NCBI GenBank assembly: GCA_002163005.1
Contig: MAAF01000070.1
Coordinates: forward strand, 1 to 64,000
Origin: Colwellia psychrerythraea
GTDB lineage: Bacteria; Pseudomonadota; Gammaproteobacteria; Enterobacterales; Alteromonadaceae
Direction: 5' to 3'
Length of the DNA: 64,000 bases
Below are positions 1 to 64,000 of this stretch, piece by piece (the first letter of the stretch is position 1; each line of letters starts with the position of its first letter). The notes beneath the pieces are model-generated. The model saw only the letters and a program-made list of their open reading frames with translations. It was not told where the DNA came from and did not search any database. The position numbers and the translations under genes are program-made.

Positions 1-284
<284 letters not shown>

Positions 285-463
285 CAATATTTTACTTCTT
301 ATTGCGAGAAGATTCTCTCAGAAAGGTTACTCCCTGAAAGCGATGCGTATAGTAAGGATAGAGCATCGATAAAGCAAGCGCTTTTATAAAAAAAACACCG
401 TTAGCATGAATGTTATCCGTTACGTGTAAAAATCAGACGATTTCGGTCAGTAAAAGTTAACTT

Positions 464-495
464 TTGTTTATGTGCATTGTGTTTGTGTATATAAT
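464..495 (+). promoter_or_regulatory. candidate promoter of the rlmL operon
   Basis: A perfect TATAAT lies at 490-495, with a weak -35-like TTGTTT/TTTATG around 464-472. It is about 43 bp upstream of the rlmL ATG at 538. Its position would place the transcription start after 500, which argues against the longer reading of rlmL beginning at a GTG at 472. Confidence 0.5.
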
Positions 496-537
496 CGCGC
501 CCATAGTTTACTCTGCTGCTTACTCCGGAAATTCACC

Positions 538-2685
538 ATGAAAGAATCCACGCAACAATTTTTAGCTTTAACCTCTCCAGGTATTGAAGTTTTACTGTTT
601 GATGAAATAAAAAGCCTCGGCGCATTTAACGTTATACAAAAACCAGAAGGCGTTTATTTTCAAGCTTCTTTAGCTTTAGGATATAAAATATCTCTTTGGA
701 CTCGTCTTGCTACTCGTATCATGCTTAAACTAGGTGAGGGTGAAGCAAAAGATAAAGATGAATTGTTCAAAGCTGCTAGTAGTATTAACTGGCCAGATAT
801 TTTTAACTCGACTACTACCTTTGCTATCGACTTTGTTGGTTATAGCGAAGAAATTCGCAATAGTCAGTTTGGTGGCTTAACGATTAAGGATGCGATAGTT
901 GATCAATTTAGAGATCAAGGTTTCGAACGCCCTAATGTCGATAAAAAAGCACCACAAATTAGTTTTCAGGCTCGTCTACTAAGAGATAATGTCACTATTT
1001 TTCTTGATTTTTCCGGTCGAGGTTTATTCCAACGTGGATATCGCGAGCACAGTGGTGCAGCACCAATAAAAGAAAATTTAGCCGCAGCACTAATAATACG
1101 ATCTGGTTGGTTAAACGATACTAACAAGCCGTTAGTTGATCCTATGTGTGGTTCAGGTACTATTTTGATTGAAGCTGTTTCAATGGCAGCCAAACAAGCA
1201 CCTGCTATTAATCGACAGTCGTGGGGCTTTGAGTCTTGGCTATCTCATGATGATGCTGTTTGGCAAAAACAATTGACGCTAGCGATAGATAGCTCTGAAG
1301 AAAACATGTCGAACCTCAAAGTAAAAGTCTTTGGTATCGATATAGATGAACGTGTATTAAGAACAGCGCAACAGAATGCCCGTAATGCACAGTTACACCA
1401 ATATATTGAGTTCACCTGTAAAAATACCAATGACATGGATAATACCTTTGGGCAACCGGGTACCATTTTATTTAACCCACCTTATGGTGAACGTATTGGT
1501 GAATTACCTGAGTTAGTTGAAAACTTTGTTTTATTCGGTCAAAAACTTAAAAACCAGTTTAAAGACTGGCGTGTTGCCATCTTAACGGCGAATGTTGATT
1601 TACTTTCTATGTTGAAACTGTCGAGTTTTAAGCGATATAAATTTAAAAACGGCCCGTTAGATTGTCAATTAGCCTTATACAACCTTGATGCAAGGCAGGG
1701 AGCAAAAGATGCGTTAAATCCGCAATCTGACTTTGCCGAAGAAGACAGTGCGTTTGCTAACCGCTTAAAGAAAAATCGTAAAAATTTGAAAGGCTGGTTG
1801 AAATCAAATGACATTGAAGCTTACCGTTTATATGATGGCGATATTCCAGAATATAATGTTGCGATTGATATTTATGGCGAGTATTTAGTGATACAAGAAT
1901 ACGCTGCGCCAAAAACTATTGAAGAAGAAAAAGCTAAAAAACGTCTGCAAGAAGTTATTTATTGGGCACCCAAGGTGTTAAATATTCCAACAGATAAAGT
2001 GATTTTGAAAACGCGTGCTAAGCAGAGGGGCGCTAATCAATATCAACGTTTAGAAAAATCGAAACAATCGCTTACTATCAATGAACATGGTGCATTGTTT
2101 AAAATTAACTTATGGGATTACCTCGATACTGGCTTGTTTTTAGATCACCGAAAAACGCGTCAAATAGTTGCGAAGAAGTCTCAAGGTAAGTCATTACTTA
2201 ATTTATTTGCTTATACTGGCTCTGTATCAGTACAAGCTGCGGTACAAGGTGCTGCTTCGATTACGACGGTTGATATGTCTAATACTTATTTAAATTGGGC
2301 AGAAGATAACTTTGCCTTAAATAAGTTGAATGGTCATAAATATCAATTTATTCAAGCAGACTGTTTAGATTGGTTGAAAAAGAATGTTAACAAGTTTGAT
2401 GTCATCTTTATTGATCCACCAACATTTTCTAATTCAAAACGTATGGAAGATAGCTTTGATGTACAAAGAGATCATGTTGACTTAATCACAGATGCTTTAA
2501 AATCACTTAATAGAGGTGGTGAGATATTTTTCACTAATAACAAACGTAACTTTAAGATAGATTTTGAAGCGTTAGCTGAATTGGGCCTAACTGCAGAAGC
2601 AATGTCTGATGTTACTCGTGATAAAGATTTCGCCCGAAATAAGCACATTCACAATAGTTGGTCTATAAGGCGCACAGCGACATAA
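538..2685 (+). CDS. rlmL: 23S rRNA methyltransferase RlmK/RlmL (m2G2445 and m7G2069)
   Basis: This is a bifunctional rRNA methyltransferase that modifies two guanines of helix 74 of 23S rRNA from S-adenosylmethionine during 50S assembly. The protein is about 715 residues (E. coli about 702). The N-terminal half has a THUMP-type region followed by a methyltransferase domain with DPMCGSGT and the catalytic NPPYGER. The C-terminal half is a second Rossmann methyltransferase domain with LNLFAYTGS and FIDPPTFSNS. I chose the ATG at 538: the family N-terminus aligns there, and a TATAAT lies inside the longer frame that opens at the GTG at 472. It is the first gene of a likely operon with the glutaredoxin-like gene (17 bp gap) and uup. 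Confidence 0.95.
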   Translation: MKESTQQFLALTSPGIEVLLFDEIKSLGAFNVIQKPEGVYFQASLALGYKISLWTRLATRIMLKLGEGEAKDKDELFKAASSINWPDIFNSTTTFAIDFVGYSEEIRNSQFGGLTIKDAIVDQFRDQGFERPNVDKKAPQISFQARLLRDNVTIFLDFSGRGLFQRGYREHSGAAPIKENLAAALIIRSGWLNDTNKPLVDPMCGSGTILIEAVSMAAKQAPAINRQSWGFESWLSHDDAVWQKQLTLAIDSSEENMSNLKVKVFGIDIDERVLRTAQQNARNAQLHQYIEFTCKNTNDMDNTFGQPGTILFNPPYGERIGELPELVENFVLFGQKLKNQFKDWRVAILTANVDLLSMLKLSSFKRYKFKNGPLDCQLALYNLDARQGAKDALNPQSDFAEEDSAFANRLKKNRKNLKGWLKSNDIEAYRLYDGDIPEYNVAIDIYGEYLVIQEYAAPKTIEEEKAKKRLQEVIYWAPKVLNIPTDKVILKTRAKQRGANQYQRLEKSKQSLTINEHGALFKINLWDYLDTGLFLDHRKTRQIVAKKSQGKSLLNLFAYTGSVSVQAAVQGAASITTVDMSNTYLNWAEDNFALNKLNGHKYQFIQADCLDWLKKNVNKFDVIFIDPPTFSNSKRMEDSFDVQRDHVDLITDALKSLNRGGEIFFTNNKRNFKIDFEALAELGLTAEAMSDVTRDKDFARNKHIHNSWSIRRTAT

Positions 2686-2702
2686 GTAAGTAGATAGCAA
2701 TA

Positions 2703-2975
2703 ATGAATAAGTATAATTTATATGGCAGCGATGGCTGCCATTTATGTGAACAAGCGTTGACCATTTGTTTAACGGTATTGCCTGTTGAGCAGTTAACGCA
2801 AGTTGATATTATTGAACAAGAACGTGTTGACCATGAAACGAAAACACTGGTCGAGTTGTATGGTGTACACATTCCCGTACTCGAAAAGTTAGCACAAAAC
2901 AGCAGTGAAAATACTAAGCTGTTTTGGCCATTTACCCAAGCGCAAGTAACGCAATTAGTTAACAGTAACGCATAA
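2703..2975 (+). CDS. glutaredoxin-like protein (DUF836 type)
   Basis: A 90-residue protein with the start of a thioredoxin fold: a beta strand, then YGSDGCHLC with the two cysteines in a CxxC arrangement (C-H-L-C), then a helix. The expected cis-proline follows at VHIPVL. This family is commonly placed between rlmL and uup in related marine genera, from memory. The substrate is unknown; a small disulfide or thiol-transfer role is inferred only from the fold. It ends 8 bp before uup, so the two are probably co-transcribed. Confidence 0.8.
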   Translation: MNKYNLYGSDGCHLCEQALTICLTVLPVEQLTQVDIIEQERVDHETKTLVELYGVHIPVLEKLAQNSSENTKLFWPFTQAQVTQLVNSNA

Positions 2976-2983
2976 GAAGAATT

Positions 2984-4921
2984 ATGGAATTATTAAGAAT
3001 AGCCAATGGTGAGCTTGCCTTTGGTGAAGATAAGATTTTAAACAAAGCAGATTTAAGTGTACAAACCGGCGAACGCATATGTTTAGTAGGGCGTAATGGT
3101 GCAGGTAAGTCTACTTTAATGAAAATACTCATGGACTTGCAAGGTTTAGACGATGGTCAGATTTTAAAGTCTAGTACCATGAAAATGGCCATGCTAGAAC
3201 AAGATCCACCAGAGTCATCTGATATAAGTGTATTTGATTATGTTGCTGAAGGGGTAAAAGAAAATGCCGAACTTATTCGTCGTTATCATGCCTTAATTCA
3301 CTTAATTGGCGAAGACCCAAGTGAAAAAAACTTAAACAAGTTATCCCGTGTTCAAGACGATCTTGAACAAGCAAATGCTTGGCAAGATGAGCAGCGCATT
3401 GAACTAGCCATGAGTACGTTATCATTAGACCCAGATGCAAAAATTTGTGACTTATCTGGTGGTTGGTTACGCAAGGTTGCGTTGGCTAAAGCACTGGTTA
3501 CTAGCCCTGATATCTTATTACTCGATGAGCCAACTAACCATTTAGATATTGAAAGTGTGTTATGGCTAGAACAATTCTTAAAAGACTTTGCTGGCACTAT
3601 TATTTTTATTAGTCATGATAGAGCATTTATCCGTGGTTTATCTACCCGTATTTTAGATTTAGATCGCGGTAAATTGAAAAGCTACCCCGGTGATTATGAT
3701 TTGTATATCGAGCAAAAACAGCATGACTTGCAAGTAGAAGAGCAACAAAATGCGTTATTTGATAAAAAGTTAGCGGAAGAAGAAGTCTGGATCCGTCAAG
3801 GAGTTAAAGCTCGTCGTACTCGTAATGAAGGTCGCGTTCGTTCTTTAGAAAAACTTCGTCTTGAGCGTACAGCCCGTCGTGATGTGCGTAATCAAAGCAC
3901 CATGAATATTACGCAAGGTGATCGCTCTGGCAAACTCGTTTTTGAAGCGGAAGACGTCAAAGTCGCTTTTGGTGATAATGTTGTGATTGAAAACCTCAAC
4001 CTACTTATTACACGTAATGACCGATTAGCGTTAATTGGTGCTAACGGTACAGGTAAGTCAACCTTGATCAAACTTATCATGGAAAAACAAGCGGCAAGTA
4101 GTGGTAAAATGCGCTCTGGTGTTAATCTAGATATTGCTTATTTTGATCAGCATCGTGAAGCCCTTGATTTAAACCAAACAGTACAAGAAATTGTTGGTGA
4201 AGGTAAACAAGAGGTTATGGTGAATGGTCGCTCTCGTCATGTATTAGGTTATCTTCAAGATTTCTTATTCAGCCCTAAAAGAGCCCGTACTCCGGTAAGA
4301 GCTTTATCAGGTGGAGAGAAAAATAGATTACTACTTGCACGGTTATTTTTACGTCCGAGCAATTTGCTTATTCTCGATGAGCCGACCAACGATCTTGATA
4401 TTGAAACATTAGAGCTGCTCGAGGAAGTTGTTGCAAATTATGCAGGAACCGTTATTTTAGTGAGCCATGATCGCGATTTTGTTAACAACTGTGTGAATAC
4501 TTGTTTGTATTTTGACGGTACAGGGCAGATAAATCAGATTGTTGGTGGATACGATGATGTAGATGATTACCTTGCTTTAAAAAAGGGTCAGCGCGAGAAT
4601 ATGGCTGAAGGTGTACAACAAAAAATCGGTCAAGACAAACAGGCTAAAAACAGTGTTAGCTCAGAACAAAGTAATGTGTCACTAGAGCCAGAAGCGAAGA
4701 AGAAAAAGCTGTCATTTAAAGAAGCTCGTGAACTTGAAATGTTACCTGAAAAAATTGATGAATTAGAAAATTTGATTGATTCACTACAAGCACAAGTTAA
4801 TGATGCGAACTTTTTTAGCCAAGATGAGAAAATAACGAAAAAAGTTTTGAACCAGCTGGCAGAAAGTGAGTCAAACCTTGAGATTGTTTATGCCAGATGG
4901 CAAGAACTCGATGATCAATAG
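2984..4921 (+). CDS. uup: ABC-F family ATPase Uup
   Basis: A soluble ABC-F ATPase of 645 residues with two nucleotide-binding domains and no membrane segments. Domain 1 has Walker A GRNGAGKST, signature LSGGWLRKVALA and Walker B LLLDEPTNHLD. Domain 2 has GANGTGKST, LSGGEKNRLLLA and LILDEPTNDLD. The C-terminal 90 residues are charged and helical, which is the DNA-binding coiled coil typical of Uup and separates it from EttA and YbiT. Uup proteins bind DNA or the ribosome and limit precise excision of transposons. It follows the glutaredoxin gene closely, and the order rlmL-grx-uup is conserved in relatives. Confidence 0.93.
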   Translation: MELLRIANGELAFGEDKILNKADLSVQTGERICLVGRNGAGKSTLMKILMDLQGLDDGQILKSSTMKMAMLEQDPPESSDISVFDYVAEGVKENAELIRRYHALIHLIGEDPSEKNLNKLSRVQDDLEQANAWQDEQRIELAMSTLSLDPDAKICDLSGGWLRKVALAKALVTSPDILLLDEPTNHLDIESVLWLEQFLKDFAGTIIFISHDRAFIRGLSTRILDLDRGKLKSYPGDYDLYIEQKQHDLQVEEQQNALFDKKLAEEEVWIRQGVKARRTRNEGRVRSLEKLRLERTARRDVRNQSTMNITQGDRSGKLVFEAEDVKVAFGDNVVIENLNLLITRNDRLALIGANGTGKSTLIKLIMEKQAASSGKMRSGVNLDIAYFDQHREALDLNQTVQEIVGEGKQEVMVNGRSRHVLGYLQDFLFSPKRARTPVRALSGGEKNRLLLARLFLRPSNLLILDEPTNDLDIETLELLEEVVANYAGTVILVSHDRDFVNNCVNTCLYFDGTGQINQIVGGYDDVDDYLALKKGQRENMAEGVQQKIGQDKQAKNSVSSEQSNVSLEPEAKKKKLSFKEARELEMLPEKIDELENLIDSLQAQVNDANFFSQDEKITKKVLNQLAESESNLEIVYARWQELDDQ

Positions 4922-5011
4922 TAGTAAACTAATTGTGGTCCTAAATAACAGGCTTTAATTCGTTTAAAGTAAATGAATTAAGCAGATAACCTTAAAGAGT
5001 AAGCAAGTAGA

Positions 5012-6853
5012 ATGAAGCAATTTGCAAAAAATATATTGGCGTTAGGAGTTACTAGTGCTTTGAGCGTGGGTTTCCTTAATTTCAGCCACGCTGCTACTTA
5101 TGAAGTAGTCGACAAAGGTAATGCAGAAAACCTTGAGTATACTTACGGAAAGAAACAAAATAATCAAGGGGTTATGGCCGTTGCTGGTACTAATATCTAT
5201 AATTTTCCAGTTCAGTTTGAACACTTAAGTGAAACTGACTTTAATAGTATAAGAAGCCTTGCTTTATTACGTCATGACTATGAATTTGGTCTGGAAGAAA
5301 TTGAAGATTTTGATGCGTTAAAGGCTGGAAATCCAACAGCTAATGACTTAGCTTGGAGCAAGTTATACCTGCAAGATAGAAATAAATCGTCACAGAACCC
5401 AAATTTTGAATATCAAATTGTTGGTGATACAGCTGCCATGACTAATCTAGGTGATGGTCATCAAAGTAGTGAAATGCGTATATTTGATACGGGTTTTGAT
5501 GGTAATTACAGTGCAGGAAACGTAATTACCCGTTCAACAGTTGATGTTATTGAAGGTGTCACTGACAACAATATAGCTTTTGGTACTGCGTCGGCGCCTT
5601 ATTTAGCCATGCCAGAGTTTACTGATAGTTCTGGTAATCTCCGTACCCATTGGGTCAGAGAACACGGGCAACGAGGATTCTTTTCTCCAGATAATGGCGC
5701 GACAATTTATCCAGTTCTTCCTATTGAAACTCGATATGGTGGTGGTATTTCAGCTGTTTTTGATATGAATGATAATGGTAGTGCTGTTGGCTATAGTAGT
5801 TATAAACTGAGTGAACTTAGAGAAACTTATATACTTGATGACACTGGTGGTTGTGCCGATCCTGGTGTGGTAGATGATATCCCTTATGAAATTTGTGTAC
5901 AAAAAGTTCAAAGCGGTTTGTATCACATTCAGGCATTTAAGGCGACATTGTCGGCTGATAATGTTGTGGAAACAGAGCAGTTAGGTCTGTTAGTTACACC
6001 GCATGTTGATGATGACAGAGCCTTTTCAAGCCAAGCGCTTGCGGTTAATAATAATGGAGTCGCTGTTGGTTACGCTCATGGTTGGGATAGTAATGATGTT
6101 ACCACCCCAGTATCAAATGAGCGTATGACCGGCTCTTATGCGGTAGTATTTAAAGAAGATGCAGAGGGTAATAAAGTAGTTTTTGATTTTAATCAACTGC
6201 ATTATAGATTTAATACCACTTCAGTTTTTTCATTTTCTAGAGCAAATGATATTAATGATAATGGTATAGCCGTTGGTTTTACCCACAACCCTGATAATTT
6301 TGTTAAAAAGTTTTTTTATGTAGACACTAAGCTCCCTGAAAGTGAAATGGAAATCATCATGCCAAAGGATTTCTTTACTACCTCAAAGAGTACTGCTTTT
6401 GCCATAAATTCAGCCGGTGTTATTGTCGGGGAAGCGCAAATAGAAACCCATAATGAAAGTACAAATAACCCTCGTCGTACCGCTGGTTTTATGTTTGATA
6501 CTTCAAGTGATTCACCTGTTATTATTGATATTAATACCTTATTAGAGTGTAAATCTGAGTTTAACATAATCAAAGCGAATGATATTAATAAGGAAGGATT
6601 AATATCCGCCACAGCCGTTGTTAAGTCTGATAGTTATGATGCCAAAGGTGAATTAAGACTTGATGAAAGTGGGAACCCTGTGAGAATTGATGTAGTAAGG
6701 GCTGTATTGCTTAAACCCATTGCTGGCGGTGTAATTGATAATTGTGATGAAGTTGAAGATAAAGTAGAACGTCAAGGTGCAAGTATCAGCAGTATTGTTA
6801 TATTAGCCTTGTTTAGTTTATTGGGTCTTCGTCGTAGAAAATTTCATAGGTAA
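5012..6853 (+). CDS. exported DUF3466-family protein
   Basis: A 613-residue exported protein. It has an N-terminal signal peptide ending near FSHAA and repeated short stretches of the type NDNGxAVGY (residues near 250, 345, 410 and 465), which resemble the HAF-type repeats of DUF3466 proteins. The C-terminus is a hydrophobic segment (SIVILALFSLLGL) followed by RRRK. That layout resembles a GlyGly-CTERM sorting tail, although the usual Gly-Gly is replaced by Gly-Ala. If so, the protein would be held in the inner membrane and cleaved by a rhombosortase. Function is unknown. It lies between uup and rmf, a placement I recall from Shewanella. Confidence 0.75.
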   Translation: MKQFAKNILALGVTSALSVGFLNFSHAATYEVVDKGNAENLEYTYGKKQNNQGVMAVAGTNIYNFPVQFEHLSETDFNSIRSLALLRHDYEFGLEEIEDFDALKAGNPTANDLAWSKLYLQDRNKSSQNPNFEYQIVGDTAAMTNLGDGHQSSEMRIFDTGFDGNYSAGNVITRSTVDVIEGVTDNNIAFGTASAPYLAMPEFTDSSGNLRTHWVREHGQRGFFSPDNGATIYPVLPIETRYGGGISAVFDMNDNGSAVGYSSYKLSELRETYILDDTGGCADPGVVDDIPYEICVQKVQSGLYHIQAFKATLSADNVVETEQLGLLVTPHVDDDRAFSSQALAVNNNGVAVGYAHGWDSNDVTTPVSNERMTGSYAVVFKEDAEGNKVVFDFNQLHYRFNTTSVFSFSRANDINDNGIAVGFTHNPDNFVKKFFYVDTKLPESEMEIIMPKDFFTTSKSTAFAINSAGVIVGEAQIETHNESTNNPRRTAGFMFDTSSDSPVIIDINTLLECKSEFNIIKANDINKEGLISATAVVKSDSYDAKGELRLDESGNPVRIDVVRAVLLKPIAGGVIDNCDEVEDKVERQGASISSIVILALFSLLGLRRRKFHR

Positions 6854-6902
6854 CTTTGCAGAAAGAAAATTAAATAGCTTACTCACTGATTGTAAAGCAT
6901 AA

Positions 6903-6929
6903 AAAAAAGCACTGTTGAGTGCTTTTTTT
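6903..6929 (+). terminator. intrinsic terminator after the DUF3466 gene
   Basis: An A-tract and stem (AAGCACT), a GTTG loop, then AGTGCTT running into seven T residues. It sits about 50 bp after the stop codon and closes the rlmL-uup-DUF3466 unit. Confidence 0.85.
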
Positions 6930-7096
6930 ATACCTAAAATTTGCTTCTTTAATTCATTGTATTTCGATTTTCTTGGGCTATGCTTAAATAAGTTGGGTAG
7001 TATCTATTTGATGTGTAATTTTTTCTTGTGAGTAATTATTTACTATTGAAATTGATATTAATGTCTCTGTTAAGAACAACCAAGGAGCGTGTATTT

Positions 7097-7273
7097 ATGA
7101 TGAAGCGGCAAAAACGCGATCGCCAAAATAGGGCACATACAAGAGGTTACCAAGCAGGTATATCTGGTCGTTCTAAGGAACATTGCCCGTACCAAATTGA
7201 TGCAATAAAATCACAGTGGCTTGGCGGATGGCGAGAAGCCATAGAAGATAAACAACAGGGGCTATTGAAATAA
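7097..7273 (+). CDS. rmf: ribosome modulation factor
   Basis: A 58-residue basic protein that pairs 70S ribosomes into inactive 100S dimers in stationary phase. It carries the family core KRQKRDR, RGYQAGISGRSKE, CPYQ and SQWLGGWREA almost unchanged from E. coli RMF (55 residues). I chose the ATG at 7097 (the next codon is also ATG): AAGGAG at 7082-7087 is correctly spaced, and the frame before it has no family similarity. It stands alone, with terminators on both sides. Confidence 0.95.
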   Translation: MMKRQKRDRQNRAHTRGYQAGISGRSKEHCPYQIDAIKSQWLGGWREAIEDKQQGLLK

Positions 7274-7343
7274 ACATTTTATTGTTTTAGAAAAATAGTC
7301 CAACAGTATTTGAACAAAATATAAAAATTTTAATTTTTATATT

Positions 7344-7372
7344 AAAAAGCCCAGCAAATTGCTGGGCTTTTT
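7344..7372. terminator. shared bidirectional terminator between rmf and fabA
   Basis: AAAAAGCCCAGC, loop AAATT, GCTGGGCTTTTT: a symmetrical GC-rich stem with A and T tracts on both sides. It can end transcription from both rmf (plus) and fabA (minus), which converge here. Confidence 0.9.
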
Positions 7373-7380
7373 CGATCTAC

Positions 7381-7401
7381 ACCTACTGGGTAGGTTTTTT
7401 T
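7381..7401 (+). terminator. second hairpin with T-tract after rmf
   Basis: ACCTAC, loop TGG, GTAGGT followed by T residues to 7401. It is a back-up plus-strand terminator just past the symmetrical one. Confidence 0.6.
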
Positions 7402-7446
7402 GTTAGCAGCGAGTTTACATTTTACTTAAGCAACGTTAAAGCTATC

Positions 7447-7968
7447 TTAGAACTTACTCGTATCAGTAAATAAACCTACTTTAAGATCTTTAGCCGTGTA
7501 AATTTCACGACCGTCAACACTTACACTACCGTCAGCAAGGCCCATGTATAGTTTACGTTTGATAACGCGCTTAAAGTCTATTCTGAAAGTAACTTTTTTT
7601 GCTGTAGGTAGTATTTGACCGGTAAATTTAACTTCACCTACACCTAAAGCACGACCTTTACCCGGACCACCAGTCCAAGCTAAGAAAAACCCAACGAGTT
7701 GCCACATAGCATCTAAGCCTAAACAACCAGGCATTACCGGGTCACCCTTAAAGTGACAATCAAAAAACCATAGGTCAGGTGTAATATCTAATTCGGCTAA
7801 AATGTAGCCTTTACCATTTTCACCACCTTCTTCAGAGATGGTTATAATGCGATCCATCATCAGCATGTTATCAGAGGGAAGCTGTGAATTACCTTCACCA
7901 AATAATTCCCCTGTGCCTGCTTTTACTAGATCTTCTTTACTGTATGAGTTTTGTTGTGGCATAGCCAT
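7447..7968 (-). CDS. fabA: 3-hydroxydecanoyl-ACP dehydratase/isomerase FabA
   Basis: This enzyme dehydrates 3-hydroxydecanoyl-ACP and isomerises the trans-2 product to cis-3, opening the unsaturated fatty acid branch. That branch matters for membrane fluidity in a cold-water organism. It is 173 residues long (E. coli 172). The hot-dog core [20 protein letters not shown] carries the catalytic His72 and Asp86. A palindromic operator lies 39-62 bp upstream of the start, consistent with FabR control. Confidence 0.97.
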
Positions 7969-8006
7969 AATAAGCTGAAATCCGATAATAAATTTTAGGG
8001 GACTAC

Positions 8007-8030
8007 TTTAGCGTACACTTGTACACTAAA
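8007..8030. promoter_or_regulatory. FabR-like palindromic operator upstream of fabA
   Basis: A 24-bp near-perfect palindrome: left half TTTAGCGTACA, centre CT, right half TGTACACTAAA; only one pair of positions breaks the symmetry. FabR, the TetR-type repressor of unsaturated fatty acid genes, recognises a palindrome with AGCGTACA-type half-sites upstream of fabA and fabB (established knowledge). Binding here is inferred. Confidence 0.7.
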
Positions 8031-8148
8031 CAACTCTGAACCGTTAAATATTTAAAAAATAACTCAAGAGGAAATTTATTTCATATCTTGATTCTGCTGC
8101 CGTTATGCGTAACTATAGGTGTATGTAACTAGAAAAAACCAAGCTGTT

Positions 8149-8430
8149 ATGAAAAACGCCGAACAAACGAATGAGTTGCCTAATAAAAAAGTCGCCATGA
8201 GCAATGCTGAGAAGCAAAAGCGCTATCGCGAACGACAAAAAGAGCGCGGTTTACAGGAAATGCGCGGTTATATGTCACCGGAAGCAAAAAATTGTTATCA
8301 ACTTATTAGTGAACAAACGAACTGGTCTGATAGTGTTATATTAAGCAATGCAGTACGGCTAACGTATGCTGCTTATAAAAATGGTCAAATAGGTTTATTA
8401 AATAACTGGCTGAAAAGTAATAAACTCTAA
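8149..8430 (+). CDS. small basic protein of unknown function
   Basis: A 93-residue protein. Its N-terminal half is strongly charged (SNAEKQKRYRERQKERG) and its C-terminal half looks helical (WSDSVILSNAVRLTYAAY). Short proteins beginning SNAEKQxRYRERQ are often DNA-associated, but I cannot assign this one to a family. I chose the ATG at 8149 over an in-frame GTG at 8119. It stands alone between the fabA operator and uvrY. About 150 bp follow before uvrY, in which I see no feature. Confidence 0.6.
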   Translation: MKNAEQTNELPNKKVAMSNAEKQKRYRERQKERGLQEMRGYMSPEAKNCYQLISEQTNWSDSVILSNAVRLTYAAYKNGQIGLLNNWLKSNKL

Positions 8431-8587
8431 TTGTTGTTAATAAAAAAAACTCACAAGTACTTGTGCTTTTACATAACACCAGACTAAAAAGCTCTTAATA
8501 GCATTAGCATTCTATAATAATCAATTGAATAGTCAGTGGTTTAGCTATACCCTTGCTGTTTTTCATATCTAATTAAGGTTGCCTTGC

Positions 8588-9232
8588 GTGATAAATGTTT
8601 TATTGGTTGATGATCACCACCTTGTACGTGTCGGTATTAATAAAATTTTAACGAGCGTTAAAGGGTTGAAGGTTGTCGGCGAATGTGAAACAGGTGAAGA
8701 AGCCATTAAATTTTGCCGAAACAGTGAACCTGATGTTTTACTCATGGATATGGATATGCCAGGTATGGGTGGACTTGAGGCTACCAAGAAAATTTTACGT
8801 TTTGCACCTGATGTTAAAATCATTGTCTTAACCGCGCATACCGAAGACCCTTTTCCAAGTAAAGTTATGCAAATGGGGGCCGCTGGGTATTTAACCAAAG
8901 ACGCTGGCCCAGATGAAATGGTTAATGCTATTCGTGCTGTTCATAGTGGTCAACGTTACCTCCCTTCTGATATTGCCCAAAAAATGGCATTGAATCAGTT
9001 TAAGTCGGTTGAAGATAACCCTTTTAATACGTTATCCGATCGAGAATTACAGATTATGATCATGATAACGCGTGGTGATAAAGTACCTGCTATCTCAGAG
9101 CATTTAAATTTGAGTACTAAAACTATTAACAGTTATCGTTATCGGATGTTTGAAAAACTTGGTGTCAGTAATGATGTAGAGCTAACGCATTTAGCGATCC
9201 GCTATGGTATGTTAAAAACAGAAAAACTGTAA
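8588..9232 (+). CDS. uvrY: response regulator UvrY/GacA
   Basis: A two-component response regulator of 214 residues, normally paired with BarA/GacS and controlling the small RNAs that titrate CsrA. The receiver domain has the acidic pair DD near residue 8 and phosphoacceptor Asp54 in LLMDMDMPGMGG. The C-terminal LuxR-type helix-turn-helix reads LSDRELQIM and LNLSTKTINSYRYRMFEKLGV. I chose the GTG at 8588 because the E. coli protein begins MINVLLVDDH and AAGG is 9 bp upstream. It lies 25 bp before uvrC, the order seen in E. coli. Confidence 0.95.
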   Translation: MINVLLVDDHHLVRVGINKILTSVKGLKVVGECETGEEAIKFCRNSEPDVLLMDMDMPGMGGLEATKKILRFAPDVKIIVLTAHTEDPFPSKVMQMGAAGYLTKDAGPDEMVNAIRAVHSGQRYLPSDIAQKMALNQFKSVEDNPFNTLSDRELQIMIMITRGDKVPAISEHLNLSTKTINSYRYRMFEKLGVSNDVELTHLAIRYGMLKTEKL

Positions 9233-9257
9233 ATCTCTTTAAAAAAGATTAGCCTCA

Positions 9258-11177
9258 ATGCCGCACAAGACTACTGATAATGTAGAAAATAACCAAACCA
9301 TTAAAGCCTCAACTTTCGATAGTGAGGCTTTTTTGCGTGTAGTTACCGAACAGGCCGGTGTTTATCGAATGTATGACAGTAAGCAAGTAGTCATATATGT
9401 GGGTAAAGCCAAGCAGTTAAAAAAACGTCTTGCGAGTTATTTTCGCAAAGATGTCGGCTCCGTTAAAACACAAGTCTTAGTGAAACAAATTGCCGCCATT
9501 GAAGTTACCGTTACCCATACGGAAGGTGAGGCGCTGATCCTTGAAAATAACTACATCAAAAAGTATCAACCAAAATACAATATTTTATTACGTGATGATA
9601 AGTCATATCCTTATTTACTCATTACCGCCCATAAGCATCCCAAGTTAGGTTTGCACCGTGGTGGTAAAAAAGTAAAAGGTGAGTATTTTGGCCCATTTCC
9701 TACGGTTGGTGCCGTTTGGGAAAGTTTGCGTTTAATGCAAAAAATATTTCCTATTCGACAATGTGAAGATAGCTACTATCGTGCACGGTCAAGACCCTGT
9801 TTACAACATCAACTAGGTCGTTGCTCAGCGCCTTGTGTTGATAAAATCTCTGTTGATGATTATAAAGAGCAAGTCAATTTGGCTAAGTTATTTTTGCAAG
9901 GAAAAAGCTCGGCGGTAATAGAGCAGTTGGTTGCAAGAATGGAATTAGCGAGCAATGAACTACATTTTGAACTTGCGGCAAAATTTCGCGATCAAATAGT
10001 AACATTACGTAAAGTCCAGCAGCAGCAACATGTAAGTGGTCATGTGGCGGAGCTTGATGTGGTGGGATTATATCGCGACAAAACTCAAGTATGTATTCAT
10101 CTGCTCTTTATTAGGCAGCATAAAATTTTAGGCAGTAAGAGTTACTTCCCCACGGTGCCAAGTGAAAGTAGCGACAGCGAAATATTACAAGCTTTTATTG
10201 CTCAGCACTACTTAAGCAATGAAACGTTAAGTCATGGCAAAGTACAGAGTAGTATTCCAAAAGAGATTGTCATTAAAGAGTCAATTGAACAAGTAGCAGA
10301 GTTAGCTACACTATTGAGTGAACAAGCAGAGTATGACGTTAAGATATCCACTAATACACGTAGTGAGCGAGCCCAGTATTTAAAGCTCGCCGGTACTAAC
10401 GCGCATACTGCTCTAGTTACTCGAAATAGTCACAAAGAATCAATGCAAGCCCGCTTTGTTGCATTAAATGAGGTCTTTGAGCTGGAAAATGGCATACACC
10501 GTATTGAGTGTTTTGATATAAGCCATACCATGGGGCAACAAACAATAGCCTCTAATGTTGTGTTTAATCAACAAGGGCCACTTAAAACAGATTATCGCCG
10601 CTATAATGTCTTCGGCATTACGCCTGGTGATGATTATGCCGCCATGGCATTTGCTTTAAATAAACGTTATGGGAAATTAAAAGCTAACCCAACTAAGCCT
10701 GAAGAGCACAGTGCACTAGAAAAGTTACCTGATATTGTTTTTATAGATGGCGGTAAAGGACAGCTTGCTAAAGCCGAAGAATTTTTTAGTCAGCTTGCCC
10801 TAACAAGAACACCATTGTTAGTGGGTGTTGCTAAAGGTGAGTCACGTAAACCAGGCTTAGAAACGTTAATATTAGCGGGTAGCCATCAGTTAATCTCCTT
10901 GCCAGCCACCTCGCCAGCCTTACATTTAGTACAGCATATTCGTGATGAATCGCACCGTTTTGCCATTGCAGGGCACAGAGCAAAAAGACAAAAGGTCAGT
11001 AAAAAGTCTCGCTTAGAATCAATTGAAGGAATAGGTGCAAAAAAACGTCAAAGCTTATTAACGTTTTTAGGTGGTTTACAAGAAGTCATGCAGGCCGATA
11101 TTACCACCTTAGCCAAAGTACCTGGCATAAGTCATGCTCTAGCAGAAAAAATCCATAATGCTTTACATGAGAAATAA
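9258..11177 (+). CDS. uvrC: excinuclease ABC subunit C
   Basis: UvrC makes both incisions around a lesion held by UvrB in nucleotide excision repair. It is 639 residues long against about 610 in E. coli; the extra residues form a polar N-terminal leader of about 25. The order is: GIY-YIG nuclease domain (GVYRMYDSKQVVIYVGKA), a cysteine cluster (CLQHQLGRCSAPC), the UVR motif, the RNase H-like 3' nuclease region (ECFDISHTMG, VFIDGGKGQ) and tandem helix-hairpin-helix motifs at the C-terminus (IEGIGAKKRQSLL, VPGISHALAEKI). It probably shares a transcript with uvrY. A dispersed repeat starts right at its stop codon. Confidence 0.96.
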   Translation: MPHKTTDNVENNQTIKASTFDSEAFLRVVTEQAGVYRMYDSKQVVIYVGKAKQLKKRLASYFRKDVGSVKTQVLVKQIAAIEVTVTHTEGEALILENNYIKKYQPKYNILLRDDKSYPYLLITAHKHPKLGLHRGGKKVKGEYFGPFPTVGAVWESLRLMQKIFPIRQCEDSYYRARSRPCLQHQLGRCSAPCVDKISVDDYKEQVNLAKLFLQGKSSAVIEQLVARMELASNELHFELAAKFRDQIVTLRKVQQQQHVSGHVAELDVVGLYRDKTQVCIHLLFIRQHKILGSKSYFPTVPSESSDSEILQAFIAQHYLSNETLSHGKVQSSIPKEIVIKESIEQVAELATLLSEQAEYDVKISTNTRSERAQYLKLAGTNAHTALVTRNSHKESMQARFVALNEVFELENGIHRIECFDISHTMGQQTIASNVVFNQQGPLKTDYRRYNVFGITPGDDYAAMAFALNKRYGKLKANPTKPEEHSALEKLPDIVFIDGGKGQLAKAEEFFSQLALTRTPLLVGVAKGESRKPGLETLILAGSHQLISLPATSPALHLVQHIRDESHRFAIAGHRAKRQKVSKKSRLESIEGIGAKKRQSLLTFLGGLQEVMQADITTLAKVPGISHALAEKIHNALHEK

Positions 11178-11485
11178 TATCAAATAAAAGAATGGATTAG
11201 CCAATTCAGAGCTGTGTCAGGGGAGTTAGAATAAGCAAAATTTGTGCGTATATAGTCATTCTATATCAAACAAATTTGTGAGGTTATCACTTTCCTGACA
11301 AGCTCCCAAGGGCGAGTTTAAAGGTATATATGCTGCGTTATTGATTTTGACAATGACGCTACATGGATGTAGCTTATTAGATAATGCAGGAGCAATTATC
11401 CTGAATAACCATTCTCTTCAATCAATGCCTTGCCTCTAAACCTTTTAATTCTCGCTGAATGAGAAATTCATTACTTCAATTGGTA
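11177..11485. repeat. dispersed intergenic repeat, copy B
   Basis: This 309-bp stretch fills most of the uvrC-pgsA gap and matches the element at 57101-57366. Shared blocks include GGGCGAGTTT(T)AAAGG, TGCGTTATTGATTTTG and CAATCAATGCCTTGCCT. The right end TTGGTAT and a degenerate left end ATATCAAAT mark the termini. About 50 extra bases in the middle are absent from the other copy. It has no coding capacity. From 11486 to 11636 I see only AT-rich sequence, presumably the pgsA promoter. Confidence 0.75.
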
Positions 11486-11636
11486 TAAGCGACGATTACT
11501 GCGCTTTTTATCACCCAGCTAAAAATTAAATAAGGCTTTGCTATTCAAAGCTTTTACTCAAACTTGTCTTATTCTGCCGTAGCACTGCTATAACAACTTG
11601 TGTAAACTAAAGAAAAATACTTGCAGTGAAAAGTAA

Positions 11637-12218
11637 ATGTGGACAATACCTAACCAAATAACCTTATTTAGGATCATCTTGATCCCTGTTTTTTTAATAA
11701 TTTTCTATTTACCCCTTTCGTGGAGTAACTTTGGTGCGTTTGCCGTTTTCTGGTTGGCGGCAGTTAGTGACATATTAGATGGCTACCTAGCTAGAAAGCT
11801 TAATCAATCATCTGCTTTTGGCGCCTTTATAGACCCTGTAGCCGATAAATTGATGGTTGTTGTTGCTTTGGTAATGATTGCACAAGACTATAGTTCATGG
11901 TTGGTCTCTATTGCCGCAATTATCATGATAGCGCGAGAAGTGTTTATCAGCGCGTTACGTGAATTTATGTCTTCTATAGGAAAGCGTGACATTATTGCTG
12001 TCTCTAATATGGGAAAATATAAAACTGCAGCGCAAATGCTCGGTATTATGGGACTCATTTGGCAACCCAGTTATGATATTCCATTGATTTGGTTTTATTT
12101 GCCACATGAAGTCATTAATTACCTTTCTTATGGTTTTTATTCTATTGCGACTGTTTTAACCGTTACTACTTGGGTTAGTTATTTCAAAGCAGCGTGGCCA
12201 GAGTTAAAAGGACAATAA
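11637..12218 (+). CDS. pgsA: phosphatidylglycerophosphate synthase PgsA
   Basis: An integral membrane enzyme that condenses CDP-diacylglycerol with glycerol-3-phosphate, the committed step to phosphatidylglycerol and cardiolipin. It is 193 residues long with about five hydrophobic segments. The CDP-alcohol phosphotransferase motif D-x2-DG-x2-AR-x8-G-x3-D-x3-D is complete (SDILDGYLARKL ... GAFIDPVAD). The N-terminus NQITLFRIILIPVF aligns with E. coli PgsA, supporting the ATG at 11637. The order uvrY-uvrC-pgsA-tRNA is the same as in E. coli. Confidence 0.95.
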   Translation: MWTIPNQITLFRIILIPVFLIIFYLPLSWSNFGAFAVFWLAAVSDILDGYLARKLNQSSAFGAFIDPVADKLMVVVALVMIAQDYSSWLVSIAAIIMIAREVFISALREFMSSIGKRDIIAVSNMGKYKTAAQMLGIMGLIWQPSYDIPLIWFYLPHEVINYLSYGFYSIATVLTVTTWVSYFKAAWPELKGQ

Positions 12219-12468
12219 GCCTTTTTAAAGTGATTTGATTGAAATTGACTCACTCAAATGGTCTTTTAGTTAAAAATACAACAAACGACTCGCTTTTTAA
12301 GCAGTTAGAATAAAAAGTTAATTTAATAGTTGACTGGAAAATATTAAGATGTAGAATGCGTTTTCGTTGACAGGGAGTCAGCAAGTAAAGCGAAATTAGC
12401 TAAGTTGATGTTACATCCTCTTACTATTTGCTCTACTGAAACTTTGTAATTGTTAAACTTTAAATTAA

Positions 12469-12544
12469 GCGGCTGTAGCTCAGCTGGTAGAGCATCACGT
12501 TGCCAACGTGAATGTCACGAGTTCGAGTCTCGTTAGCCGCTCCA
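12469..12544 (+). tRNA. tRNA-Gly (GCC), copy 1
   Basis: A 76-base cloverleaf starting GCGGCTGTAGCTC and ending with an encoded CCA. The anticodon loop reads TTGCCAA. It corresponds by position to E. coli glyW downstream of pgsA. Confidence 0.97.
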
Positions 12545-12605
12545 ATTTAAGTTAAAAAGCAAAGTTTATTGATAGTGATATCACTGAATACATCGTTGAC
12601 AAAAT

Positions 12606-12679
12606 GGCGGGTTGGCAGAGTGGTTATGCAGCGGATTGCAAATCCGTGTACACCAGTTCGATTCTGGTATCCGCCTCCA
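12606..12679 (+). tRNA. tRNA-Cys (GCA)
   Basis: A 74-base tRNA starting GGCGGGTTGGCAGAG with anticodon GCA in ATTGCAAAT and an encoded CCA. Position matches E. coli cysT. Confidence 0.97.
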
Positions 12680-12683
12680 TTTT

Positions 12684-12768
12684 GCCCGGGTGGTGGAATT
12701 GGTAGACACAAGGGATTTAAAATCCCTCGCCGAAAAGCGTGCCGGTTCAAGTCCGGCTCCGGGTACCA
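12684..12768 (+). tRNA. tRNA-Leu (UAA), copy 1
   Basis: An 85-base class II tRNA starting GCCCGGGTGGTGG, with anticodon TAA, a long variable arm (TCGCCGAAAAGCGT) and an encoded CCA. It lies 4 bp after tRNA-Cys, as leuZ does in E. coli. Confidence 0.97.
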
Positions 12769-12811
12769 TATCCTCAACGATTTGGGAAGTAAAAAGTAAA
12801 GCTCTCATGAA

Positions 12812-12887
12812 GCGGCTGTAGCTCAGCTGGTAGAGCATCACGTTGCCAACGTGAATGTCACGAGTTCGAGTCTCGTTAGCCGCTCCA
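12812..12887 (+). tRNA. tRNA-Gly (GCC), copy 2
   Basis: Identical over all 76 bases to the first tRNA-Gly. Its leader AAAGTAAAGCTCTCATGAA recurs before copies 3 and 4, which marks a duplicated block. Confidence 0.97.
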
Positions 12888-12950
12888 ATTTTAGTTGTAA
12901 TGCTAAAAGAAGTTTTACCTGTAAAAGTAGTAAGTGAAGATTAATATTCT

Positions 12951-13037
12951 ACGAAGCAGCTGGTAGACATCACCTTGCCAAAAGCGAAGTGAGTCTCACG
13001 ACTTATGTTGATGAGAGTAGTCTCGTTAGCCGCACCA
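12951..13037 (+). pseudogene. decayed tRNA-Gly copy
   Basis: Fragments of tRNA-Gly occur in order: AGCTGGTAGA, CATCACCTTGCCA, a TCACGA piece, then TAGTCTCGTTAGCCGC with ACCA. The acceptor 5' strand is lost, the anticodon stem no longer pairs, and extra bases are inserted after the anticodon and in the T arm. It lies between two intact tRNA-Gly genes and is not expected to be functional. Confidence 0.85.
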
Positions 13038-13068
13038 AGAATATTTGTAAAAGTAAAGCTCTAATGAA

Positions 13069-13144
13069 GCGGCTGTAGCTCAGCTGGTAGAGCATCACGT
13101 TGCCAACGTGAATGTCACGAGTTCGAGTCTCGTTAGCCGCTCCA
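13069..13144 (+). tRNA. tRNA-Gly (GCC), copy 3
   Basis: Identical to the other intact tRNA-Gly copies, with an encoded CCA. Its leader carries CTAATGAA in place of CTCATGAA. Confidence 0.97.
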
Positions 13145-13219
13145 AATTTTAAGCTAAGTACACGTAGGTTTCCAATATCCTACGCTAAAAAAATTACCCT
13201 TTATCTTTTAGATAATTAT

Positions 13220-13304
13220 GCCCGGGTGGTGGAATTGGTAGACACAAGGGATTTAAAATCCCTCGCCGAAAAGCGTGCCGGTTCAAGTCCGGCTCCGGGT
13301 ACCA
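13220..13304 (+). tRNA. tRNA-Leu (UAA), copy 2
   Basis: Identical over 85 bases to the first tRNA-Leu. The preceding CCCTTTATCTTTTAGATAA is similar to the leader of copy 3. Confidence 0.97.
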
Positions 13305-13345
13305 TTTATTTAGAAATGAAGTAGTAAAAGTAAAGCTCTCATGAA

Positions 13346-13421
13346 GCGGCTGTAGCTCAGCTGGTAGAGCATCACGTTGCCAACGTGAATGTCACGAGTT
13401 CGAGTCTCGTTAGCCGCTCCA
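13346..13421 (+). tRNA. tRNA-Gly (GCC), copy 4
   Basis: Identical to the other intact tRNA-Gly copies, with the same duplicated leader as copy 2. Confidence 0.97.
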
Positions 13422-13554
13422 AATTTTTATAAGTTTATGGCAAGTAGTCAGTCATTATTATTAATAACAATGATAAATAAGTTTATGAAGAGTAGGTACC
13501 AACCTACTATAAAAATACTCCCTTATCTTTTGGTCTAAGCCGCAAAGATATAAT

Positions 13555-13639
13555 GCCCGGGTGGTGGAATTGGTAGACACAAGGGATTTAAAATCCCTCG
13601 CCGAAAAGCGTGCCGGTTCAAGTCCGGCTCCGGGTACCA
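13555..13639 (+). tRNA. tRNA-Leu (UAA), copy 3
   Basis: Identical to the other two tRNA-Leu genes; it is the last tRNA of the cluster. The 130 bp before it hold no gene I can recognise. Confidence 0.97.
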
Positions 13640-13756
13640 TCTTATGACTATGATTTTCAATCAGTCATTATAAAAGTTTCATATTTCTACAAATATCTAC
13701 TTAATATATTTCATTACTTTCCTTGTTTAATACCCTTCTGCTATAACACGTTAAAA

Positions 13757-13812
13757 ATCATCAATCATCAATCATCAATCATCAATCATCAATCATCAAT
13801 CATCAATCATCA
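13757..13812. repeat. tandem heptamer, 8 perfect copies of ATCATCA
   Basis: Eight uninterrupted copies of a 7-bp unit (56 bp) lie in the gap after the tRNA cluster. A run of this kind is prone to slippage. It is not in a gene and shows no spacer structure. Confidence 0.95.
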
Positions 13813-13950
13813 ACACATAAAAAACTCTTAACTTTTATGCCCAAATAAAGTTATATCGTTTTTTCGGTATGAAAATTTCACAATTCTGATCAAAAACGTC
13901 ATTGAAGCACTTATAGTCACACACAAAGGTATCGAAAATTTTCTGTCTCG

Positions 13951-14099
13951 CTGGTTCATTAATCCGATTGGTATAATACCCAAATGCTTAACTCATAAAA
14001 CAGTAGCTGTCTAAATTTTGGCAATAAAAAAAGCTGAACGGATCAGCTTTTCATTGGGTGTTATGTAACGTCTAAACGTTATTAATCTGATTGGTATAA
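13951..14099. repeat. two solo ends of the dispersed repeat family
   Basis: ATTAATCCGATTGGTATAA (13958-13976) and ATTAATCTGATTGGTATAA (14081-14099) resemble the terminal repeat of the dispersed element at 57101-57366 but lack its body. Both face the same way. With the heptamer and the tor terminator, these are the only features seen between 13640 and 14107. Confidence 0.5.
14024..14051 (-). terminator. intrinsic terminator of the torECAD operon
   Basis: On the minus strand: AAAAGCTGA, loop TCCGT, TCAGCTT followed by a run of T. It is 57 bp after the torD stop codon. Confidence 0.85.
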
Positions 14100-14107
14100 C
14101 TTGTGAT

Positions 14108-14791
14108 TTAGCTATTTAGCTCTAACTTGGACCACGCTAGCGTTAACTCAGCAACTGCGGTGTAGAAATGACCAGCGTCATGCTTTGTTACTTGTTGAGT
14201 AAAGTGACTTAGCCAAGTCATTAAATATGTTTCGATGAAGCTAATCTGATCGTCTATACTCGCTGATAAGCAAAGGTGACCAAGGTACGCTAGCATTACC
14301 GCAATATGATCGGCGGGCTCGGGAAAGTCACTGTGTATTTGCATATTACTTGTTGTTAAAAACTCAGTCATAGACTGATGTAATTCACCAAAAACCTGTA
14401 CTTTATCAGCTTTTCTCTTATCCTTAGCCGCTTCACCATAGCTAAGGTCACTATTACTCAGGTCATTGGTAATATACTGTCCTGCATAAGGTGAAACACT
14501 CGTCTGGCCATCAACTAAAAATAAGCCACAAAAATCGGCAGCCAGCTCTAGTAGTGACTCTTTTGAGTTAAGCTGTGCTAACTCAGCTGAAATCACTTTA
14601 ATGCTAGGTGCTAATGTTGGCTCAAGCGCAAGAGCGCTTAAAAAGCTTTGTCCTTGTGCGGATGTTAATTGGCTAACTAAGTCTTGGTTTACTTCTTTAG
14701 CAAAGAGTGATGAAAGAAAGTTATAAACTACAGCTCTAGCCTGGTTTTCAGACATAAGCTCTGATGATACTTCCTTTGCTATTTTATTCAT
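14108..14791 (-). CDS. torD: TMAO reductase maturation chaperone TorD
   Basis: A cytoplasmic chaperone that binds the Tat signal and core of apo-TorA, helps molybdenum cofactor insertion and holds back export until folding is complete. It is 227 residues, all helical, of the TorD/DmsD family, with the family-typical AADFCGLFL segment and a conserved EPADH region near residue 157. The start codon overlaps the torA stop by 4 bases (ATGA), so translation is likely coupled. Assignment rests on the family pattern and operon position. Confidence 0.93.
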
Positions 14792-17280
14792 GCGCCAATC
14801 TCCAATGGTCCTGAAAATGAAGTTACTTGCGGTAGTTTACCGGTAAACTTCTCATAATCTACTAAACAAGTATAGGCAGAGCATGCTTGGGCTAATTTAG
14901 AGGAACCAATATCTTGGGTTAAGGTATTTGGATCGCCATAACTACAAAGCGCACCAATTTCAGCACCGCCCGTTACGCCACCATCATCTCCTACTGGCCC
15001 ATACCAAGCGCCTTCTTGAATACGAATAACGCCTTTAGGATAATTTTTACTGACTACCGCACCAGCAAGTAATTGACCGCGATCATTAAATACTCGAACT
15101 ACGTCACCATTTTTGATACCACGGTGTCTGGCATCTTCTGGGTTTAAGTACACTGGCTCTCTATCTTGTACTGAATAGCTTTGACGGTATTCTTTTGATT
15201 CACACATTTGTGAGTGCAAACGTTTGTCAGGATGGCAAGATTGCATCCAAATAGGATGCTTTTCAGAACCCGGACCACCATGGCTACGTTCTGATTTTTC
15301 CATCCACGTTGGGTGGCCTTTACAGTCGTCATATTGGTAGCGCTCTATTTTTCTACTGTGTATTTCAATCATACCTGATGGCGTCCCTAACGGGTTGATT
15401 TCAGGATCTTCTCTAAACGCAGCATGTCGAGTCCAAGGTTTACCTTCACCAAAATGTACGTAGCCATCTTGCCAAAATTGCTCAAATTCTGGCATAGCAA
15501 ATTTACCCTCATTGGCTTTTTTACAGTCATTATATAGTTTTGTTAGCCAATCAAACTCGTTCATATCACGGGTGTATTCCTTTTCTTTACCTAAGATGCG
15601 GGCAAAGCGAGTAAATATTTCGTAATCCGATAAGCTATCAAACAGTGGCTCGACCATCTTCTGCATCGCAAGCAAACCACGGTTGGCGTAACTGCCATAA
15701 ATATCGATATCGTTACGTTCCAGCGTAGTACAAGCGGGTAGTACTATATCTGAGAAGCGGCAGGTTGCTGTCCAGTTGATATCAATACTGACTACACACT
15801 CTAGTTTATGGAATGCTTTTTTCATGCGATTACGATCTTGATGATGGTTCCATGGATTATTACCTGAAAAAATCATCATTTTGATATCAGGGTAAGTAAC
15901 CTTAGCGCCATTAGCATCAATAACTTTACCCGGCGCTAATATGGCGTCAATCCAACGAGCTACCGGTATCGTGCTGCTTGCACCTTTAAAGTCGTTATTA
16001 TCGAATATAGGCTTTTGCCCTTCGTCTACATTACGCGGAAAAGCGCCGGGAGCCGCTGCACCAGAGGAGGGGACACCAATACTTGAATAATGATGTCCAT
16101 AACTAATACCACCACCAGGTAAGCCAATTTGACCTATCATTGTCGCTAATACAGCAGCCATCCAATAAGGTTGCTCACCATGTTGTTGACGTTGAATACA
16201 CCAACCCATCAATAACTGTGTACGACCAGCGACCATGGTTTTAGCGAGTTCTTTAATAACATCGGCAGGGACAGCAGTAATTTTTTCTGCCCACTCGACT
16301 GTTTTAGCAATGCCATCCTCTTCGCCGGTTAAATACGGTACAAAGCGATCAAAACCTAGGCTGTAGCCATCAATAAAGTCTTTATCATGTAAATTGTTGG
16401 TATAAAGTTCATAAGCAATAGCGAGCATTAAGGCAACATCAGTTTGTGGATTAACATAGATCTTTTCACAACCTAAGTAATCTTGTGTTTTTGATGCAAC
16501 GGGATCTATGCTAATTACCCGAATTTTGCCTTGTTTTACTTTTTCTTTTAGTTGAGCAAGGTATTCAAAACTTTCATGGGTTTCAGCATTCCAGCCTACC
16601 TGTAAATTTTTATAAGGGTCATTGGCCCATAAAACAATTGTTTTAGCATTCTCTAAAATGAGTGGCCACGATGTGCCTTGAGCATAAACTTCGGTTGAAC
16701 CTAATACATAAGGTAAAATTGTTTGACCTGCACCGGTGGAGTAATCACCAATCTTTTTGACAAAGTTACCGTGCATACCAACTGCACGTTGCATATGACT
16801 GGTACTGGAGTGTAATTGTCCAGTGGCACGCCAACCAGTTTGCCCTGCATGCAAACCTGAAGGACCATAGTTAGTTTGTACTTCATCTAACGATTGTTTA
16901 AACAAGGTTAATGCTTGATCCCAAGTCACTCGAACAAAGCGAAAATCACCCCGTTGGCTGGTATCACTTTTATGACCTTTAAGTAAAAAGTCCAAGCGCA
17001 CCATAGGATAGCGAATACGTGATGGGTTATACACTAATCCTTTAATACCGTTGATCATATCGGTTGGATACTTATCTAAATCAAAAGGTTTTACTTGATC
17101 GATAACACCGTTTTTACGTTTTATCTTAAAAGCACCAAAATGCGAGCCTGTTGTTAGCCAATCATCACGATTCTTCGCCCCCACTTTTGCTAATGCGCTT
17201 AGTGGTGTTAATACCGAGGCAGTACTTACTAAGGTAAAAGAGGTTGCTAAAATACCTTTTAAAAAATTTCTTCTTTTCAT
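14788..17280 (-). CDS. torA: trimethylamine-N-oxide reductase TorA, periplasmic
   Basis: The terminal reductase that converts TMAO to trimethylamine during anaerobic respiration. It is a DMSO-reductase-family bis-MGD molybdoenzyme of 830 residues (E. coli 848). The N-terminus has a twin-arginine signal (RRNFLKG) and a hydrophobic segment ending near ALAK. The molybdenum-ligand serine is expected at Ser181 in GDYSTGAGQ, as in TorA/DorA enzymes. It has no N-terminal iron-sulfur cysteine motif, as expected for TorA. GGAG lies 10 bp upstream of the ATG. It is the third gene of torE-torC-torA-torD, 15 bp after torC. Confidence 0.96.
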
Positions 17281-17295
17281 GAGAGTTAACTCCGA

Positions 17296-18474
17296 TTAAT
17301 GCTCTTTTTTGACAAAAGTAGATGAATGTTGTTGTAAGTACTTTTGTACTAATGCTTGCGTATCTTGATCCATATTGACAAAAGCTATCATGCCTTGGAA
17401 CATTCCTGGCCAAGTGTTGGCATCAAAATGCGCTTCATCTGGTTGGGTGTGACAGACACTACAACTTGTTCTAAAGGTATCTCTAGCGTAATCCCAAAGT
17501 GGCTGTTGCTCGGTAATAAGGTACTCAGCATCTGTCCATAGCTCTGTTTCAACGCGTTGCCATTTAAGGCCGGTCATATCGTCTTCTTTTTCTTCAAACC
17601 CCTTGATGACACCCTCAGTTTTTACTGCTTCTTTTGATAACTGTGCCGTTAACATGTTAATACCAAAATCGAAGTAAATAACACGACCTGCACCAATTTT
17701 TTTACGCCAGCCTTTAATAGCGACTTTTACTCGACTGCCTTTGCTCTCGAGTACATTCACTTTAGTCGCTACATTTAAGGTACCTGCTTCTACATCACCT
17801 TTTGCACTAAAGAATAAGGGTTTAGTGAGGGCGGTAAAGTAAGTTTGACCATCGTTAAATTTACTTGGCCCGGTACCTACCTCTGCAATTAGCTCCGGCG
17901 CTCTTGCTGTGCCCATGTCAGGTAATGTATGAGCTATACCTTTGTGGCAATCTACACAACTTTGATCTTTTTCAGCGGCACGTTTCATTTGTTTTTGCGC
18001 CAGTTTTGACATGTCTTCCCATTTCATCGAATCATAATTGTGACAATTCTTACACGCTAATGAATCATCTCTATCAAAGCGACCCCATTCTCTTGTTGCC
18101 ATCTCTAGACGTTTACTTTCAAATTTTTCACTGGTGTTAACGGTTTGAAAGAACCAACCCCATACATCACTTGACGCTTCCATTTTTCTTGCTATTTTAC
18201 GGCCCCAGCTATGCGGTACATGGCAATCTGGGCAGGTAGCACGGACACCAGAGTGATTAGACCAATGCACGGTTTTTTGTAATTCTTGATAAGGCTTACT
18301 TTCCATACTGTGACAGCTGATACAAAACTCTTCAGTATTAGTCGCTTGTAGCGCTGTATTAAAGCCACCCCAAAAAATAATGCCCATGACAAAAGCGGTT
18401 AGACTTATTGAGCCTAATGTTAAGTATTTGGCAGGTTTATTAAGTGTTTGCCAAAGGTTTATTAACCATTTCAT
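17296..18474 (-). CDS. torC: pentaheme c-type cytochrome TorC
   Basis: A membrane-anchored cytochrome that takes electrons from menaquinol and passes them to TorA. It is 392 residues long. One N-terminal membrane anchor (about residues 18-38) is followed by a NapC/NirT-type tetraheme domain with CISCH, CPDCH, CKNCH and CVDCH. A C-terminal domain carries a fifth site, CSVCH. The TorC family is defined by this extra monoheme domain. AAGGAG precedes the ATG. It is second in the operon after torE. Confidence 0.96.
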   Translation of the reverse strand: MKWLINLWQTLNKPAKYLTLGSISLTAFVMGIIFWGGFNTALQATNTEEFCISCHSMESKPYQELQKTVHWSNHSGVRATCPDCHVPHSWGRKIARKMEASSDVWGWFFQTVNTSEKFESKRLEMATREWGRFDRDDSLACKNCHNYDSMKWEDMSKLAQKQMKRAAEKDQSCVDCHKGIAHTLPDMGTARAPELIAEVGTGPSKFNDGQTYFTALTKPLFFSAKGDVEAGTLNVATKVNVLESKGSRVKVAIKGWRKKIGAGRVIYFDFGINMLTAQLSKEAVKTEGVIKGFEEKEDDMTGLKWQRVETELWTDAEYLITEQQPLWDYARDTFRTSCSVCHTQPDEAHFDANTWPGMFQGMIAFVNMDQDTQALVQKYLQQHSSTFVKKEH

Positions 18475-18516
18475 TTGTTACTCCTTGCTGTTCTTTATGT
18501 TATTTTTATTGTTATG

Positions 18517-18690
18517 CTAATGAGGGGATGCGCCGCCAAAAACTTGCATTAACCAAATGATTAAGCCATAGCCGCCGATAGCAAATACGCTTAATATTGG
18601 AAATAACACGACAATAATAAAACCTAATGCTTTTAGTTCTTTACGCTTAGTTTTTTCATTGTTTTCTTTGTCTGTTTGTTTCGCAGTCAT
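18517..18690 (-). CDS. torE: small membrane protein TorE (NapE/TorE family)
   Basis: A 57-residue protein starting MTAKQTDKENNEKTKRKELK. A single hydrophobic stretch (ALGFIIVVLFPILSVFAIGG) leads to a second short one (YGLIIWLMQVF) and the protein ends GGASPH. Size, charge pattern and position upstream of torC match TorE of Shewanella torECAD. Its role in TMAO respiration is not settled. GAGGAG lies 7 bp upstream of the ATG. It is the first gene of the operon, 42 bp before torC. Confidence 0.88.
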   Translation of the reverse strand: MTAKQTDKENNEKTKRKELKALGFIIVVLFPILSVFAIGGYGLIIWLMQVFGGASPH

Positions 18691-18841
18691 TTCTTAACTC
18701 CTCATTTTTTAACTTATTTCGCTAATAGCTTAGTTGAAATCTTCATGGGCAGATTACCTTCCGTAAAGCTTTCTTGATGAGGTTATTATAAAAAAACAAT
18801 GTGAATAACGATGTGGACTTAAATGACAGCTTGGGTAATTT

Positions 18842-18857
18842 TGTGAAAAGATATGAA
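18842..18857 (-). promoter_or_regulatory. TorR operator upstream of torECAD
   Basis: On the minus strand this reads TTCATA-TCTT-TTCACA, one base from the TorR operator described for Shewanella (TTCATA-N4-TTCATA). The longer 18851-18860 is the exact complement of the E. coli tor box CTGTTCATAT. It lies 152 bp upstream of the torE ATG. The rest of the gap 18691-19017 holds only AT-rich sequence with no other site I can name. Confidence 0.75.
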
Positions 18858-19017
18858 CAGCGAAGAGTTAATAAAGCTATTGATAATTTTTTGTAGGGGA
18901 GGGGAAATAAAATAATTAGACTTAAAATATTTTAACGTCTGATAATGAATAATAGCCAAAGTATTAGTCTTGACTATTATTTAATTACATCGTTTGTGCG
19001 TTAAGGAAAATCAATCG

Positions 19018-19779
19018 CTAAAAGCTCTTACTGACACTAAAAACAAAGCGTTGATCAAATATCTTTTGTCCTTCTTCTGAACCATATACTTTATGCGAAC
19101 TATCGACATCTGAATCGTGATAACGTACATCAACATTTAAGCCATATAAGTTTTTACTTAGACCTAAGTTCCAGTGAGTCCAGCCTTCAGCACCTTCACC
19201 TGATAGCTCTTGATAACCAATAGTGCCTGATAATTTTATGCCATTGTCAAACGTGGTACTTGGATGTATTGCATAGTTAACGCCACTCCAACCTTCAACA
19301 CCAAACCAATCATTGAGTGTCGGGGTAACTTCAAGCTTCATATTTACAGGGCCGAAATCTTTAGCAACCTCCATCCAAAGCTCAGTGTAATCCATGTCTT
19401 CAACACCGGGATAGGTATAGTGAAATACAAAAACATTGTAGCTAATATCTGTGTCACCAAAGGTGCCAAACTTACCAATATAAGGCGCCAGAACAGCCCT
19501 TACTTCAGGTGCTGATTCAAATTTATTGGTTGCGCCAAAGACCCCCGCATATACGCCATCTTCGTGTGTCCAGGTGAAACTACCTTTAATTGCCGGAATG
19601 TCACCATCAGCTACTTCTGATTCACCACGAAACACGTAATCAGTTGCCATTTCAAGAGAGCCACTAAAGGTGCCATTAAATAATTTCTCATTACTTTGCT
19701 CTGCACTTGCTAAAAAAGGGCAAGCTAGTAACATTGCGCTAACAAGAAGACGGTTTGTGTTCTTTATTGCTTTTTTCAT
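19018..19779 (-). CDS. torF: TorF-family putative outer-membrane porin
   Basis: A 253-residue exported protein with a signal peptide cut near FLASA. It has alternating strand patterns and begins its mature part with GTFSGSLEMATDYVFRGES, the opening typical of the TIGR02001/TorF porin-like family. It ends in the hydrophobic-aromatic strand RFVFSVSKSF that closes outer-membrane barrels. In Shewanella, torF is strongly induced by TorR with TMAO (established). Here it lies next to torR and shares a gap with TorR-like half-sites. The likely role is passage of TMAO or trimethylamine across the outer membrane, which is an inference. Confidence 0.85.
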   Translation of the reverse strand: MKKAIKNTNRLLVSAMLLACPFLASAEQSNEKLFNGTFSGSLEMATDYVFRGESEVADGDIPAIKGSFTWTHEDGVYAGVFGATNKFESAPEVRAVLAPYIGKFGTFGDTDISYNVFVFHYTYPGVEDMDYTELWMEVAKDFGPVNMKLEVTPTLNDWFGVEGWSGVNYAIHPSTTFDNGIKLSGTIGYQELSGEGAEGWTHWNLGLSKNLYGLNVDVRYHDSDVDSSHKVYGSEEGQKIFDQRFVFSVSKSF

Positions 19780-19847
19780 AACTTAGTACTCCAAGATTGA
19801 TATATATCAGATAAACTATTTTTGATGGCGTTATTGTATCGACGAGT

Positions 19848-19875
19848 TATGAACAGCGTTGTGTAGTTAAATGAA
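19848..19875. promoter_or_regulatory. TorR half-sites between torF and torR
   Basis: TATGAA at 19848-19853 (in TTATGAACAG) and AATGAA at 19870-19875 lie 22 bp apart in the same orientation, inside the 151-bp divergent gap. Each is at most one base from the TorR hexamer complement, but their spacing is about two helical turns, against one in the standard operator. They could serve torF activation, torR autoregulation or both. Confidence 0.5.
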
Positions 19876-19930
19876 CACAATATGTAAAAATGTTATTAAA
19901 TTTTGATAATGAGCTAATAGGAAATAAAGC

Positions 19931-20662
19931 TTGAACAATAAACATATATTAGTGGTTGAAGATGAAGTAATAACACGAGCCAAGCTGGTTGGTTATTTTC
20001 AGCACGCAGGTTATCAGGTAAGTGAAGCGGAAAATAAAACACAAATGGATTTGGTGCTAAAAAAGCATCACATTGACTTGGTTATGTTAGATATTAATTT
20101 GCCCGATGAAGATGGTCTGATGATCACACGAAACCTACGTAGCCAGTCTACAGTCGGTATTGTGCTGGTCACAGGGCGTACTGAATCTATCGATAAAATC
20201 ATTGGCTTAGAAATGGGGGCGGATGATTATGTCACCAAGCCATTTGAGTTAAGAGAGTTATTAGTTCGAGTTAAAAATATTTTATGGCGCATATCTTTAG
20301 TTGAACAAGAGCCAGCGAGAGTGGCACAAGTAACTCAAGTTGAAGAAGATGATGATCTGTTCCGTTTTGGTCAATGCAGCTTTGATATACCCAAACGTAA
20401 ACTACTCAAGAATAAAACCCCGGTAAAACTGACCAAAGCAGAATACGATATTTTAGTCGCTTTTGTCGCGAATCCGAGCCGGGTACTCAGTCGCGAGCGC
20501 TTACTTAACCTTATTGAACACCGTGTTGATGCCCCTAATGATAGGACTATTGATGTACTGGTTCGAAGATTACGTAATAAAATTGAAGATAATGCCAAAG
20601 ACCCACAAATTTTCATTACTATTCATGGTGAAGGTTATTTATTCGCTGCAGATGTAAGTTAA
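19931..20662 (+). CDS. torR: response regulator TorR
   Basis: An OmpR-type response regulator of 243 residues. The receiver has acidic residues VVEDE near 10-12, phosphoacceptor Asp54 in MLDINLPDEDG and the conserved lysine in VTKPFE. A winged helix at the C-terminus ends with DVLVRRLRNKIEDNAKDP and GEGYLF. The start is TTG at 19931; no ATG or GTG fits the receiver start better and AGGAAA is upstream. It is phosphorylated by TorS and activates torECAD. Divergent from torF. Confidence 0.93.
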   Translation: MNNKHILVVEDEVITRAKLVGYFQHAGYQVSEAENKTQMDLVLKKHHIDLVMLDINLPDEDGLMITRNLRSQSTVGIVLVTGRTESIDKIIGLEMGADDYVTKPFELRELLVRVKNILWRISLVEQEPARVAQVTQVEEDDDLFRFGQCSFDIPKRKLLKNKTPVKLTKAEYDILVAFVANPSRVLSRERLLNLIEHRVDAPNDRTIDVLVRRLRNKIEDNAKDPQIFITIHGEGYLFAADVS

Positions 20663-20862
20663 AAAATGACGAAACATGCTTGCTTAACCTCAACTCTGGT
20701 AAATGAATGTTGATATCTATAATAACCACCCATGTTATAGGCTTATTCATTCGTCTCAACATTGATAGTTTTGGTAATAATGCCTACGATGATAGCGCCT
20801 AAAATAGCTTGTTGAGTAACTTTGCTATTACTTATAAAATTATGCAGTAGCCATCGTTTATG

Positions 20863-21894
20863 TTAATTGGTTTTAGTGCGTTCAGTATTAACCCAATAGA
20901 TAGGCTTGAAGTGGCTAGGTGACAAGGATAACTCCGCATCGAGTAAGCTGATATTCGTTTGGTTTATGGTGATTATTTTAGGGGCCTGTTCTACTTTCAA
21001 TATCCCCTTTTGTAAATAATCTACTGCTTGATTGATGGCCATTTTGCCTTGTAATACCATTTGATCTGAATTGGCCATTAATATCTTTTTACGTTTTATC
21101 CCTCGATAGACACCATGGCTAAGATAATGACTAAGGATCTTAGGCTGTTGATTTTTAGGTAATTGCGCCACTTCATTAATTGCCATCTCAGCCATTACGG
21201 CGTTACCTGCTAAATAATCGATATTTTTATATTTTTTTAAGGTCTTTTTTAACAAAGAGAATTGAGTGATTTTTTCGTTTAAACCGTGTTGAATGGTCAC
21301 TATTTCAATCTTGCTGTGTACCAAGGCTGCTTGTAAACCTTTCGTCGATTGTGAACTGCCGCCACCATTTTTAGGCCCAGGAAACCAAGCAAGTTGAGCA
21401 GGGTGTTGATAAGGTTTTTTATTGTGCCTTTTAACCAGATACTCGCCTAATTTATAGCCCATTTGATACCAGGAGACACCGGTTCTTCCGGTAATGTTTT
21501 TTGTAGAAATTTCATTTACTAGCGCAAAAATTGGCGTATGCTGGTTTACTTGTGTAAGTTTCTGATCCAATTGTTCAAAATTAACTGAGCCAACTAATAT
21601 AGCGCTGGCTTGCCAGTGAACACATTGTTCAATTTGTCTTAGCTGTTCATCAGTGTTTTGGTAACCACCTGCTTCAAGTACTTTTAATTCAATTGACCTT
21701 TGTTTTGCTTGCTCAGTCATGCCAAAATTGAGACTAAGCCAGTAAGAATCTTTCAGGTGAGGATAGACAGCACAAATTTTGATGTTGTCTATAGGTTGTT
21801 TATTTTTTGTTATCTGCTGCGCCGCAGAGGCTACAGATGAAAAATAAAGTAAACAATTAAGCATTGTTAGCAGTAAAACTAAAAATATTTTCAC
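20863..21894 (-). CDS. torT: periplasmic TMAO-binding protein TorT
   Basis: TorT binds TMAO in the periplasm and presents it to the sensor domain of TorS. It is a type I periplasmic-binding fold of 343 residues (E. coli 342). A signal peptide (FLVLLLTMLNCLLYFSSVASA) precedes KICAVYPHLKDSYWLSLNFGM, the start of the binding fold. I chose the GTG at 21894. The frame stays open much further upstream, but that part overlaps torS and comes before the signal peptide. It is divergent from torS with a 52-bp gap. Confidence 0.88.
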   Translation of the reverse strand: MKIFLVLLLTMLNCLLYFSSVASAAQQITKNKQPIDNIKICAVYPHLKDSYWLSLNFGMTEQAKQRSIELKVLEAGGYQNTDEQLRQIEQCVHWQASAILVGSVNFEQLDQKLTQVNQHTPIFALVNEISTKNITGRTGVSWYQMGYKLGEYLVKRHNKKPYQHPAQLAWFPGPKNGGGSSQSTKGLQAALVHSKIEIVTIQHGLNEKITQFSLLKKTLKKYKNIDYLAGNAVMAEMAINEVAQLPKNQQPKILSHYLSHGVYRGIKRKKILMANSDQMVLQGKMAINQAVDYLQKGILKVEQAPKIITINQTNISLLDAELSLSPSHFKPIYWVNTERTKTN

Positions 21895-21946
21895 AAAATA
21901 ACTCAATTTAAAACTAATTAGTTGCTCAGTAAGAGAGGATATTACA

Positions 21947-24900
21947 TTGCACTTTCGTCGAAGTATAGGTAACAAATTATTATTTGCCTTTAGCTTTGTT
22001 GCTGGTTTGTTGTTGTTTGTCAGCATAGTTGCATGGAATGGTCTTAGCCTTATTGCCAGTACAGGCGATACGATAACGCAGCAAACATTACCTACACTTT
22101 CAAGTGCCCGAGAACTAGCAAATATTAGCTTGAAAATCACCCATGCCACAACGTTATTAAAAAACATCACCGATGAAGAACAGCGACAAGAAAACAGTCA
22201 ACAATTAGTGGTGCTCAACCTCGCAATTGAAGAAAAATTTTCAGCCCTCAAATCACTTAATATTAATAATAAAAAGTTAATCCATCTATTAGCACTTAAC
22301 AATGAGATTAGCCAAAATATTGATCAACTTGATGGCTTTGCAAGAGATAAAATTACTAACCAAAAAGAGCTTGATGAAACTTTTTTGGTGGTAAAAACAT
22401 CTGTGCATGAAATTTCAGTGTTGTCTCAATCACAAGTGGCCAATGCCAGTACTTTTGCTTTAGTTCGCTTATCAGGGCTTTATGATTTGATAGAACAGAA
22501 AAGTAAACTTGACCAAGCGCAGCGAGATATTGATTTAATTATTGATGAGGATCTTAATCTACTTGATAAGATGGCAGCATTAGAGCGTCATGCGTTAGAA
22601 CTAGAACAAATTGCGAATTTAGTCATTACCACACAGCAATATCAACCACTTAATGAACTTGCGACTAAAAAGAATACCCATCTATTGCTAATACAACATT
22701 TGGTTGATGCTATCACCGATCCCTATCGAGTTAACTTAGCGCGCTCAGCGCTGGATAAACTAAAATTGTTTGACGACTTTATTGTTTATCAACAAAGAGC
22801 AATTGAACTAGCCAAAAAACAAAACTTATTACATCAACACATTTCTAATCAATTAGATCAATTAAATCAAGGGATTTTAACCTTAGTTAAACGCCAAGGT
22901 GATTTAGCTGAACAAACGAGTTTGCAACATCAAAAACTGGTTTCCTGGTCACAAAATGTTTTCTTAATCACGACTTTATTATCGCTTATTGTTATCGTCT
23001 TTGTAATGTGGAAGGTTGTGTATCAGGGCATTGTTTTTAAATTACAAAAACACACTGATGCTATTGAGAAACTAGCGGCAGGCGATCTTGAAATCACCGT
23101 TGAGTCATCAAACGATGAAGAGTTAAAACATATGGCTGATGCGCTAGATGTTTTTAGAGATAATGCGATTAAGAAGCAGCAGCTTGAAAATGAGCAGCGC
23201 CAGACAGAAAAAGAATTACGGTTACACAAGGAAAACCTCGAACAACTCGTTGGTGTTAGGACTCAAGAGCTAAGGTTAACCAACGAACAGTTAAATAGTG
23301 AGTCTAAAGCGCATGCCTTGGCCAAACAGCAAGCAGAGCAAGCTAATAGAGCTAAGTCAGTCTTTTTGGCTAGTATGAGTCATGAAATACGTACGCCGAT
23401 GAGTGGCATGATTGGTACTTTAGAGCTGTTATCCGATACTAATCTTACGTCAGAGCAACAACGCTATGCTCAGACTATTTTGTATTCAGGGGAAAGTTTA
23501 CTCGATATTCTTAATGATATTCTCGATTATTCAAAAATAGAAGCGGGGCATATTGAACTCTGTTATCGAGCCGTTGATTTAGTGAGAATAGGGCAAGACG
23601 TTGTTCATTTGATGCAAGCTAGGGCGAATAGCAAAGCGTTGCAGTTACGGTTTGAAATAGAAGATAATATAGACGTTTGGCGTCTAGCTGATTTAGGTAA
23701 GTTACGGCAAGTCTTAATAAACTTGATCAATAACGCCATCAAATTCACTCAGCGAGGAAGTATTGTACTGTCAATATCTACCAATGATGAAAGCAAAGCA
23801 GGCTCATCTGATGTCACCTTTTCTGTGACTGATACTGGATGCGGTATAGCTAAAAGCAAGCATGAAGGTGTTTTTCAGGCCTTTACTCAGGTGGCTAATT
23901 TACAAACAGCAACGGGTACTGGTTTAGGTTTAGCAATATGTCAGCGTTTGGTTAGTGCAATGAACGGACATTTATCTCTGATAAGTGAAGAAGGTAGAGG
24001 TAGTTGTTTCTCATTTAGTATACCTATTGAGACGGCCTCCACTGAGGCTATTTCAGCACAACAAATAATAACCATGCCATTAAATATGCCATCAAAAGAA
24101 TTGTCACAAAATTACAATGTTTTAATTGTTGAAGATAATGAAATTAACCTTGATGTTGCCAGCGCTTTAGTTGAAAAGCTTGGCCACAATGTAACAGCAG
24201 CTAAAGATGGCACAAGCGCACTTAAATACATGTTAGAAAACCATTATGATTTAGCATTACTTGATATCAATTTACCTGATATTGATGGTGTGAAACTCTC
24301 TAAGCAGCTCAAAGCTATGGCTAAAGAGAAGCAGGAACCCCTTAAAACTATTGCTGTGTCGGCTCATGTTTTTAATGAAGATATCACCCAGTTTATCGCG
24401 TCAGGTTTTGATGGTTTTGTCGCTAAACCAGTACAAATGAAAAAACTAAAACCAAGTATTGCTCAAGTAATGTTAAATGTTGCAAGTTCGCTTAACCAAA
24501 ACCTTGAAAAAAGTAAGGCTGTGATAGCTCAAGAAAATAAAAGCTTAAGTTCAAATAATATAGATACAGTAGTAGACTCTAAAAAGAGTGAAAACTTCCC
24601 GAACAATGACAATGAAGATGACGATTACAAAAGGGTGTTATTTGATCTTGAAATCCCTAATCAAGATATTGAGTATTTAGGCAGTGAAAAAGTAAAACAA
24701 TTGGCTCAGTTATTTGGCCAACAAGTTAGCAGTGAATACAGTGATTTTTCTGACTTAACACAGAGTCAACAACAGCAAAAGCTTCATAAGCTCAAAGGGG
24801 CAGCTATCGCTTTAGGCTTAGTTAGGTTATATCACCTATGTCAGAAATTAGAGTTACATTGCCAAACCGAACAGCTTAGTGAATATCAGCTACTTATGCT

Positions 24901-24958
24901 TGAAGAGTTAATAGCGAAGTCATTTATTCTACTTAATAAGTATGCGGATAACCTTTAA
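21947..24958 (+). CDS. torS: hybrid sensor histidine kinase TorS
   Basis: An inner-membrane hybrid kinase of 1003 residues (E. coli TorS 914) that senses the TMAO-TorT complex and phosphorylates TorR through a four-step relay. The order is: membrane segment (about 9-30), long helical periplasmic sensor, second membrane segment (about 335-360), HAMP, coiled coil, HisKA with His479 in [12 protein letters not shown], HATPase ([17 protein letters not shown]), receiver with Asp773 in [11 protein letters not shown], and HPt with His947 in [12 protein letters not shown]. The start is TTG at 21947 with GAGAGGA 7 bp upstream. Confidence 0.93.
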
Positions 24959-25175
24959 AAAGTCCTTGTTTTAAGGTGTTTATGGATGTATCGATCAGCC
25001 GTAACTTTGCAGAGAATCGGGTACGGTGTAAACTTTCACCGGATAAAACAATATCAGCAGTTGCTAATAGGACTAACTACAAGAGATATATAAGCTTTAT
25101 TATTAACCTGTTAAAGTGATAAGTTAACTATAATGAATAAGACAAGTATGTCATTAATTAATAAAAGGATACTTT

Positions 25176-26405
25176 ATGATTTTTATGAAATATGTGTTTA
25201 GATATTTACTTTTTACCTGCCTCTTTGGTTTCACAACTTACACTTTAACTGTACAAGCACAACAAAAGTATATTATTTACTTAGATGCTGATTTTAGTGG
25301 AGCTACAAATTCGAGTTTGGCTATACAACAAGGTATTACTACAGCGCTAGCTGAAGTCGATAACAATATTCAAGGAATTCAGTTTGAGCTTGTTAGCAAA
25401 GACCATAGAGCGAATTCATTACGTAGTCGACGTAATTTAGAAAAATTCCTGGTAGATGACCAAGCTTTAATGGTTTTTTCAGGGTTGCACTCCCCGCCTT
25501 TATTAGCCAACAAATCTTTTATTAATGACAATAAAATACTGCTTTTAGATCCTTGGGCTGCAGCGGGGCCTATTACGCGTAGTGCTTCAGCACAAAACTG
25601 GATATTTCGCTTATCCATTGATGATAGTAATGCTGGTAGTTTTATAAGTAAAAAAGCCATTGAGCAAGGCTTTAGTAAACCTTATTTATTATTAGAGGAT
25701 ACTGGTTGGGGCCGCTCTAATGAAAAAACTATGACGCAAGCCTTACAAGAAGCATCAATAAAACCGGTAGGGCTGTCTTGGTTCAATTGGGGGGCAGGGA
25801 AGAATCACGCTAAGGTATTACTTCGAGATATTAAAGCTAGTGGTGCTGATGTGATCTTCTTTGTTGGTAACTCAGTAGAAGGCGTTACTTTTACTCGTGC
25901 TATGGTTGAACTCCCGGAAAATATCCGTTTACCTATAAGAAGTCACTGGGGCATAACGGGTGGGGATTTTACCCAAAAAGTTACTGCCACAGAGCGTGAA
26001 AAAATAGATTTACAGTTCATTCAAACAAGCTTTTCCTTTCTCAATGATAATATATCGACCTTAGCTGAAAACGTATTAGCCTTGGGTATTAAATCAAATG
26101 AAGGTTTAAGTGATAAAAGTGATTTTAAAGCACAAACTGGTTTTGTTCATGCTTATGATCTAACCAAAATAGTGATTGCTGCTATTAGACAAATTAAGTT
26201 AACCGGTGATAAAAACCAAGACAAAATTTTGCTGCATCATGCATTAGAGCATCTAATTCAACCAATCCCTGGATTGTTGAAAACATATCATCGACCTTTT
26301 ACCCCGTATAGTAAGCAAAAGCTTAATGCTCATGAAGCGCTAACTATTGATGATTACTCAATGGGAAGATATAACAGTAAAGACGAGGTTGTTTTACTTA
26401 ACTAA
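25176..26405 (+). CDS. periplasmic substrate-binding protein, branched-chain amino acid type
   Basis: A 409-residue exported protein with a signal peptide ending near TVQAQQ. The type I binding-protein fold follows: an opening strand KYIIYLDADFSG, IQQGITTALAEVDN, and a second lobe with ADVIFFVGNSVEG. It resembles LivJ/LivK-like ligand-binding proteins. No ABC permease or ATPase is nearby. The next gene, 62 bp on, is a histidine kinase, so it more likely delivers a ligand to a sensor than to a transporter. That is an inference, modelled on the TorT-TorS pair just upstream. The ligand is unknown. AAGGA lies 6-8 bp before the ATG at 25176. Confidence 0.75.
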   Translation: MIFMKYVFRYLLFTCLFGFTTYTLTVQAQQKYIIYLDADFSGATNSSLAIQQGITTALAEVDNNIQGIQFELVSKDHRANSLRSRRNLEKFLVDDQALMVFSGLHSPPLLANKSFINDNKILLLDPWAAAGPITRSASAQNWIFRLSIDDSNAGSFISKKAIEQGFSKPYLLLEDTGWGRSNEKTMTQALQEASIKPVGLSWFNWGAGKNHAKVLLRDIKASGADVIFFVGNSVEGVTFTRAMVELPENIRLPIRSHWGITGGDFTQKVTATEREKIDLQFIQTSFSFLNDNISTLAENVLALGIKSNEGLSDKSDFKAQTGFVHAYDLTKIVIAAIRQIKLTGDKNQDKILLHHALEHLIQPIPGLLKTYHRPFTPYSKQKLNAHEALTIDDYSMGRYNSKDEVVLLN

Positions 26406-26467
26406 CTTATTGGAATTGTTATAATAAAGAGTATGAATAGTGGATGTAATATTATTGAGTGGTATAG

Positions 26468-28264
26468 ATGATTAAAACTACGGTATCTTTTGCTCTAGCA
26501 AGGTTTGTCTTTATTAGTTGTGTTGGTTTGGCGGTGATTATTACCAGCTTAGTAAACAATCATGTGGTTGAATTAGTTAATACTGAATATGAAAAAATAG
26601 CTAAAAGAGAAATTAATACCTTAAATAATAATTACCGTGTGCTTATTAATCACCATTTGATTTTATTAAAAGATCAATCCCAAGCCTCTCTTTTCGTGCA
26701 AGCCTTAATGCAGCCTAAAAGTAACTTGGGGAAAATAAAAGATTATATGGCGGGTTTAACATTGTTAGGTCAAAAGTATGATGAAACCCTGCTTGATTTT
26801 GAGGGCACAACATTACACTCTACCTTAGAGAATTCCGTTAACTATAAAAAATTTCCCTGGTTGAACGATATACTTTCTCAAAAAGAGAGTCACTCTATTC
26901 AAATCTTAACTATTGATGGGGAGTTTTTTTGGTGTATAGCGTTTCCTGTATTATATAACCAGCAAGTTGAAGGTGTTTTAGTCGCCAATATACCTTTAGA
27001 TACCATTCATTCAGGTCAAATAGATATTGATATGCTTGATGGTTTAATGATTGAAGTGGTGCAAGGATCACAAACCATTGCAACTTTCGGTAAACAGGTA
27101 ATAGGTGCTAAGCAAAGCATACAATGGCAAGATGTTGGGGTTAGCTTTAACTTTACGGTAGATGAAGCTAATAGGAATGATGCTTTATCTAACTTGGTTA
27201 TCCAATTGGCGAGCTATATTATCCTCGCCATAGTATTTACAACATTGCTGGCATACTTGTATGGTTATCGCTATTTTGTTAAACCCATCCTCGCTCTTTC
27301 TCAGTTAACCTCCAGCCTTGAAAAAGGTAACGAACCCATGGCGCTTCAAGAAGATTTAAGGTTTACTGAATTTTCCGGTTTATTTAAACAGTTTAATCAC
27401 ATGAGTGAAAAAGTAGCAAAAAGGGAACGAGCGTTAAAACAAAGTTATGAACAAATTTCAAATACTAATAAGGAGTTAAAGCAGAGTGAATCTCAACTGG
27501 TTCAATCTGAAAAAATGGCCAGCATTGGCGTACTGGCTGCGGGCGTAGCCCATGAAATCAATAACCCTATTGGTTTTATTCGCAGTAACTTAGAAGTATT
27601 AGAAGATTATTTTTCTGATATTGAAAAGTATTATCATGAATTCAATGAAACACTTGCCAGTGAAGAAGACAAAGAAAACCATAAGAAGTTAGCAAAAAAG
27701 TATGAACTAGAATTCCTCTTTAAAGACTCACCGCCACTGATAAAAAGTAGTATCTCAGGCGTTGACCGCGTTACTGAAATAGTCAAAAGCTTAAAAACAT
27801 TTGCTCGTATTGATCAGCCGGAAAAAGCATTGGTAGATATTAATGAAGGCTTGAGCGCAACACTTAATATGGTTCACAATGAGTTAAAATACTGTTGCAA
27901 AGTACATGTAGATTTACAGTCATTACCGCAAGTTCATGCATTTCCGGGGAAACTGAACCAAGTATTCATGAATTTATTGATAAATGCGGGGCAAGCCATA
28001 ACCGCTAAAGGCGATATCTTTGTCAGAACATTTGTTGAAGAAGGCAATATTGTTATTGAAATTGAAGACACTGGTAGTGGTATTGATTCTGAGAATATAA
28101 CGCAAATATTTACCCCTTTTTATACCAGTAAACCCATCGGTGAGGGCACCGGATTAGGCTTGTCGATTAGTCATCAAATAATTGAGCAACATAATGGCAA
28201 AATAACGGTTAAATCAGTGTTAGGCAAGGGAAGTTGTTTTTCCGTTTATATACCTATTAGTTGA
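26468..28264 (+). CDS. sensor histidine kinase with periplasmic domain, orphan
   Basis: A 598-residue inner-membrane kinase. The N-terminal membrane segment (about 9-28) and a second (about 240-265) bracket a periplasmic domain of about 210 residues that looks Cache-like. HAMP, a coiled coil and the phosphoacceptor His362 in AAGVAHEINNPIG follow, and the ATPase domain ends the protein (NLLINAGQA, DTGSGI, GTGLGLSI). The AHEINNP box places it with NtrB-type and ZraS-like kinases, many of which work with sigma54 regulators. There is no receiver or HPt domain and no response regulator gene alongside. The partner could be elsewhere. Confidence 0.85.
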   Translation: MIKTTVSFALARFVFISCVGLAVIITSLVNNHVVELVNTEYEKIAKREINTLNNNYRVLINHHLILLKDQSQASLFVQALMQPKSNLGKIKDYMAGLTLLGQKYDETLLDFEGTTLHSTLENSVNYKKFPWLNDILSQKESHSIQILTIDGEFFWCIAFPVLYNQQVEGVLVANIPLDTIHSGQIDIDMLDGLMIEVVQGSQTIATFGKQVIGAKQSIQWQDVGVSFNFTVDEANRNDALSNLVIQLASYIILAIVFTTLLAYLYGYRYFVKPILALSQLTSSLEKGNEPMALQEDLRFTEFSGLFKQFNHMSEKVAKRERALKQSYEQISNTNKELKQSESQLVQSEKMASIGVLAAGVAHEINNPIGFIRSNLEVLEDYFSDIEKYYHEFNETLASEEDKENHKKLAKKYELEFLFKDSPPLIKSSISGVDRVTEIVKSLKTFARIDQPEKALVDINEGLSATLNMVHNELKYCCKVHVDLQSLPQVHAFPGKLNQVFMNLLINAGQAITAKGDIFVRTFVEEGNIVIEIEDTGSGIDSENITQIFTPFYTSKPIGEGTGLGLSISHQIIEQHNGKITVKSVLGKGSCFSVYIPIS

Positions 28265-28314
28265 ACCAATGATCTCAGAGTCAGGATTTGAGCAAAGGTG
28301 CGTATAAATAGCAC

Positions 28315-28377
28315 TCAATACATTGCCATTCGCTTAAACTCAGCAGGGTATCGTTGATAATTTTTGGCTTTTGTCAT
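28315..28377 (-). pseudogene. truncated transposase OrfA, first 20 codons
   Basis: Starting at an ATG preceded by GGAGGTG, the frame reads MTKAKNYQRYPAEFKRMAMY then stops. The pattern YPAEFKRxA is the opening of IS3-family OrfA helix-turn-helix proteins, which normally run to about 90-100 residues. Confidence 0.65.
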
Positions 28378-28436
28378 GAAACACCTCCTGTTGTATCGCT
28401 ACAACAATTATAGTGTGTCCACGGAAATGGGGTAAG
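28315..28436 (-). mobile_element. insertion-sequence scar, IS3-like end
   Basis: TGTCCACGGAAATGGGGTAAG at about 28416-28436 resembles the terminal inverted repeat of IS3-group elements. Just inside it on the minus strand are a good ribosome site (GGAGGTG) and the start of a transposase OrfA. The rest of the element is gone and no matching second end is seen before 28575, so this is a remnant. Apart from it the 28265-28574 gap holds nothing I recognise. Confidence 0.65.
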
Positions 28437-28574
28437 ACTAATCAGCAGACATTATGCTTTAGTTGATACGTAAAAACATAACCCCATGATTTACGAGTGA
28501 AATATTTTGTCATCATAGGCAGCTATTGAATATTTAGATCATTAATAAAGCTCACTTAGTTAGCTTGACTGCTA

Positions 28575-30035
28575 TTATGCATCTTTTCTCTGTAGACATC
28601 GTCCTCTGGGCTCATCACCTTCATGGAGCACAATGTCTGAATGCAAGAACTGTGCAGCCTCTGCTGAACCTTTCACTTTGGAGGCACTGCGTGCTAACAT
28701 TTCTGATTCAAACTCAGTTAACACACTTTTCCTTACTCCAGTTTCCCTCCATTGAGAAAAGGGTCTACATCCTTTTGATATCCCCCGAGCCAACGCAAGT
28801 GCATCCAGCAAAGCTTGATTCGCACCTTGTCCTTTGAATGGACTCATAGGGTGAGCAGCATCTCCTATCAGTGTCATTTTAGCTCCTTTCTCTAGCAATT
28901 CTGATTCGAGTAGGGCTCGGTCGTACACCGGATAACCAGAAACTTGAGCATCTAGAGTTGCCGCTAAAATCTGAGGAATGGGATCGTGCCACTGACATCT
29001 GCGACATGCTTCTTTCTTGAGTGCTTGAACCCCTAATGCACTCAATGCCTTAGCCTCTTCTTCTGGCATTGGGAAGCTAAGCTGCCACATTACCGAGTCT
29101 GAGGAATAAGGCATGATGTAGATCCGCTCATGTCCATTGGCGGTTTGGAATACCGTAGCCGAGTCCAGCAAAGAACTCTCAAGTCCATCGAGAGCTGCCA
29201 AAGGGCAAATACCCAAGATCACAATACAACCTAGGTACTGTAAAGGGGAAGTATGCTCACCAATCAATAACTTTCGCACCGAACTGCGAATACCATCGGC
29301 TCCCACTACAATATCTGCCTTGACGTTCTTTATCTTTCCGGCTACTTGAAAACTCAGATCAACAACTTGACCTTTGCATTCCATTGTACTTTCTTTAAAG
29401 TCGACTAACTGGTGGCCCCACTGTACAGCATCATGTCCACCAAGCTGTTCAAGCAGAGCTAAACGTAAAGACTGCCGTGCGATATGAATATTAGTGCGCT
29501 TGGGTGACTTTTTCGCATCTGACTGCAGCCATTTTCTGATCCCCCATTCACCAATCACTTTTCCTTCTGTGGTGTGAACCACATGTCTTGTTGAGATCAG
29601 ACCCTTATCTAACGATAAAATGCCCAATCCCTCGATTGCTTTACTTGCTTGTTGTAACGTGAGTCCATAGCCCTGAGAACGAGCATCAAAAGCGCTATCG
29701 CGTTCATAAAGTGTGAAGGGGATACCGCGGTGTAAACAAGCGACAGCCAAAGCCACTCCGCCGATACCACCACCAATAATAGCAACATGTGGGAACTGTT
29801 CTGTATCCGCTATAGGCTTGTTGGCAGACTGAACCAAGCCCGTTCCGCAACAATTCAAGCAATCATAAAGGTGACCCTTAGGCCGAACAGGAGCTGTGCC
29901 TTCGCTTTTCGTTTTTTCAAATAGATCCAATTCTCTTTGGTAGCGGAGTCGAACCTTCTTGCGTAACCTCATGCTTCTTTTGCCACGTCCCTGACATTCC
30001 CGACAAGTAGCCCAATTATCCTGTTCATTTTTCAA
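28575..30035 (-). CDS. FAD-dependent monooxygenase with N-terminal DnaJ-like zinc motifs
   Basis: A 486-residue protein. Residues 11-18 and 59-66 both match CxxCxGxG exactly (CRECQGRG, CLNCCGTG), the spacing used by DnaJ-type zinc centres, with a basic segment between them. From about residue 82 a group A flavin monooxygenase follows: IIGGGIGGVALAVACLHRG for FAD, VVGADGIRSSVR (the DG motif) and LIGDAAHPMSPFKGQGAN (the GD motif). Substrate is unknown. The start is TTG at 30035; an in-frame stop lies a few codons upstream. Base composition is visibly more GC-rich than the neighbours, and an IS scar lies 3' of it, which suggests transfer. Confidence 0.8.
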   Translation of the reverse strand: MKNEQDNWATCRECQGRGKRSMRLRKKVRLRYQRELDLFEKTKSEGTAPVRPKGHLYDCLNCCGTGLVQSANKPIADTEQFPHVAIIGGGIGGVALAVACLHRGIPFTLYERDSAFDARSQGYGLTLQQASKAIEGLGILSLDKGLISTRHVVHTTEGKVIGEWGIRKWLQSDAKKSPKRTNIHIARQSLRLALLEQLGGHDAVQWGHQLVDFKESTMECKGQVVDLSFQVAGKIKNVKADIVVGADGIRSSVRKLLIGEHTSPLQYLGCIVILGICPLAALDGLESSLLDSATVFQTANGHERIYIMPYSSDSVMWQLSFPMPEEEAKALSALGVQALKKEACRRCQWHDPIPQILAATLDAQVSGYPVYDRALLESELLEKGAKMTLIGDAAHPMSPFKGQGANQALLDALALARGISKGCRPFSQWRETGVRKSVLTEFESEMLARSASKVKGSAEAAQFLHSDIVLHEGDEPRGRCLQRKDA

Positions 30036-30239
30036 CGTTTTACTACCTTTCTATTTAACCAGATTTTTACTTTTTTCTATAAGGCTGATATAACCGATGC
30101 TAACCTAATGGTAATACTTTTGTGGCTTGGATAGCTATTCATGTATCAGGGCTTTAATTATAAATACTATTAAGTGCTACTGGAAGAGGCTATGCAGATT
30201 ATCACTTCAGTAAAAGCTAACTACGTCATATCTGTTTAG

Positions 30240-30280
30240 CTAACTTGATATATGCAATTATAAGGCATATATCAAGTTAG
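30240..30280. terminator. perfect 16-bp hairpin at the 3' end of the polysaccharide operon
   Basis: CTAACTTGATATATGC (30240-30255), a 9-base loop, and its exact complement at 30265-30280. It is 14 bp past the stop of the last minus-strand gene. There is no clear T-tract, so it may end transcription poorly or protect the transcript 3' end. Confidence 0.55.
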
Positions 30281-30293
30281 TATTAGCTAATAT

Positions 30294-31238
30294 TTATATA
30301 TGTTTGTAATGAATGGTATCTGCTAACCATTGACTCGTTTGTTGTATCCATGAAAGTCCGTATAGAGCAACTAAATGCTTAGGCTTTAATTTACAACGAG
30401 GATCTGATAATAGTTTTCTCGCTTGAGAAAAATGGCCATTACCAATATTAAGTTTTGCAAGATGGCACAAATGTGTCGCGCTATATTTAAGCATATATCT
30501 AGCCTTTTTTTCTTTTGTATTCTTTCTGGCTTCTTTCGTAATACGAACGCTAAAGCCGCACTCCGTTGATGGGATGTTAATTTTACTTGCTTGGTTTTGT
30601 GCATCTCTGTGATAAAGCAAATGAATATTAGGTGAATAGGCAATAGCAGCATTTAAAGCAACCCGACAAAATAAATCTTGGTCTTCACCAATAGGCTCAC
30701 TAAGCGGAAAACCACCAATTGATTCAAATAATGAGCGTTGAATTACCGCTGATGATACCATAAAAGGTAAATCACCTTTCGAGGCAATATTAAAGTAATC
30801 ATTTAATATTTCACCTTCAGGGTTAATATTTTTAAGTTTTATTTTAGCGTCACAATAATTGTTTTCAGATTCTACTATTTGATAGCGCGTACCAAAAAAC
30901 TGTGCTTGGGGGAACTTAACAATTAATCGTGCAACTTCGTCTAGAAATAATGGTAACCATTGGTCATCTGCATCTAAAAAGGCAATATATTCATGACTCG
31001 CTAAGGCAACACCGTTATTACGAGCCGCAGATACCCCCTGATTTTCCTGATGAACCAGCTTTACATTTTTTAAGTTAGCATTTTTGACTATGGCAGGTCC
31101 TTCATCTGTAGAGCCATCATCGATAACTATAATCTCTGCTGCCGGATACTTTTGCCACGCAATACTTTGTAGCGTTCTTAAAATATGTTCAGCTTTATTA
31201 AATAATGGAATAACTACGGTAAAATTTAAATTGTTCAT
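30294..31238 (-). CDS. family 2 glycosyltransferase
   Basis: A 314-residue inverting glycosyltransferase with a GT-A fold. It starts FTVVIPLFNKAEHILRTLQSI, has IVIDDGSTDEG for nucleotide-sugar binding, AARNNGV and the metal-binding DxD-type FLDADD, then GEDQDLFCR as the acceptor-side acid. It adds one sugar in polymer repeat-unit assembly; donor and acceptor cannot be told. Its first 41 bases overlap the end of the pyruvyltransferase gene, so the two are co-translated. GGAG lies 10 bp upstream of the start. Confidence 0.9.
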   Translation of the reverse strand: MNNLNFTVVIPLFNKAEHILRTLQSIAWQKYPAAEIIVIDDGSTDEGPAIVKNANLKNVKLVHQENQGVSAARNNGVALASHEYIAFLDADDQWLPLFLDEVARLIVKFPQAQFFGTRYQIVESENNYCDAKIKLKNINPEGEILNDYFNIASKGDLPFMVSSAVIQRSLFESIGGFPLSEPIGEDQDLFCRVALNAAIAYSPNIHLLYHRDAQNQASKINIPSTECGFSVRITKEARKNTKEKKARYMLKYSATHLCHLAKLNIGNGHFSQARKLLSDPRCKLKPKHLVALYGLSWIQQTSQWLADTIHYKHI

Positions 31239-32340
31239 TTTGAATACTCCAGTTAGATAAAGAATTTTTTAAAGCGTTGTCTACAGGTAAAGTCGGTTGT
31301 TGAAAGTTAGTTGAGATACCGAGTGTTATTTGCGAGACGATTTTTTCAATGTTTAGGTTAAATAAATCTATTTGATAGTCTTCTGGCATACCAACTTCGC
31401 TACACCAGCCTTTACATTTACTATGATAGTTAATAGATAAAACAGGGGTGTTAGCTAAGTAACCAAGAATAGAACCGTGTAAACGCATACTTAATATAGC
31501 TTTATAACCTGAAAGGTTGTTAAGTAACGCAATAGGGTTTGGATCATATTTTTTTATGCTCACGGGGATGTTTTTATCTAAACGGACAACAATATTGTTA
31601 TTGATTTTCCAATCACCTAATACGTTATGGCCGTTAAACTCTATTAGCGTTATAGGCTCGCCGGTCTGTTCATAAAGTTTGGTAATTAATTGAGCAAATT
31701 GTTTACATCTTTTTTCTTCTTCGACATTATCCGTTTTCCCCATGGCATCAATAGCAACTGAGCATAAGGTTAAGGCAATACCTTTACGTTTATTAGTCTT
31801 TGGCTTGTATTGATTCGAATATAATAACAATGGCGCTAAATCAAATGTTTTATGTACGTTTGCCTGAGGGGCAATGCTTTGCGCTATTTCTAAACTAATA
31901 TTATCTCTAACGCCTACGTAACCACATTCATTTAGAAATTTTGCACAAGACTGTTCAGCAGTGACAGAATTAAAGGGGCCGATACTAACACCTACCGCTA
32001 AGCTTTTTTTCTGGTTAGCTAAAGACATTAACTGCCTTTTTAGATTGATGTCGTTTTCGCTGTGTAACACTGAACCACCACCGAAAATGATACGTTTACT
32101 CTGAATGGCTGTTTTATAATGCAGTAACCTGTTTTGTCCTGGAAATTGCTGAGTAAACTTTAAAGGAAACTGATTATCACTTTGTGTTTCTCTGGTGTAA
32201 TCACCATATAAACCTACTTTAGTGTTATTACAACCCAGAATGTTTTTAGCGGCCCAAGCAGTGGCATACAGTAGGGCGTCATCACCGCTATTTCTCATGC
32301 CGTAATAACCGACTAAATAAGCATCATATTTCTTAAACAT
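31198..32340 (-). CDS. polysaccharide pyruvyl transferase family protein
   Basis: A 380-residue protein of the CsaB/WcaK type. It opens with YLVGYYGMRNSGDDALL (glycine-rich loop GxxNxGDxAL), has FGGGSVLHSE, VGVSIGPF and, near the C-terminus, SMRLHGSILGYLANTPVLSI, the conserved R-x-H. Members transfer pyruvate ketals from phosphoenolpyruvate to sugars and make the polymer acidic. It overlaps the upstream gene by 8 bp and the downstream gene by 41 bp. AGGAG precedes the ATG. Confidence 0.9.
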   Translation of the reverse strand: MFKKYDAYLVGYYGMRNSGDDALLYATAWAAKNILGCNNTKVGLYGDYTRETQSDNQFPLKFTQQFPGQNRLLHYKTAIQSKRIIFGGGSVLHSENDINLKRQLMSLANQKKSLAVGVSIGPFNSVTAEQSCAKFLNECGYVGVRDNISLEIAQSIAPQANVHKTFDLAPLLLYSNQYKPKTNKRKGIALTLCSVAIDAMGKTDNVEEEKRCKQFAQLITKLYEQTGEPITLIEFNGHNVLGDWKINNNIVVRLDKNIPVSIKKYDPNPIALLNNLSGYKAILSMRLHGSILGYLANTPVLSINYHSKCKGWCSEVGMPEDYQIDLFNLNIEKIVSQITLGISTNFQQPTLPVDNALKNSLSNWSIQNEQFKFYRSYSII

Positions 32341-33601
32341 ATTTTTCTCCTGATTTTAATGGGTTAAGCGCAATACCAATCCATACAAGTGCGGGCCAAT
32401 AAATAAAACTGAGAATTTCTAAGTTTTCAAAAAACGAGTAACAAATAAACACAACAACCATTAACGCTGCGGTATAACAAATTTGGCTTTTCAGGCTATT
32501 CCAAAACAAATAGATACTAGTAAAAGCTAAAGGAATTGCTAAGGCTAATAGCCCTACAATACCTTTTACAAATAACAAGCCGTACCAACTATGATGCGAG
32601 CCAATGGGCATGCTTTCAACAATCTTAGGGCCTTTTTCTACAATGCCATGACCCCAAATGGGGGCTTCTGATTCCCAGCGTTGCAATGCTAATACTTCTA
32701 AGGTATTACGTACGCGTGTTGAATGAGGCCGTGAAGCTTTGATATCTGCATAGCTATTGCTTAACCAATTAAATAAAGGCTCGCCTAATAATATGATGGC
32801 AGGAATAACTAAACCAATAAGGATTAATAACACGGGGTTTTTAAAATATTTATATAGGAAACATAACGGTGTTAAGGCGATATAAATAACCCATCCAGCC
32901 CGTGATTGAGATAACAAGCACATAACAAAACTACCTAACAAACCAGTCTTTCTCCAAAAAGCATCTTTTTCTTGGCAGGTGAAAATTAAAAATATACAAG
33001 CCATAAAACCTGCAGCTGGCGCCCAAGGGGTAAAAAACCGCCAACGTCCGGCGCCTGTTTCAGGGTTTAATCCGAATAAGCTCACTGTAAAAAACGTTTC
33101 GCCAGGGCCTCCAATGACTTTTAAGGGGGAAATAAATAAGTCGCCGTGAACACCAGCCTTATAAAGAACAAGGGTGACAACAGCGAAAATTAATGAATGG
33201 CATGAGACAATACATACGGCTCTAACGACTAATTGCGGCTTTATATCAACAAAGGCACCAATAAATAAAAATAGCGGCATCAGGGCCCAGCCTTTTGCCC
33301 AGCCAATAGATGATTTAATTGTTTTCGCTAGGCCTAAGTCCCAATTGGAATGCCCAATAAGTAAGGCTAATAGCATAAATGAACTTCCAATTATCCATAA
33401 CCAAACAATGGCAGGAATAATGGAAAACTTGTCTTTACCGTTGACATACCAGCGTAATAAAACCACGGCAAATATCAGCCAACCTAATACTGAACCCATA
33501 ATATAAAGACCACCAAAAGCGAAAAACGGATAGGTTAACGTTAACCCGAACCAGATTAATTTTTCTTCAGTAGAATTTGGATTAAGTTGTTTTGTTGTCA
33601 T
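32333..33601 (-). CDS. O-antigen polymerase/ligase-like membrane protein (Wzy_C type)
   Basis: An integral membrane protein of about 422 residues with 10-12 hydrophobic segments. It carries LSQSRAGWV and, in a large periplasmic loop, GSHHSWYGLLFVKGIVGL; these two elements are the marks of the O-antigen ligase/Wzy polymerase superfamily. In this locus it most likely polymerises repeat units flipped by Wzx. The ATG at 33601 is preferred over an in-frame TTG at 33631; neither has a clear ribosome site. Confidence 0.8.
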   Translation of the reverse strand: MTTKQLNPNSTEEKLIWFGLTLTYPFFAFGGLYIMGSVLGWLIFAVVLLRWYVNGKDKFSIIPAIVWLWIIGSSFMLLALLIGHSNWDLGLAKTIKSSIGWAKGWALMPLFLFIGAFVDIKPQLVVRAVCIVSCHSLIFAVVTLVLYKAGVHGDLFISPLKVIGGPGETFFTVSLFGLNPETGAGRWRFFTPWAPAAGFMACIFLIFTCQEKDAFWRKTGLLGSFVMCLLSQSRAGWVIYIALTPLCFLYKYFKNPVLLILIGLVIPAIILLGEPLFNWLSNSYADIKASRPHSTRVRNTLEVLALQRWESEAPIWGHGIVEKGPKIVESMPIGSHHSWYGLLFVKGIVGLLALAIPLAFTSIYLFWNSLKSQICYTAALMVVVFICYSFFENLEILSFIYWPALVWIGIALNPLKSGEKYV

Positions 33602-33806
33602 AGGAGTATCAGACCATATGTGATTAATCAAAAAGCTGTAATAAGCGTTTTGTGTTATTGCAGCTTACTTCGCCTATTGGCGAAAATGTTATTGTTACTC
33701 CTTAGTATTGCTAAAGGTGTGCCAAGAAGATTTTAATTATTCAATGTGTTGTTATTTATGGGGTATTTTGTTTTGTGTGGGTTTTGTTAAGAGCTAGGTA
33801 AGCCTG

Positions 33807-33847
33807 TGAATTGCAAAATAAAAAGGTTATTTTCATTTTGCAATTCA
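33807..33847. promoter_or_regulatory. 13-bp inverted repeat with 15-bp spacer, upstream of the wzy-like gene
   Basis: TGAATTGCAAAAT (33807-33819) and its exact complement ATTTTGCAATTCA (33835-33847) are separated by 15 bases. It lies about 205 bp upstream of the wzy-like ATG. The same core and the same spacer recur at 39014-39052, and a looser copy at 36703-36742. Confidence 0.7.
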
Positions 33848-33863
33848 TTATAATTGGTAGATA

Positions 33864-33880
33864 ATACCAATCCGTATAAG
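33864..33880. repeat. solo end of the dispersed repeat
   Basis: ATACCAATCCGTATAAG matches the terminal sequence of the element at 57101-57366. No body of the element is present. Confidence 0.6.
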
Positions 33881-33901
33881 TTAACAACTACTCAAACTAG
33901 T

Positions 33902-35293
33902 TCAGTCCTTTTTAAGTATAATTTTAATTAACTTTCTACGTTGCGATAAGATAATTAATCCTAAGGTGATAAATATAAACCCAGTTATTGCGCCAACAAA
34001 AGCAATAATGTTTTTAGGGCTACTCTGTTTCATTGGGTAAGATGGTGTTGTTAACATTTGCAGTACTGGGTAAGATGCAAAAACATCTGATTTACTCGCT
34101 TCAAGCCTTGCTGCTGCAGAAGTAAATATGGCTTCTGCCATGTTAAACTCTCTTTGTAAACGCTCTAATTCAACAATTTCTCGAGAGTAAATTTTTAATT
34201 GGTCTGCTAAATGTAGTGCTGAACGGCCTAAGTCTTCCAGCATTGACTCTTGGCCCTTTTGTTTTGCAAAAGCATCAATTAAATCAGCAAATAATCCAGA
34301 GCGTTTTGGGTTTAAATCTAAATTTAATGAGTTAAATATTTCATTAGAATTTACACCGTACATTTGGCTGCTTCTTTCGTTAATCGCAATACGGGTAAAA
34401 TTCAATCTTTTTTGTTGTGCTTTAACTTTAGGGTGATTAACGCCCCACCGTGAACTGTATTCGGTAAGTTGGGTTATGCTTTCTTTTAACTCAGTAATGT
34501 AGGCACGAAATTCTACATCAGATTGAAGTGCAAAAGCTTGTCCAGCTAACCTCGGCGATACACCTAGCTCTTCACTTAGTTGATATATATATTCTTGTAA
34601 TTGTTTTGCTTCGGCATTGACATAAAGGTGTTTTTCTCTAACACCAGAAAGGGTTCTCACCAATTGATCCATTTGGTCTGTTGAAACCACAATAGAACGT
34701 TGTTGAAAGTCAACAATGGCATTACGTGTTATGTTCATTCGTTCTCTATATTGGTCAAGCACTTGTTTAATACTTTGATCACGACGTAGCACTTCGTCGG
34801 CCCTTAAGTTACTTAGCTCATCTTGGAGAGACTCATATAAGGCAAGTGTTTTTTCTTGTGCTAACTCTTGACCATTAGCACTCATCTTAAGTGAAATAAT
34901 TGATGTTTGTTCGGTCAGTTTAATTTTAGGCTTACCAAGATCTTCTAGAGAAATATGTAATTTTTTTGCCGCACGTGCTCTTACGCCTCGGCTTGATAAC
35001 ATTTCTTTATAATTTACACGTGGGTTAAAGCTACCACCAGAAAAAGGCGTCGTAGTTTGTGACACAATTTGCCCAACATTAACCAAGGATACACTGTTAC
35101 TACTACCAGTACCGGGCAAGACCATTTCCATATCACTGGTAAATGAAGGAGCTGTATTTAAATAAATTAGCACAAGTAGCACAACCATTAAGTAAGAAAA
35201 TATACCCATAACCAAATAGGGCCGTTTCATTACCGTATATATTTTTGCTCTAAATAGTCCAAACTTTGTTAATGTAACAATAGGGTACTTCAT
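33902..35293 (-). CDS. Wzz/GumC-like chain-length or export-associated protein without kinase domain
   Basis: A 463-residue inner-membrane protein. One membrane segment lies near residues 27-47 and the second near 430-455, with a long helical periplasmic coiled coil between. The C-terminal part has the LTTPSYPMKQSSPKN proline-rich segment that leads into the second membrane helix in polysaccharide co-polymerases. There is no Walker motif or tyrosine cluster after the last helix, so the BY-kinase domain of Wzc is absent. AGGTGA precedes the ATG; it starts 7 bp after the wza-like stop. Confidence 0.88.
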   Translation of the reverse strand: MKYPIVTLTKFGLFRAKIYTVMKRPYLVMGIFSYLMVVLLVLIYLNTAPSFTSDMEMVLPGTGSSNSVSLVNVGQIVSQTTTPFSGGSFNPRVNYKEMLSSRGVRARAAKKLHISLEDLGKPKIKLTEQTSIISLKMSANGQELAQEKTLALYESLQDELSNLRADEVLRRDQSIKQVLDQYRERMNITRNAIVDFQQRSIVVSTDQMDQLVRTLSGVREKHLYVNAEAKQLQEYIYQLSEELGVSPRLAGQAFALQSDVEFRAYITELKESITQLTEYSSRWGVNHPKVKAQQKRLNFTRIAINERSSQMYGVNSNEIFNSLNLDLNPKRSGLFADLIDAFAKQKGQESMLEDLGRSALHLADQLKIYSREIVELERLQREFNMAEAIFTSAAARLEASKSDVFASYPVLQMLTTPSYPMKQSSPKNIIAFVGAITGFIFITLGLIILSQRRKLIKIILKKD

Positions 35294-35300
35294 AAATCAC

Positions 35301-36578
35301 CTATAATAATTTGAATGGAATAATAAGATCAGTAAGGGTTTTGGCAATATCTCGATAATTGGTAATATCTGAGTCGTAACAAGCAATTGCATCATTGGGC
35401 ATAAGGTAAGGGTTAATTTGCCCTTTATTCGGCATTGTCATCAACTGTTCCACTGAACGTTCGACTACTTGTGTTTCGCCCGTTATCGGGTTTTTACTTG
35501 CGAGTACAACTCTACGTGCTGCATTAGTCCATTCTTTACCACCAACGCAATTAGCAGAAACAGCTGCCTGAAGTAAACGAGTGCCATAAGGCAGATTTGT
35601 TGAAAATCGTCCAATAGCGGCACTAGAGTTATCGCCTGAAGAATCAATCAGATTAGACATAAATACACGAAAACCTTTAGGTGTAATTTGACTTGGTCTA
35701 ACTAAATGAGCTTGAAAACAACCAGTACTAGGTACTATTACTCGGTCACCTGCGACTAAGGGATAATCCGTAACTAGGTTACCACTTAGCATACCTGTCA
35801 TATCTATCTGTACTTGCCAGCCATTACGTATCAGCATTATTTGATCTAATTTTGCATCAGGTCTAATACCTGATGCTGCTCTAATCGCTTCAGATAATAA
35901 ACGTGTGGTTGAATAATCACCGTAAGCTTCTAAATGTTCAGAATTTTGAACACCGGTAGGTTTCTTATTGATCAATACGGTACCTGGTTGAAAAACAGCA
36001 CCCGCAACAGCTACTTCAATTGATGACCAATTCAACACGTGAATGGTTACGCTCGCACTAGCAGGTTGAAATATTTCTGCCCTAACTAGAGCAAGTTCAA
36101 TTTTGGCTTCCAATTTATTGGTTGTCGCTCCGCCAGCCTCAATAACACCAATAATCGGTAATTTGACATAACCTGCATTATCAACAATGTAGCGACCATT
36201 AAAGCCTTCGCCATCTTCTATAATCACTTCCACTAAATCTCCAGGACTTAACAGTAAACCTTGTGCCAGAATAGGATCGTTTTTGGCAGAAGCTTTCATG
36301 TTTGACATGTTTAAATTTATTGGCTTATCAGTTCTATAGTTTAATGCGGCACCCATATTTTGAAACCGACTACAATTTAAACCATCAGCAAAGACACTAT
36401 CTGGTGCTTTTTCATGAATAAAGTCATCACCATTATCTGCAGGCATGCCATAAAATCGAAGCGCGGACTTATCCATATCTTCTGAAGAATGCCTAGCACA
36501 ACCATGTGAAAGCAAAGCTGCTAGCAAGGTAATAAGTACTGGTATCATTTTGTAATTTTTAAATGTGTGATACAGCAT
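35301..36578 (-). CDS. Wza-like polysaccharide export lipoprotein
   Basis: An outer-membrane export protein of 425 residues. The lipobox LLSHGC follows a short hydrophobic signal. The polysaccharide-export domain begins near LLSPGDLVEVIIEDGEGFNGRYIVDNAGYVKLPIIG, and SLBB-type segments follow (VAVAGAVFQPGTV, LVAGDRVIVP). The ATG at 36578 is chosen because GGAG sits 6 bp upstream; a GTG at 36590 would put that site inside the gene. It is longer than Wza (about 379). Translation runs on into the Wzz-like gene. Confidence 0.88.
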   Translation of the reverse strand: MLYHTFKNYKMIPVLITLLAALLSHGCARHSSEDMDKSALRFYGMPADNGDDFIHEKAPDSVFADGLNCSRFQNMGAALNYRTDKPINLNMSNMKASAKNDPILAQGLLLSPGDLVEVIIEDGEGFNGRYIVDNAGYVKLPIIGVIEAGGATTNKLEAKIELALVRAEIFQPASASVTIHVLNWSSIEVAVAGAVFQPGTVLINKKPTGVQNSEHLEAYGDYSTTRLLSEAIRAASGIRPDAKLDQIMLIRNGWQVQIDMTGMLSGNLVTDYPLVAGDRVIVPSTGCFQAHLVRPSQITPKGFRVFMSNLIDSSGDNSSAAIGRFSTNLPYGTRLLQAAVSANCVGGKEWTNAARRVVLASKNPITGETQVVERSVEQLMTMPNKGQINPYLMPNDAIACYDSDITNYRDIAKTLTDLIIPFKLL

Positions 36579-36702
36579 AATATTCTCCACGACGACGTTA
36601 ACTATACAAACAGTAATTGCACTTAACGTACCAAGTGTGCTTTATGTATTAGTTATTGTTTTTAATGGTTTTTATGTTTGATGATAGAGGGGGTTTAATC
36701 GT

Positions 36703-36742
36703 GTTTTGCAATGTGCAATACGTTTTCTTTATTTTGCAAAAT
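36703..36742. promoter_or_regulatory. imperfect copy of the TTGCAAAAT inverted repeat, upstream of wza
   Basis: TTTTGCAATG near 36704-36713 and the self-complementary ATTTTGCAAAAT at 36731-36742, with a third GCAATA between them. The centres are 28 bp apart, against 27 in the two perfect copies. It is about 125-165 bp upstream of the wza-like ATG. The remaining gap to 36903 holds one hairpin (36846-36878). Confidence 0.5.
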
Positions 36743-36845
36743 GCTATTTCAAGGAAATAGCCAAAATAGGTAGGAATGCATAGTAAAAAAGTGAATTGAT
36801 AATGAGTTTTATCAATTCACTTTAACCGTTACATAGCTAATGTTT

Positions 36846-36878
36846 TATACCCAGGCATCTTCAAGTGGCTTGGGTATA
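36846..36878. repeat. dispersed hairpin, TATACCCA type
   Basis: TATACCCAGGC, an 11-base loop, GCTTGGGTATA. It is a shorter relative of the hairpin at 48358-48404. Lying 26 bp after the stop of the sugar transferase gene, it may also help end that transcript. Confidence 0.7.
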
Positions 36879-36903
36879 ATTATGCTATTTCGCCAAGAGG
36901 TTA

Positions 36904-37584
36904 TTAATAAGCACCTTTTGCACTTAACACGGCAGGAATGGTGAGTGCTATTATTTTACAATCCATTAAAAAGCTTTGTTGCATAATATAGGTTTTGTCT
37001 AACTGTAATTGCTCTTCAAAATTAGTATCTGCTCGGCCAGATATTTGCCATAAACCAGTGAGCCCCGGCTTGGTAAACAATCTTGTTTGAACGACATTAT
37101 CATATTCATAAGTTTCAATAGATAATGCAGGTCTAGGTCCAACCAAACACATATCTCCTCTAATAATATTAAATAACTGTGGGATCTCATCTATTGAGTA
37201 TTTTCTGATAAACTGCCCAACTTTGGTAATTCTTGGGTCATTAATATACTTTTTACAAACACCTTCACGAGAGCTTTGTGTAGGATCCGGCTCATGATAA
37301 TTAGGGTCTGTTTTTAAATACATAGAACGGAACTTATACATTTTGAAATGTCGACCGTTCTCACCCACTCTTGTTTGAGAGAATAAGGCACTACCTGAGC
37401 TTTCAGTTTTGATCAAAATGAGCACTAATAAAAGTAATGGGCTTATCAATAGTAACGCAATGAGTGCAACTGTTTGTTGTAAGATAACCGGGATCCCTTT
37501 ATGTTTATAATTTTTATCAATGACTTTGTCAGTACTAGTAAATAAAGCGTTATTTTTAACGTGTTGTAAAATTTGAATAGCCAT
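36904..37584 (-). CDS. undecaprenyl-phosphate sugar phosphotransferase (initiating, short ExoY type)
   Basis: A 226-residue monotopic enzyme that loads the first sugar phosphate onto undecaprenyl phosphate. It has one hydrophobic hairpin (about residues 37-60), then MYKFRSMYLKTDP, the basic and catalytic Arg-Asp region SIDEIPQLFNIIRGDMCLVGPRPA, and KPGLTGLWQISGR. All family motifs are present, in contrast to the fused domain encoded just upstream. Its ATG overlaps the upstream stop by one base (TAATG), and AGGGG is well placed. Confidence 0.93.
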   Translation of the reverse strand: MAIQILQHVKNNALFTSTDKVIDKNYKHKGIPVILQQTVALIALLLISPLLLLVLILIKTESSGSALFSQTRVGENGRHFKMYKFRSMYLKTDPNYHEPDPTQSSREGVCKKYINDPRITKVGQFIRKYSIDEIPQLFNIIRGDMCLVGPRPALSIETYEYDNVVQTRLFTKPGLTGLWQISGRADTNFEEQLQLDKTYIMQQSFLMDCKIIALTIPAVLSAKGAY

Positions 37585-38897
37585 TATTTTTCCCCTGTAT
37601 TCACTAAACCAAGAATGAAAGTTCTATATAAAAAAAGTGGATTACCAATAACATAACGGTTGAATTTTGCTCTAGGCTCTTGTAATAAACGCCAAACCCA
37701 TTCCATACCTACTTCTCTTAACCACATTGGTGAACGGGAAATATTGCCAGAATAAAAATCAAATAGTCCTCCTACTGCTAATGCGGTTTTACATTGCAAT
37801 TTATCTCTGTGTTCGAGTAACCATTTCTCCTGTGCAGGTGAGCCCATAGCCACTAATAAAATGTCGCAGCCACTGTTATTTATTGATTTGATAATTTGTT
37901 CAGAATTATTATCTTCGTTATAACCATGCTCGGTACCAGCAATGTTAAGACCAGGGAATTGATGGCATAATGCACTCGCTGCTTGTTTAGCAATACCGGG
38001 CTTAGCCCCAAAAAAATATAAAGATTGATTACTTTCAACACAGCTTCTACAAAGGTGGGGCAACATGTCCGTACCATTATTATTGCCATTAAGAAGAAAA
38101 CCAGCCTTTTTCGCCGCTAATCTCATGCCTGAACCATCAGCAAATAAAGCATTAGCATTTGATAGTTGATTAAAGAATGTAGGGTTGCTTATAGACAAGT
38201 TAATTGAATGTACGTTGATAAAAAAACCTATTTGAGTTTTATTTTGTGGTGTCTGAATGTGTGTTATCCAGTCAACAGCTTCTGCCATAGATGTGTTTTT
38301 AACGTTTAAACCAAATAAAGATAAGTACTTAGCTTTTTTAAATTTCTTTATTGCTTGACCATAAAAAATAACTGACATGAAACTTTTAAGAATAAGTGCT
38401 AAATAATCAGCTGCATTGCCATTAAGTTGCTGTTCAAGTAGTTGCTCTTTACTCATTATTGTTAAACCCGTTTTAAGGTGTAAATCATACAAACTAAAAA
38501 GGCCGGGTTTACATTTAATTTGATTCATAACACAAAACTGTATATCGGGTGACAACCTGTGCGTTAGAGGAATACCGCAAAAAGAAATTTTTCCTGAGTA
38601 AATATCAAATAAAACGGCGGTTTTGACCCAAATACCGCAACTAAAGGTATGTAACATCACTGGTCTGCTTAAAGCATCTGTTTTATGTTGTATTGAAAAT
38701 AAGCTTCTTTTAGTGCATAGAGCCAACACTATATTGATTAGGAAGCAGGGGAGAAGGATTAAAATAAGCATAAGTGCAATAGGGCGATCGATAAAGGTGC
38801 CACTGTATTGATGATTAATGGAATCATAATGCTTAAGGGATTGAGTCATCGTTTGAAGTGAGAATTTAGTATTTATCATTTCAGTTAACCTAATCAT
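37584..38897 (-). CDS. WecG/TagA-type glycosyltransferase fused to a degenerate sugar-transferase domain
   Basis: A 437-residue protein. Residues about 195-420 are a complete GT26 domain: ADGSGM, FFGAKPG, VAMGSPAQEKWL, VGGLFDFYSG and MEWVWRLLQEPR. GT26 enzymes add the second sugar to a polyprenyl-linked first sugar. Residues about 35-180 line up with an initiating sugar transferase: hydrophobic DRPIALMLILILLP, GKISFCGIPL in place of GDMSLVGPRP, KPGLFSLYDL in place of KPGITGL, and a hydrophobic end. The KFRSM and ExDELPQ segments are missing, so this half should be inactive. The start may be the ATG at 38897 or, with a better AGG spacing, 38879. Confidence 0.85.
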   Translation of the reverse strand: MIRLTEMINTKFSLQTMTQSLKHYDSINHQYSGTFIDRPIALMLILILLPCFLINIVLALCTKRSLFSIQHKTDALSRPVMLHTFSCGIWVKTAVLFDIYSGKISFCGIPLTHRLSPDIQFCVMNQIKCKPGLFSLYDLHLKTGLTIMSKEQLLEQQLNGNAADYLALILKSFMSVIFYGQAIKKFKKAKYLSLFGLNVKNTSMAEAVDWITHIQTPQNKTQIGFFINVHSINLSISNPTFFNQLSNANALFADGSGMRLAAKKAGFLLNGNNNGTDMLPHLCRSCVESNQSLYFFGAKPGIAKQAASALCHQFPGLNIAGTEHGYNEDNNSEQIIKSINNSGCDILLVAMGSPAQEKWLLEHRDKLQCKTALAVGGLFDFYSGNISRSPMWLREVGMEWVWRLLQEPRAKFNRYVIGNPLFLYRTFILGLVNTGEK

Positions 38898-39013
38898 TGA
38901 GGGTTAACTGATACGTTGCTTAAGCTATGCCAATCCGTATTTTTATTTTATGCTATTGTAAGTAAAGGTTTTTTTTGCTTGTTGTTTTTTGTATTGAAAG
39001 TGGAGGTAATAAA

Positions 39014-39052
39014 ATATTGCAAAATAGAAATTAGATTATCATTTTGCAATAT
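39014..39052. promoter_or_regulatory. 12-bp inverted repeat with 15-bp spacer, upstream of the wecG fusion
   Basis: ATATTGCAAAAT (39014-39025) and its exact complement ATTTTGCAATAT (39041-39052), with a 15-base spacer. It lies 117-155 bp upstream of the wecG-fusion start and just after the stop of the preceding transferase gene. Confidence 0.7.
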
Positions 39053-39061
39053 ATTTAATGT

Positions 39062-39793
39062 TTACAGGCAGATAAGTTTTGAGTAGATAGATAGAATTAT
39101 ATTTGTTTCTCGTGACAGAATATCTTCATTAAGTTTCCTACCTGAAATCAACTTGTTTTTATTAACGAAAACTAAAAGCCGGGCTGATAGAAAAAAAACA
39201 ATTTTATGAAAGAAGTTATTAAGAAAGCCGGTTCTCATCGGGCCACAATTGCGATGACGAATATAATCTTTTAACTGATAATCGGATGTGTTATTCCACT
39301 TCTGCTCGAGCTCTACTATAAAGGGGACTCCTTTACTGAATTCAATAACATGGCCATTCTCCCCCCAACCCACATCGTTTTCTATTTGTACTTTATCAAA
39401 GCGGGCATCAATAACCCGTGTAAGCCATGTTATGGTTTTTACATTGTTTCTCGCTAAAAGTACCCCTGAATTGAATCTATTAGAATCCCCTTTTGCCATA
39501 TAAACATACTTTTCCTCTTGAAATACTTCGGTTAAATCAGGGCAATTTTGATTAACCATGGTATCGGCATCCAAAAATAATACATTCTCATACCCAGACA
39601 ATAAAGCCGCTCGCATTAATGTCAATTTAAGCCAGCAGCACTCTACTCCTAGGGCAGAAACAAAAGGACGCGTTACTGCTTGGTGAACATAGCCGTATCT
39701 TCGTGCATAATTAAGATGAGATTTCAGCTCCCGTTGATACATCCATTGATAACCGTTTAGAGCAATACTGAGTATTAATGTTTTATGTTGCAT
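39062..39793 (-). CDS. glycosyltransferase with a DxD motif, GT8/GT34-like
   Basis: A 243-residue protein with a GT-A-like core: LILSIALNGYQWMYQREL, LFLDADTMV (the DxD metal site), RFNSGVLLARN and NDVGWGENGHVIEF. The pattern resembles retaining transferases of the galactosyl GMA12/MNN10 or GT8 kind; exact family uncertain. It is the first minus-strand gene of the locus. I chose the ATG at 39793, with AAGG 8 bp upstream; a GTG at 39802 is also in frame. Confidence 0.75.
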   Translation of the reverse strand: MQHKTLILSIALNGYQWMYQRELKSHLNYARRYGYVHQAVTRPFVSALGVECCWLKLTLMRAALLSGYENVLFLDADTMVNQNCPDLTEVFQEEKYVYMAKGDSNRFNSGVLLARNNVKTITWLTRVIDARFDKVQIENDVGWGENGHVIEFSKGVPFIVELEQKWNNTSDYQLKDYIRHRNCGPMRTGFLNNFFHKIVFFLSARLLVFVNKNKLISGRKLNEDILSRETNIILSIYSKLICL

Positions 39794-39929
39794 ATATTTC
39801 ACCTTTGCAGTTAATCAATAATTTTTCTCTAATTTAAAGTTAACAAGCAATATTTGCTCCATATATTTCATTAAAGCATTTATTCAGCATTATTATTTGC
39901 TATACGATTGAATTTCAATATGTTTTGCT

Positions 39930-39941
39930 ATTTTGCATAAT
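39930..39941. promoter_or_regulatory. weak single copy of the ATTTTGCA motif
   Basis: ATTTTGCATAAT lies 137 bp upstream of the first minus-strand transferase gene, with no clear partner arm at the expected distance. It may be a half-site or chance in AT-rich sequence. Confidence 0.3.
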
Positions 39942-40109
39942 TAACGGTTATATTTATTTATCAACCATTTATTAATGATGAATATCAACTATGATTTATC
40001 TATAGAAACAATTAATAACTATTATAGTTATAACTGTCTTTAGTTATTGATATTTAGGCTTTATTTGTTATTTATTAAGTAAAAGTTATCAATTAAACAA
40101 CAGTTATTC

Positions 40110-40131
40110 AACACTCTACAGAGTGTTTTTT
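40110..40131 (+). terminator. terminator-like hairpin in front of the sigma54-type regulator gene
   Basis: AACACTCT, a tight loop and AGAGTGTT followed by further T residues, ending 46 bp before the next ATG on the same strand. Its place in front of a gene suggests either an attenuator in the leader or the end of a small RNA transcribed from the 39.8-40.1k gap. The rest of that 380-bp gap is AT-rich without another recognisable feature. Confidence 0.5.
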
Positions 40132-40176
40132 GAACGTACTTTACATGATCAATAATTGCAATTTTAAGGATTGGAA

Positions 40177-41643
40177 ATGCAAAACTTAAATAAATCTAGA
40201 ATTTTATTTGTAGATGACGAACCAGAAATTCTACGTTCACTTGAGCGTATTGCGAAAAAACTTGATGCTGTTATTTTAACCGCGGCTAGCGGGCAAGATG
40301 CACTTGATATTATTAATGAGTGTCCTGTAGATGTCATCGTGTCTGATTTTAATATGCCAAATATGGATGGCAATCAATTGTTGGAGCAGGTCGCTATAGT
40401 GTCACCAGAAACTGTGCGTATGGTGCTGACAGGTCATGGCGATATGGAAATGATTGTTAATTTAATTAATCATGGCCATATTTGGGGCTTCCTTCAGAAG
40501 CCCTGGGATAACTTCGATCTTATAGTTAAGTTAAAACAAGCATTACAACTACAACAGGTTTTGGCCGAACGAACTTTAATGCGAAGAACAATTGACCAAT
40601 ATCAAAAATATCACAAGTCTAATTTTGAAGGCTTCATAGGCGATTCAATGGCAATGCAATTTGTTTACTCATGTATTGAGCAAAGTGCACCTAGTAATGC
40701 CTCTGTCTTTATCACAGGACCAAGTGGCTCAGGTAAAGAAGTTGCTGCACAAGCCATTCATCGGTTAAGCAAAAAGAAAAATGGGCCCTTTATAGCGCTT
40801 AATTGTGCTGCTATTCCGTCAGAATTAATGGAATCAGAAATTTTTGGCCATATTAAAGGTGCATTCTCTGGCGCTGTTTCTAACCGAGATGGGGCAGCCT
40901 CTCTGGCAAATGGTGGTAGTCTATTTCTGGATGAAATCGGTGAAATGGATATTGGTTTGCAAGCAAAGTTATTACGATTTATCCAAACGGGTTGTTTTCA
41001 AAAGGTTGGCAGTGGAAAAGAAGAAAAAGTGGATATTCGCTTTATTAGTGCAACGAATAGAGAGCCACAAATTGCTATCGCTGAAAATAAATTACGTGAA
41101 GATCTCTTTTATCGCTTAAACGTTATTTCAATAGATTTACCGGCGTTAAATGAGCGAGACAACGATATTCTTAAATTGGCTGAACATTTTCTAAGCCACT
41201 TTAGTGAGATTGAGGGTAAAGTATTTGCTGGATTCTCTTCTGGTGCAGAAGCGTTAATAAAGTCCTATTCGTGGCCGGGTAATGTACGCCAATTACAAAA
41301 TATAGTTCATAGCTCAACCGTTATGTCTGAAGGACCACTAATTTCTGAAAAAATTATTGCTCAGCAACTTGGTAGACAAAGTAAACAAGTAGAGCCAGCG
41401 TTTAATTCACAAAAAGAAAGCGTCATACCTTCAATAACCCAGACCAAGCAAAATACTAATGTTCATCAGGTTAATGAGTCGCGATCAGCAATTATTACAC
41501 TGGCTGAAGTTGAAAAACAAACCATTGAACAAGCCATAGACTTGTGTCAAGACAATATTGTAAAAGCAGCGAGTGAATTGGGTGTGAGCCCATCAACGCT
41601 CTACCGCAAAATCCAGCAATGGCAAACATCGCCAGTAGAATAG
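40177..41643 (+). CDS. sigma54-dependent response regulator (NtrC type)
   Basis: A 488-residue activator. The receiver domain has DDE at 13-15, phosphoacceptor Asp57 in VSDFNMPNMDG and lysine in KPWDN. The AAA+ domain has Walker A GPSGSGKE (181-188), GAFSGA (228-233, a serine variant of the sigma54-contacting GAFTGA) and LDEIGEM. The C-terminal Fis-type helix-turn-helix is ELGVSPSTLYRKIQQW. I chose the ATG at 40177 (AAGGA 6 bp upstream). It is divergent from the transferase operon and no kinase is adjacent. It probably controls the polysaccharide locus, from location only. Confidence 0.9.
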   Translation: MQNLNKSRILFVDDEPEILRSLERIAKKLDAVILTAASGQDALDIINECPVDVIVSDFNMPNMDGNQLLEQVAIVSPETVRMVLTGHGDMEMIVNLINHGHIWGFLQKPWDNFDLIVKLKQALQLQQVLAERTLMRRTIDQYQKYHKSNFEGFIGDSMAMQFVYSCIEQSAPSNASVFITGPSGSGKEVAAQAIHRLSKKKNGPFIALNCAAIPSELMESEIFGHIKGAFSGAVSNRDGAASLANGGSLFLDEIGEMDIGLQAKLLRFIQTGCFQKVGSGKEEKVDIRFISATNREPQIAIAENKLREDLFYRLNVISIDLPALNERDNDILKLAEHFLSHFSEIEGKVFAGFSSGAEALIKSYSWPGNVRQLQNIVHSSTVMSEGPLISEKIIAQQLGRQSKQVEPAFNSQKESVIPSITQTKQNTNVHQVNESRSAIITLAEVEKQTIEQAIDLCQDNIVKAASELGVSPSTLYRKIQQWQTSPVE

Positions 41644-41662
41644 CCGTATTCCTAAGATGCAA

Positions 41663-41709
41663 ATAACTACCGTAATGATTTTCATCATGCAAATAATCAC
41701 GGTGGTTAT
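41663..41709. terminator. imperfect hairpin after the regulator gene
   Basis: ATAACTACCGTAATGATT and AATAATCACGGTGGTTAT pair over about 15 positions with mismatches, 20 bp after the stop codon. There is no good T-tract; it may be a weak terminator or a small repeat. Confidence 0.4.
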
Positions 41710-41816
41710 ATTTTACTTTAAATAAAACTCCTATTAATCAGTCGATTAAAAAACAAACATGTTGGAATGAATCTTGAAGCTACCTTGTTAATTAACAATG
41801 ATTCAGGAACATTCTA

Positions 41817-43082
41817 ATGCTGTTGCTACCTTTATTTAGAATACAATTTAATTCAGTTATTGAGCTCTTATCAAATACCATTTGGTTACTTAGTGCAGAA
41901 TTTGCAGCAAAAATATCCCGAATTTTCACCATTATCGTGCTGGCTGCTCAATTATCACCAACGTCATACGGTACTGCTATGTTAGCTTTAGCATTTCACG
42001 ATGTTTTTGGCTTGTTGTTGCGTGCAGGCGTTGGCAGTCAAATTATTAATTGTAAACCACATCAATTAGAAAATTTTGCTAAAAATGGCATCTTAATCCA
42101 ATGGGGTATTTGCTTAACCATAGTAATAGCTCAATTCAGCTCAGCAAGTTACCTTTCATCACTTTATGATAATGATAATATTACTATTTTATTACAAGTT
42201 ATGGCTGTAATTTACCTTTTATATCCGTGGGTAAGTATTAAAATTTTTTTATTACAGCGTGAAAATAAAATGCGTTGGTTCAGTATCAGAAATGGCCTGT
42301 GCGTAATCATTGAAAATTGTACAATCGCGATTGCCGCTTTATTAGGGGCCGATATCTTATCAGTGGCTTTGGGTAAAGTTGCTTTTTCGATCTTTTGGTT
42401 ATTTTTATTTTCATTCTCACCAGTCAACTCATATGGTGTTGGTTGTAATCCCTTTATTATTCATCAGATGCTGCAAACATCAGGCAAACTGTTTAATACT
42501 GAATTTTTACGTGGTATTCGACTTCACGCTGATACTTTCATTGCTGGTCGGTTATTAACACCTGAACTCTTTGGCTTTTACACGTTTGCGAAGAACGCAG
42601 GTGTAGGCTTAAGTCAGTCAATTAGCCAAGTCTATATAAGTGCCTTATTCCCGTACTTGTGTAAATTAGAGCGAAAAGGTCAGTTATTAATACAGCAAAA
42701 AAAAGTGTTTGTTATTTCTTTAGGCATTGGCTTGCTGTTTGTTATTCAAGCGCTATTAGCGCCTATATATGTCCCTATTTTATTTGATGAAAAATGGTCT
42801 TCAGCGATACCTATCATCACAATATTATGCTTAGTCGCACTCCCTAATTTAATAATCGATATCGTGTGTTGCATGCAGCGTGTAACAGAGCAATACCATC
42901 GGGAAACCATTACTCGATTAGTGTGTCTTTTCATCAGCCTAGTAACGCTTTTTATCTTTACTCCCAATGAGCCTATGGAGTTCGCTTTGGTGATCTTTTT
43001 TAGTAGTTTATTTTGTTTGATTCCAATTTATTTGATTAATGTAATAAAGCCCTTTGGTAACAATTTACGTACTGTAATTTGA
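41817..43082 (+). CDS. Wzx-like polysaccharide flippase
   Basis: A 421-residue membrane protein with about 12 hydrophobic segments. It belongs to the MATE/MOP flippase group by pattern: AEFAAKISRIFTIIVLAAQLSPTSYGTAMLA at the N-terminus (given here as the type A-x-y-GTAMLALAFHD), and LLTPELFGFYTFAKNAG in the middle. It would move undecaprenyl-linked repeat units across the inner membrane before polymerisation. AGGAA is 7 bp upstream of the ATG. It is followed 13 bp later by a glycosyltransferase gene. Confidence 0.85.
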   Translation: MLLLPLFRIQFNSVIELLSNTIWLLSAEFAAKISRIFTIIVLAAQLSPTSYGTAMLALAFHDVFGLLLRAGVGSQIINCKPHQLENFAKNGILIQWGICLTIVIAQFSSASYLSSLYDNDNITILLQVMAVIYLLYPWVSIKIFLLQRENKMRWFSIRNGLCVIIENCTIAIAALLGADILSVALGKVAFSIFWLFLFSFSPVNSYGVGCNPFIIHQMLQTSGKLFNTEFLRGIRLHADTFIAGRLLTPELFGFYTFAKNAGVGLSQSISQVYISALFPYLCKLERKGQLLIQQKKVFVISLGIGLLFVIQALLAPIYVPILFDEKWSSAIPIITILCLVALPNLIIDIVCCMQRVTEQYHRETITRLVCLFISLVTLFIFTPNEPMEFALVIFFSSLFCLIPIYLINVIKPFGNNLRTVI

Positions 43083-43095
43083 TAGGAGAAAATGC

Positions 43096-44109
43096 ATGAA
43101 AGCTAATTCAATTCCGGTAGTATCGGTCGTTATTCCAATGTATAACGTTGAAAAATATATCGAGCAAAGTATCAATAGTGTCCTGAATCAAAGTTACCAT
43201 CATTTTGAGCTTATTCTCGTTGATGATGGTTGTGTTGATAAGACCCTAGATATAGTGAATAACTTTACCGATCCTCGCATTAGAATTGTTCGCCAAGAAA
43301 ACAGAGGTTTGTCGGGTGCGCGAAATACAGGTATAGAGTCTGCTAGGGGAATATACATTGCCTTATTGGACGCAGATGATTATTGGGCGGCTGACAAATT
43401 AACTAAGCATATTCAACATTTGAGTGCTAATCCTAAAGTGGGTATTAGCTATTGCCCGTCATTATTCATTGATGAAGAAGGTGAGCTTTTAGGTGTTGGA
43501 CAATTCCCTAAGCTTAAGAATATCACTAAACAGCATATTTTTTGTCGAAACCCGATTGGCAATGGTTCTTCACCTGTGATTAGAAGATCGGTATTGTCAG
43601 AAGTTGGTTATTATGGCATTAAAAAAGACAAATACAGAAGAATGTATTTTGATGAAAGTTTAAGACAATCAGAAGATATTGAACTTTGGACACGGATAGC
43701 ATTAAAAACAAAATGGCAATTTGAAGGCATTAGTACCCCGTTAACTTATTATCGAGTTAACGATTCAGGCCTGTCGGCCGATGTAGATAAACAGTTTGCA
43801 AGTTGGCAACATGCGGTCATGTTAAACAAAGCGTCTGACCCAGCTTTCTTTAAACAATTTTACAGCTTAGCAAAAGCGTATCAGTTAAGGTATTTAGCCA
43901 GAAGAGCCGTACAATCAAAAAGTAAGGTCGCTGCATTCAAACTTATTCACCAAGCAATATACTGTAATTATAGAATTATCCTGCAGGAGCCTAATCGTAC
44001 TATCATGACTTTGTGTTGCGCTTGGTTGAAGTTTTTACCCAGTAAGTTGTACAGTCGTATAGAGAAATTTGCTATGTTGAATTTTGGTAACAGTTCAATT
44101 AAGCAGTAA
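43096..44109 (+). CDS. family 2 glycosyltransferase
   Basis: A 337-residue GT-A transferase: VVSVVIPMYNVEKYIEQSI, LILVDDGCVDKTLD, GLSGARNTGI, ALLDADDYW and the acceptor-side SEDIELWTRI. All core motifs of GT2 are present. Sugar specificity cannot be read from sequence. AGGAG lies 7 bp upstream of the ATG. It is probably co-transcribed with the flippase gene and adds another sugar of the repeat unit. Confidence 0.9.
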   Translation: MKANSIPVVSVVIPMYNVEKYIEQSINSVLNQSYHHFELILVDDGCVDKTLDIVNNFTDPRIRIVRQENRGLSGARNTGIESARGIYIALLDADDYWAADKLTKHIQHLSANPKVGISYCPSLFIDEEGELLGVGQFPKLKNITKQHIFCRNPIGNGSSPVIRRSVLSEVGYYGIKKDKYRRMYFDESLRQSEDIELWTRIALKTKWQFEGISTPLTYYRVNDSGLSADVDKQFASWQHAVMLNKASDPAFFKQFYSLAKAYQLRYLARRAVQSKSKVAAFKLIHQAIYCNYRIILQEPNRTIMTLCCAWLKFLPSKLYSRIEKFAMLNFGNSSIKQ

Positions 44110-44342
44110 TATGAAAACATTTATCAATCCACTATATTATATCAACTAAGCCCAATGTGATTTTTTGATTAAACTGGTCTAATTCGAGCAGTTTAATGTC
44201 ATGGTTAGTTTTTAAATAAGGGTTAACAACACCATAGTTGTAAAATAGGTACTTCAAATACCAAAAAAGGCAATGCAGGTTAATGGTTTTTTATACGTAA
44301 GCACAGTAAATCAACTAACCTAAATTCACATTTAGAGGTAAT

Positions 44343-44753
44343 ATGAATCGTATTAAAAAATCAGGTGAAAACTCAAAAGTTAATCAACTATTAAGCGGCA
44401 TGGAAAAGTCTGTTGCCGACAGCTTTACTTATAAACAGCGTAAAGCATTGCAAAAAAGTATTACCACTCAAGACTGGCGTCAACACAATGTAGATTTTAG
44501 GCCTACGTTAGCACTGCCATTTCTACCTTGGAGTTTTTACCTTGTTTTTCTTGTTGGTATCAATAGAAGAGGACTTTTACCAGCAGAACGTTTTATCGCT
44601 TTTACTATGCTTTTATTCGTTATATTTATTATTGGCTTAATTATTATTGGTTGTGCTTTTGTGCTTATTTATCTACTAAAATCATGGTTAGGTATTGATT
44701 TATTTCCAAACGAATCCCTAGGTATTTGGGATAACTTCAAAAATTACTTTTAA
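44343..44753 (+). CDS. small two-helix membrane protein of unknown function
   Basis: A 136-residue protein. Residues 1-50 are basic and helical (SFTYKQRKALQKSI). RPTLALPFLPWSFYLVFLVG forms a first membrane segment, NRRGLLPAER a polar link and FTMLLFVIFIIGLIIIGCAFVLIYLL the second (quoted in pieces). I recall similar proteins in polysaccharide loci of Alteromonadales but cannot name a function. The long gap before it (44110-44342) shows no feature. GAGG precedes the ATG. Confidence 0.7.
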   Translation: MNRIKKSGENSKVNQLLSGMEKSVADSFTYKQRKALQKSITTQDWRQHNVDFRPTLALPFLPWSFYLVFLVGINRRGLLPAERFIAFTMLLFVIFIIGLIIIGCAFVLIYLLKSWLGIDLFPNESLGIWDNFKNYF

Positions 44754-44998
44754 TACTCTATATTTAATTGAAGTTAATAACTTAACAGGGATTTAATTAT
44801 TCTTTTTGTGCTTTATAGAAAAATAAAAACTCATAATTATTTGCCTTGCCTCAAGTCACTTTAATTCCCATTGAAATCCTACACTTTGAGTGATAACGGG
44901 TATATATATATAACTACTTAGGTATAATTAGCCGTATTAATTGTGCAATTAGTCTTATGTGAGAGGTTAATTGATGGCAGGTAACCAAGGAACAATAA

Positions 44999-46285
44999 AT
45001 GGAAAAACCTTCATTACTAATACTTGATGATGAAAAGGAAGTACTTAACGCATTAAATCGTGTTTTACGTAAACATTTTCAATTGTATCTATTTTCAGAT
45101 GCAAATGAAGCCATTGGCTTTTACCAAGATAATCCTAATATTCCTCTCGTTCTTACCGATATGAGAATGCCTATCATGGACGGGGCAACATTCTTAGGGA
45201 AAATCATTGAAATTAACTCTCACTGTAAACGATTTTTGTTAACCGGGCATGCTGATATTAATTCAACTGTGATAGCTGTTAACGAAGGGAAAATATCTCA
45301 CTACTTTTCAAAACCATGGGACAATGAAGAACTGGTAAGTAAACTGAAAAGTGCTTATGAATTGTATCTTAATGAAAGAAAAACTAAGCAGTTATTAAAA
45401 GTTAATTTGGCTAAAAATGCAGAGTTATCACTGATTAATAGTTCGCTTGAATTAGAAACCAATAAAAACCAACAAAAACTAAAGCTTATTTCTACCCGAG
45501 AAGCTAATAGCTTTGGCCGTCTTAAAAAGACATTTTCGACCTTTATCGATATTTATGCAGAAACAATTTGCTTGCATAATCAAGATGTCTCTCGCCATAA
45601 TTTCCGTGTTGCTGCTCATGCTAGGCTTATTGCAGAAATGCACTCTTGCGATAAACTCACCACGTTTCAAATTTATATTGCCGGCTTATTGTATGAAACG
45701 GGTAAATTATCACTTGAACAAACCTTGCTTAGCAAACCTATTGATACCCTGACGCAACAGGAAAAAAACCTCTACAGCGGTTTTTACCAAAAAAGCTATG
45801 AGCTACTCAAAAGAGTCGATGAACTTTCCTTTGTCGCTGAAATAATAAAAAATATTCCGGTAAACTATAACGGTACTTCTGCTCCTGAGCACTTAACAGC
45901 AGATGAAATTCCGCTAGGATCGAGAATTATTGCCATAGTTTCAATGTATGATAATTTAGTTAATGGACGTCAGTCGACAGTTAAAACACCCACGCTAGAA
46001 GCCAAACATCGTATTAAAGAGTTAGCTAAAACGATGTTTGATCCAAGTCTAGTGAATCACTACTTAACCATACTTGAAGAGCGACCGAGTTCAAGTGAAG
46101 GTAAAGCTGATTACCTACTCAACTGCAGTGATTTACAAGAAGGCATGGAATTAACAAGAGATATTGTCAACGCCGATAAAAATACCATGTTAACCAAAGG
46201 AACTAAGATAGAGCAACATCATATTGATAGACTTCTTGATATAGAAAAAGGTCAAGGTGAATTCTTTCTTATTTATGCACGTTGA
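44999..46285 (+). CDS. response regulator with a degenerate HD-GYP domain
   Basis: A 428-residue protein. The receiver has DDE at 10-12, Asp54 in VLTDMRMPIMDG and the lysine in SKPWDN, so phosphorylation looks possible. A coiled linker leads to a domain laid out like RpfG HD-GYP phosphodiesterases. The metal-binding HD is replaced by Tyr232-Glu233 (GLLYETGKL), the HHE segment reads IPVNYNG, and GYP is absent. The later GSRIIAIVSMYDNLVNG matches the family's RILAIADVYDALTS region. Cyclic di-GMP hydrolysis is therefore unlikely; a binding or scaffolding role is inferred. AAGGA precedes the ATG. Confidence 0.85.
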   Translation: MEKPSLLILDDEKEVLNALNRVLRKHFQLYLFSDANEAIGFYQDNPNIPLVLTDMRMPIMDGATFLGKIIEINSHCKRFLLTGHADINSTVIAVNEGKISHYFSKPWDNEELVSKLKSAYELYLNERKTKQLLKVNLAKNAELSLINSSLELETNKNQQKLKLISTREANSFGRLKKTFSTFIDIYAETICLHNQDVSRHNFRVAAHARLIAEMHSCDKLTTFQIYIAGLLYETGKLSLEQTLLSKPIDTLTQQEKNLYSGFYQKSYELLKRVDELSFVAEIIKNIPVNYNGTSAPEHLTADEIPLGSRIIAIVSMYDNLVNGRQSTVKTPTLEAKHRIKELAKTMFDPSLVNHYLTILEERPSSSEGKADYLLNCSDLQEGMELTRDIVNADKNTMLTKGTKIEQHHIDRLLDIEKGQGEFFLIYAR

Positions 46286-46382
46286 TATTCCATGATGCGG
46301 TAATAAAAACCTCTCTGCTGAGAGTGTTTGAACACGAAATATACGTAATGAGCGCGATAACCGAATAACCACGATTATGCGG

Positions 46383-46408
46383 TAAGAGTATTAAGCAATA
46401 TACTCTTA
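46383..46408. terminator. hairpin between the HD-GYP-like gene and glnS
   Basis: TAAGAGTAT, an 8-base loop and ATACTCTTA, a perfect 9-bp stem about 100 bp after the upstream stop. There is no T-tract. Confidence 0.4.
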
Positions 46409-46439
46409 TCTAACGCTATTCTCCCCCGTAAACACTTGC

Positions 46440-46445
46440 TATAAT
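46440..46445 (+). promoter_or_regulatory. candidate -10 box for glnS
   Basis: A perfect TATAAT preceded by CTTGC, about 104 bp upstream of the glnS ATG. The -35 region is not convincing. A solo end of the dispersed repeat (ATACCAATCGG at 46488) lies in the leader. Confidence 0.4.
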
Positions 46446-46548
46446 GCCTCATATCTTTGTGCGTAAACGCACTTTATACCAAGCTTCATACCAATCGGCG
46501 TCATAAGTTGAGCCAATTGTATTAGGTTATTTTCAGAGGTTTATTTTC

Positions 46549-48219
46549 ATGTCGGATACCGAAAACCGCCCAACAAACTTTATTCGTAATATCATTGATG
46601 CCGATCTAGAGAGTGGTAAACACACAAGTGTGCAAACACGTTTTCCACCAGAGCCTAATGGCTTCCTACATATTGGTCATGCAAAAGCTATTTGTTTAAA
46701 CTTTGGTATTGCTAAAGATTATAAAGGCTTATGTAATTTACGTTTTGATGATACCAACCCTGAAAAAGAAGATATTGATTACGTTCATGCTATTCAAAAA
46801 GATGTGCAGTGGTTAGGTTTTGAGTGGGCAGGGGAAATTCATTATTCTTCTAATTACTTTGACCAGCTACATGGCTTTGCGGTTGAACTTATTGAAAAAG
46901 GTTTGGCGTTTGTTTGCTTCTTAAACGCGGAAGAAACCCGTGAATATCGTGGTACTTTGAATAAACCCGGTAAAAATAGCCCTTACCGTGATACTTCAGT
47001 TGAAGAGAATTTAGCCTTATTTACCAAAATGAAAAATGGCGAATTTGAAGAAGGTATTTGTGCCCTGCGCGCGAAAATTGATATGACTTCAAGCTTTATG
47101 TGTATGCGCGATCCTATTATTTATCGTGTGCGTTTTGCCCATCATCATCAAACAGGCGATAAGTGGTGCATTTACCCAATGTATGACTTTACCCATTGTC
47201 TTTCTGATGCGTTAGAAGGCATTACCCATTCTATTTGTACGTTAGAGTTTCAAGATAACCGACGTTTATACGACTGGGTAATTGAAAATGTTTCTGTACC
47301 AAGTACGCCACATCAATATGAATTTTCTCGCTTAAACCTTGAATATACGTTGATGAGCAAGCGTAAGTTAAATACGTTGGTCGAAGACAAGTTAGTTGAT
47401 AGTTGGGATGATCCGCGTATGCCAACGATTGCTGCTTTTCGTCGTCGTGGTTATACACCAGCGTCAATGCGAGAATTTGCTAAGCGAATTGGTGTAACTA
47501 AAATGGAAAACACCATTGAGATGAGTGTCTTAGAAGCATGTATTCGTGAAGATTTAAATGATAATGCTCCCCGTGCAATGGCTGTTTTAGATCCGATTAA
47601 ATTAGTGATTGAAAATTATCCAGCAGATAAAAATGAAGATCTTGTTGTTAAGAATCACCCAAGTGATGACGAGCAAGGGACACGTATTGTGCCATTTTCT
47701 AAGGAGCTTTATATTGAAGCGGAAGACTTTAGAGAAGAAGCGAATAAAAAATATAAACGTTTGGTCATTGATAAAGCCGTACGTCTACGTGGTGCTTACG
47801 TTGTTACAGCAACACGCTGCGATAAAGATGAACAGGGTAATGTTACCACTGTTTACTGTACTTACAATGAAGATACTCTAGGTAAAAACCCAACCGATGG
47901 TACTAAACCTAAAGGGGTAATTCATTGGGTTGATGCCAATAAATCACTTGATGCGATAGTACGTTTATATGATCGATTATTTACCGTACCTAACCCTGCA
48001 GCAGCAGATGATTTTCATTCAGTAATTAATCCTGAGTCTTTAGTGACTATTACGGGTGCTAAAGTTGAGCCATCACTAGCAGAGGCAAAACCTGAATTTG
48101 CGTATCAATTTGAGCGCCAAGGTTACTTTTGCCTAGATAATGATATTAAAGAGCCAGGGGCATTAGTCTTTAATCGCACGGTTGGTTTGCGTGATACTTG
48201 GGCTAAAATAAGTCAGTAA
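46549..48219 (+). CDS. glnS: glutaminyl-tRNA synthetase
   Basis: A class I synthetase that charges tRNA-Gln; 556 residues (E. coli 554). The HIGH motif is in [17 protein letters not shown] and the KMSKS equivalent is LMSKRKLN. The C-terminal anticodon-binding beta-barrels are complete, ending near [12 protein letters not shown]. The presence of this enzyme means glutamine is charged directly and not by the transamidation route. AGAGG precedes the ATG. It is a single-gene unit closed by a terminator. Confidence 0.97.
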
Positions 48220-48281
48220 GGTAAAAACATAATAGTAAAAGGCACAATAAATGTGTTAACAATATTTATGGCGTCTTATTA

Positions 48282-48327
48282 AAAAGCCAGTGGCGAGTTA
48301 TTTAAACTTACCACTGGTTTTTTTTTT
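48282..48327 (+). terminator. intrinsic terminator of glnS
   Basis: CCAGTGG and CCACTGG form a stem around a 17-base loop, followed by ten T residues. Confidence 0.8.
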
Positions 48328-48357
48328 GCGAAACCTGTTAGTCTTATAGGCAACTTA

Positions 48358-48404
48358 TATACCCAAGCTACCTGAAGATGCGTGCTTCAGGACGCTTGGG
48401 TATA
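48358..48404. repeat. dispersed nested hairpin, TATACCCAAGC type
   Basis: Outer arms TATACCCAAGC and GCTTGGGTATA are exact complements. Inner arms CCTGAAG and CTTCAGG are also exact. This cruciform-like 47-bp unit resembles REP-type elements. A related copy is at 36846-36878, and a decayed one (ACCCATGATACTTCAAGATG...) lies near 60123. Confidence 0.75.
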
Positions 48405-48427
48405 CATCATTAGTTCGGGCATATTTA

Positions 48428-50584
48428 ATGAATAAACAGTTAGTTGCAATAATTATAGCCAGTTTTTTTATGCTACTTATCTTAGCTGGCTGTCAAGAGC
48501 AGCCCCAAGTAGAAGAAAATATTAAAACTGACATTAGCCAAAAAGATAGCCAGAACGGTAGCCAAGGCAAACTAAAGTCTGAAACAAAAAAAGCTGTAAA
48601 AATTATTGAGATGAGAACAACCGCTAGAACTTGGTCTGAAATAAAAGCATCAGGTTACATTAATGCAGTAAAACTTGATTGGCAATTAGAGTCTGCATTA
48701 CCCCGAGCAGGCTCGACAGCGGCATATCACTCTACTTTATTACAGAGTTTTGCTGATGCACGAGGTTTAAATATTAAGTGGCATAGAGTGAGCAACTTAG
48801 CTGGTATGTTTAAGAAATTATCAGCATTTGAGGTTGATATTATTCCGCGACATTTAACCATCACCACTAATCGTCTGGATAAATATAGTTTCACCTATCC
48901 ACTTTTACGTGACAAAGAAGTGGTCATTGCTAAATCGGGCAAACAAGGTTTCAATGAGGATGATGACAATAATATCTCTCTTCCTATTGGCTCAGCTTAT
49001 ATTGATAGTGTTAGTAAGCAATATCCTCACTGGCAAGTTAATATTATTGAAGAGCATGTTAGCTCCGAGGAAATGGCTGATAATGTCGCAGCAGGCCTGA
49101 CAAAATATACTATAATTGATGGTTTTGCTTTAGAAACATTAAAACAATATCGAGAAGATATTCAAAGTGTTTTCACTCTACCTAAAGCAATTAATCTTGC
49201 CTGGGCTATTAATTTAGATAATGACAGTTTTTTATATGAGTTAAATGAATTCATATCGGTTCATCATGTTATGCAAATGGTAGAGCCAGAGCGCACAATC
49301 GATTTTAAACAGTTAGTAAAAGATAACCTTCCTTTACGTGTGATCACACGAAATAGCCCTGAAACCTATTTTTTATGGCGTGGCGAGTTACTCGGTTTCG
49401 AATATGAATTGATGCGCAAATTTGCGGATATTCATAAGGTGAAATTGGTTATTGTCGTGGCGGATAGTTATGAAGAAATGTTGGAGTTATTAGCTGAGGG
49501 TAAAGGCGATATTATTGCTGCAGGACTTTCTCGTACTAAAGCACGAACAAAGCAAATAACTAACGCAAAGCTAGCGACAAGTATTCGTTATAACCGAGTA
49601 AAAGAGCAGTTGGTTGCTCATCAAGAAAGCATGCCTATAAATAAACTAATTGACCTTCAAGGCCGCACGATAACCATCAGGAAAAGCAGCAGTTTTTGGG
49701 CAACAGCACAAAGATTAGCGAAAGATTTTGGCGCTAATATTGTCATCGCAAATGAAGACATCGCCACAGAAATATTAATCAGTCAGGTGGCAGATAAAGA
49801 GATAGACTTAACTATTGCCGATAGTAATTTGATCGCTATTGAAAGTAGCTTTCGTCCACAAATTATAACCCCGTTAACCTTTAAAGAAGATGTACCTTAC
49901 GCCTACTTAGTTAGGAAAAACAATCCGCAATTACTGGCCTACTTAAATGAATTTGTAAGAAAGTACTACCGCGGTACTTTTTATAATGTGGTTAAAAATA
50001 AGTATTTTTATAATGAAAAATTGCAAAAAAGTCATAAAGAGCACCGTTTAGTCTCCGGTTCGACCCTATCGCCCTATGATGATATTGTTCGCGCTTATGT
50101 ACAACCTTATAACTTTGATTGGCGACTTATCGTTTCGCAAATGTATCAAGAAAGTCGGTTTAATCCGCTAGCCAGTAATGCCACGGGCGCTTTTGGCTTA
50201 ATGCAGATGCTGCCGCGCACAGCAGCAGAGCTTGGTGTAGATGATTTAAAAGACCCCGAACAAGCCATTGCATCAGGCGTGCAATATCTAGATTGGACTC
50301 GTGACCGATTCTCTAAGGACTTGGCGGTACAAGAGCAAATATTTTTCTCACTAGCCTCTTATAATGCCGGTTATGGACATGTAAAAGATGCACAGCGCTT
50401 AGCTAGACAGCTAGGACTTAGAAGTGATCGATGGTTTAATAATGTTGAAAAAGCCATGTTATTACTTCAGCGTAGACAATATTATAAAAAAGCACGCTTT
50501 GGTTATGTTCGAGGAAGAGAGCCGGTAAATTATGTACGCGATATCCATCAGCGCTATTTAAGTTATATTCGCATTACTGATTAA
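48428..50584 (+). CDS. MltF-like lytic transglycosylase with doubled solute-binding region
   Basis: A 718-residue lipoprotein (lipobox LILAGC) against about 518 in E. coli MltF. Residues about 85-290 and about 300-540 both look like family 3 solute-binding domains; the second has YFLWRGELLGFEYELMRKFAD and DIIAAGLSRT. The C-terminal SLT domain has the catalytic Glu575 in QMYQESRFNP followed by ATGAFGLMQMLPRTA and the FFSLASYNAGYGHV block. It cleaves peptidoglycan glycan strands to anhydro-muropeptides, probably at the outer membrane. MltF has one binding domain, so the doubling is unusual. Confidence 0.82.
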   Translation: MNKQLVAIIIASFFMLLILAGCQEQPQVEENIKTDISQKDSQNGSQGKLKSETKKAVKIIEMRTTARTWSEIKASGYINAVKLDWQLESALPRAGSTAAYHSTLLQSFADARGLNIKWHRVSNLAGMFKKLSAFEVDIIPRHLTITTNRLDKYSFTYPLLRDKEVVIAKSGKQGFNEDDDNNISLPIGSAYIDSVSKQYPHWQVNIIEEHVSSEEMADNVAAGLTKYTIIDGFALETLKQYREDIQSVFTLPKAINLAWAINLDNDSFLYELNEFISVHHVMQMVEPERTIDFKQLVKDNLPLRVITRNSPETYFLWRGELLGFEYELMRKFADIHKVKLVIVVADSYEEMLELLAEGKGDIIAAGLSRTKARTKQITNAKLATSIRYNRVKEQLVAHQESMPINKLIDLQGRTITIRKSSSFWATAQRLAKDFGANIVIANEDIATEILISQVADKEIDLTIADSNLIAIESSFRPQIITPLTFKEDVPYAYLVRKNNPQLLAYLNEFVRKYYRGTFYNVVKNKYFYNEKLQKSHKEHRLVSGSTLSPYDDIVRAYVQPYNFDWRLIVSQMYQESRFNPLASNATGAFGLMQMLPRTAAELGVDDLKDPEQAIASGVQYLDWTRDRFSKDLAVQEQIFFSLASYNAGYGHVKDAQRLARQLGLRSDRWFNNVEKAMLLLQRRQYYKKARFGYVRGREPVNYVRDIHQRYLSYIRITD

Positions 50585-50654
50585 TAGGGTCATTAGTCTA
50601 TGTTTTGGGGAAGAGGAAAAGAACCATTTTTTTATTATTAATAGCATATAAATC

Positions 50655-51485
50655 ATGAAACCAATAATAGTCATTATTTTAATGCTGTTTAGTCTTACGG
50701 TTATGTCGGTAAAATCTGAAAATATAGAGCCTGTACATTATGCCTACGCTAATTATTTAGGTAGTGGTATTTATCAAACCACAGGTCAAAATGCCAGTTT
50801 AATCAGCATGCCATTTTCCTATGAACTAGGAAATGAAGGGAAAACAACCTATGGCTTACGTTTACCTGTTTCAGTCGGTTTTTTTGATTTTGAGCTAGCT
50901 GATTTACCTAACCTTGACTTGCCCGATAACGTTGGTACGGTAACTTTTACGCCAGGCATTGCGTTTAACTACCAATACAATAAAGATTGGTTTATTGAGA
51001 GTTATATTGATGTAGGTTATGGGCGAAATCTAACAACGAATAAAGGCGTTAGTGTTCATTCATCAGGCGTTTCAGCGCTTTATCATTTCGATATAAAAAA
51101 TTATGACGCTATTTGGGCAAATAGAATCTATTACGCTCGTTATGATGGTAATGGTTATGATGCTAAAGACTCCTATGCCGCGGTTCAGCTAGGTATCGAC
51201 ATGGGACTACCATTACAATATCAAGTGTTAGGTTACCGATTTCAGCCGAGACTTTTTGCTACTGCCTTTTGGTACTTTAGTGAGGTTGATTTTATAACAC
51301 CTCGAACGCAAAGTTTTGATGAAGAAAACAATGTCACGCTAACTAACAGTGTAGAGTTTGGTTTTACGTTGAAATTTGCTAAAACGATTGGTTATTCGTG
51401 GGCAGGAATTGAACGGTTAGGATTAAGTTATCGCTATAGTAAAAATTTTAGTGCTTTTCGTTTACTGTTTAGCTTTCCTATTTAG
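50655..51485 (+). CDS. outer-membrane beta-barrel protein
   Basis: A 276-residue exported protein with a short signal peptide (IILMLFSLTVMSVKS). The mature part is built of alternating aromatic strands (YGLRLPVSVGFFDFEL, WFIESYIDVGYGRNL) and ends in the terminal strand FSAFRLLFSFPI, as in barrels inserted by BamA. I recall a family of solitary autotransporter-like barrels of similar size but cannot confirm membership. It lies 70 bp after the MltF-like gene, perhaps on the same transcript. Confidence 0.7.
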   Translation: MKPIIVIILMLFSLTVMSVKSENIEPVHYAYANYLGSGIYQTTGQNASLISMPFSYELGNEGKTTYGLRLPVSVGFFDFELADLPNLDLPDNVGTVTFTPGIAFNYQYNKDWFIESYIDVGYGRNLTTNKGVSVHSSGVSALYHFDIKNYDAIWANRIYYARYDGNGYDAKDSYAAVQLGIDMGLPLQYQVLGYRFQPRLFATAFWYFSEVDFITPRTQSFDEENNVTLTNSVEFGFTLKFAKTIGYSWAGIERLGLSYRYSKNFSAFRLLFSFPI

Positions 51486-51544
51486 AGTTTGTATAGTGTT
51501 ATTCTATTCAATCTTCTTATTTTACTAACTCACCAGTAAAAATA

Positions 51545-51568
51545 AAAAGAGGCTCACAGCCTCTTTTT
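51545..51568. terminator. bidirectional terminator between the barrel gene and ilvH
   Basis: AAAAAGAGGCT, loop CAC, AGCCTCTTTTT. The symmetrical A and T tracts serve both converging genes. Confidence 0.9.
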
Positions 51569-51583
51569 AGTGTTTGTTATCAG

Positions 51584-52081
51584 CTAAATTCGTAAAGCTT
51601 GATCACCGCGAGCCATACCAACACAACCTGAACGAGCCGACTCAATAATTTCAGTCTCATTTTGTAAAGCATTAATAAATGCATTGAGTTTTTCAGCGTC
51701 ACCAGTAAGCTGAACGGTATAAACTTGCTTGCCAATATCTATAATGTTACCACGAAATATATCCGTTATCCGTGTTACTTCAGTGCGCGATTTATCACTC
51801 ATCGCCGCCACTTTGACTAATAGTAATTCACGTTCAATATGCTTTCTATCGGTAATATCAGTGATTTTAATCACATCAATAAGCTTATTTACTTGTTTAA
51901 CTATTTGCTCTAATACCTTGTCATCACCTTTAGTCGCAATGGTCATTCGGGATAAACTATTATCATCAGTTGGCGCAACGGTTAAACTTTCAATATTAAA
52001 AGCACGTTGAGAGAATAAGCCAACAATACGTGATAGTGAGCCAGGTTCATTTTCCATCAAAATAGCTAAAATTCTACGCAT
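51584..52081 (-). CDS. ilvH: acetolactate synthase III small (regulatory) subunit
   Basis: The regulatory subunit that gives valine feedback inhibition to the IlvI catalytic subunit. It is 165 residues (E. coli 163) with an N-terminal ACT domain: RRILAILMENEPGSLSRIVGLFSQRAFNIESL. The C-terminal domain has VTRITDIFRGNIIDIG. AAGGAG lies 9 bp upstream of the ATG. The gap to ilvI is 120 bp, wider than usual, and holds a short frame that copies the ilvH start. Confidence 0.96.
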   Translation of the reverse strand: MRRILAILMENEPGSLSRIVGLFSQRAFNIESLTVAPTDDNSLSRMTIATKGDDKVLEQIVKQVNKLIDVIKITDITDRKHIERELLLVKVAAMSDKSRTEVTRITDIFRGNIIDIGKQVYTVQLTGDAEKLNAFINALQNETEIIESARSGCVGMARGDQALRI

Positions 52082-52202
52082 TGTGTCTTTCTCCTTTGCT
52101 CTGCAGGTCTTCTGTCATCAATAGGGAATCATTAAAAACGTGGGAGAATGAACTGATTTCATTCTCAGCTAGCATAACTAACATAGCTAAAATTCTACCC
52201 AT
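52074..52202 (-). CDS. short frame between ilvI and ilvH that echoes the ilvH start
   Basis: An ATG overlapping the ilvI stop (TAATG) opens a 42-codon frame beginning [15 protein letters not shown], very like the ilvH start MRRILAILMENE. Its first 20 bases differ from the ilvH start by one or two bases. It then diverges and stops inside the second and third codons of ilvH (TAG in ATGCGTAGA). It looks like a partial duplication of the ilvH 5' end. It may be translated and may couple ilvI to ilvH, or it may be a relic. Confidence 0.6.
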   Translation of the reverse strand: MGRILAMLVMLAENEISSFSHVFNDSLLMTEDLQSKGERHNA

Positions 52203-53929
52203 TATGATTTAACCCCTTTTTTTAACCACATTTCATCAACTGCTCCCGTACGTATCTGCATCGGGTAAACATGTTCTTTCTCATCAACCATCACGTCGAC
52301 AAAAACTAAACGATCTTTGATATTAAAAGCTTGTGTCAACTTTTCTTCCAACTCATCTAAGTTATCAATCTGAATGCCAACATGACCATAAGCCTCGGCG
52401 ACTTTAACAAAATCAGGTAAGGATTCCATATAGGAAGATGAATGCCGACCACCGTAAACCATATCCTGCCATTGGCGTACCATGCCTAGTGAGCGATTAT
52501 TTAAGGTAACAATAACGACGGGTAAATTATATTGCTTACAGGTGGAAAGCTCTTGGATATTCATTTGAATAGAGCCATCACCAGTTATACAAATAACATG
52601 TTTGTCTGGAAAGGCTAACTTAACGCCCATTGCTGCTGGTAATCCAAAGCCCATGGTGCCTGCGCCACCTGAATTGATCCACCTACGTGGTTTAGCAAAA
52701 GGATAGTATTGTGCCGCAAACATCTGATGTTGACCAACATCTGAGCACACGTATGCATCACCTTGGGTTATTTTATATAACGCTTCAACAACCCGCTGAG
52801 GTTTTATTTTTTCATTAACATCCTGATCATAGCTGATGCTTTTTACATTGCGCCATAAGTTTATTTGTTGCCACCATTGACTCAATTCCGCTTCATCTGG
52901 AGAGAAGTTAATGTCACTTAATTCATCTAATAATTGCTGCATAACCACATCAACTAAACCAACAATTGGAATGTGAGCATTAATCGTTTTTGAGATTGAC
53001 GTTGGGTCAATGTCGACATGAATGATAGTGGCGTTAGGACAAAATTTTTCGACATTATTAGTAACTCTGTCATCAAAACGTGCACCAAGTGCTAAAATAA
53101 CATCAGCATTAGCCATGCTCTTATTCGCTTCTAAACTACCATGCATGCCTAACATACCAATAAACTGTTTGTGAGTTCCTGAAATACCACCCAGTCCCAT
53201 TAACGTATTAGTAATTGGTGCTTTTAATGTCTCAACTAATTTAGTTAATAATTCAGATGCATCAGATAAAACAATACCACCACCAGAATACACTACGAGT
53301 CTTTTGGCATTAGAAATTGTTTGTGCCGCTTTTTTTATTTGTTTCGAATGCCCCTTAATATTAGGGTTATAAGAGCGTATTTTAATATCTGTTTCGATAT
53401 TAAATGGCCCTTTATTTTGAGGAATCAAAATATCTTTAGGAAGTTCAACGACTACGGGGCCTGGTCTACCGGTACTTGCTATATAAAAAGCTTTTGAGAT
53501 GGCATCTGGAATATCAGCTAAAGTTCTACAGCTAAAGCTATGCTTGATAATAGGGCGAGTACAACCGACGATATCAGTTTCTTGAAAAGCATCGTTACCG
53601 ATAAGTGAGGTAGCAACTTGACCGGCAAGCACTACCATAGGGATTGAGTCCATGTAAGCAGTGGCAATACCGGTAACACAGTTAGTTGCGCCAGGGCCAG
53701 ATGTTGCTAATACGACACCGACTTCTCCTGTTGCTCTCGTATAACCATCAGCCATATGAGTGGCCGCTTGTTCATGGCGAACTAAAATATGTTCAATTTC
53801 ATCTTGTTGAAATATAGCGTCATATATATCTAAAACGGACCCGCCGGGGTAGCCGAAAATGTATTTAACTTTTAGTGCTGATAGTGATTTAACTACCATT
53901 TCTGCACCAGTAAAAAGTTCTGTTGTCAT
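52202..53929 (-). CDS. ilvI: acetolactate synthase III large (catalytic) subunit
   Basis: A thiamine-diphosphate enzyme that makes acetolactate or acetohydroxybutyrate, the first common step of valine, leucine and isoleucine synthesis. It is 575 residues (E. coli 574). The active-site glutamate is in [15 protein letters not shown], the FAD-region RFDDRVT is present, and the diphosphate-Mg motif is [25 protein letters not shown] (quoted as GDGS ... N). AAGGTG precedes the ATG. It is transcribed with ilvH behind a leader-peptide attenuator. Confidence 0.97.
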
Positions 53930-54005
53930 ACCATCACCTTGATTTTTTTGACCAGTTTTATTGTAAATAGTGTGTTTTTATTCAGTTGAATAAATGTTGA
54001 GCCAA

Positions 54006-54040
54006 TAAAAAACCCTCGGCCTTAAAAAGAGCGAGGGTTT
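54006..54040 (-). terminator. attenuator terminator of ilvIH
   Basis: On the minus strand AACCCTCG, a loop, CGAGGGTT followed by further T residues. It lies between the leader peptide gene and ilvI, about 77 bp before the ilvI ATG, where an attenuator should be. Confidence 0.85.
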
Positions 54041-54066
54041 CTTGATATTCTGCTTAATTGTTTTTG

Positions 54067-54150
54067 CTAAGCACAAGCTATCCCCGCTAATGGTGAAAGT
54101 ACCACTACGACTATGAGGACGACATTGAGGATAGTTGTTTTAAAAATCAT
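54067..54150 (-). CDS. ilvIH leader peptide (branched-chain amino acid attenuation)
   Basis: A 27-residue frame: MIFKTTILNVVLIVVVVLSP then LAGIACA. It contains 6 Val, 4 Leu and 3 Ile, with a VVVV run, directly upstream of an intrinsic terminator and the ilvI gene. This is the pattern of ribosome-mediated attenuation: scarcity of charged tRNA stalls the ribosome and lets transcription continue. E. coli ilvIH is controlled by Lrp, so attenuation here is a difference. The rest of the 53930-54439 gap upstream (54151-54439) shows only AT-rich promoter-like sequence. Confidence 0.85.
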   Translation of the reverse strand: MIFKTTILNVVLIVVVVLSPLAGIACA

Positions 54151-54439
54151 ACAAAAACTTAAATATTTTAATTAGTACTATTTTTAAAGACTTTCACTAC
54201 TTGTGTCAACCAATAAATACAAAACAGCAATAAAAGTGTTATTTAGAGTTTAGTTTGAATATTGACGACTGATTTGTTTGTTTGATATTTATGCAGTTGT
54301 TTACAGTTTGTTAGGGTTGGAAACAATTTGAATCACTGTTTTGTCTGTATTAGTAACGTATTATGATTTATATTAACTGTAATCTTATATCGCAGGCCTT
54401 TGGGTATACAACATTGGTCTTACAAAAAATGGAACAGAT

Positions 54440-55018
54440 ATGAACCCAATTAAATTATTAGTAATTACCAGCTTAATTGTTTTTACCGCTGGTTGTGCAA
54501 CAAATTCAGCGAAAGTTAATTTTGATAAAAATACTGAAATTGAAACGGTTAACTATAAAACCTTTGCTTGGTTAACTAATGCTAAGATCATGGCGGCACC
54601 TGTTGATATAAACCCTGTTATGAAAGAAAGAGTTGATAAGAGTATTGAACAAGCTTTTATTGCAAAAGGTTACCAATTAGTTGATGACGCTGAAAATGCT
54701 GATTTTGCTATTTCTTATACAGTAGGTAGCCGCGATAAAATTAAAGTGAATAGCTACCCAGCAACGTATAACAGCGGATTTGGTTGGGGTCGAGGTTATT
54801 ATGGCGGCCGTGGCTACTACGGTACTATGTCAATGGGTACAGAGACTAGTGTTAGACAATACACCGAGGGTAAGTTAGCTATCGATGTGTATGATGTTAA
54901 GAATCACCAACCAGCTTGGCATGGTTGGGCAACGAAGCGCTTAAGCTCAGAAGATAAAGAAACACCATCAGCAACATTAAACGATATTGTTATCAAAGTA
55001 GTGAATCAGTTTCACTAA
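54440..55018 (+). CDS. DUF4136-family lipoprotein
   Basis: A 192-residue lipoprotein with the lipobox FTAGC. The DUF4136 pattern is visible: YKTFAWLTNA at the start, VDKSIEQAFIAKGYQLVDDAENADFAISYT, a Gly-Tyr-rich stretch (GWGRGYYGGRGYYG), then LAIDVYDVKNHQPAWHGWA. Function unknown; such proteins are thought to lie at the outer membrane facing the periplasm. It is a single gene with its own terminator. Confidence 0.85.
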   Translation: MNPIKLLVITSLIVFTAGCATNSAKVNFDKNTEIETVNYKTFAWLTNAKIMAAPVDINPVMKERVDKSIEQAFIAKGYQLVDDAENADFAISYTVGSRDKIKVNSYPATYNSGFGWGRGYYGGRGYYGTMSMGTETSVRQYTEGKLAIDVYDVKNHQPAWHGWATKRLSSEDKETPSATLNDIVIKVVNQFH

Positions 55019-55042
55019 ACAATAACTTTAAGTCATGATGTA

Positions 55043-55069
55043 TAAAAAACGGCTTAGCCGTTTTTTTTT
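55043..55069. terminator. bidirectional terminator between the DUF4136 gene and yfbR
   Basis: AAAAAACGGC, loop TTA, GCCGTTTTTTTTT. It serves both converging genes. Confidence 0.85.
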
Positions 55070-55093
55070 GCATAAAATAAAATATGTTGATCA

Positions 55094-55687
55094 TTAATCT
55101 TTTGATAGTTTATCTACGGTGGCTAAGCAAGCGGCCATAAAAGTATCAATAAAGTATCCCACTTCAGGCATGTTTTCTTTTAATGCAGATATTTTTATCG
55201 CTAAACGTTGCTCAACATGATCAAACTCTGGATTCTTATGATTGATCTCATCCAGTGCTTTAATATAAGCGACAATAATATCAGCAGCTTTGACAATCGT
55301 TTTGTATTCTTCGGAGACATTATCTTGTACGATAATATCGCTAAATAGTTCTTGAAGGTCATCAGGAAGCGAGGCTAAACATTCTTGTTCTGCTAATAAT
55401 TCAATCTTTTTAAATTCTCTCGCTATCTCTTTATTCGCATACTTTGTTGGATTAACAATATCGCCGTATCGAGTTTCACTTGCTTCGTGATACATGGCAA
55501 TAGTGGATATTTTATCGGCATTGATGTTGCCATTAAATTTTTTATTTTTAATGACAGCAAGTAAATGAGCAACAATGGCAACCTGATGTGAGTGCTCAGC
55601 AATATTTTCAGGTTTCACACAAAACATTAATGACCATCGCTTGATCAATGGCATACGAAACATCCAAGCTAAAAATGAACTTTGCAC
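55094..55687 (-). CDS. yfbR: 5'-deoxynucleotidase YfbR
   Basis: An HD-domain phosphohydrolase that removes phosphate from deoxyribonucleoside 5'-monophosphates. It is 197 residues (E. coli 199). The metal site is spread over ENIAEHSHQVA, TIAMYHEASE and the later VKAADIIVAY. The start is GTG at 55687 with AAGGAG 6 bp upstream. Its order before alaA matches E. coli, where yfbR and alaA (yfbQ) are neighbours. Confidence 0.93.
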   Translation of the reverse strand: MQSSFLAWMFRMPLIKRWSLMFCVKPENIAEHSHQVAIVAHLLAVIKNKKFNGNINADKISTIAMYHEASETRYGDIVNPTKYANKEIAREFKKIELLAEQECLASLPDDLQELFSDIIVQDNVSEEYKTIVKAADIIVAYIKALDEINHKNPEFDHVEQRLAIKISALKENMPEVGYFIDTFMAACLATVDKLSKD

Positions 55688-55731
55688 AATGGCTCCTTGG
55701 TTATTAATGATTGCTAGCTGTTTATTGGTGT

Positions 55732-56967
55732 TTAAGCCGATTTACTGGGCTTAACTTGTTTATAGCTAGCAAAAAAGCTTTTTAATTTCTCAAGAGCAGG
55801 AATTAACTCATCAACATGAGGTAAAAAGACTAAACGAAAATAATTATGCTCTTTGATATTAAAAGCACGACCATGAACAAGTAGTATTTTCTCTTGTTTT
55901 AGTAAGTCTAAAATCATCTTCTCATCATTATAAATAGTAAACTTTTTATTATCTACTTTAACAAAAAGGTACAAAGCTCCCATTGCAGGATGACAAGATA
56001 ACCCATCAATATCATTAATCATTTTTGCGGCAACATTACGTTGTTTTAGTAAACGGCCATCACCCTCAATGAGTTCATTAATACTCTGATAACCGCCTAA
56101 GGCTGTTTGAATGGCATGCTGGCAGGGAACATTGGCACACATTCTCATCGACGACAGTAAGGTAATGCCTTCAATGTAATCTTCGGCGTGAATTTTAGGC
56201 CCGGATATCACCATCCAACCCGCTCTAAAGCCGGCAATGCGATAGTTCTTTGATAATCCACCCAGTGTGATGATTAACACATCTGTTGCTAATCTTGCTG
56301 TTGGGATATGTTTGGCTTGATCAAATAATATTTTATCGTAGATTTCATCGCTATAAATGATTAAATCATGCTTACGAGCGAGTGCGATAATACCTTGTAA
56401 AATTTCTTCGGGGTAAACAGAGCCAGTGGGGTTGTTTGGGTTGATCAATACGATAGCTTTGGTCTTTTTAGTGATCTTTGCTTCCATATCCACAAGATTT
56501 GGATACCAAAAATTTTCATCGTCACAATGGTAATGTACTGGCGTACCACCGGAAAGCGATACTGCGGCGGTCCACAGTGGGTAATCGGGTGCGGGGATTA
56601 ACACTTCGTCACCATTATTAAGTAAACCTTGCATTGCCATAACAATAAGTTCACTGACGCCATTACCGATGAAGATGTCTTCTACACCGACATCTTTAAT
56701 GCCTTGCTGCTGAAAGTATTGCATAACAGCAACGCGGGCAGAGTAAATCCCTTGTGATTCACTATAGCCTTGTGAGTTAGGTAAATTATGGATAACATCT
56801 TTTAAAATGTCATCGGGGGCTTCAAAACCAAAAGGGGCAGGATTGCCAATATTAAGTTTAAGAATTTTATGGCCTTCATCTTCAAGGCGTTTCGCCTCGG
56901 CTGCTACTTGGCCTCTAATATCGTAACAAACATTATCTAATTTAGATGACTTGGTAATAGCTTTCAT
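55732..56967 (-). CDS. alaA: alanine aminotransferase AlaA
   Basis: A PLP enzyme that makes alanine from pyruvate and glutamate; 411 residues (E. coli 405). It begins KAITKSSKLDNVCYDIRGQV, almost as the E. coli protein does, which fixes the start at the ATG at 56967 and not at the upstream in-frame ATG at 57015. The aminotransferase class I core shows LINPNNPTGSVYP, YSDEIYDKI and the PLP lysine in GGLSKNYRIAGFRAGW. It is followed closely by yfbR (44 bp). Confidence 0.94.
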   Translation of the reverse strand: MKAITKSSKLDNVCYDIRGQVAAEAKRLEDEGHKILKLNIGNPAPFGFEAPDDILKDVIHNLPNSQGYSESQGIYSARVAVMQYFQQQGIKDVGVEDIFIGNGVSELIVMAMQGLLNNGDEVLIPAPDYPLWTAAVSLSGGTPVHYHCDDENFWYPNLVDMEAKITKKTKAIVLINPNNPTGSVYPEEILQGIIALARKHDLIIYSDEIYDKILFDQAKHIPTARLATDVLIITLGGLSKNYRIAGFRAGWMVISGPKIHAEDYIEGITLLSSMRMCANVPCQHAIQTALGGYQSINELIEGDGRLLKQRNVAAKMINDIDGLSCHPAMGALYLFVKVDNKKFTIYNDEKMILDLLKQEKILLVHGRAFNIKEHNYFRLVFLPHVDELIPALEKLKSFFASYKQVKPSKSA

Positions 56968-57100
56968 GAGTTGGCAACTTCTTAAGTTAAATTGAGAGAA
57001 AATAGAACATATCATTGTTGCTAATAATGCACTGTTTTGAAAGTCTTATTTTGGCTTTATTTATGATAATTTATCTTATTTTATCCGTAAAATGCATATT

Positions 57101-57366
57101 ATACCATTCCGTATAAAGAAGTGACCACTTAGAACGGCATGAGCGACATTAGAACAATCAAAATATGCGTAGTTATAGTTATTCTACATCAAGCATGTTT
57201 TGTGAAGTTATCATGATGTTCCATGCGTTCCCAAAGGGCGAGTTTTAAAGGCTTATATACTGCGTTATTGATTTTGGTAAGGGAATAACCATTACCTACA
57301 ATCAATGCCTTGCCTATAAGCCTTTAAATTCTCGCTAAGCGATCACTTTCTTATACGGATTGGTAT
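57101..57366. repeat. dispersed element with terminal inverted repeats, copy A
   Basis: A 266-bp non-coding unit. The left end ATACCATTCCGTATAAAGAA and the right end, whose complement is ATACCAATCCGTATAAGAAA, are inverted repeats of about 24 bp. The interior matches 11177-11485 in several blocks. It fills most of the alaA-proS gap. The structure fits a miniature non-autonomous mobile element, but I see no clear target duplication. Confidence 0.75.
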
Positions 57367-57405
57367 TACAAAAACCAACTGATCTTTATTGATAAATTTT
57401 AAGCA

Positions 57406-57432
57406 ACAAAAAAGGGGCATCAGCCCCTTTTC
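57406..57432 (-). terminator. intrinsic terminator of proS
   Basis: On the minus strand AAAAGGGGC, loop TGAT, GCCCCTTTTTTT. It lies 56 bp after the proS stop. Confidence 0.85.
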
Positions 57433-57487
57433 ATTTTATGAAGGTAATTACATAACTCATTAGAGATGTAATTAACTATTTACATCG

Positions 57488-59197
57488 TTAATTAAATAAA
57501 GACATAACTTCATCAATAGCAATAAGTGACTTTTCACCGGTAATACGGTTTTTAAGCTCAATTTGCTGGGCATCTAAGTTACGCTCACCAATGATAAGCA
57601 ATAACGGTGTCCCCATTAATTCATGATCAGCAAACATAACGCCGGGACGTTCTTTTCTGTCATCAAATAATACTTCAATACCCGCTTGGTTTAGCGATTC
57701 ATATAACGCTTCGGCTGTTTCTTTTACTCGTGCTGATTTTGCCATATTCATTGGCACAATAGCCACTTGAAATGGTGCAATAGCTTTAGGCCATTTGATG
57801 CCATATTCATCGTGATTTTGCTCTATAGCTGCGGCAACAATACGAGAAACACCAATACCGTAGCAACCCATGGTAAGCGTTTGATTTTTACCACCTTCAT
57901 TGAGTACCGCACAGTTCATCGCTTGTGCATACTTACGGCCTAATTGGAAAATATGACCTACTTCTATGCCACGTTTGATTTCAATGTTGCCTTGACCACA
58001 TGGGCTTGGGTCACCAGCAACGACATCACGGATATCATGTACGTTGATTTCGTTGCAATCACGTTGCCAGTTTACACCTGTTAAATGCGCGTCATCTTCA
58101 TTGGCGCCACAAACAAAATCACTTAAGTGAGCCGCACTACGGTCAACAATCACTTCAATGTTTAAGCCAACAGGACCAATAGAGCCGGCATTACAATTAA
58201 CCGCGGCTAAGATTTGCTCTTCGCTAGCAAACGTTAATGGTGATGCTACTTGCGGTAAGTGCTCTGCTTTAATTTCATTAAGCTTATGATCACCACGAAG
58301 CACAAAGGCAACAACTTTTTCTGCTTCACCTTCTACAGTTGCACCAACAACTAAGAGTGTTTTCACTGTCGTTTTCAAATCAACAGATAAACACTGTACT
58401 AGGTCATCCATGCTTTTAACATTTGGTGTAGCTACTTTAGTTAATGTTTGTGTTGGCTCTGCACGCTCGCCAGTGGGTGCCAAGGCTTCCGCTTTTTCAA
58501 TGTTTGCAGCGTAATCACTCGCGTCACTAAAAGCGATGTCATCTTCACCCGAGTCAGCGAGTACATGGAATTCATGAGACTTCTCACCACCAATAGAGCC
58601 GGTGTCTGCAAGGACAGGGCGGAAATTTAACTCTAATCGTTCGAAAATACGACAGTAGGCATCAAACATAATTTGATAGGTTTTTTCTAAACATTCGTCT
58701 TCTAAATGGAAAGAATAAGCATCTTTCATTAAAAATTCACGGCCACGCATCACGCCAAAACGAGGTCGTATTTCGTCACGAAATTTAGATTGAATTTGAA
58801 AAACATTTAACGGAAGTTGTTTGTAGCTGCTTAGTTCATTAGCGACTAATTTTGTGACAACTTCTTCATGCGTTGGACCTAAGATAAAAGGACGTTTATG
58901 GCGGTCATTTATACGTAATAACTCTGGGCCATAATCATCTAACCGACCTGATTCTTGCCAAAGATCAGCAGGTTGCACCATAGGCATCAATATCTCATTA
59001 CCACCAGCGCGTTGCATTTCTTCACGAACAATTTGTTCTACTTTTTTCAAAACACGCAAACCAGTTGGAAGCCATGTATATAACCCCGAGGCTAGATTAC
59101 GAACAAGGCCTGCTCGTAACATCAACTGATGACTGATCACTTCTGCGTTGGCAGGGGTTTCTTTAAGAGTAGACAGTAAATATTGACTGGTACGCAT
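57488..59197 (-). CDS. proS: prolyl-tRNA synthetase
   Basis: A class II synthetase that charges tRNA-Pro; 569 residues (E. coli 572). The N-terminus [20 protein letters not shown] and motif 2 region [27 protein letters not shown] (quoted as FRDE ... RGREFLMKD) are typical. A YbaK-like editing insertion lies at about residues 225-400, so mischarged alanine can be removed. The anticodon-binding domain closes the protein. A weak GGAAA is the only ribosome site near the ATG. Confidence 0.97.
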
Positions 59198-59485
59198 CGT
59201 AAAATTTTCCGTAAAATAGGGATAAGTATAATTGGCGTTATTCTATCAGGGGGCTAGCTTATGAAAAAGTAATATATGTAATATTTATGACTTAGTTACA
59301 TCAAAATTATTAATGTGGCGGTTTATGGACTTTTTGAGTCGTTTATTGACAAAGGCTAGGATACAAAAAGGAGATAAAACTAACGATAAAAGCCTTTTAG
59401 AATCGTAATAGTTTGAAAGGTACTTATTCATCTCACCGAGAGAACAAAATTTTTATTTATTGTTTAATTGAAATATTTATATTGG

Positions 59486-59535
59486 CACTATACCCGTTAT
59501 CATTCAAAGTACTCTGAATGATAACGGCTATAGTG
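59486..59535. repeat. long hairpin, 20 of 21 pairs
   Basis: CACTATACCCGTTATCATTCA (59486-59506 minus its last base shown separately) pairs with 59515-59535 with one mismatch around an 8-base loop. The core ATACCCGTTATCA recurs in reverse near 44892 as TGATAACGGGTATA, so it belongs to a dispersed family. It lies 62 bp upstream of the acetyltransferase start. The rest of the 59198-59596 gap shows no feature. Confidence 0.7.
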
Positions 59536-59596
59536 CTTTATTAGATTCATTTTAAGCGTATAGTTCGTTCATCAAAAAAGTAACAAAGGAACTAGT

Positions 59597-60079
59597 GTGA
59601 AAATAACCCTAATTCAAGCAGACTACTATAATGCGCAACATGGCAAAGATATAGTGATGCTGTTAAATGCCTATGCTCTTGATCCTATGGGGGGCGGCGA
59701 AGCTCTATCTGATCATGTTCAGCAAAATTTAGTGGCGACTTTAGCAAAGCGCAATGATTTTTTAACATTACTTTGTTATGTCGACGATAAACCCGCGGGA
59801 ATACTTAATTGTGTTGAAGGATTTTCTACCTTCAAATGCAAACCTTTACTTAATATCCATGATTGCGGTGTATTAAAAGAATACCGAGGTTTGGGTCTCA
59901 GTCAAAAGTTGTTTATGGAAGCAGAGAAAATATCACGCGAACGTGGTTACTGTAAATTAACCCTTGAAGTATTAGAGGGCAATACAGTGGCGCAAAAAGC
60001 TTATAAAAAGTTAGGTTTTATCAGTTATGAATTAGATGAAACAACAGGCAAAGCATTGTTTTGGGAAAAAGTACTTTAA
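59597..60079 (+). CDS. GNAT-family N-acetyltransferase
   Basis: A 160-residue acetyltransferase with the GNAT core: LLCYVDDKPAGILNCVEG as the central strands, then LNIHDCGVLKEYRGLGLSQKLF, in which RGLGLS is the acetyl-CoA pyrophosphate loop (Q/RxxGxG/A), and LEVLEGNTVAQKAYKKLGF. Substrate unknown. The start is GTG at 59597 with AAAGGA 6-7 bp upstream. It is a single gene. Confidence 0.88.
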   Translation: MKITLIQADYYNAQHGKDIVMLLNAYALDPMGGGEALSDHVQQNLVATLAKRNDFLTLLCYVDDKPAGILNCVEGFSTFKCKPLLNIHDCGVLKEYRGLGLSQKLFMEAEKISRERGYCKLTLEVLEGNTVAQKAYKKLGFISYELDETTGKALFWEKVL

Positions 60080-60242
60080 AGTTTTTATTGAACGTTAATA
60101 TTTACCTACTACGGTCGTATTACCCATGATACTTCAAGATGCCAGTTTCAGGATCCTAGATAGATGCTAGCTAGACTTGCATTTTGAGTAACATGGATAT
60201 TGTTTTCACTAATGTACGTTCAATTATTATTTACCTAGATGA

Positions 60243-60692
60243 TTAAAACGAAATAGGTCTTCTTTTTCTCGGTACTTTAACGTGGTCATCCTGTGACATA
60301 GTTATAGAATCAGGCTTCTCATTTTTAGCTTGAGTAACAGGCTTGCTTTTAGACTTAGCCTTTTTCGGTGCTGTTTTTGTCTTTGAAGGATTACGGTTTT
60401 GTTCGTTAGCCGATTTAGCAGCACCTTTAGTTATACTCTCATGAATTGGCTCTGCTTCTGTGAGATCTTCATTGATGAGTAATTGTACTACTTCACCATT
60501 AAACTCAATCACATCTTCATGATAAACTTTTTTACGCTTCTGGTATTCTACTTCACCATTAAGTAAAACATAACCTTCACTGATAACGACTTTTGCTTCA
60601 CCGCCGCCACTGACTAAATTAGCTATTTTTAGTAGCTTACATAATTCTACCGGTTGGTGGTTTAATTCAATAACTAAGTAACTATCTGACAT
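60243..60692 (-). CDS. S4-domain RNA-binding protein (YbcJ-like) with a basic tail
   Basis: A 149-residue protein. Residues 1-75 form an S4 RNA-binding domain like YbcJ: PVELCKLLKIANLVSGGGEAK and VLLNGEVEYQKRKKVYHEDVIEF. Residues 76-149 are a low-complexity tail rich in Lys, Ala and Pro (TKTAPKKAKSKSK) ending in RKRRPISF. E. coli YbcJ has only the first part (about 70 residues). The tail probably adds unspecific RNA contact. It follows the next gene by 25 bp, so the two are likely co-transcribed. Confidence 0.85.
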   Translation of the reverse strand: MSDSYLVIELNHQPVELCKLLKIANLVSGGGEAKVVISEGYVLLNGEVEYQKRKKVYHEDVIEFNGEVVQLLINEDLTEAEPIHESITKGAAKSANEQNRNPSKTKTAPKKAKSKSKPVTQAKNEKPDSITMSQDDHVKVPRKRRPISF

Positions 60693-60717
60693 GGATTTCT
60701 CGATAATAGACTGAGAT

Positions 60718-61137
60718 TTATTCTTGGGTTAATTGAGATAAAAGTTCAGCGATTTCAGTTTTTAACTCTTCGCTTTCAATCGTTTGTGCCGCTTCGTTAG
60801 CTTTATTAGCAAAAACTAGTGCTTGTTCTTTTTCTTCAAATTCAACCTGACGTAGCGCCATTGCTAAATATGCCGATGCGGTAAAAACAGGTAACGCTAA
60901 TTTTTCTGCCGTTGCTAAGGCGACTTCATAAATATCCATTGCCTGCTCACCATCATCAGTAAAGTCAGCAAGAGCTTCCCATTGCAGCGGGTGATCTTTT
61001 GGTGAGTTTTGGTTTGTTGCACAAAGCACTTGCAATTTTTTACAACTGGCAAGTCTTAACTCATCATTGTCGGTGTTTGAAGCGTTAGCAATCTCTTGGC
61101 AGATAGCAAGAATGTCAGCATATAAAGGGGCTTTCAT
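60718..61137 (-). CDS. small all-helical protein, TPR-like, unknown function
   Basis: A 139-residue acidic protein without signal peptide or membrane segment. It is helical throughout, with alternating helices resembling tetratricopeptide units (AMDIYEVALATAEKLALPVF, SAYLAMALRQVEFEEKEQAL). I do not recognise a named family. AGGAT lies 7 bp upstream of the ATG. It is probably the first gene of a two-gene unit with the S4 protein. Confidence 0.65.
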   Translation of the reverse strand: MKAPLYADILAICQEIANASNTDNDELRLASCKKLQVLCATNQNSPKDHPLQWEALADFTDDGEQAMDIYEVALATAEKLALPVFTASAYLAMALRQVEFEEKEQALVFANKANEAAQTIESEELKTEIAELLSQLTQE

Positions 61138-61335
61138 AGATAATCCTAGTGTATATAAGTAGTTACCGGCTTAACTTTTAATGTAATTATATTTACAGCG
61201 GCATAATTTCAGGCGATATTAACATACTGAAAATTTTTTTACATTAGATTGGGGTTATTGCACTGTTGAGGTTATTTTTGCAGTAGCTTGTTTGGTCTTT
61301 ATACAAGGCAAAGCCCCTACACAATACAGGATTGT

Positions 61336-63534
61336 ATGATGAAACTTAGCTTTAATATATCCATACTAAGATTTGTTAAAACATGGTTTACAGGATGTTT
61401 TTTACTATTTTTTTCTTCAACTAACTTTGCCGCTGATTGGCCACAAGAGTTATCCAATGATCGTGGCACCATTGTTGTTTATCAACCACAACCAGAAAGG
61501 CTCATTGGTAATATATTGACTGGGCGAGCGGCAATGTCGCTTGAATTAAAAGACAATTCCACGCCCATTTTTGGTGTGTTTTGGTTCTCGGCCAAAATAG
61601 CAACGGATCGCAGTGAAAATATAGTCACTATTAGCCAATTAAAAGTCACTAAAGTGGGGTGGCCTGACTCGAAAGAATCAGGTGAAAAACAATTTAGTCA
61701 ATTTGTTGAAACGCAATTAGCTAACTCTTCATTTAAAGCTTCGTTATCTAAATTGACAGCAAGTTTAACGAGCGCAGAGCAAATAAAAGAAAGCCTTGCC
61801 AATATTAAAAATGATCCGCCAATAATACTATTTACCAGCACTTTGTCAGTATTACTTAGTTATGATGGTGATCCTGTTTTTAGGGATATTGAAAACAGTG
61901 ATTATCAGCGAGCATTAAATACACCACTAGCGGTAGTAAAGAAAAAAAACCAAGCAAAATTTTACTTAACCAGTGGCCATCTATGGTATCAAGCATCAAA
62001 AGCCTTAGGCCCGTGGTCCATTTTAGCTAATCCTCCGGCTGATCTTAAAGCCTTAATTCCAAAAGAAGAAGAGCAAAGTGATACACCACAAGTGATTTCC
62101 GCACCTAATATCATAACGGCAACCAAGCCTACTGAGTTGGTTGTTTCTGATGGTCAAGCCAATTGGACAAGTTTAGTCGGAGGTAAATTACTCTATGTTA
62201 AAAATACCGAAACACCTTGGTTACGTGAACTTGCTAGTGGTGATATGTATATATTGTTATCAGGTCGCTGGTTTAGCAGTAAAAGTGAACAAGGTCCTTG
62301 GCTTTTTGTTCGTGGTGACAAATTGCCACAAAGTTTCAAAGAAATCCCCCCTGAATCTGCTATTGGTGGAATAAGAACTTCTGTTGCAGGGACTGATGAG
62401 GCTGAACAAGCGGTATTAGATGCTCAAATTCCTCAAACAGCTGCGATTAAGCGTAGCGAAGCTAAGCTAACGGTAAATTACGACGGCGAACCTATTTTTG
62501 AGAAAATAGCTGAGACACAGGTTGAATATGCAACTAACACTTCAGCGCAGGTACTTAAAATCTCGGGTAAATATTATGCGGTTGATAATGGTGTTTGGTT
62601 TGTTGCCTCAAATCCTAAAGGGCCTTGGCAAGTTGCCGATGATATTCCTCAAGAAGCGATAGCACAAATTCCACCTAGCTCACCTATGTATAACACCACT
62701 TATGTCACTGTTTATGACTCTACATCTGAGGTTGTGTATGTAGGTTATACCCCTGGTTATATGTGGTCATACCCCTATTATGGTGTACCTATTTATGGTA
62801 CAGGCTGGTATTACCCGCCTTATTATGTTGGTGGTTGGTATTACCCAAGGCCACCAACCTGGGGATTACATGTTGGTTATAACCCATGGACAGGCTGGAA
62901 TGTCGGCGTAAGTTGGGGTAGTCCATTTTTTAGAGTGGGTGTAGTATGGGGCGGTGGTTATCACCATCATCCAAGACCTTGCTGTGGCCGATATTACGGC
63001 GGTGGTTATCGCGGTAATACCAACATAAACATTAATGGTAATGTAAATATTGGCAACTCGGTGAGTATTGCTAATCGTGACCATGCAAGGAAAAGAATAG
63101 CCGCCAATCCGGCTAATAGGGCGAGAGGAAGGATAGCAAATAGTAATCGAACAAATAATTTATATAATCAAGGAGTAAATAAAAAGCGTAATGCCATCAG
63201 TCAGCCATCTAAAGGAAAAATAAACAGAGCAAAAGTTGCCCCAAAACGTGCGAATAATGTTTATGCAGATAAAAAAGGTGGCGTTGTACGTCATGAAAAT
63301 GGTCAGTGGCAAAATCGCAGTAATAAAAATTGGAAGACAGTTCCTAAACAGGGAACGCTGAACTCTCCCTCCTTTCCAAATCAACAACAGCGTAACCAGC
63401 AGATAAATAGGCAAAAACCTAATAACCGTTCATTTGATCACAAAACAATGAATCGTGATTTACGTGGCCGACAAATGGGTAATATGTCACGAGGTGGTCA
63501 TCAGCCAATGGGCAACGCTCGACGAGGCAGATAG
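61336..63534 (+). CDS. large exported protein with three GPW repeats and a Gly/Tyr-rich tail
   Basis: A protein of about 732 residues with a signal peptide ending near SSTNFAA. Three copies of a repeat of the type (aromatic)-x-G-x-W-(F/Y)-x-(A/S)-x5-GPW follow, at GHLWYQASKALGPW, GRWFSSKSEQGPW and GVWFVASNPKGPW. Then a Tyr/Gly/Pro-rich part (PYYGVPIYGTGWYYPP) and an Asn/Arg-rich basic tail. I recall similar proteins annotated as carbohydrate-binding family V/XII. The ATG at 61336 (or 61339) is chosen because AGGA is just upstream. An in-frame TTG at 61288 is rejected. Function unknown. Confidence 0.7.
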   Translation: MMKLSFNISILRFVKTWFTGCFLLFFSSTNFAADWPQELSNDRGTIVVYQPQPERLIGNILTGRAAMSLELKDNSTPIFGVFWFSAKIATDRSENIVTISQLKVTKVGWPDSKESGEKQFSQFVETQLANSSFKASLSKLTASLTSAEQIKESLANIKNDPPIILFTSTLSVLLSYDGDPVFRDIENSDYQRALNTPLAVVKKKNQAKFYLTSGHLWYQASKALGPWSILANPPADLKALIPKEEEQSDTPQVISAPNIITATKPTELVVSDGQANWTSLVGGKLLYVKNTETPWLRELASGDMYILLSGRWFSSKSEQGPWLFVRGDKLPQSFKEIPPESAIGGIRTSVAGTDEAEQAVLDAQIPQTAAIKRSEAKLTVNYDGEPIFEKIAETQVEYATNTSAQVLKISGKYYAVDNGVWFVASNPKGPWQVADDIPQEAIAQIPPSSPMYNTTYVTVYDSTSEVVYVGYTPGYMWSYPYYGVPIYGTGWYYPPYYVGGWYYPRPPTWGLHVGYNPWTGWNVGVSWGSPFFRVGVVWGGGYHHHPRPCCGRYYGGGYRGNTNININGNVNIGNSVSIANRDHARKRIAANPANRARGRIANSNRTNNLYNQGVNKKRNAISQPSKGKINRAKVAPKRANNVYADKKGGVVRHENGQWQNRSNKNWKTVPKQGTLNSPSFPNQQQRNQQINRQKPNNRSFDHKTMNRDLRGRQMGNMSRGGHQPMGNARRGR

Positions 63535-63636
63535 CTTACTCATCTGGATAATTAGTACTATCAAAATAAATAAACAGGAAGCCTTAGTTAATATAGGTCT
63601 ATTATTAACTAAGCATTTAACATTAAAGGAATGAAA

Positions 63637-64000
63637 ATGACTAAACAACAAGGTCTTAAACTCAGTGTAATCGCTTTAGCCGCATCAATGGTCATTGGTT
63701 GTAATTCTACAAATCCAACCAATGCACCTCAAGTATCGCCAGAAGGCATGGAGTTGAAAAAATCAACACCCTCAACTATTGCTTATAAAAAAGAAGGTGT
63801 TGATTTTTCAGAGTATGACAAAGTACAAATACTACCTAGCGCCGTCGCTTTTAAAAAAAATTGGAAACGTGATTACAATAGAGATCAGGTCTCATTATCA
63901 ACACGGGTAAATGATGCCGATGTAATACGTATGAAAACTGATTTAGCTAAATTGTTTGATGAAGTTTTTAAAGAGGAATTTGGTAAAGATGCTAAGTTTC
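63637..64000 (+). CDS. DUF3313-like lipoprotein, cut by the window end
   Basis: An open frame from the ATG at 63637 to the end of the window (121 codons so far). The start MTKQQGLKLSVIALAASMVI leads to the lipobox cysteine (MVIGC) and then NSTNPTNAPQ. The continuation SEYDKVQILPSAVAFKKNW resembles the DUF3313 family. AAAGGA is 6 bp upstream of this ATG; the ATG at 63631 is too close. It follows the large exported protein by about 100 bp. Confidence 0.75.
   Translation, partial: MTKQQGLKLSVIALAASMVIGCNSTNPTNAPQVSPEGMELKKSTPSTIAYKKEGVDFSEYDKVQILPSAVAFKKNWKRDYNRDQVSLSTRVNDADVIRMKTDLAKLFDEVFKEEFGKDAKF

Follow-up and report, generated by a model that had tools for sequence, protein, structure and literature searches.

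The inverted repeats that precede the minus-strand polysaccharide genes of the EPS locus very probably represent sigma-54 enhancers (UAS), i.e., pairs of 13-bp dimer sites, which would be bound by the response regulator encoded at 40171 and would activate four EPS promoters. On this reading, a repeat that had lacked an explanation becomes part of an EPS regulon open to experimental test.

Repeats and sigma-54-like promoters in the EPS locus

An earlier note on the window, the whole stretch of 64,000 nucleotides analysed here, had described two perfect inverted repeats with 15 bases between the arms, a looser third copy and a weak half-site near 39930, located upstream of the minus-strand wzy-like, wza, wecG and first transferase genes, and no further match in the window. 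All of these elements and the gene arrangement were recovered (Table 1). Two exact copies of TTGCAAAAT-N15-ATTTTGCAA are present in the window, the third copy has a spacer of 16 instead of 15, and the half-site is part of a dyad with three mismatches. When spacers of 10-20 were allowed, the pattern still matched only the two perfect repeats, versus 0 matches in 100 dinucleotide shuffles. The whole-genome scan proposed in the same note was carried out on the draft genome (4.6 Mb, 121 contigs, 94% complete) and identified exact matches at the two locus sites only, one place with 2 and ten with 3 mismatches, in total 13 places versus 6 for the reversed control. The 9-mer core alone is not enriched in the window (6 observed, 3.48 expected by shuffles), and all six copies fall within three sites. 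Perfect inverted repeats with arms of at least 12 bp are not rare in the window (17, nested ones counted, versus 0, 0, 2, 0, 0, 0 in six simulated sequences), and the inverted-repeat nature is therefore not itself the signal.

Table 1. Features of the EPS locus, in window coordinates
Feature	Position	Strand	Remarks
UAS pair 1, predicted	33807..33847	-	13-bp perfect inverted repeat, core 33811-33843, upstream of wzy; two LuxO-type 13-mers, centre-to-centre 20 bp
UAS pair at wza (third copy), predicted	36706..36739	-	spacer 16
UAS pair at wecG, predicted	39014..39052	-	12-bp perfect inverted repeat, core 39017-39049
Weak half-site TTGCATAAT (plus-strand letters)	39933..39941	-	upstream of first glycosyltransferase
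Sigma-54-like promoter for wzy, TGGCACACCTTTAGCA	33709..33724	-	score 14 of 15.5; 86 bp from UAS
Sigma-54-like promoter for wza, TGGTACGTTAAGTGCA	36618..36633	-	score 13.5; 72 bp from UAS
Sigma-54-like promoter for wecG, TGGCATAGCTTAAGCA	38917..38932	-	score only 12; 84 bp from UAS
Sigma-54-like promoter for first glycosyltransferase, TGGAGCAAATATTGCT	39846..39861	-	score 13; 71 bp from half-site
Glycosyltransferase family 2	30294..31238	-	
Polysaccharide pyruvyl transferase	31198..32340	-	
wzy-like	32333..33631	-	Wzy_C
Chain-length-determinant-like protein, behind wza	33902..35293	-	weak EpsF / pepcterm_ChnLen matches
wza-like polysaccharide export protein	35301..36590	-	
Bacterial sugar transferase, behind wecG	36904..37584	-	PF02397
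WecG/TagA/CpsF transferase	37584..38897	-	domain at residues 249-415; long N-terminal part without Pfam match
First glycosyltransferase	39062..39802	-	PF03407; GT8 match below cut-off
LuxO/SypG-like enhancer-binding response regulator, proposed binder	40171..41643	+	receiver, AAA (GAFSGA loop), Fis HTH
wzx-like flippase and second GT2, behind regulator	41817..44109	+	
Periplasmic binding protein (PF13458) and HisKA/HATPase kinase	25176..28264	+	candidate sensor pair, by linkage only

Comparison with loci L069 and L103 places the probable start of the wzy-like gene about 30 bases past the listed TTG. No Rfam match was obtained over positions 28000-46000.

All four sites are followed on the minus strand, 71-86 bp downstream, by a sigma-54 (-24/-12)-like promoter, a feature absent from the earlier note. 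Scores, which are based on consensus weights and not on a trained matrix (maximum 15.5), reach at least 12 on the correct strand at this distance in 4/4 cases, and the opposite strand holds no sigma-54-like match of at least 12 within 50-110 bp of the four sites. For a random window position, the probability of such a promoter at 60-100 bp is 0.017, and for intergenic positions outside the locus 0.005, threshold and distance range having been chosen after inspection. The combined repeat-plus-promoter pattern yielded three matches in the genome, all in the EPS locus, and 0 for the reversed control, which contains CG and is therefore a soft control. The characteristics of a sigma-54 promoter with an upstream enhancer are present, i.e., the -24 GG/-12 GC spacing, a site about 70-90 bp upstream and rpoN in the genome, with the wecG promoter being weak.

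The LuxO-like operator core and the regulator at 40171

The 9-bp repeat core corresponds to positions 1-9 of the LuxO enhancer site TTGCAWWWTGCAA, and TTGCAAAATGCAA is a LuxO ChIP-seq site at V. cholerae qrr1. The motif, which the earlier note did not recognise from the literature, is thus the known LuxO enhancer core. The repeat is best interpreted as a pair of 13-bp dimer sites with their centres 20-21 bp, or about two helical turns, apart, in which the outer TTGCA is strong and the inner half degenerate. Binding of one dimer to a single wide dyad is not preferred, as only 3 bp separate the half-sites of LuxO and the inner halves tend towards TGCAA. The best window 13-mers at wzy, wza, wecG and the first transferase differ from the LuxO consensus at 1, 1, 2 and 3 positions (shuffled about 4), the left 13-mer of the wza pair, TTGCAATGTGCAA, having one mismatch; none of the window 13-mers is a full match. 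Compared with the SypG motif TTCTCANNNTGMDWN, the same sites have 1, 2, 1 and 3 mismatches (shuffled mean about 2.7), and thus no 0-mismatch match is found at the four sites. As a positive control, seven Vibrio syp-type loci were identified by gene content, STAS protein and motif, and promoters with up to 2 mismatches to either motif (LuxO or SypG) were listed; here, 7 sigma-54-like promoters, distributed over 5/7 loci, had a SypG motif with 0 mismatches.

The regulator encoded at 40171 has the domain structure of an enhancer-binding protein, comprising a receiver with the conserved phospho-Asp, a Sigma54_activat domain and a Fis-type HTH. The latter reads VSPSTLYRKIQ versus VSPSTIYRKLQ in LuxO and is 50-54% identical to that of three Vibrio LuxO proteins and 38-42% to that of four SypG-type rows. 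The sigma-54 contact loop is GAFSGA in 10/10 aligned rows of the regulator's clade, compared to GAFTGA in 8/9 and GSFTGA in the ninth of the LuxO/SypG-side rows. In the tree, the protein falls into a separate 40-row clade apart from Vibrio LuxO and SypG, with an SH-aLRT support of 94, under the 95 mark, from a quick search with long branches present. The match to the LuxO equivalog NF041946 (475.2 bits) is below the 800-bit cut-off, and the LuxO-profile search identified no protein above it in this genome.

As the genome encodes nine other regulators matching the LuxO profile (E <= 1e-80; the best with 380 bits at C9) and gene neighbourhood is no proof of binding, the sites may be sigma-54 enhancers that are bound by another superfamily member encoded elsewhere. 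We consider this rather unlikely, since the 40171 regulator is the genome's top LuxO-profile match and part of the conserved EPS cassette, and 6/6 sampled genomes with an ortholog of at least 76% identity carry the combined element at EPS genes.

The motif might also belong to the PEP-CTERM regulator PrsR. Haft et al. 2006 (PMC1569441) describe the same architecture: in Proteobacteria including Colwellia psychrerythraea, PrsR sites, which in some cases are repeated, precede the sigma-54 promoters of EPS-linked genes by about 63 bp. However, the 17-nt PrsR motif given there ends in TTTACA, and PrsR identity of the 40171 regulator was rejected, as it scores 355.8 and 350.2 bits against the cut-off of 502.6 (TIGR02915), while a protein above this cut-off (C67, 785.8 bits) is encoded elsewhere in the genome. 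A PrsR motif is therefore very unlikely.

Proposed mechanism and related systems

The arrangement most likely represents a sigma-54 regulon for polysaccharide genes that resembles the SypG regulon but has LuxO-like operators, with the 40171 regulator as the presumed binder. A kinase would phosphorylate the response regulator, which would then bind the paired 13-bp sites as dimers and assemble into an AAA hexamer. The 70-90 bp of DNA between site and promoter would be looped and sigma-54 polymerase remodelled at the four promoters, driving four putative transcription units (wzy-pyruvyl transferase-GT2; wza-chain-length gene; wecG-sugar transferase; first transferase). This model, including the kinase and the operon limits, builds on what can be read directly from the DNA: sites and promoter-like elements, the way in which both are spaced and conserved, and the domains and HTH similarity of the regulator.

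SypG of Vibrio fischeri is likewise a response-regulator enhancer-binding protein that is encoded within a polysaccharide locus, syp, and acts on the sigma-54 promoters there. However, the SypG motif differs from the TTGCA core of the EPS locus, the SypG-type proteins of the seven Vibrio syp-like loci are 36-42% identical to the 40171 regulator, and the latter belongs to a clade separate from SypG. In addition, syp gene content was not found around the 40171 regulator in comparison with these cassettes (L222-L228), in which, at the cut-offs used, the regulator was the only match apart from one sugar transferase of 33% identity in L225. A 2013 study by Ray et al. is said to give details on SypG and the sigma-54 promoters of the syp locus.

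With LuxO/qrr, the locus shares the operator core, a similar HTH and sigma-54 promoters, whereas LuxO enhancers are located at small RNAs and form full palindromes, while the sites described here lie at EPS operons and mostly contain one good half per 13-mer; the regulator's separate clade and its 475 of 800 bits also set it apart from LuxO. These findings point to a use of the LuxO operator core beyond quorum-sensing small RNAs, at polysaccharide operons of a genome that has no LuxO above the family cut-off. The vibrio control of quorum sensing and biofilm is most likely a parallel, with a separate regulator lineage here that occurs in several marine bacteria.

It is conceivable, albeit doubtful, that a third LuxO/SypG branch redeploys the quorum-sensing operator for direct switching of the EPS cassette without a small RNA, with a LuxPQ-like pair providing the input in the window and in a small number of relatives. 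The periplasmic binding protein and the orthodox histidine kinase beside the locus would then serve as this input, and ligand sensing would feed straight into polysaccharide synthesis.

Conservation in relatives

The six genomes with a regulator of at least 76% identity, own genome included, contain 14 matches to the combined element, versus 54 in the other 141 family genomes (0.38 per genome). The earlier note had named occurrence at background rate as grounds for rejection; the combined element is above background in carriers, while the dyad alone is near background. Its proposals of a locus-specific control element and of the 40171 regulator as the natural candidate binder are both supported by the confinement of the combined pattern to the locus within the genome and its presence at the EPS genes of all six carriers. 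Chance AT-rich inverted repeats without function would agree with the commonness of perfect repeats in the window and with the dyad allowing any A/T in the arms, which occurs in 45/147 family genomes, compared to 38/147 for the control; besides the locus, the own genome has one more copy of this dyad, at C39. However, all three genome matches to the combined pattern lie in one locus, and site and gap are conserved at three orthologous promoters, rendering this explanation extremely unlikely.

In close relatives, sites and promoters are both retained. In more distant relatives, many of the orthologous operons, albeit not all, have a sigma-54-like promoter and half-sites, but the 15-bp geometry is not retained. 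The spacer, described as fixed in the earlier note, varies between 12 and 19 in relatives. Twelve of the sampled family genomes carry a 52-60% ortholog, and G106 is the only one of these 12 in which a combined match lies within the locus. The repeat-to-promoter gap in relatives is 83 bp at wzy (sd 5, n=7), 86 at wecG (sd 8, n=9) and 71 at wza (sd 4, n=6); at wecG, the distance to the preceding stop is also steady (sd 10).

Alternatively, the repeats may form RNA hairpins, acting as terminators or attenuators between gene runs. The minus-strand RNA folds strongly at wzy (-19.7 kcal/mol, z -7.6) and wecG (-11.7, z -5.0), the wecG repeat lies 8-15 bp past the preceding stop in 7/9 loci, and a weak U-rich stretch, TATTTTAT, follows it in the window and L069. 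However, this stretch is absent in the other seven wecG loci, no folding is predicted for the wza copy (z -0.6), the distance to the preceding stop varies at wzy (sd 63) and wza (sd 24 bp) in contrast to that to the promoter, and in G025, L072 and L073 the two arms at wecG no longer pair fully across the 9-bp core, with TTGCA being kept. A terminator or attenuator is therefore unlikely, although the wecG copy is compatible with it.

Half-sites (TTGCAWWWT) were counted 30-160 bp upstream of sigma-54-like matches of at least 13.5. Observed versus expected numbers were 4 versus 0.2 in the window, 18 versus 1.8 in close relatives and 29 versus 2.8 in 52-63% relatives. As enrichment also occurs around regulators of up to 45% identity (13 versus 1.1), it is no proof for the clade of the 40171 regulator. 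Across 37 chosen loci, heads of gene runs often have a promoter plus half-site and internal genes hardly ever: wza orthologs have a promoter in 18/27 and a promoter plus half-site in 13/27 cases, compared to promoters in 0/31 chain-length gene orthologs and a promoter plus half-site in 0/26 sugar transferase orthologs behind wecG. About half of the head genes have no promoter plus half-site at the thresholds used; the promoter cut-off was 12.5, at which the window's own wecG promoter is a miss. Several of the best 80 of 587 orthologs were left out of the chosen set; these (e.g., L070, L076, L079, L081, L084, L095, L096) are mostly on the same contigs as the G-handle stretches, and the rows are not independent (L072 is the L230 contig; L083, L086, L089 and L091 are all P. 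luteoviolacea).

A fourth G130 site, some 277 kb away in front of an acyltransferase, had appeared as an unlinked regulon member. Its 33-bp repeat is identical to the window's wzy repeat, and the site belongs to a 431-bp copy (79.8%) that comprises the wzy promoter, the leader and a 5' portion of wzy; it is thus no independent evidence. A test for helical phasing between repeat and promoter gave p 0.02 for distinct gaps at a period of 10.75, 0.058 with clustering, and 0.001 when the period could vary from 9 to 13, with the vector length still rising beyond 11 bp. Phasing is not claimed, as the sites are related by descent. A structured wzy leader was dropped, with z -2.4 in the window, -1.1 at G130 wzy and +0.3 at the G130 copy.

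Among the best 80 of 587 orthologs, the EPS cassette is found in Colwellia, Thalassotalea, Pseudoalteromonas, Alteromonas and others, and is shared patchily among marine bacteria. Culturable relatives such as Pseudoalteromonas luteoviolacea, with an ortholog of 55-56% identity, thereby gain a named candidate EPS regulator.

Inverted repeats and promoter-like elements in the EPS locus

The two perfect inverted repeats and the looser third copy were found where the earlier note had placed them, and its statement that the repeat has no match in the rest of the window could be extended to the whole 4.6-Mb draft genome, as a genome-wide scan identified no further place with 0 mismatches. To these sites, -24/-12 elements were added by a weighted consensus scan (maximum score 15.5). 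Every one of the four sites, including the half-site before the first transferase, has such an element downstream on the minus strand. Hits scoring at least 12 numbered 26 on the minus and 25 on the plus strand of the window, and the probability of a minus-strand hit 60-100 bp from a random window position was P = 0.017, the thresholds having been chosen after the sites were seen. The combined pattern of dyad and sigma-54-like promoter (TTGCA-N19-28-TGCAA-N72-102-TGGYAY-N7-GCW) matched three times genome-wide, all within the EPS locus; a reversed control gave 0 matches but is soft because it contains CG. RpoN is encoded in the genome. Two further intergenic inverted repeats of the EPS locus, both perfect, are unrelated to the motif and are perhaps terminators or hairpins.

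Features of the EPS locus, its surroundings and two related loci
Feature	Position	Strand	Particulars
wzy site	33807-33847		13-mers TTGCAAAATAAAA and TTGCAAAATGAAA, centres 20 bp apart
sigma-54-like promoter, wzy site	33709-33724	minus	score 14, gap to site 86 bp
wza site	36706-36739		13-mers TTGCAATGTGCAA and TTGCAAAATAAAG, centres 21 bp apart
sigma-54-like promoter, wza site	36618-36633	minus	score 13.5, gap to site 72 bp
wecG site	39014-39052		13-mers TTGCAAAATAGAA and TTGCAAAATGATA, centres 20 bp apart
sigma-54-like promoter, wecG site	38917-38932	minus	score 12, gap to site 84 bp
first-transferase half-site	39933-39941		
sigma-54-like promoter, first-transferase half-site	39846-39861	minus	score 13, gap to site 71 bp
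further inverted repeat	30240-30280		perfect
further inverted repeat	36788-36823		perfect
regulator	40171-41643	plus	receiver, AAA, Fis-type HTH
binding protein and kinase	25176-28264		
response regulator with HD_5 domain	44999-46285		HD-GYP kind
molybdopterin oxidoreductase operon	14108-24958		
copied wzy promoter, genome G130	L219:9930-10560		
distant regulator and kinase, genome G048	G048:C148:25171-28570		

Distribution of the sites among relatives

Among 147 sampled family genomes, the combined pattern gave 68 matches in 50. Fourteen of the 68 fall in the six genomes with a regulator at least 76% identical (G000, G003, G025, G076, G107 and G130), each of which has at least one match at its own EPS genes; the remaining 141 genomes hold 54 (0.38 per genome). 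In the drafts G076 and G107 sites and regulator lie on separate contigs, and G107 has only a fragmentary regulator. All three sites, together with promoter-like elements, were present in Colwellia demingiae and Colwellia sp. 12G3. The site-to-promoter gap varies less than the gap to the preceding gene at wzy and wza, and both gaps are steady at wecG. In more distant orthologs the exact repeat is largely lost: of 12 sampled family genomes whose ortholog is 52-60% identical, only G106 has a combined match inside the locus. Genome G139 has a perfect dyad in front of wza, the promoter-like hit being 171 bp off. Half-sites near sigma-54-like hits were enriched tenfold at the more distant orthologs (29 vs 2.8 expected). 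This enrichment alone does not mark out the clade, because it likewise occurs around regulators of at most 45% identity (13 vs 1.1 expected).

A gene-by-gene count over 37 loci (promoter score at least 12.5 plus TTGCANNNT) returned wecG in 14/27, wza in 13/27, the first transferase in 9/26, wzx in 8/31, wzy in 7/31 and the pyruvyl transferase in 7/30. By contrast, the same count gave GT2 in 1/29 and the second GT2 in 1/32, and none for wzc (0/31), the sugar transferase (0/26), the kinase and the binding protein (0/8 each) or the regulator gene itself (0/36). By its coordinates, the reading frame of wzy begins in many relatives where wzc ends, and wzy of these relatives would therefore need no promoter.

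About 277 kb from the EPS locus of G130, an acyltransferase-3 gene is preceded by a copy of the wzy promoter with the leader and a 5' fragment of wzy. The 33-bp repeat of this copy is identical to that of the window, and the promoter has apparently been brought to a new gene.

Operator type and regulator lineage

Read outward-in, each arm is a LuxO-type 13-mer; the published LuxO site is TTGCAWWWTGCAA (PMC10162802), and ttgcaaaatgcaa is listed at qrr1 by V. cholerae LuxO ChIP-seq (PMC10328515). In close relatives, positions 9-13 of promoter-near TTGCA half-sites tend to TGCAA, with C at position 11 in 30% vs 16% elsewhere and A at position 13 in 58% vs 32%. A like scan of seven Vibrio syp-type loci recovered the SypG motif at 7 sigma-54-like promoters, spread over five loci and each with 0 mismatches, and among the matches listed no LuxO-type match with fewer than two mismatches; it is a positive control separating LuxO and SypG operators.

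The closest solved structure to the regulator is LuxO (5ep0), and the presumed recognition helix differs from that of LuxO by two conservative changes. With the NCBIfam LuxO profile the regulator scored 475 bits, where the cut-off is 800. A quick tree of 106 sequences placed it in a 40-row clade (SH-aLRT 94) outside the 64-row group holding LuxO and SypG-type rows. The sigma-54 contact loop reads GAFSGA in 10/10 aligned clade members, whereas 8/9 LuxO and SypG-side rows have GAFTGA.

A LuxO/SypG-like activator with enhancer sites, sigma-54 promoters and an EPS locus is an already known kind of system. In the accessible literature on EPS regulation by sigma-54, RpoN or LuxO in Colwellia, Pseudoalteromonas or Alteromonas and on the 9-mer core, mostly without subscription papers, we recognized no paper describing the regulon proposed here, and the regulator lineage, operator use and cassette appear undescribed so far.

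Cassette, candidate sensor and neighboring genes

Orthologs of at least 52% identity are patchy (18/147 family genomes, own included). Among the best 80 of 587 orthologs, where records very near the window were possibly left out, the closest named regulator was that of C. demingiae (94% identical), and a Colwellia is the probable source of the window. The regulator is grouped with wzx and a GT2, with other EPS genes adjoining in variable order, in Colwellia, Thalassotalea, Pseudoalteromonas, Alteromonas, Marinibactrum and other genera. Some loci are visible only in part, cut by the end of the stretch examined, and within that stretch no EPS genes were found beside the regulator in loci L081, L094 and L097.

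In the window, a linked kinase adjoins a periplasmic binding protein. By coordinates, 9/18 ortholog-bearing family genomes have a kinase match (E <= 1e-60) no more than 10 kb from the regulator. As most such matches span the kinase core only and 64/147 genomes have one, the linked kinase as sensor is a weak lead only. A binding protein and orthodox histidine kinase pair near the regulator, reminiscent of LuxP/LuxQ, occurred in six of 53 further loci (L073, L082, L094, L097, L103 and L229), a count that includes some contigs twice and is limited by locus ends; no pair was found within the stretch examined of C. demingiae (L069). In G048, a distant regulator (40% identity) adjoins a kinase 60% identical to that of the window, with a TTGCA-type dyad between them.

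The HD_5 response regulator adjoins the EPS locus also in C. demingiae. The molybdopterin oxidoreductase operon includes a NapC/NirT cytochrome and a delta-type chaperone, is accompanied by a TorS-type sensor kinase and looks like TMAO respiration.
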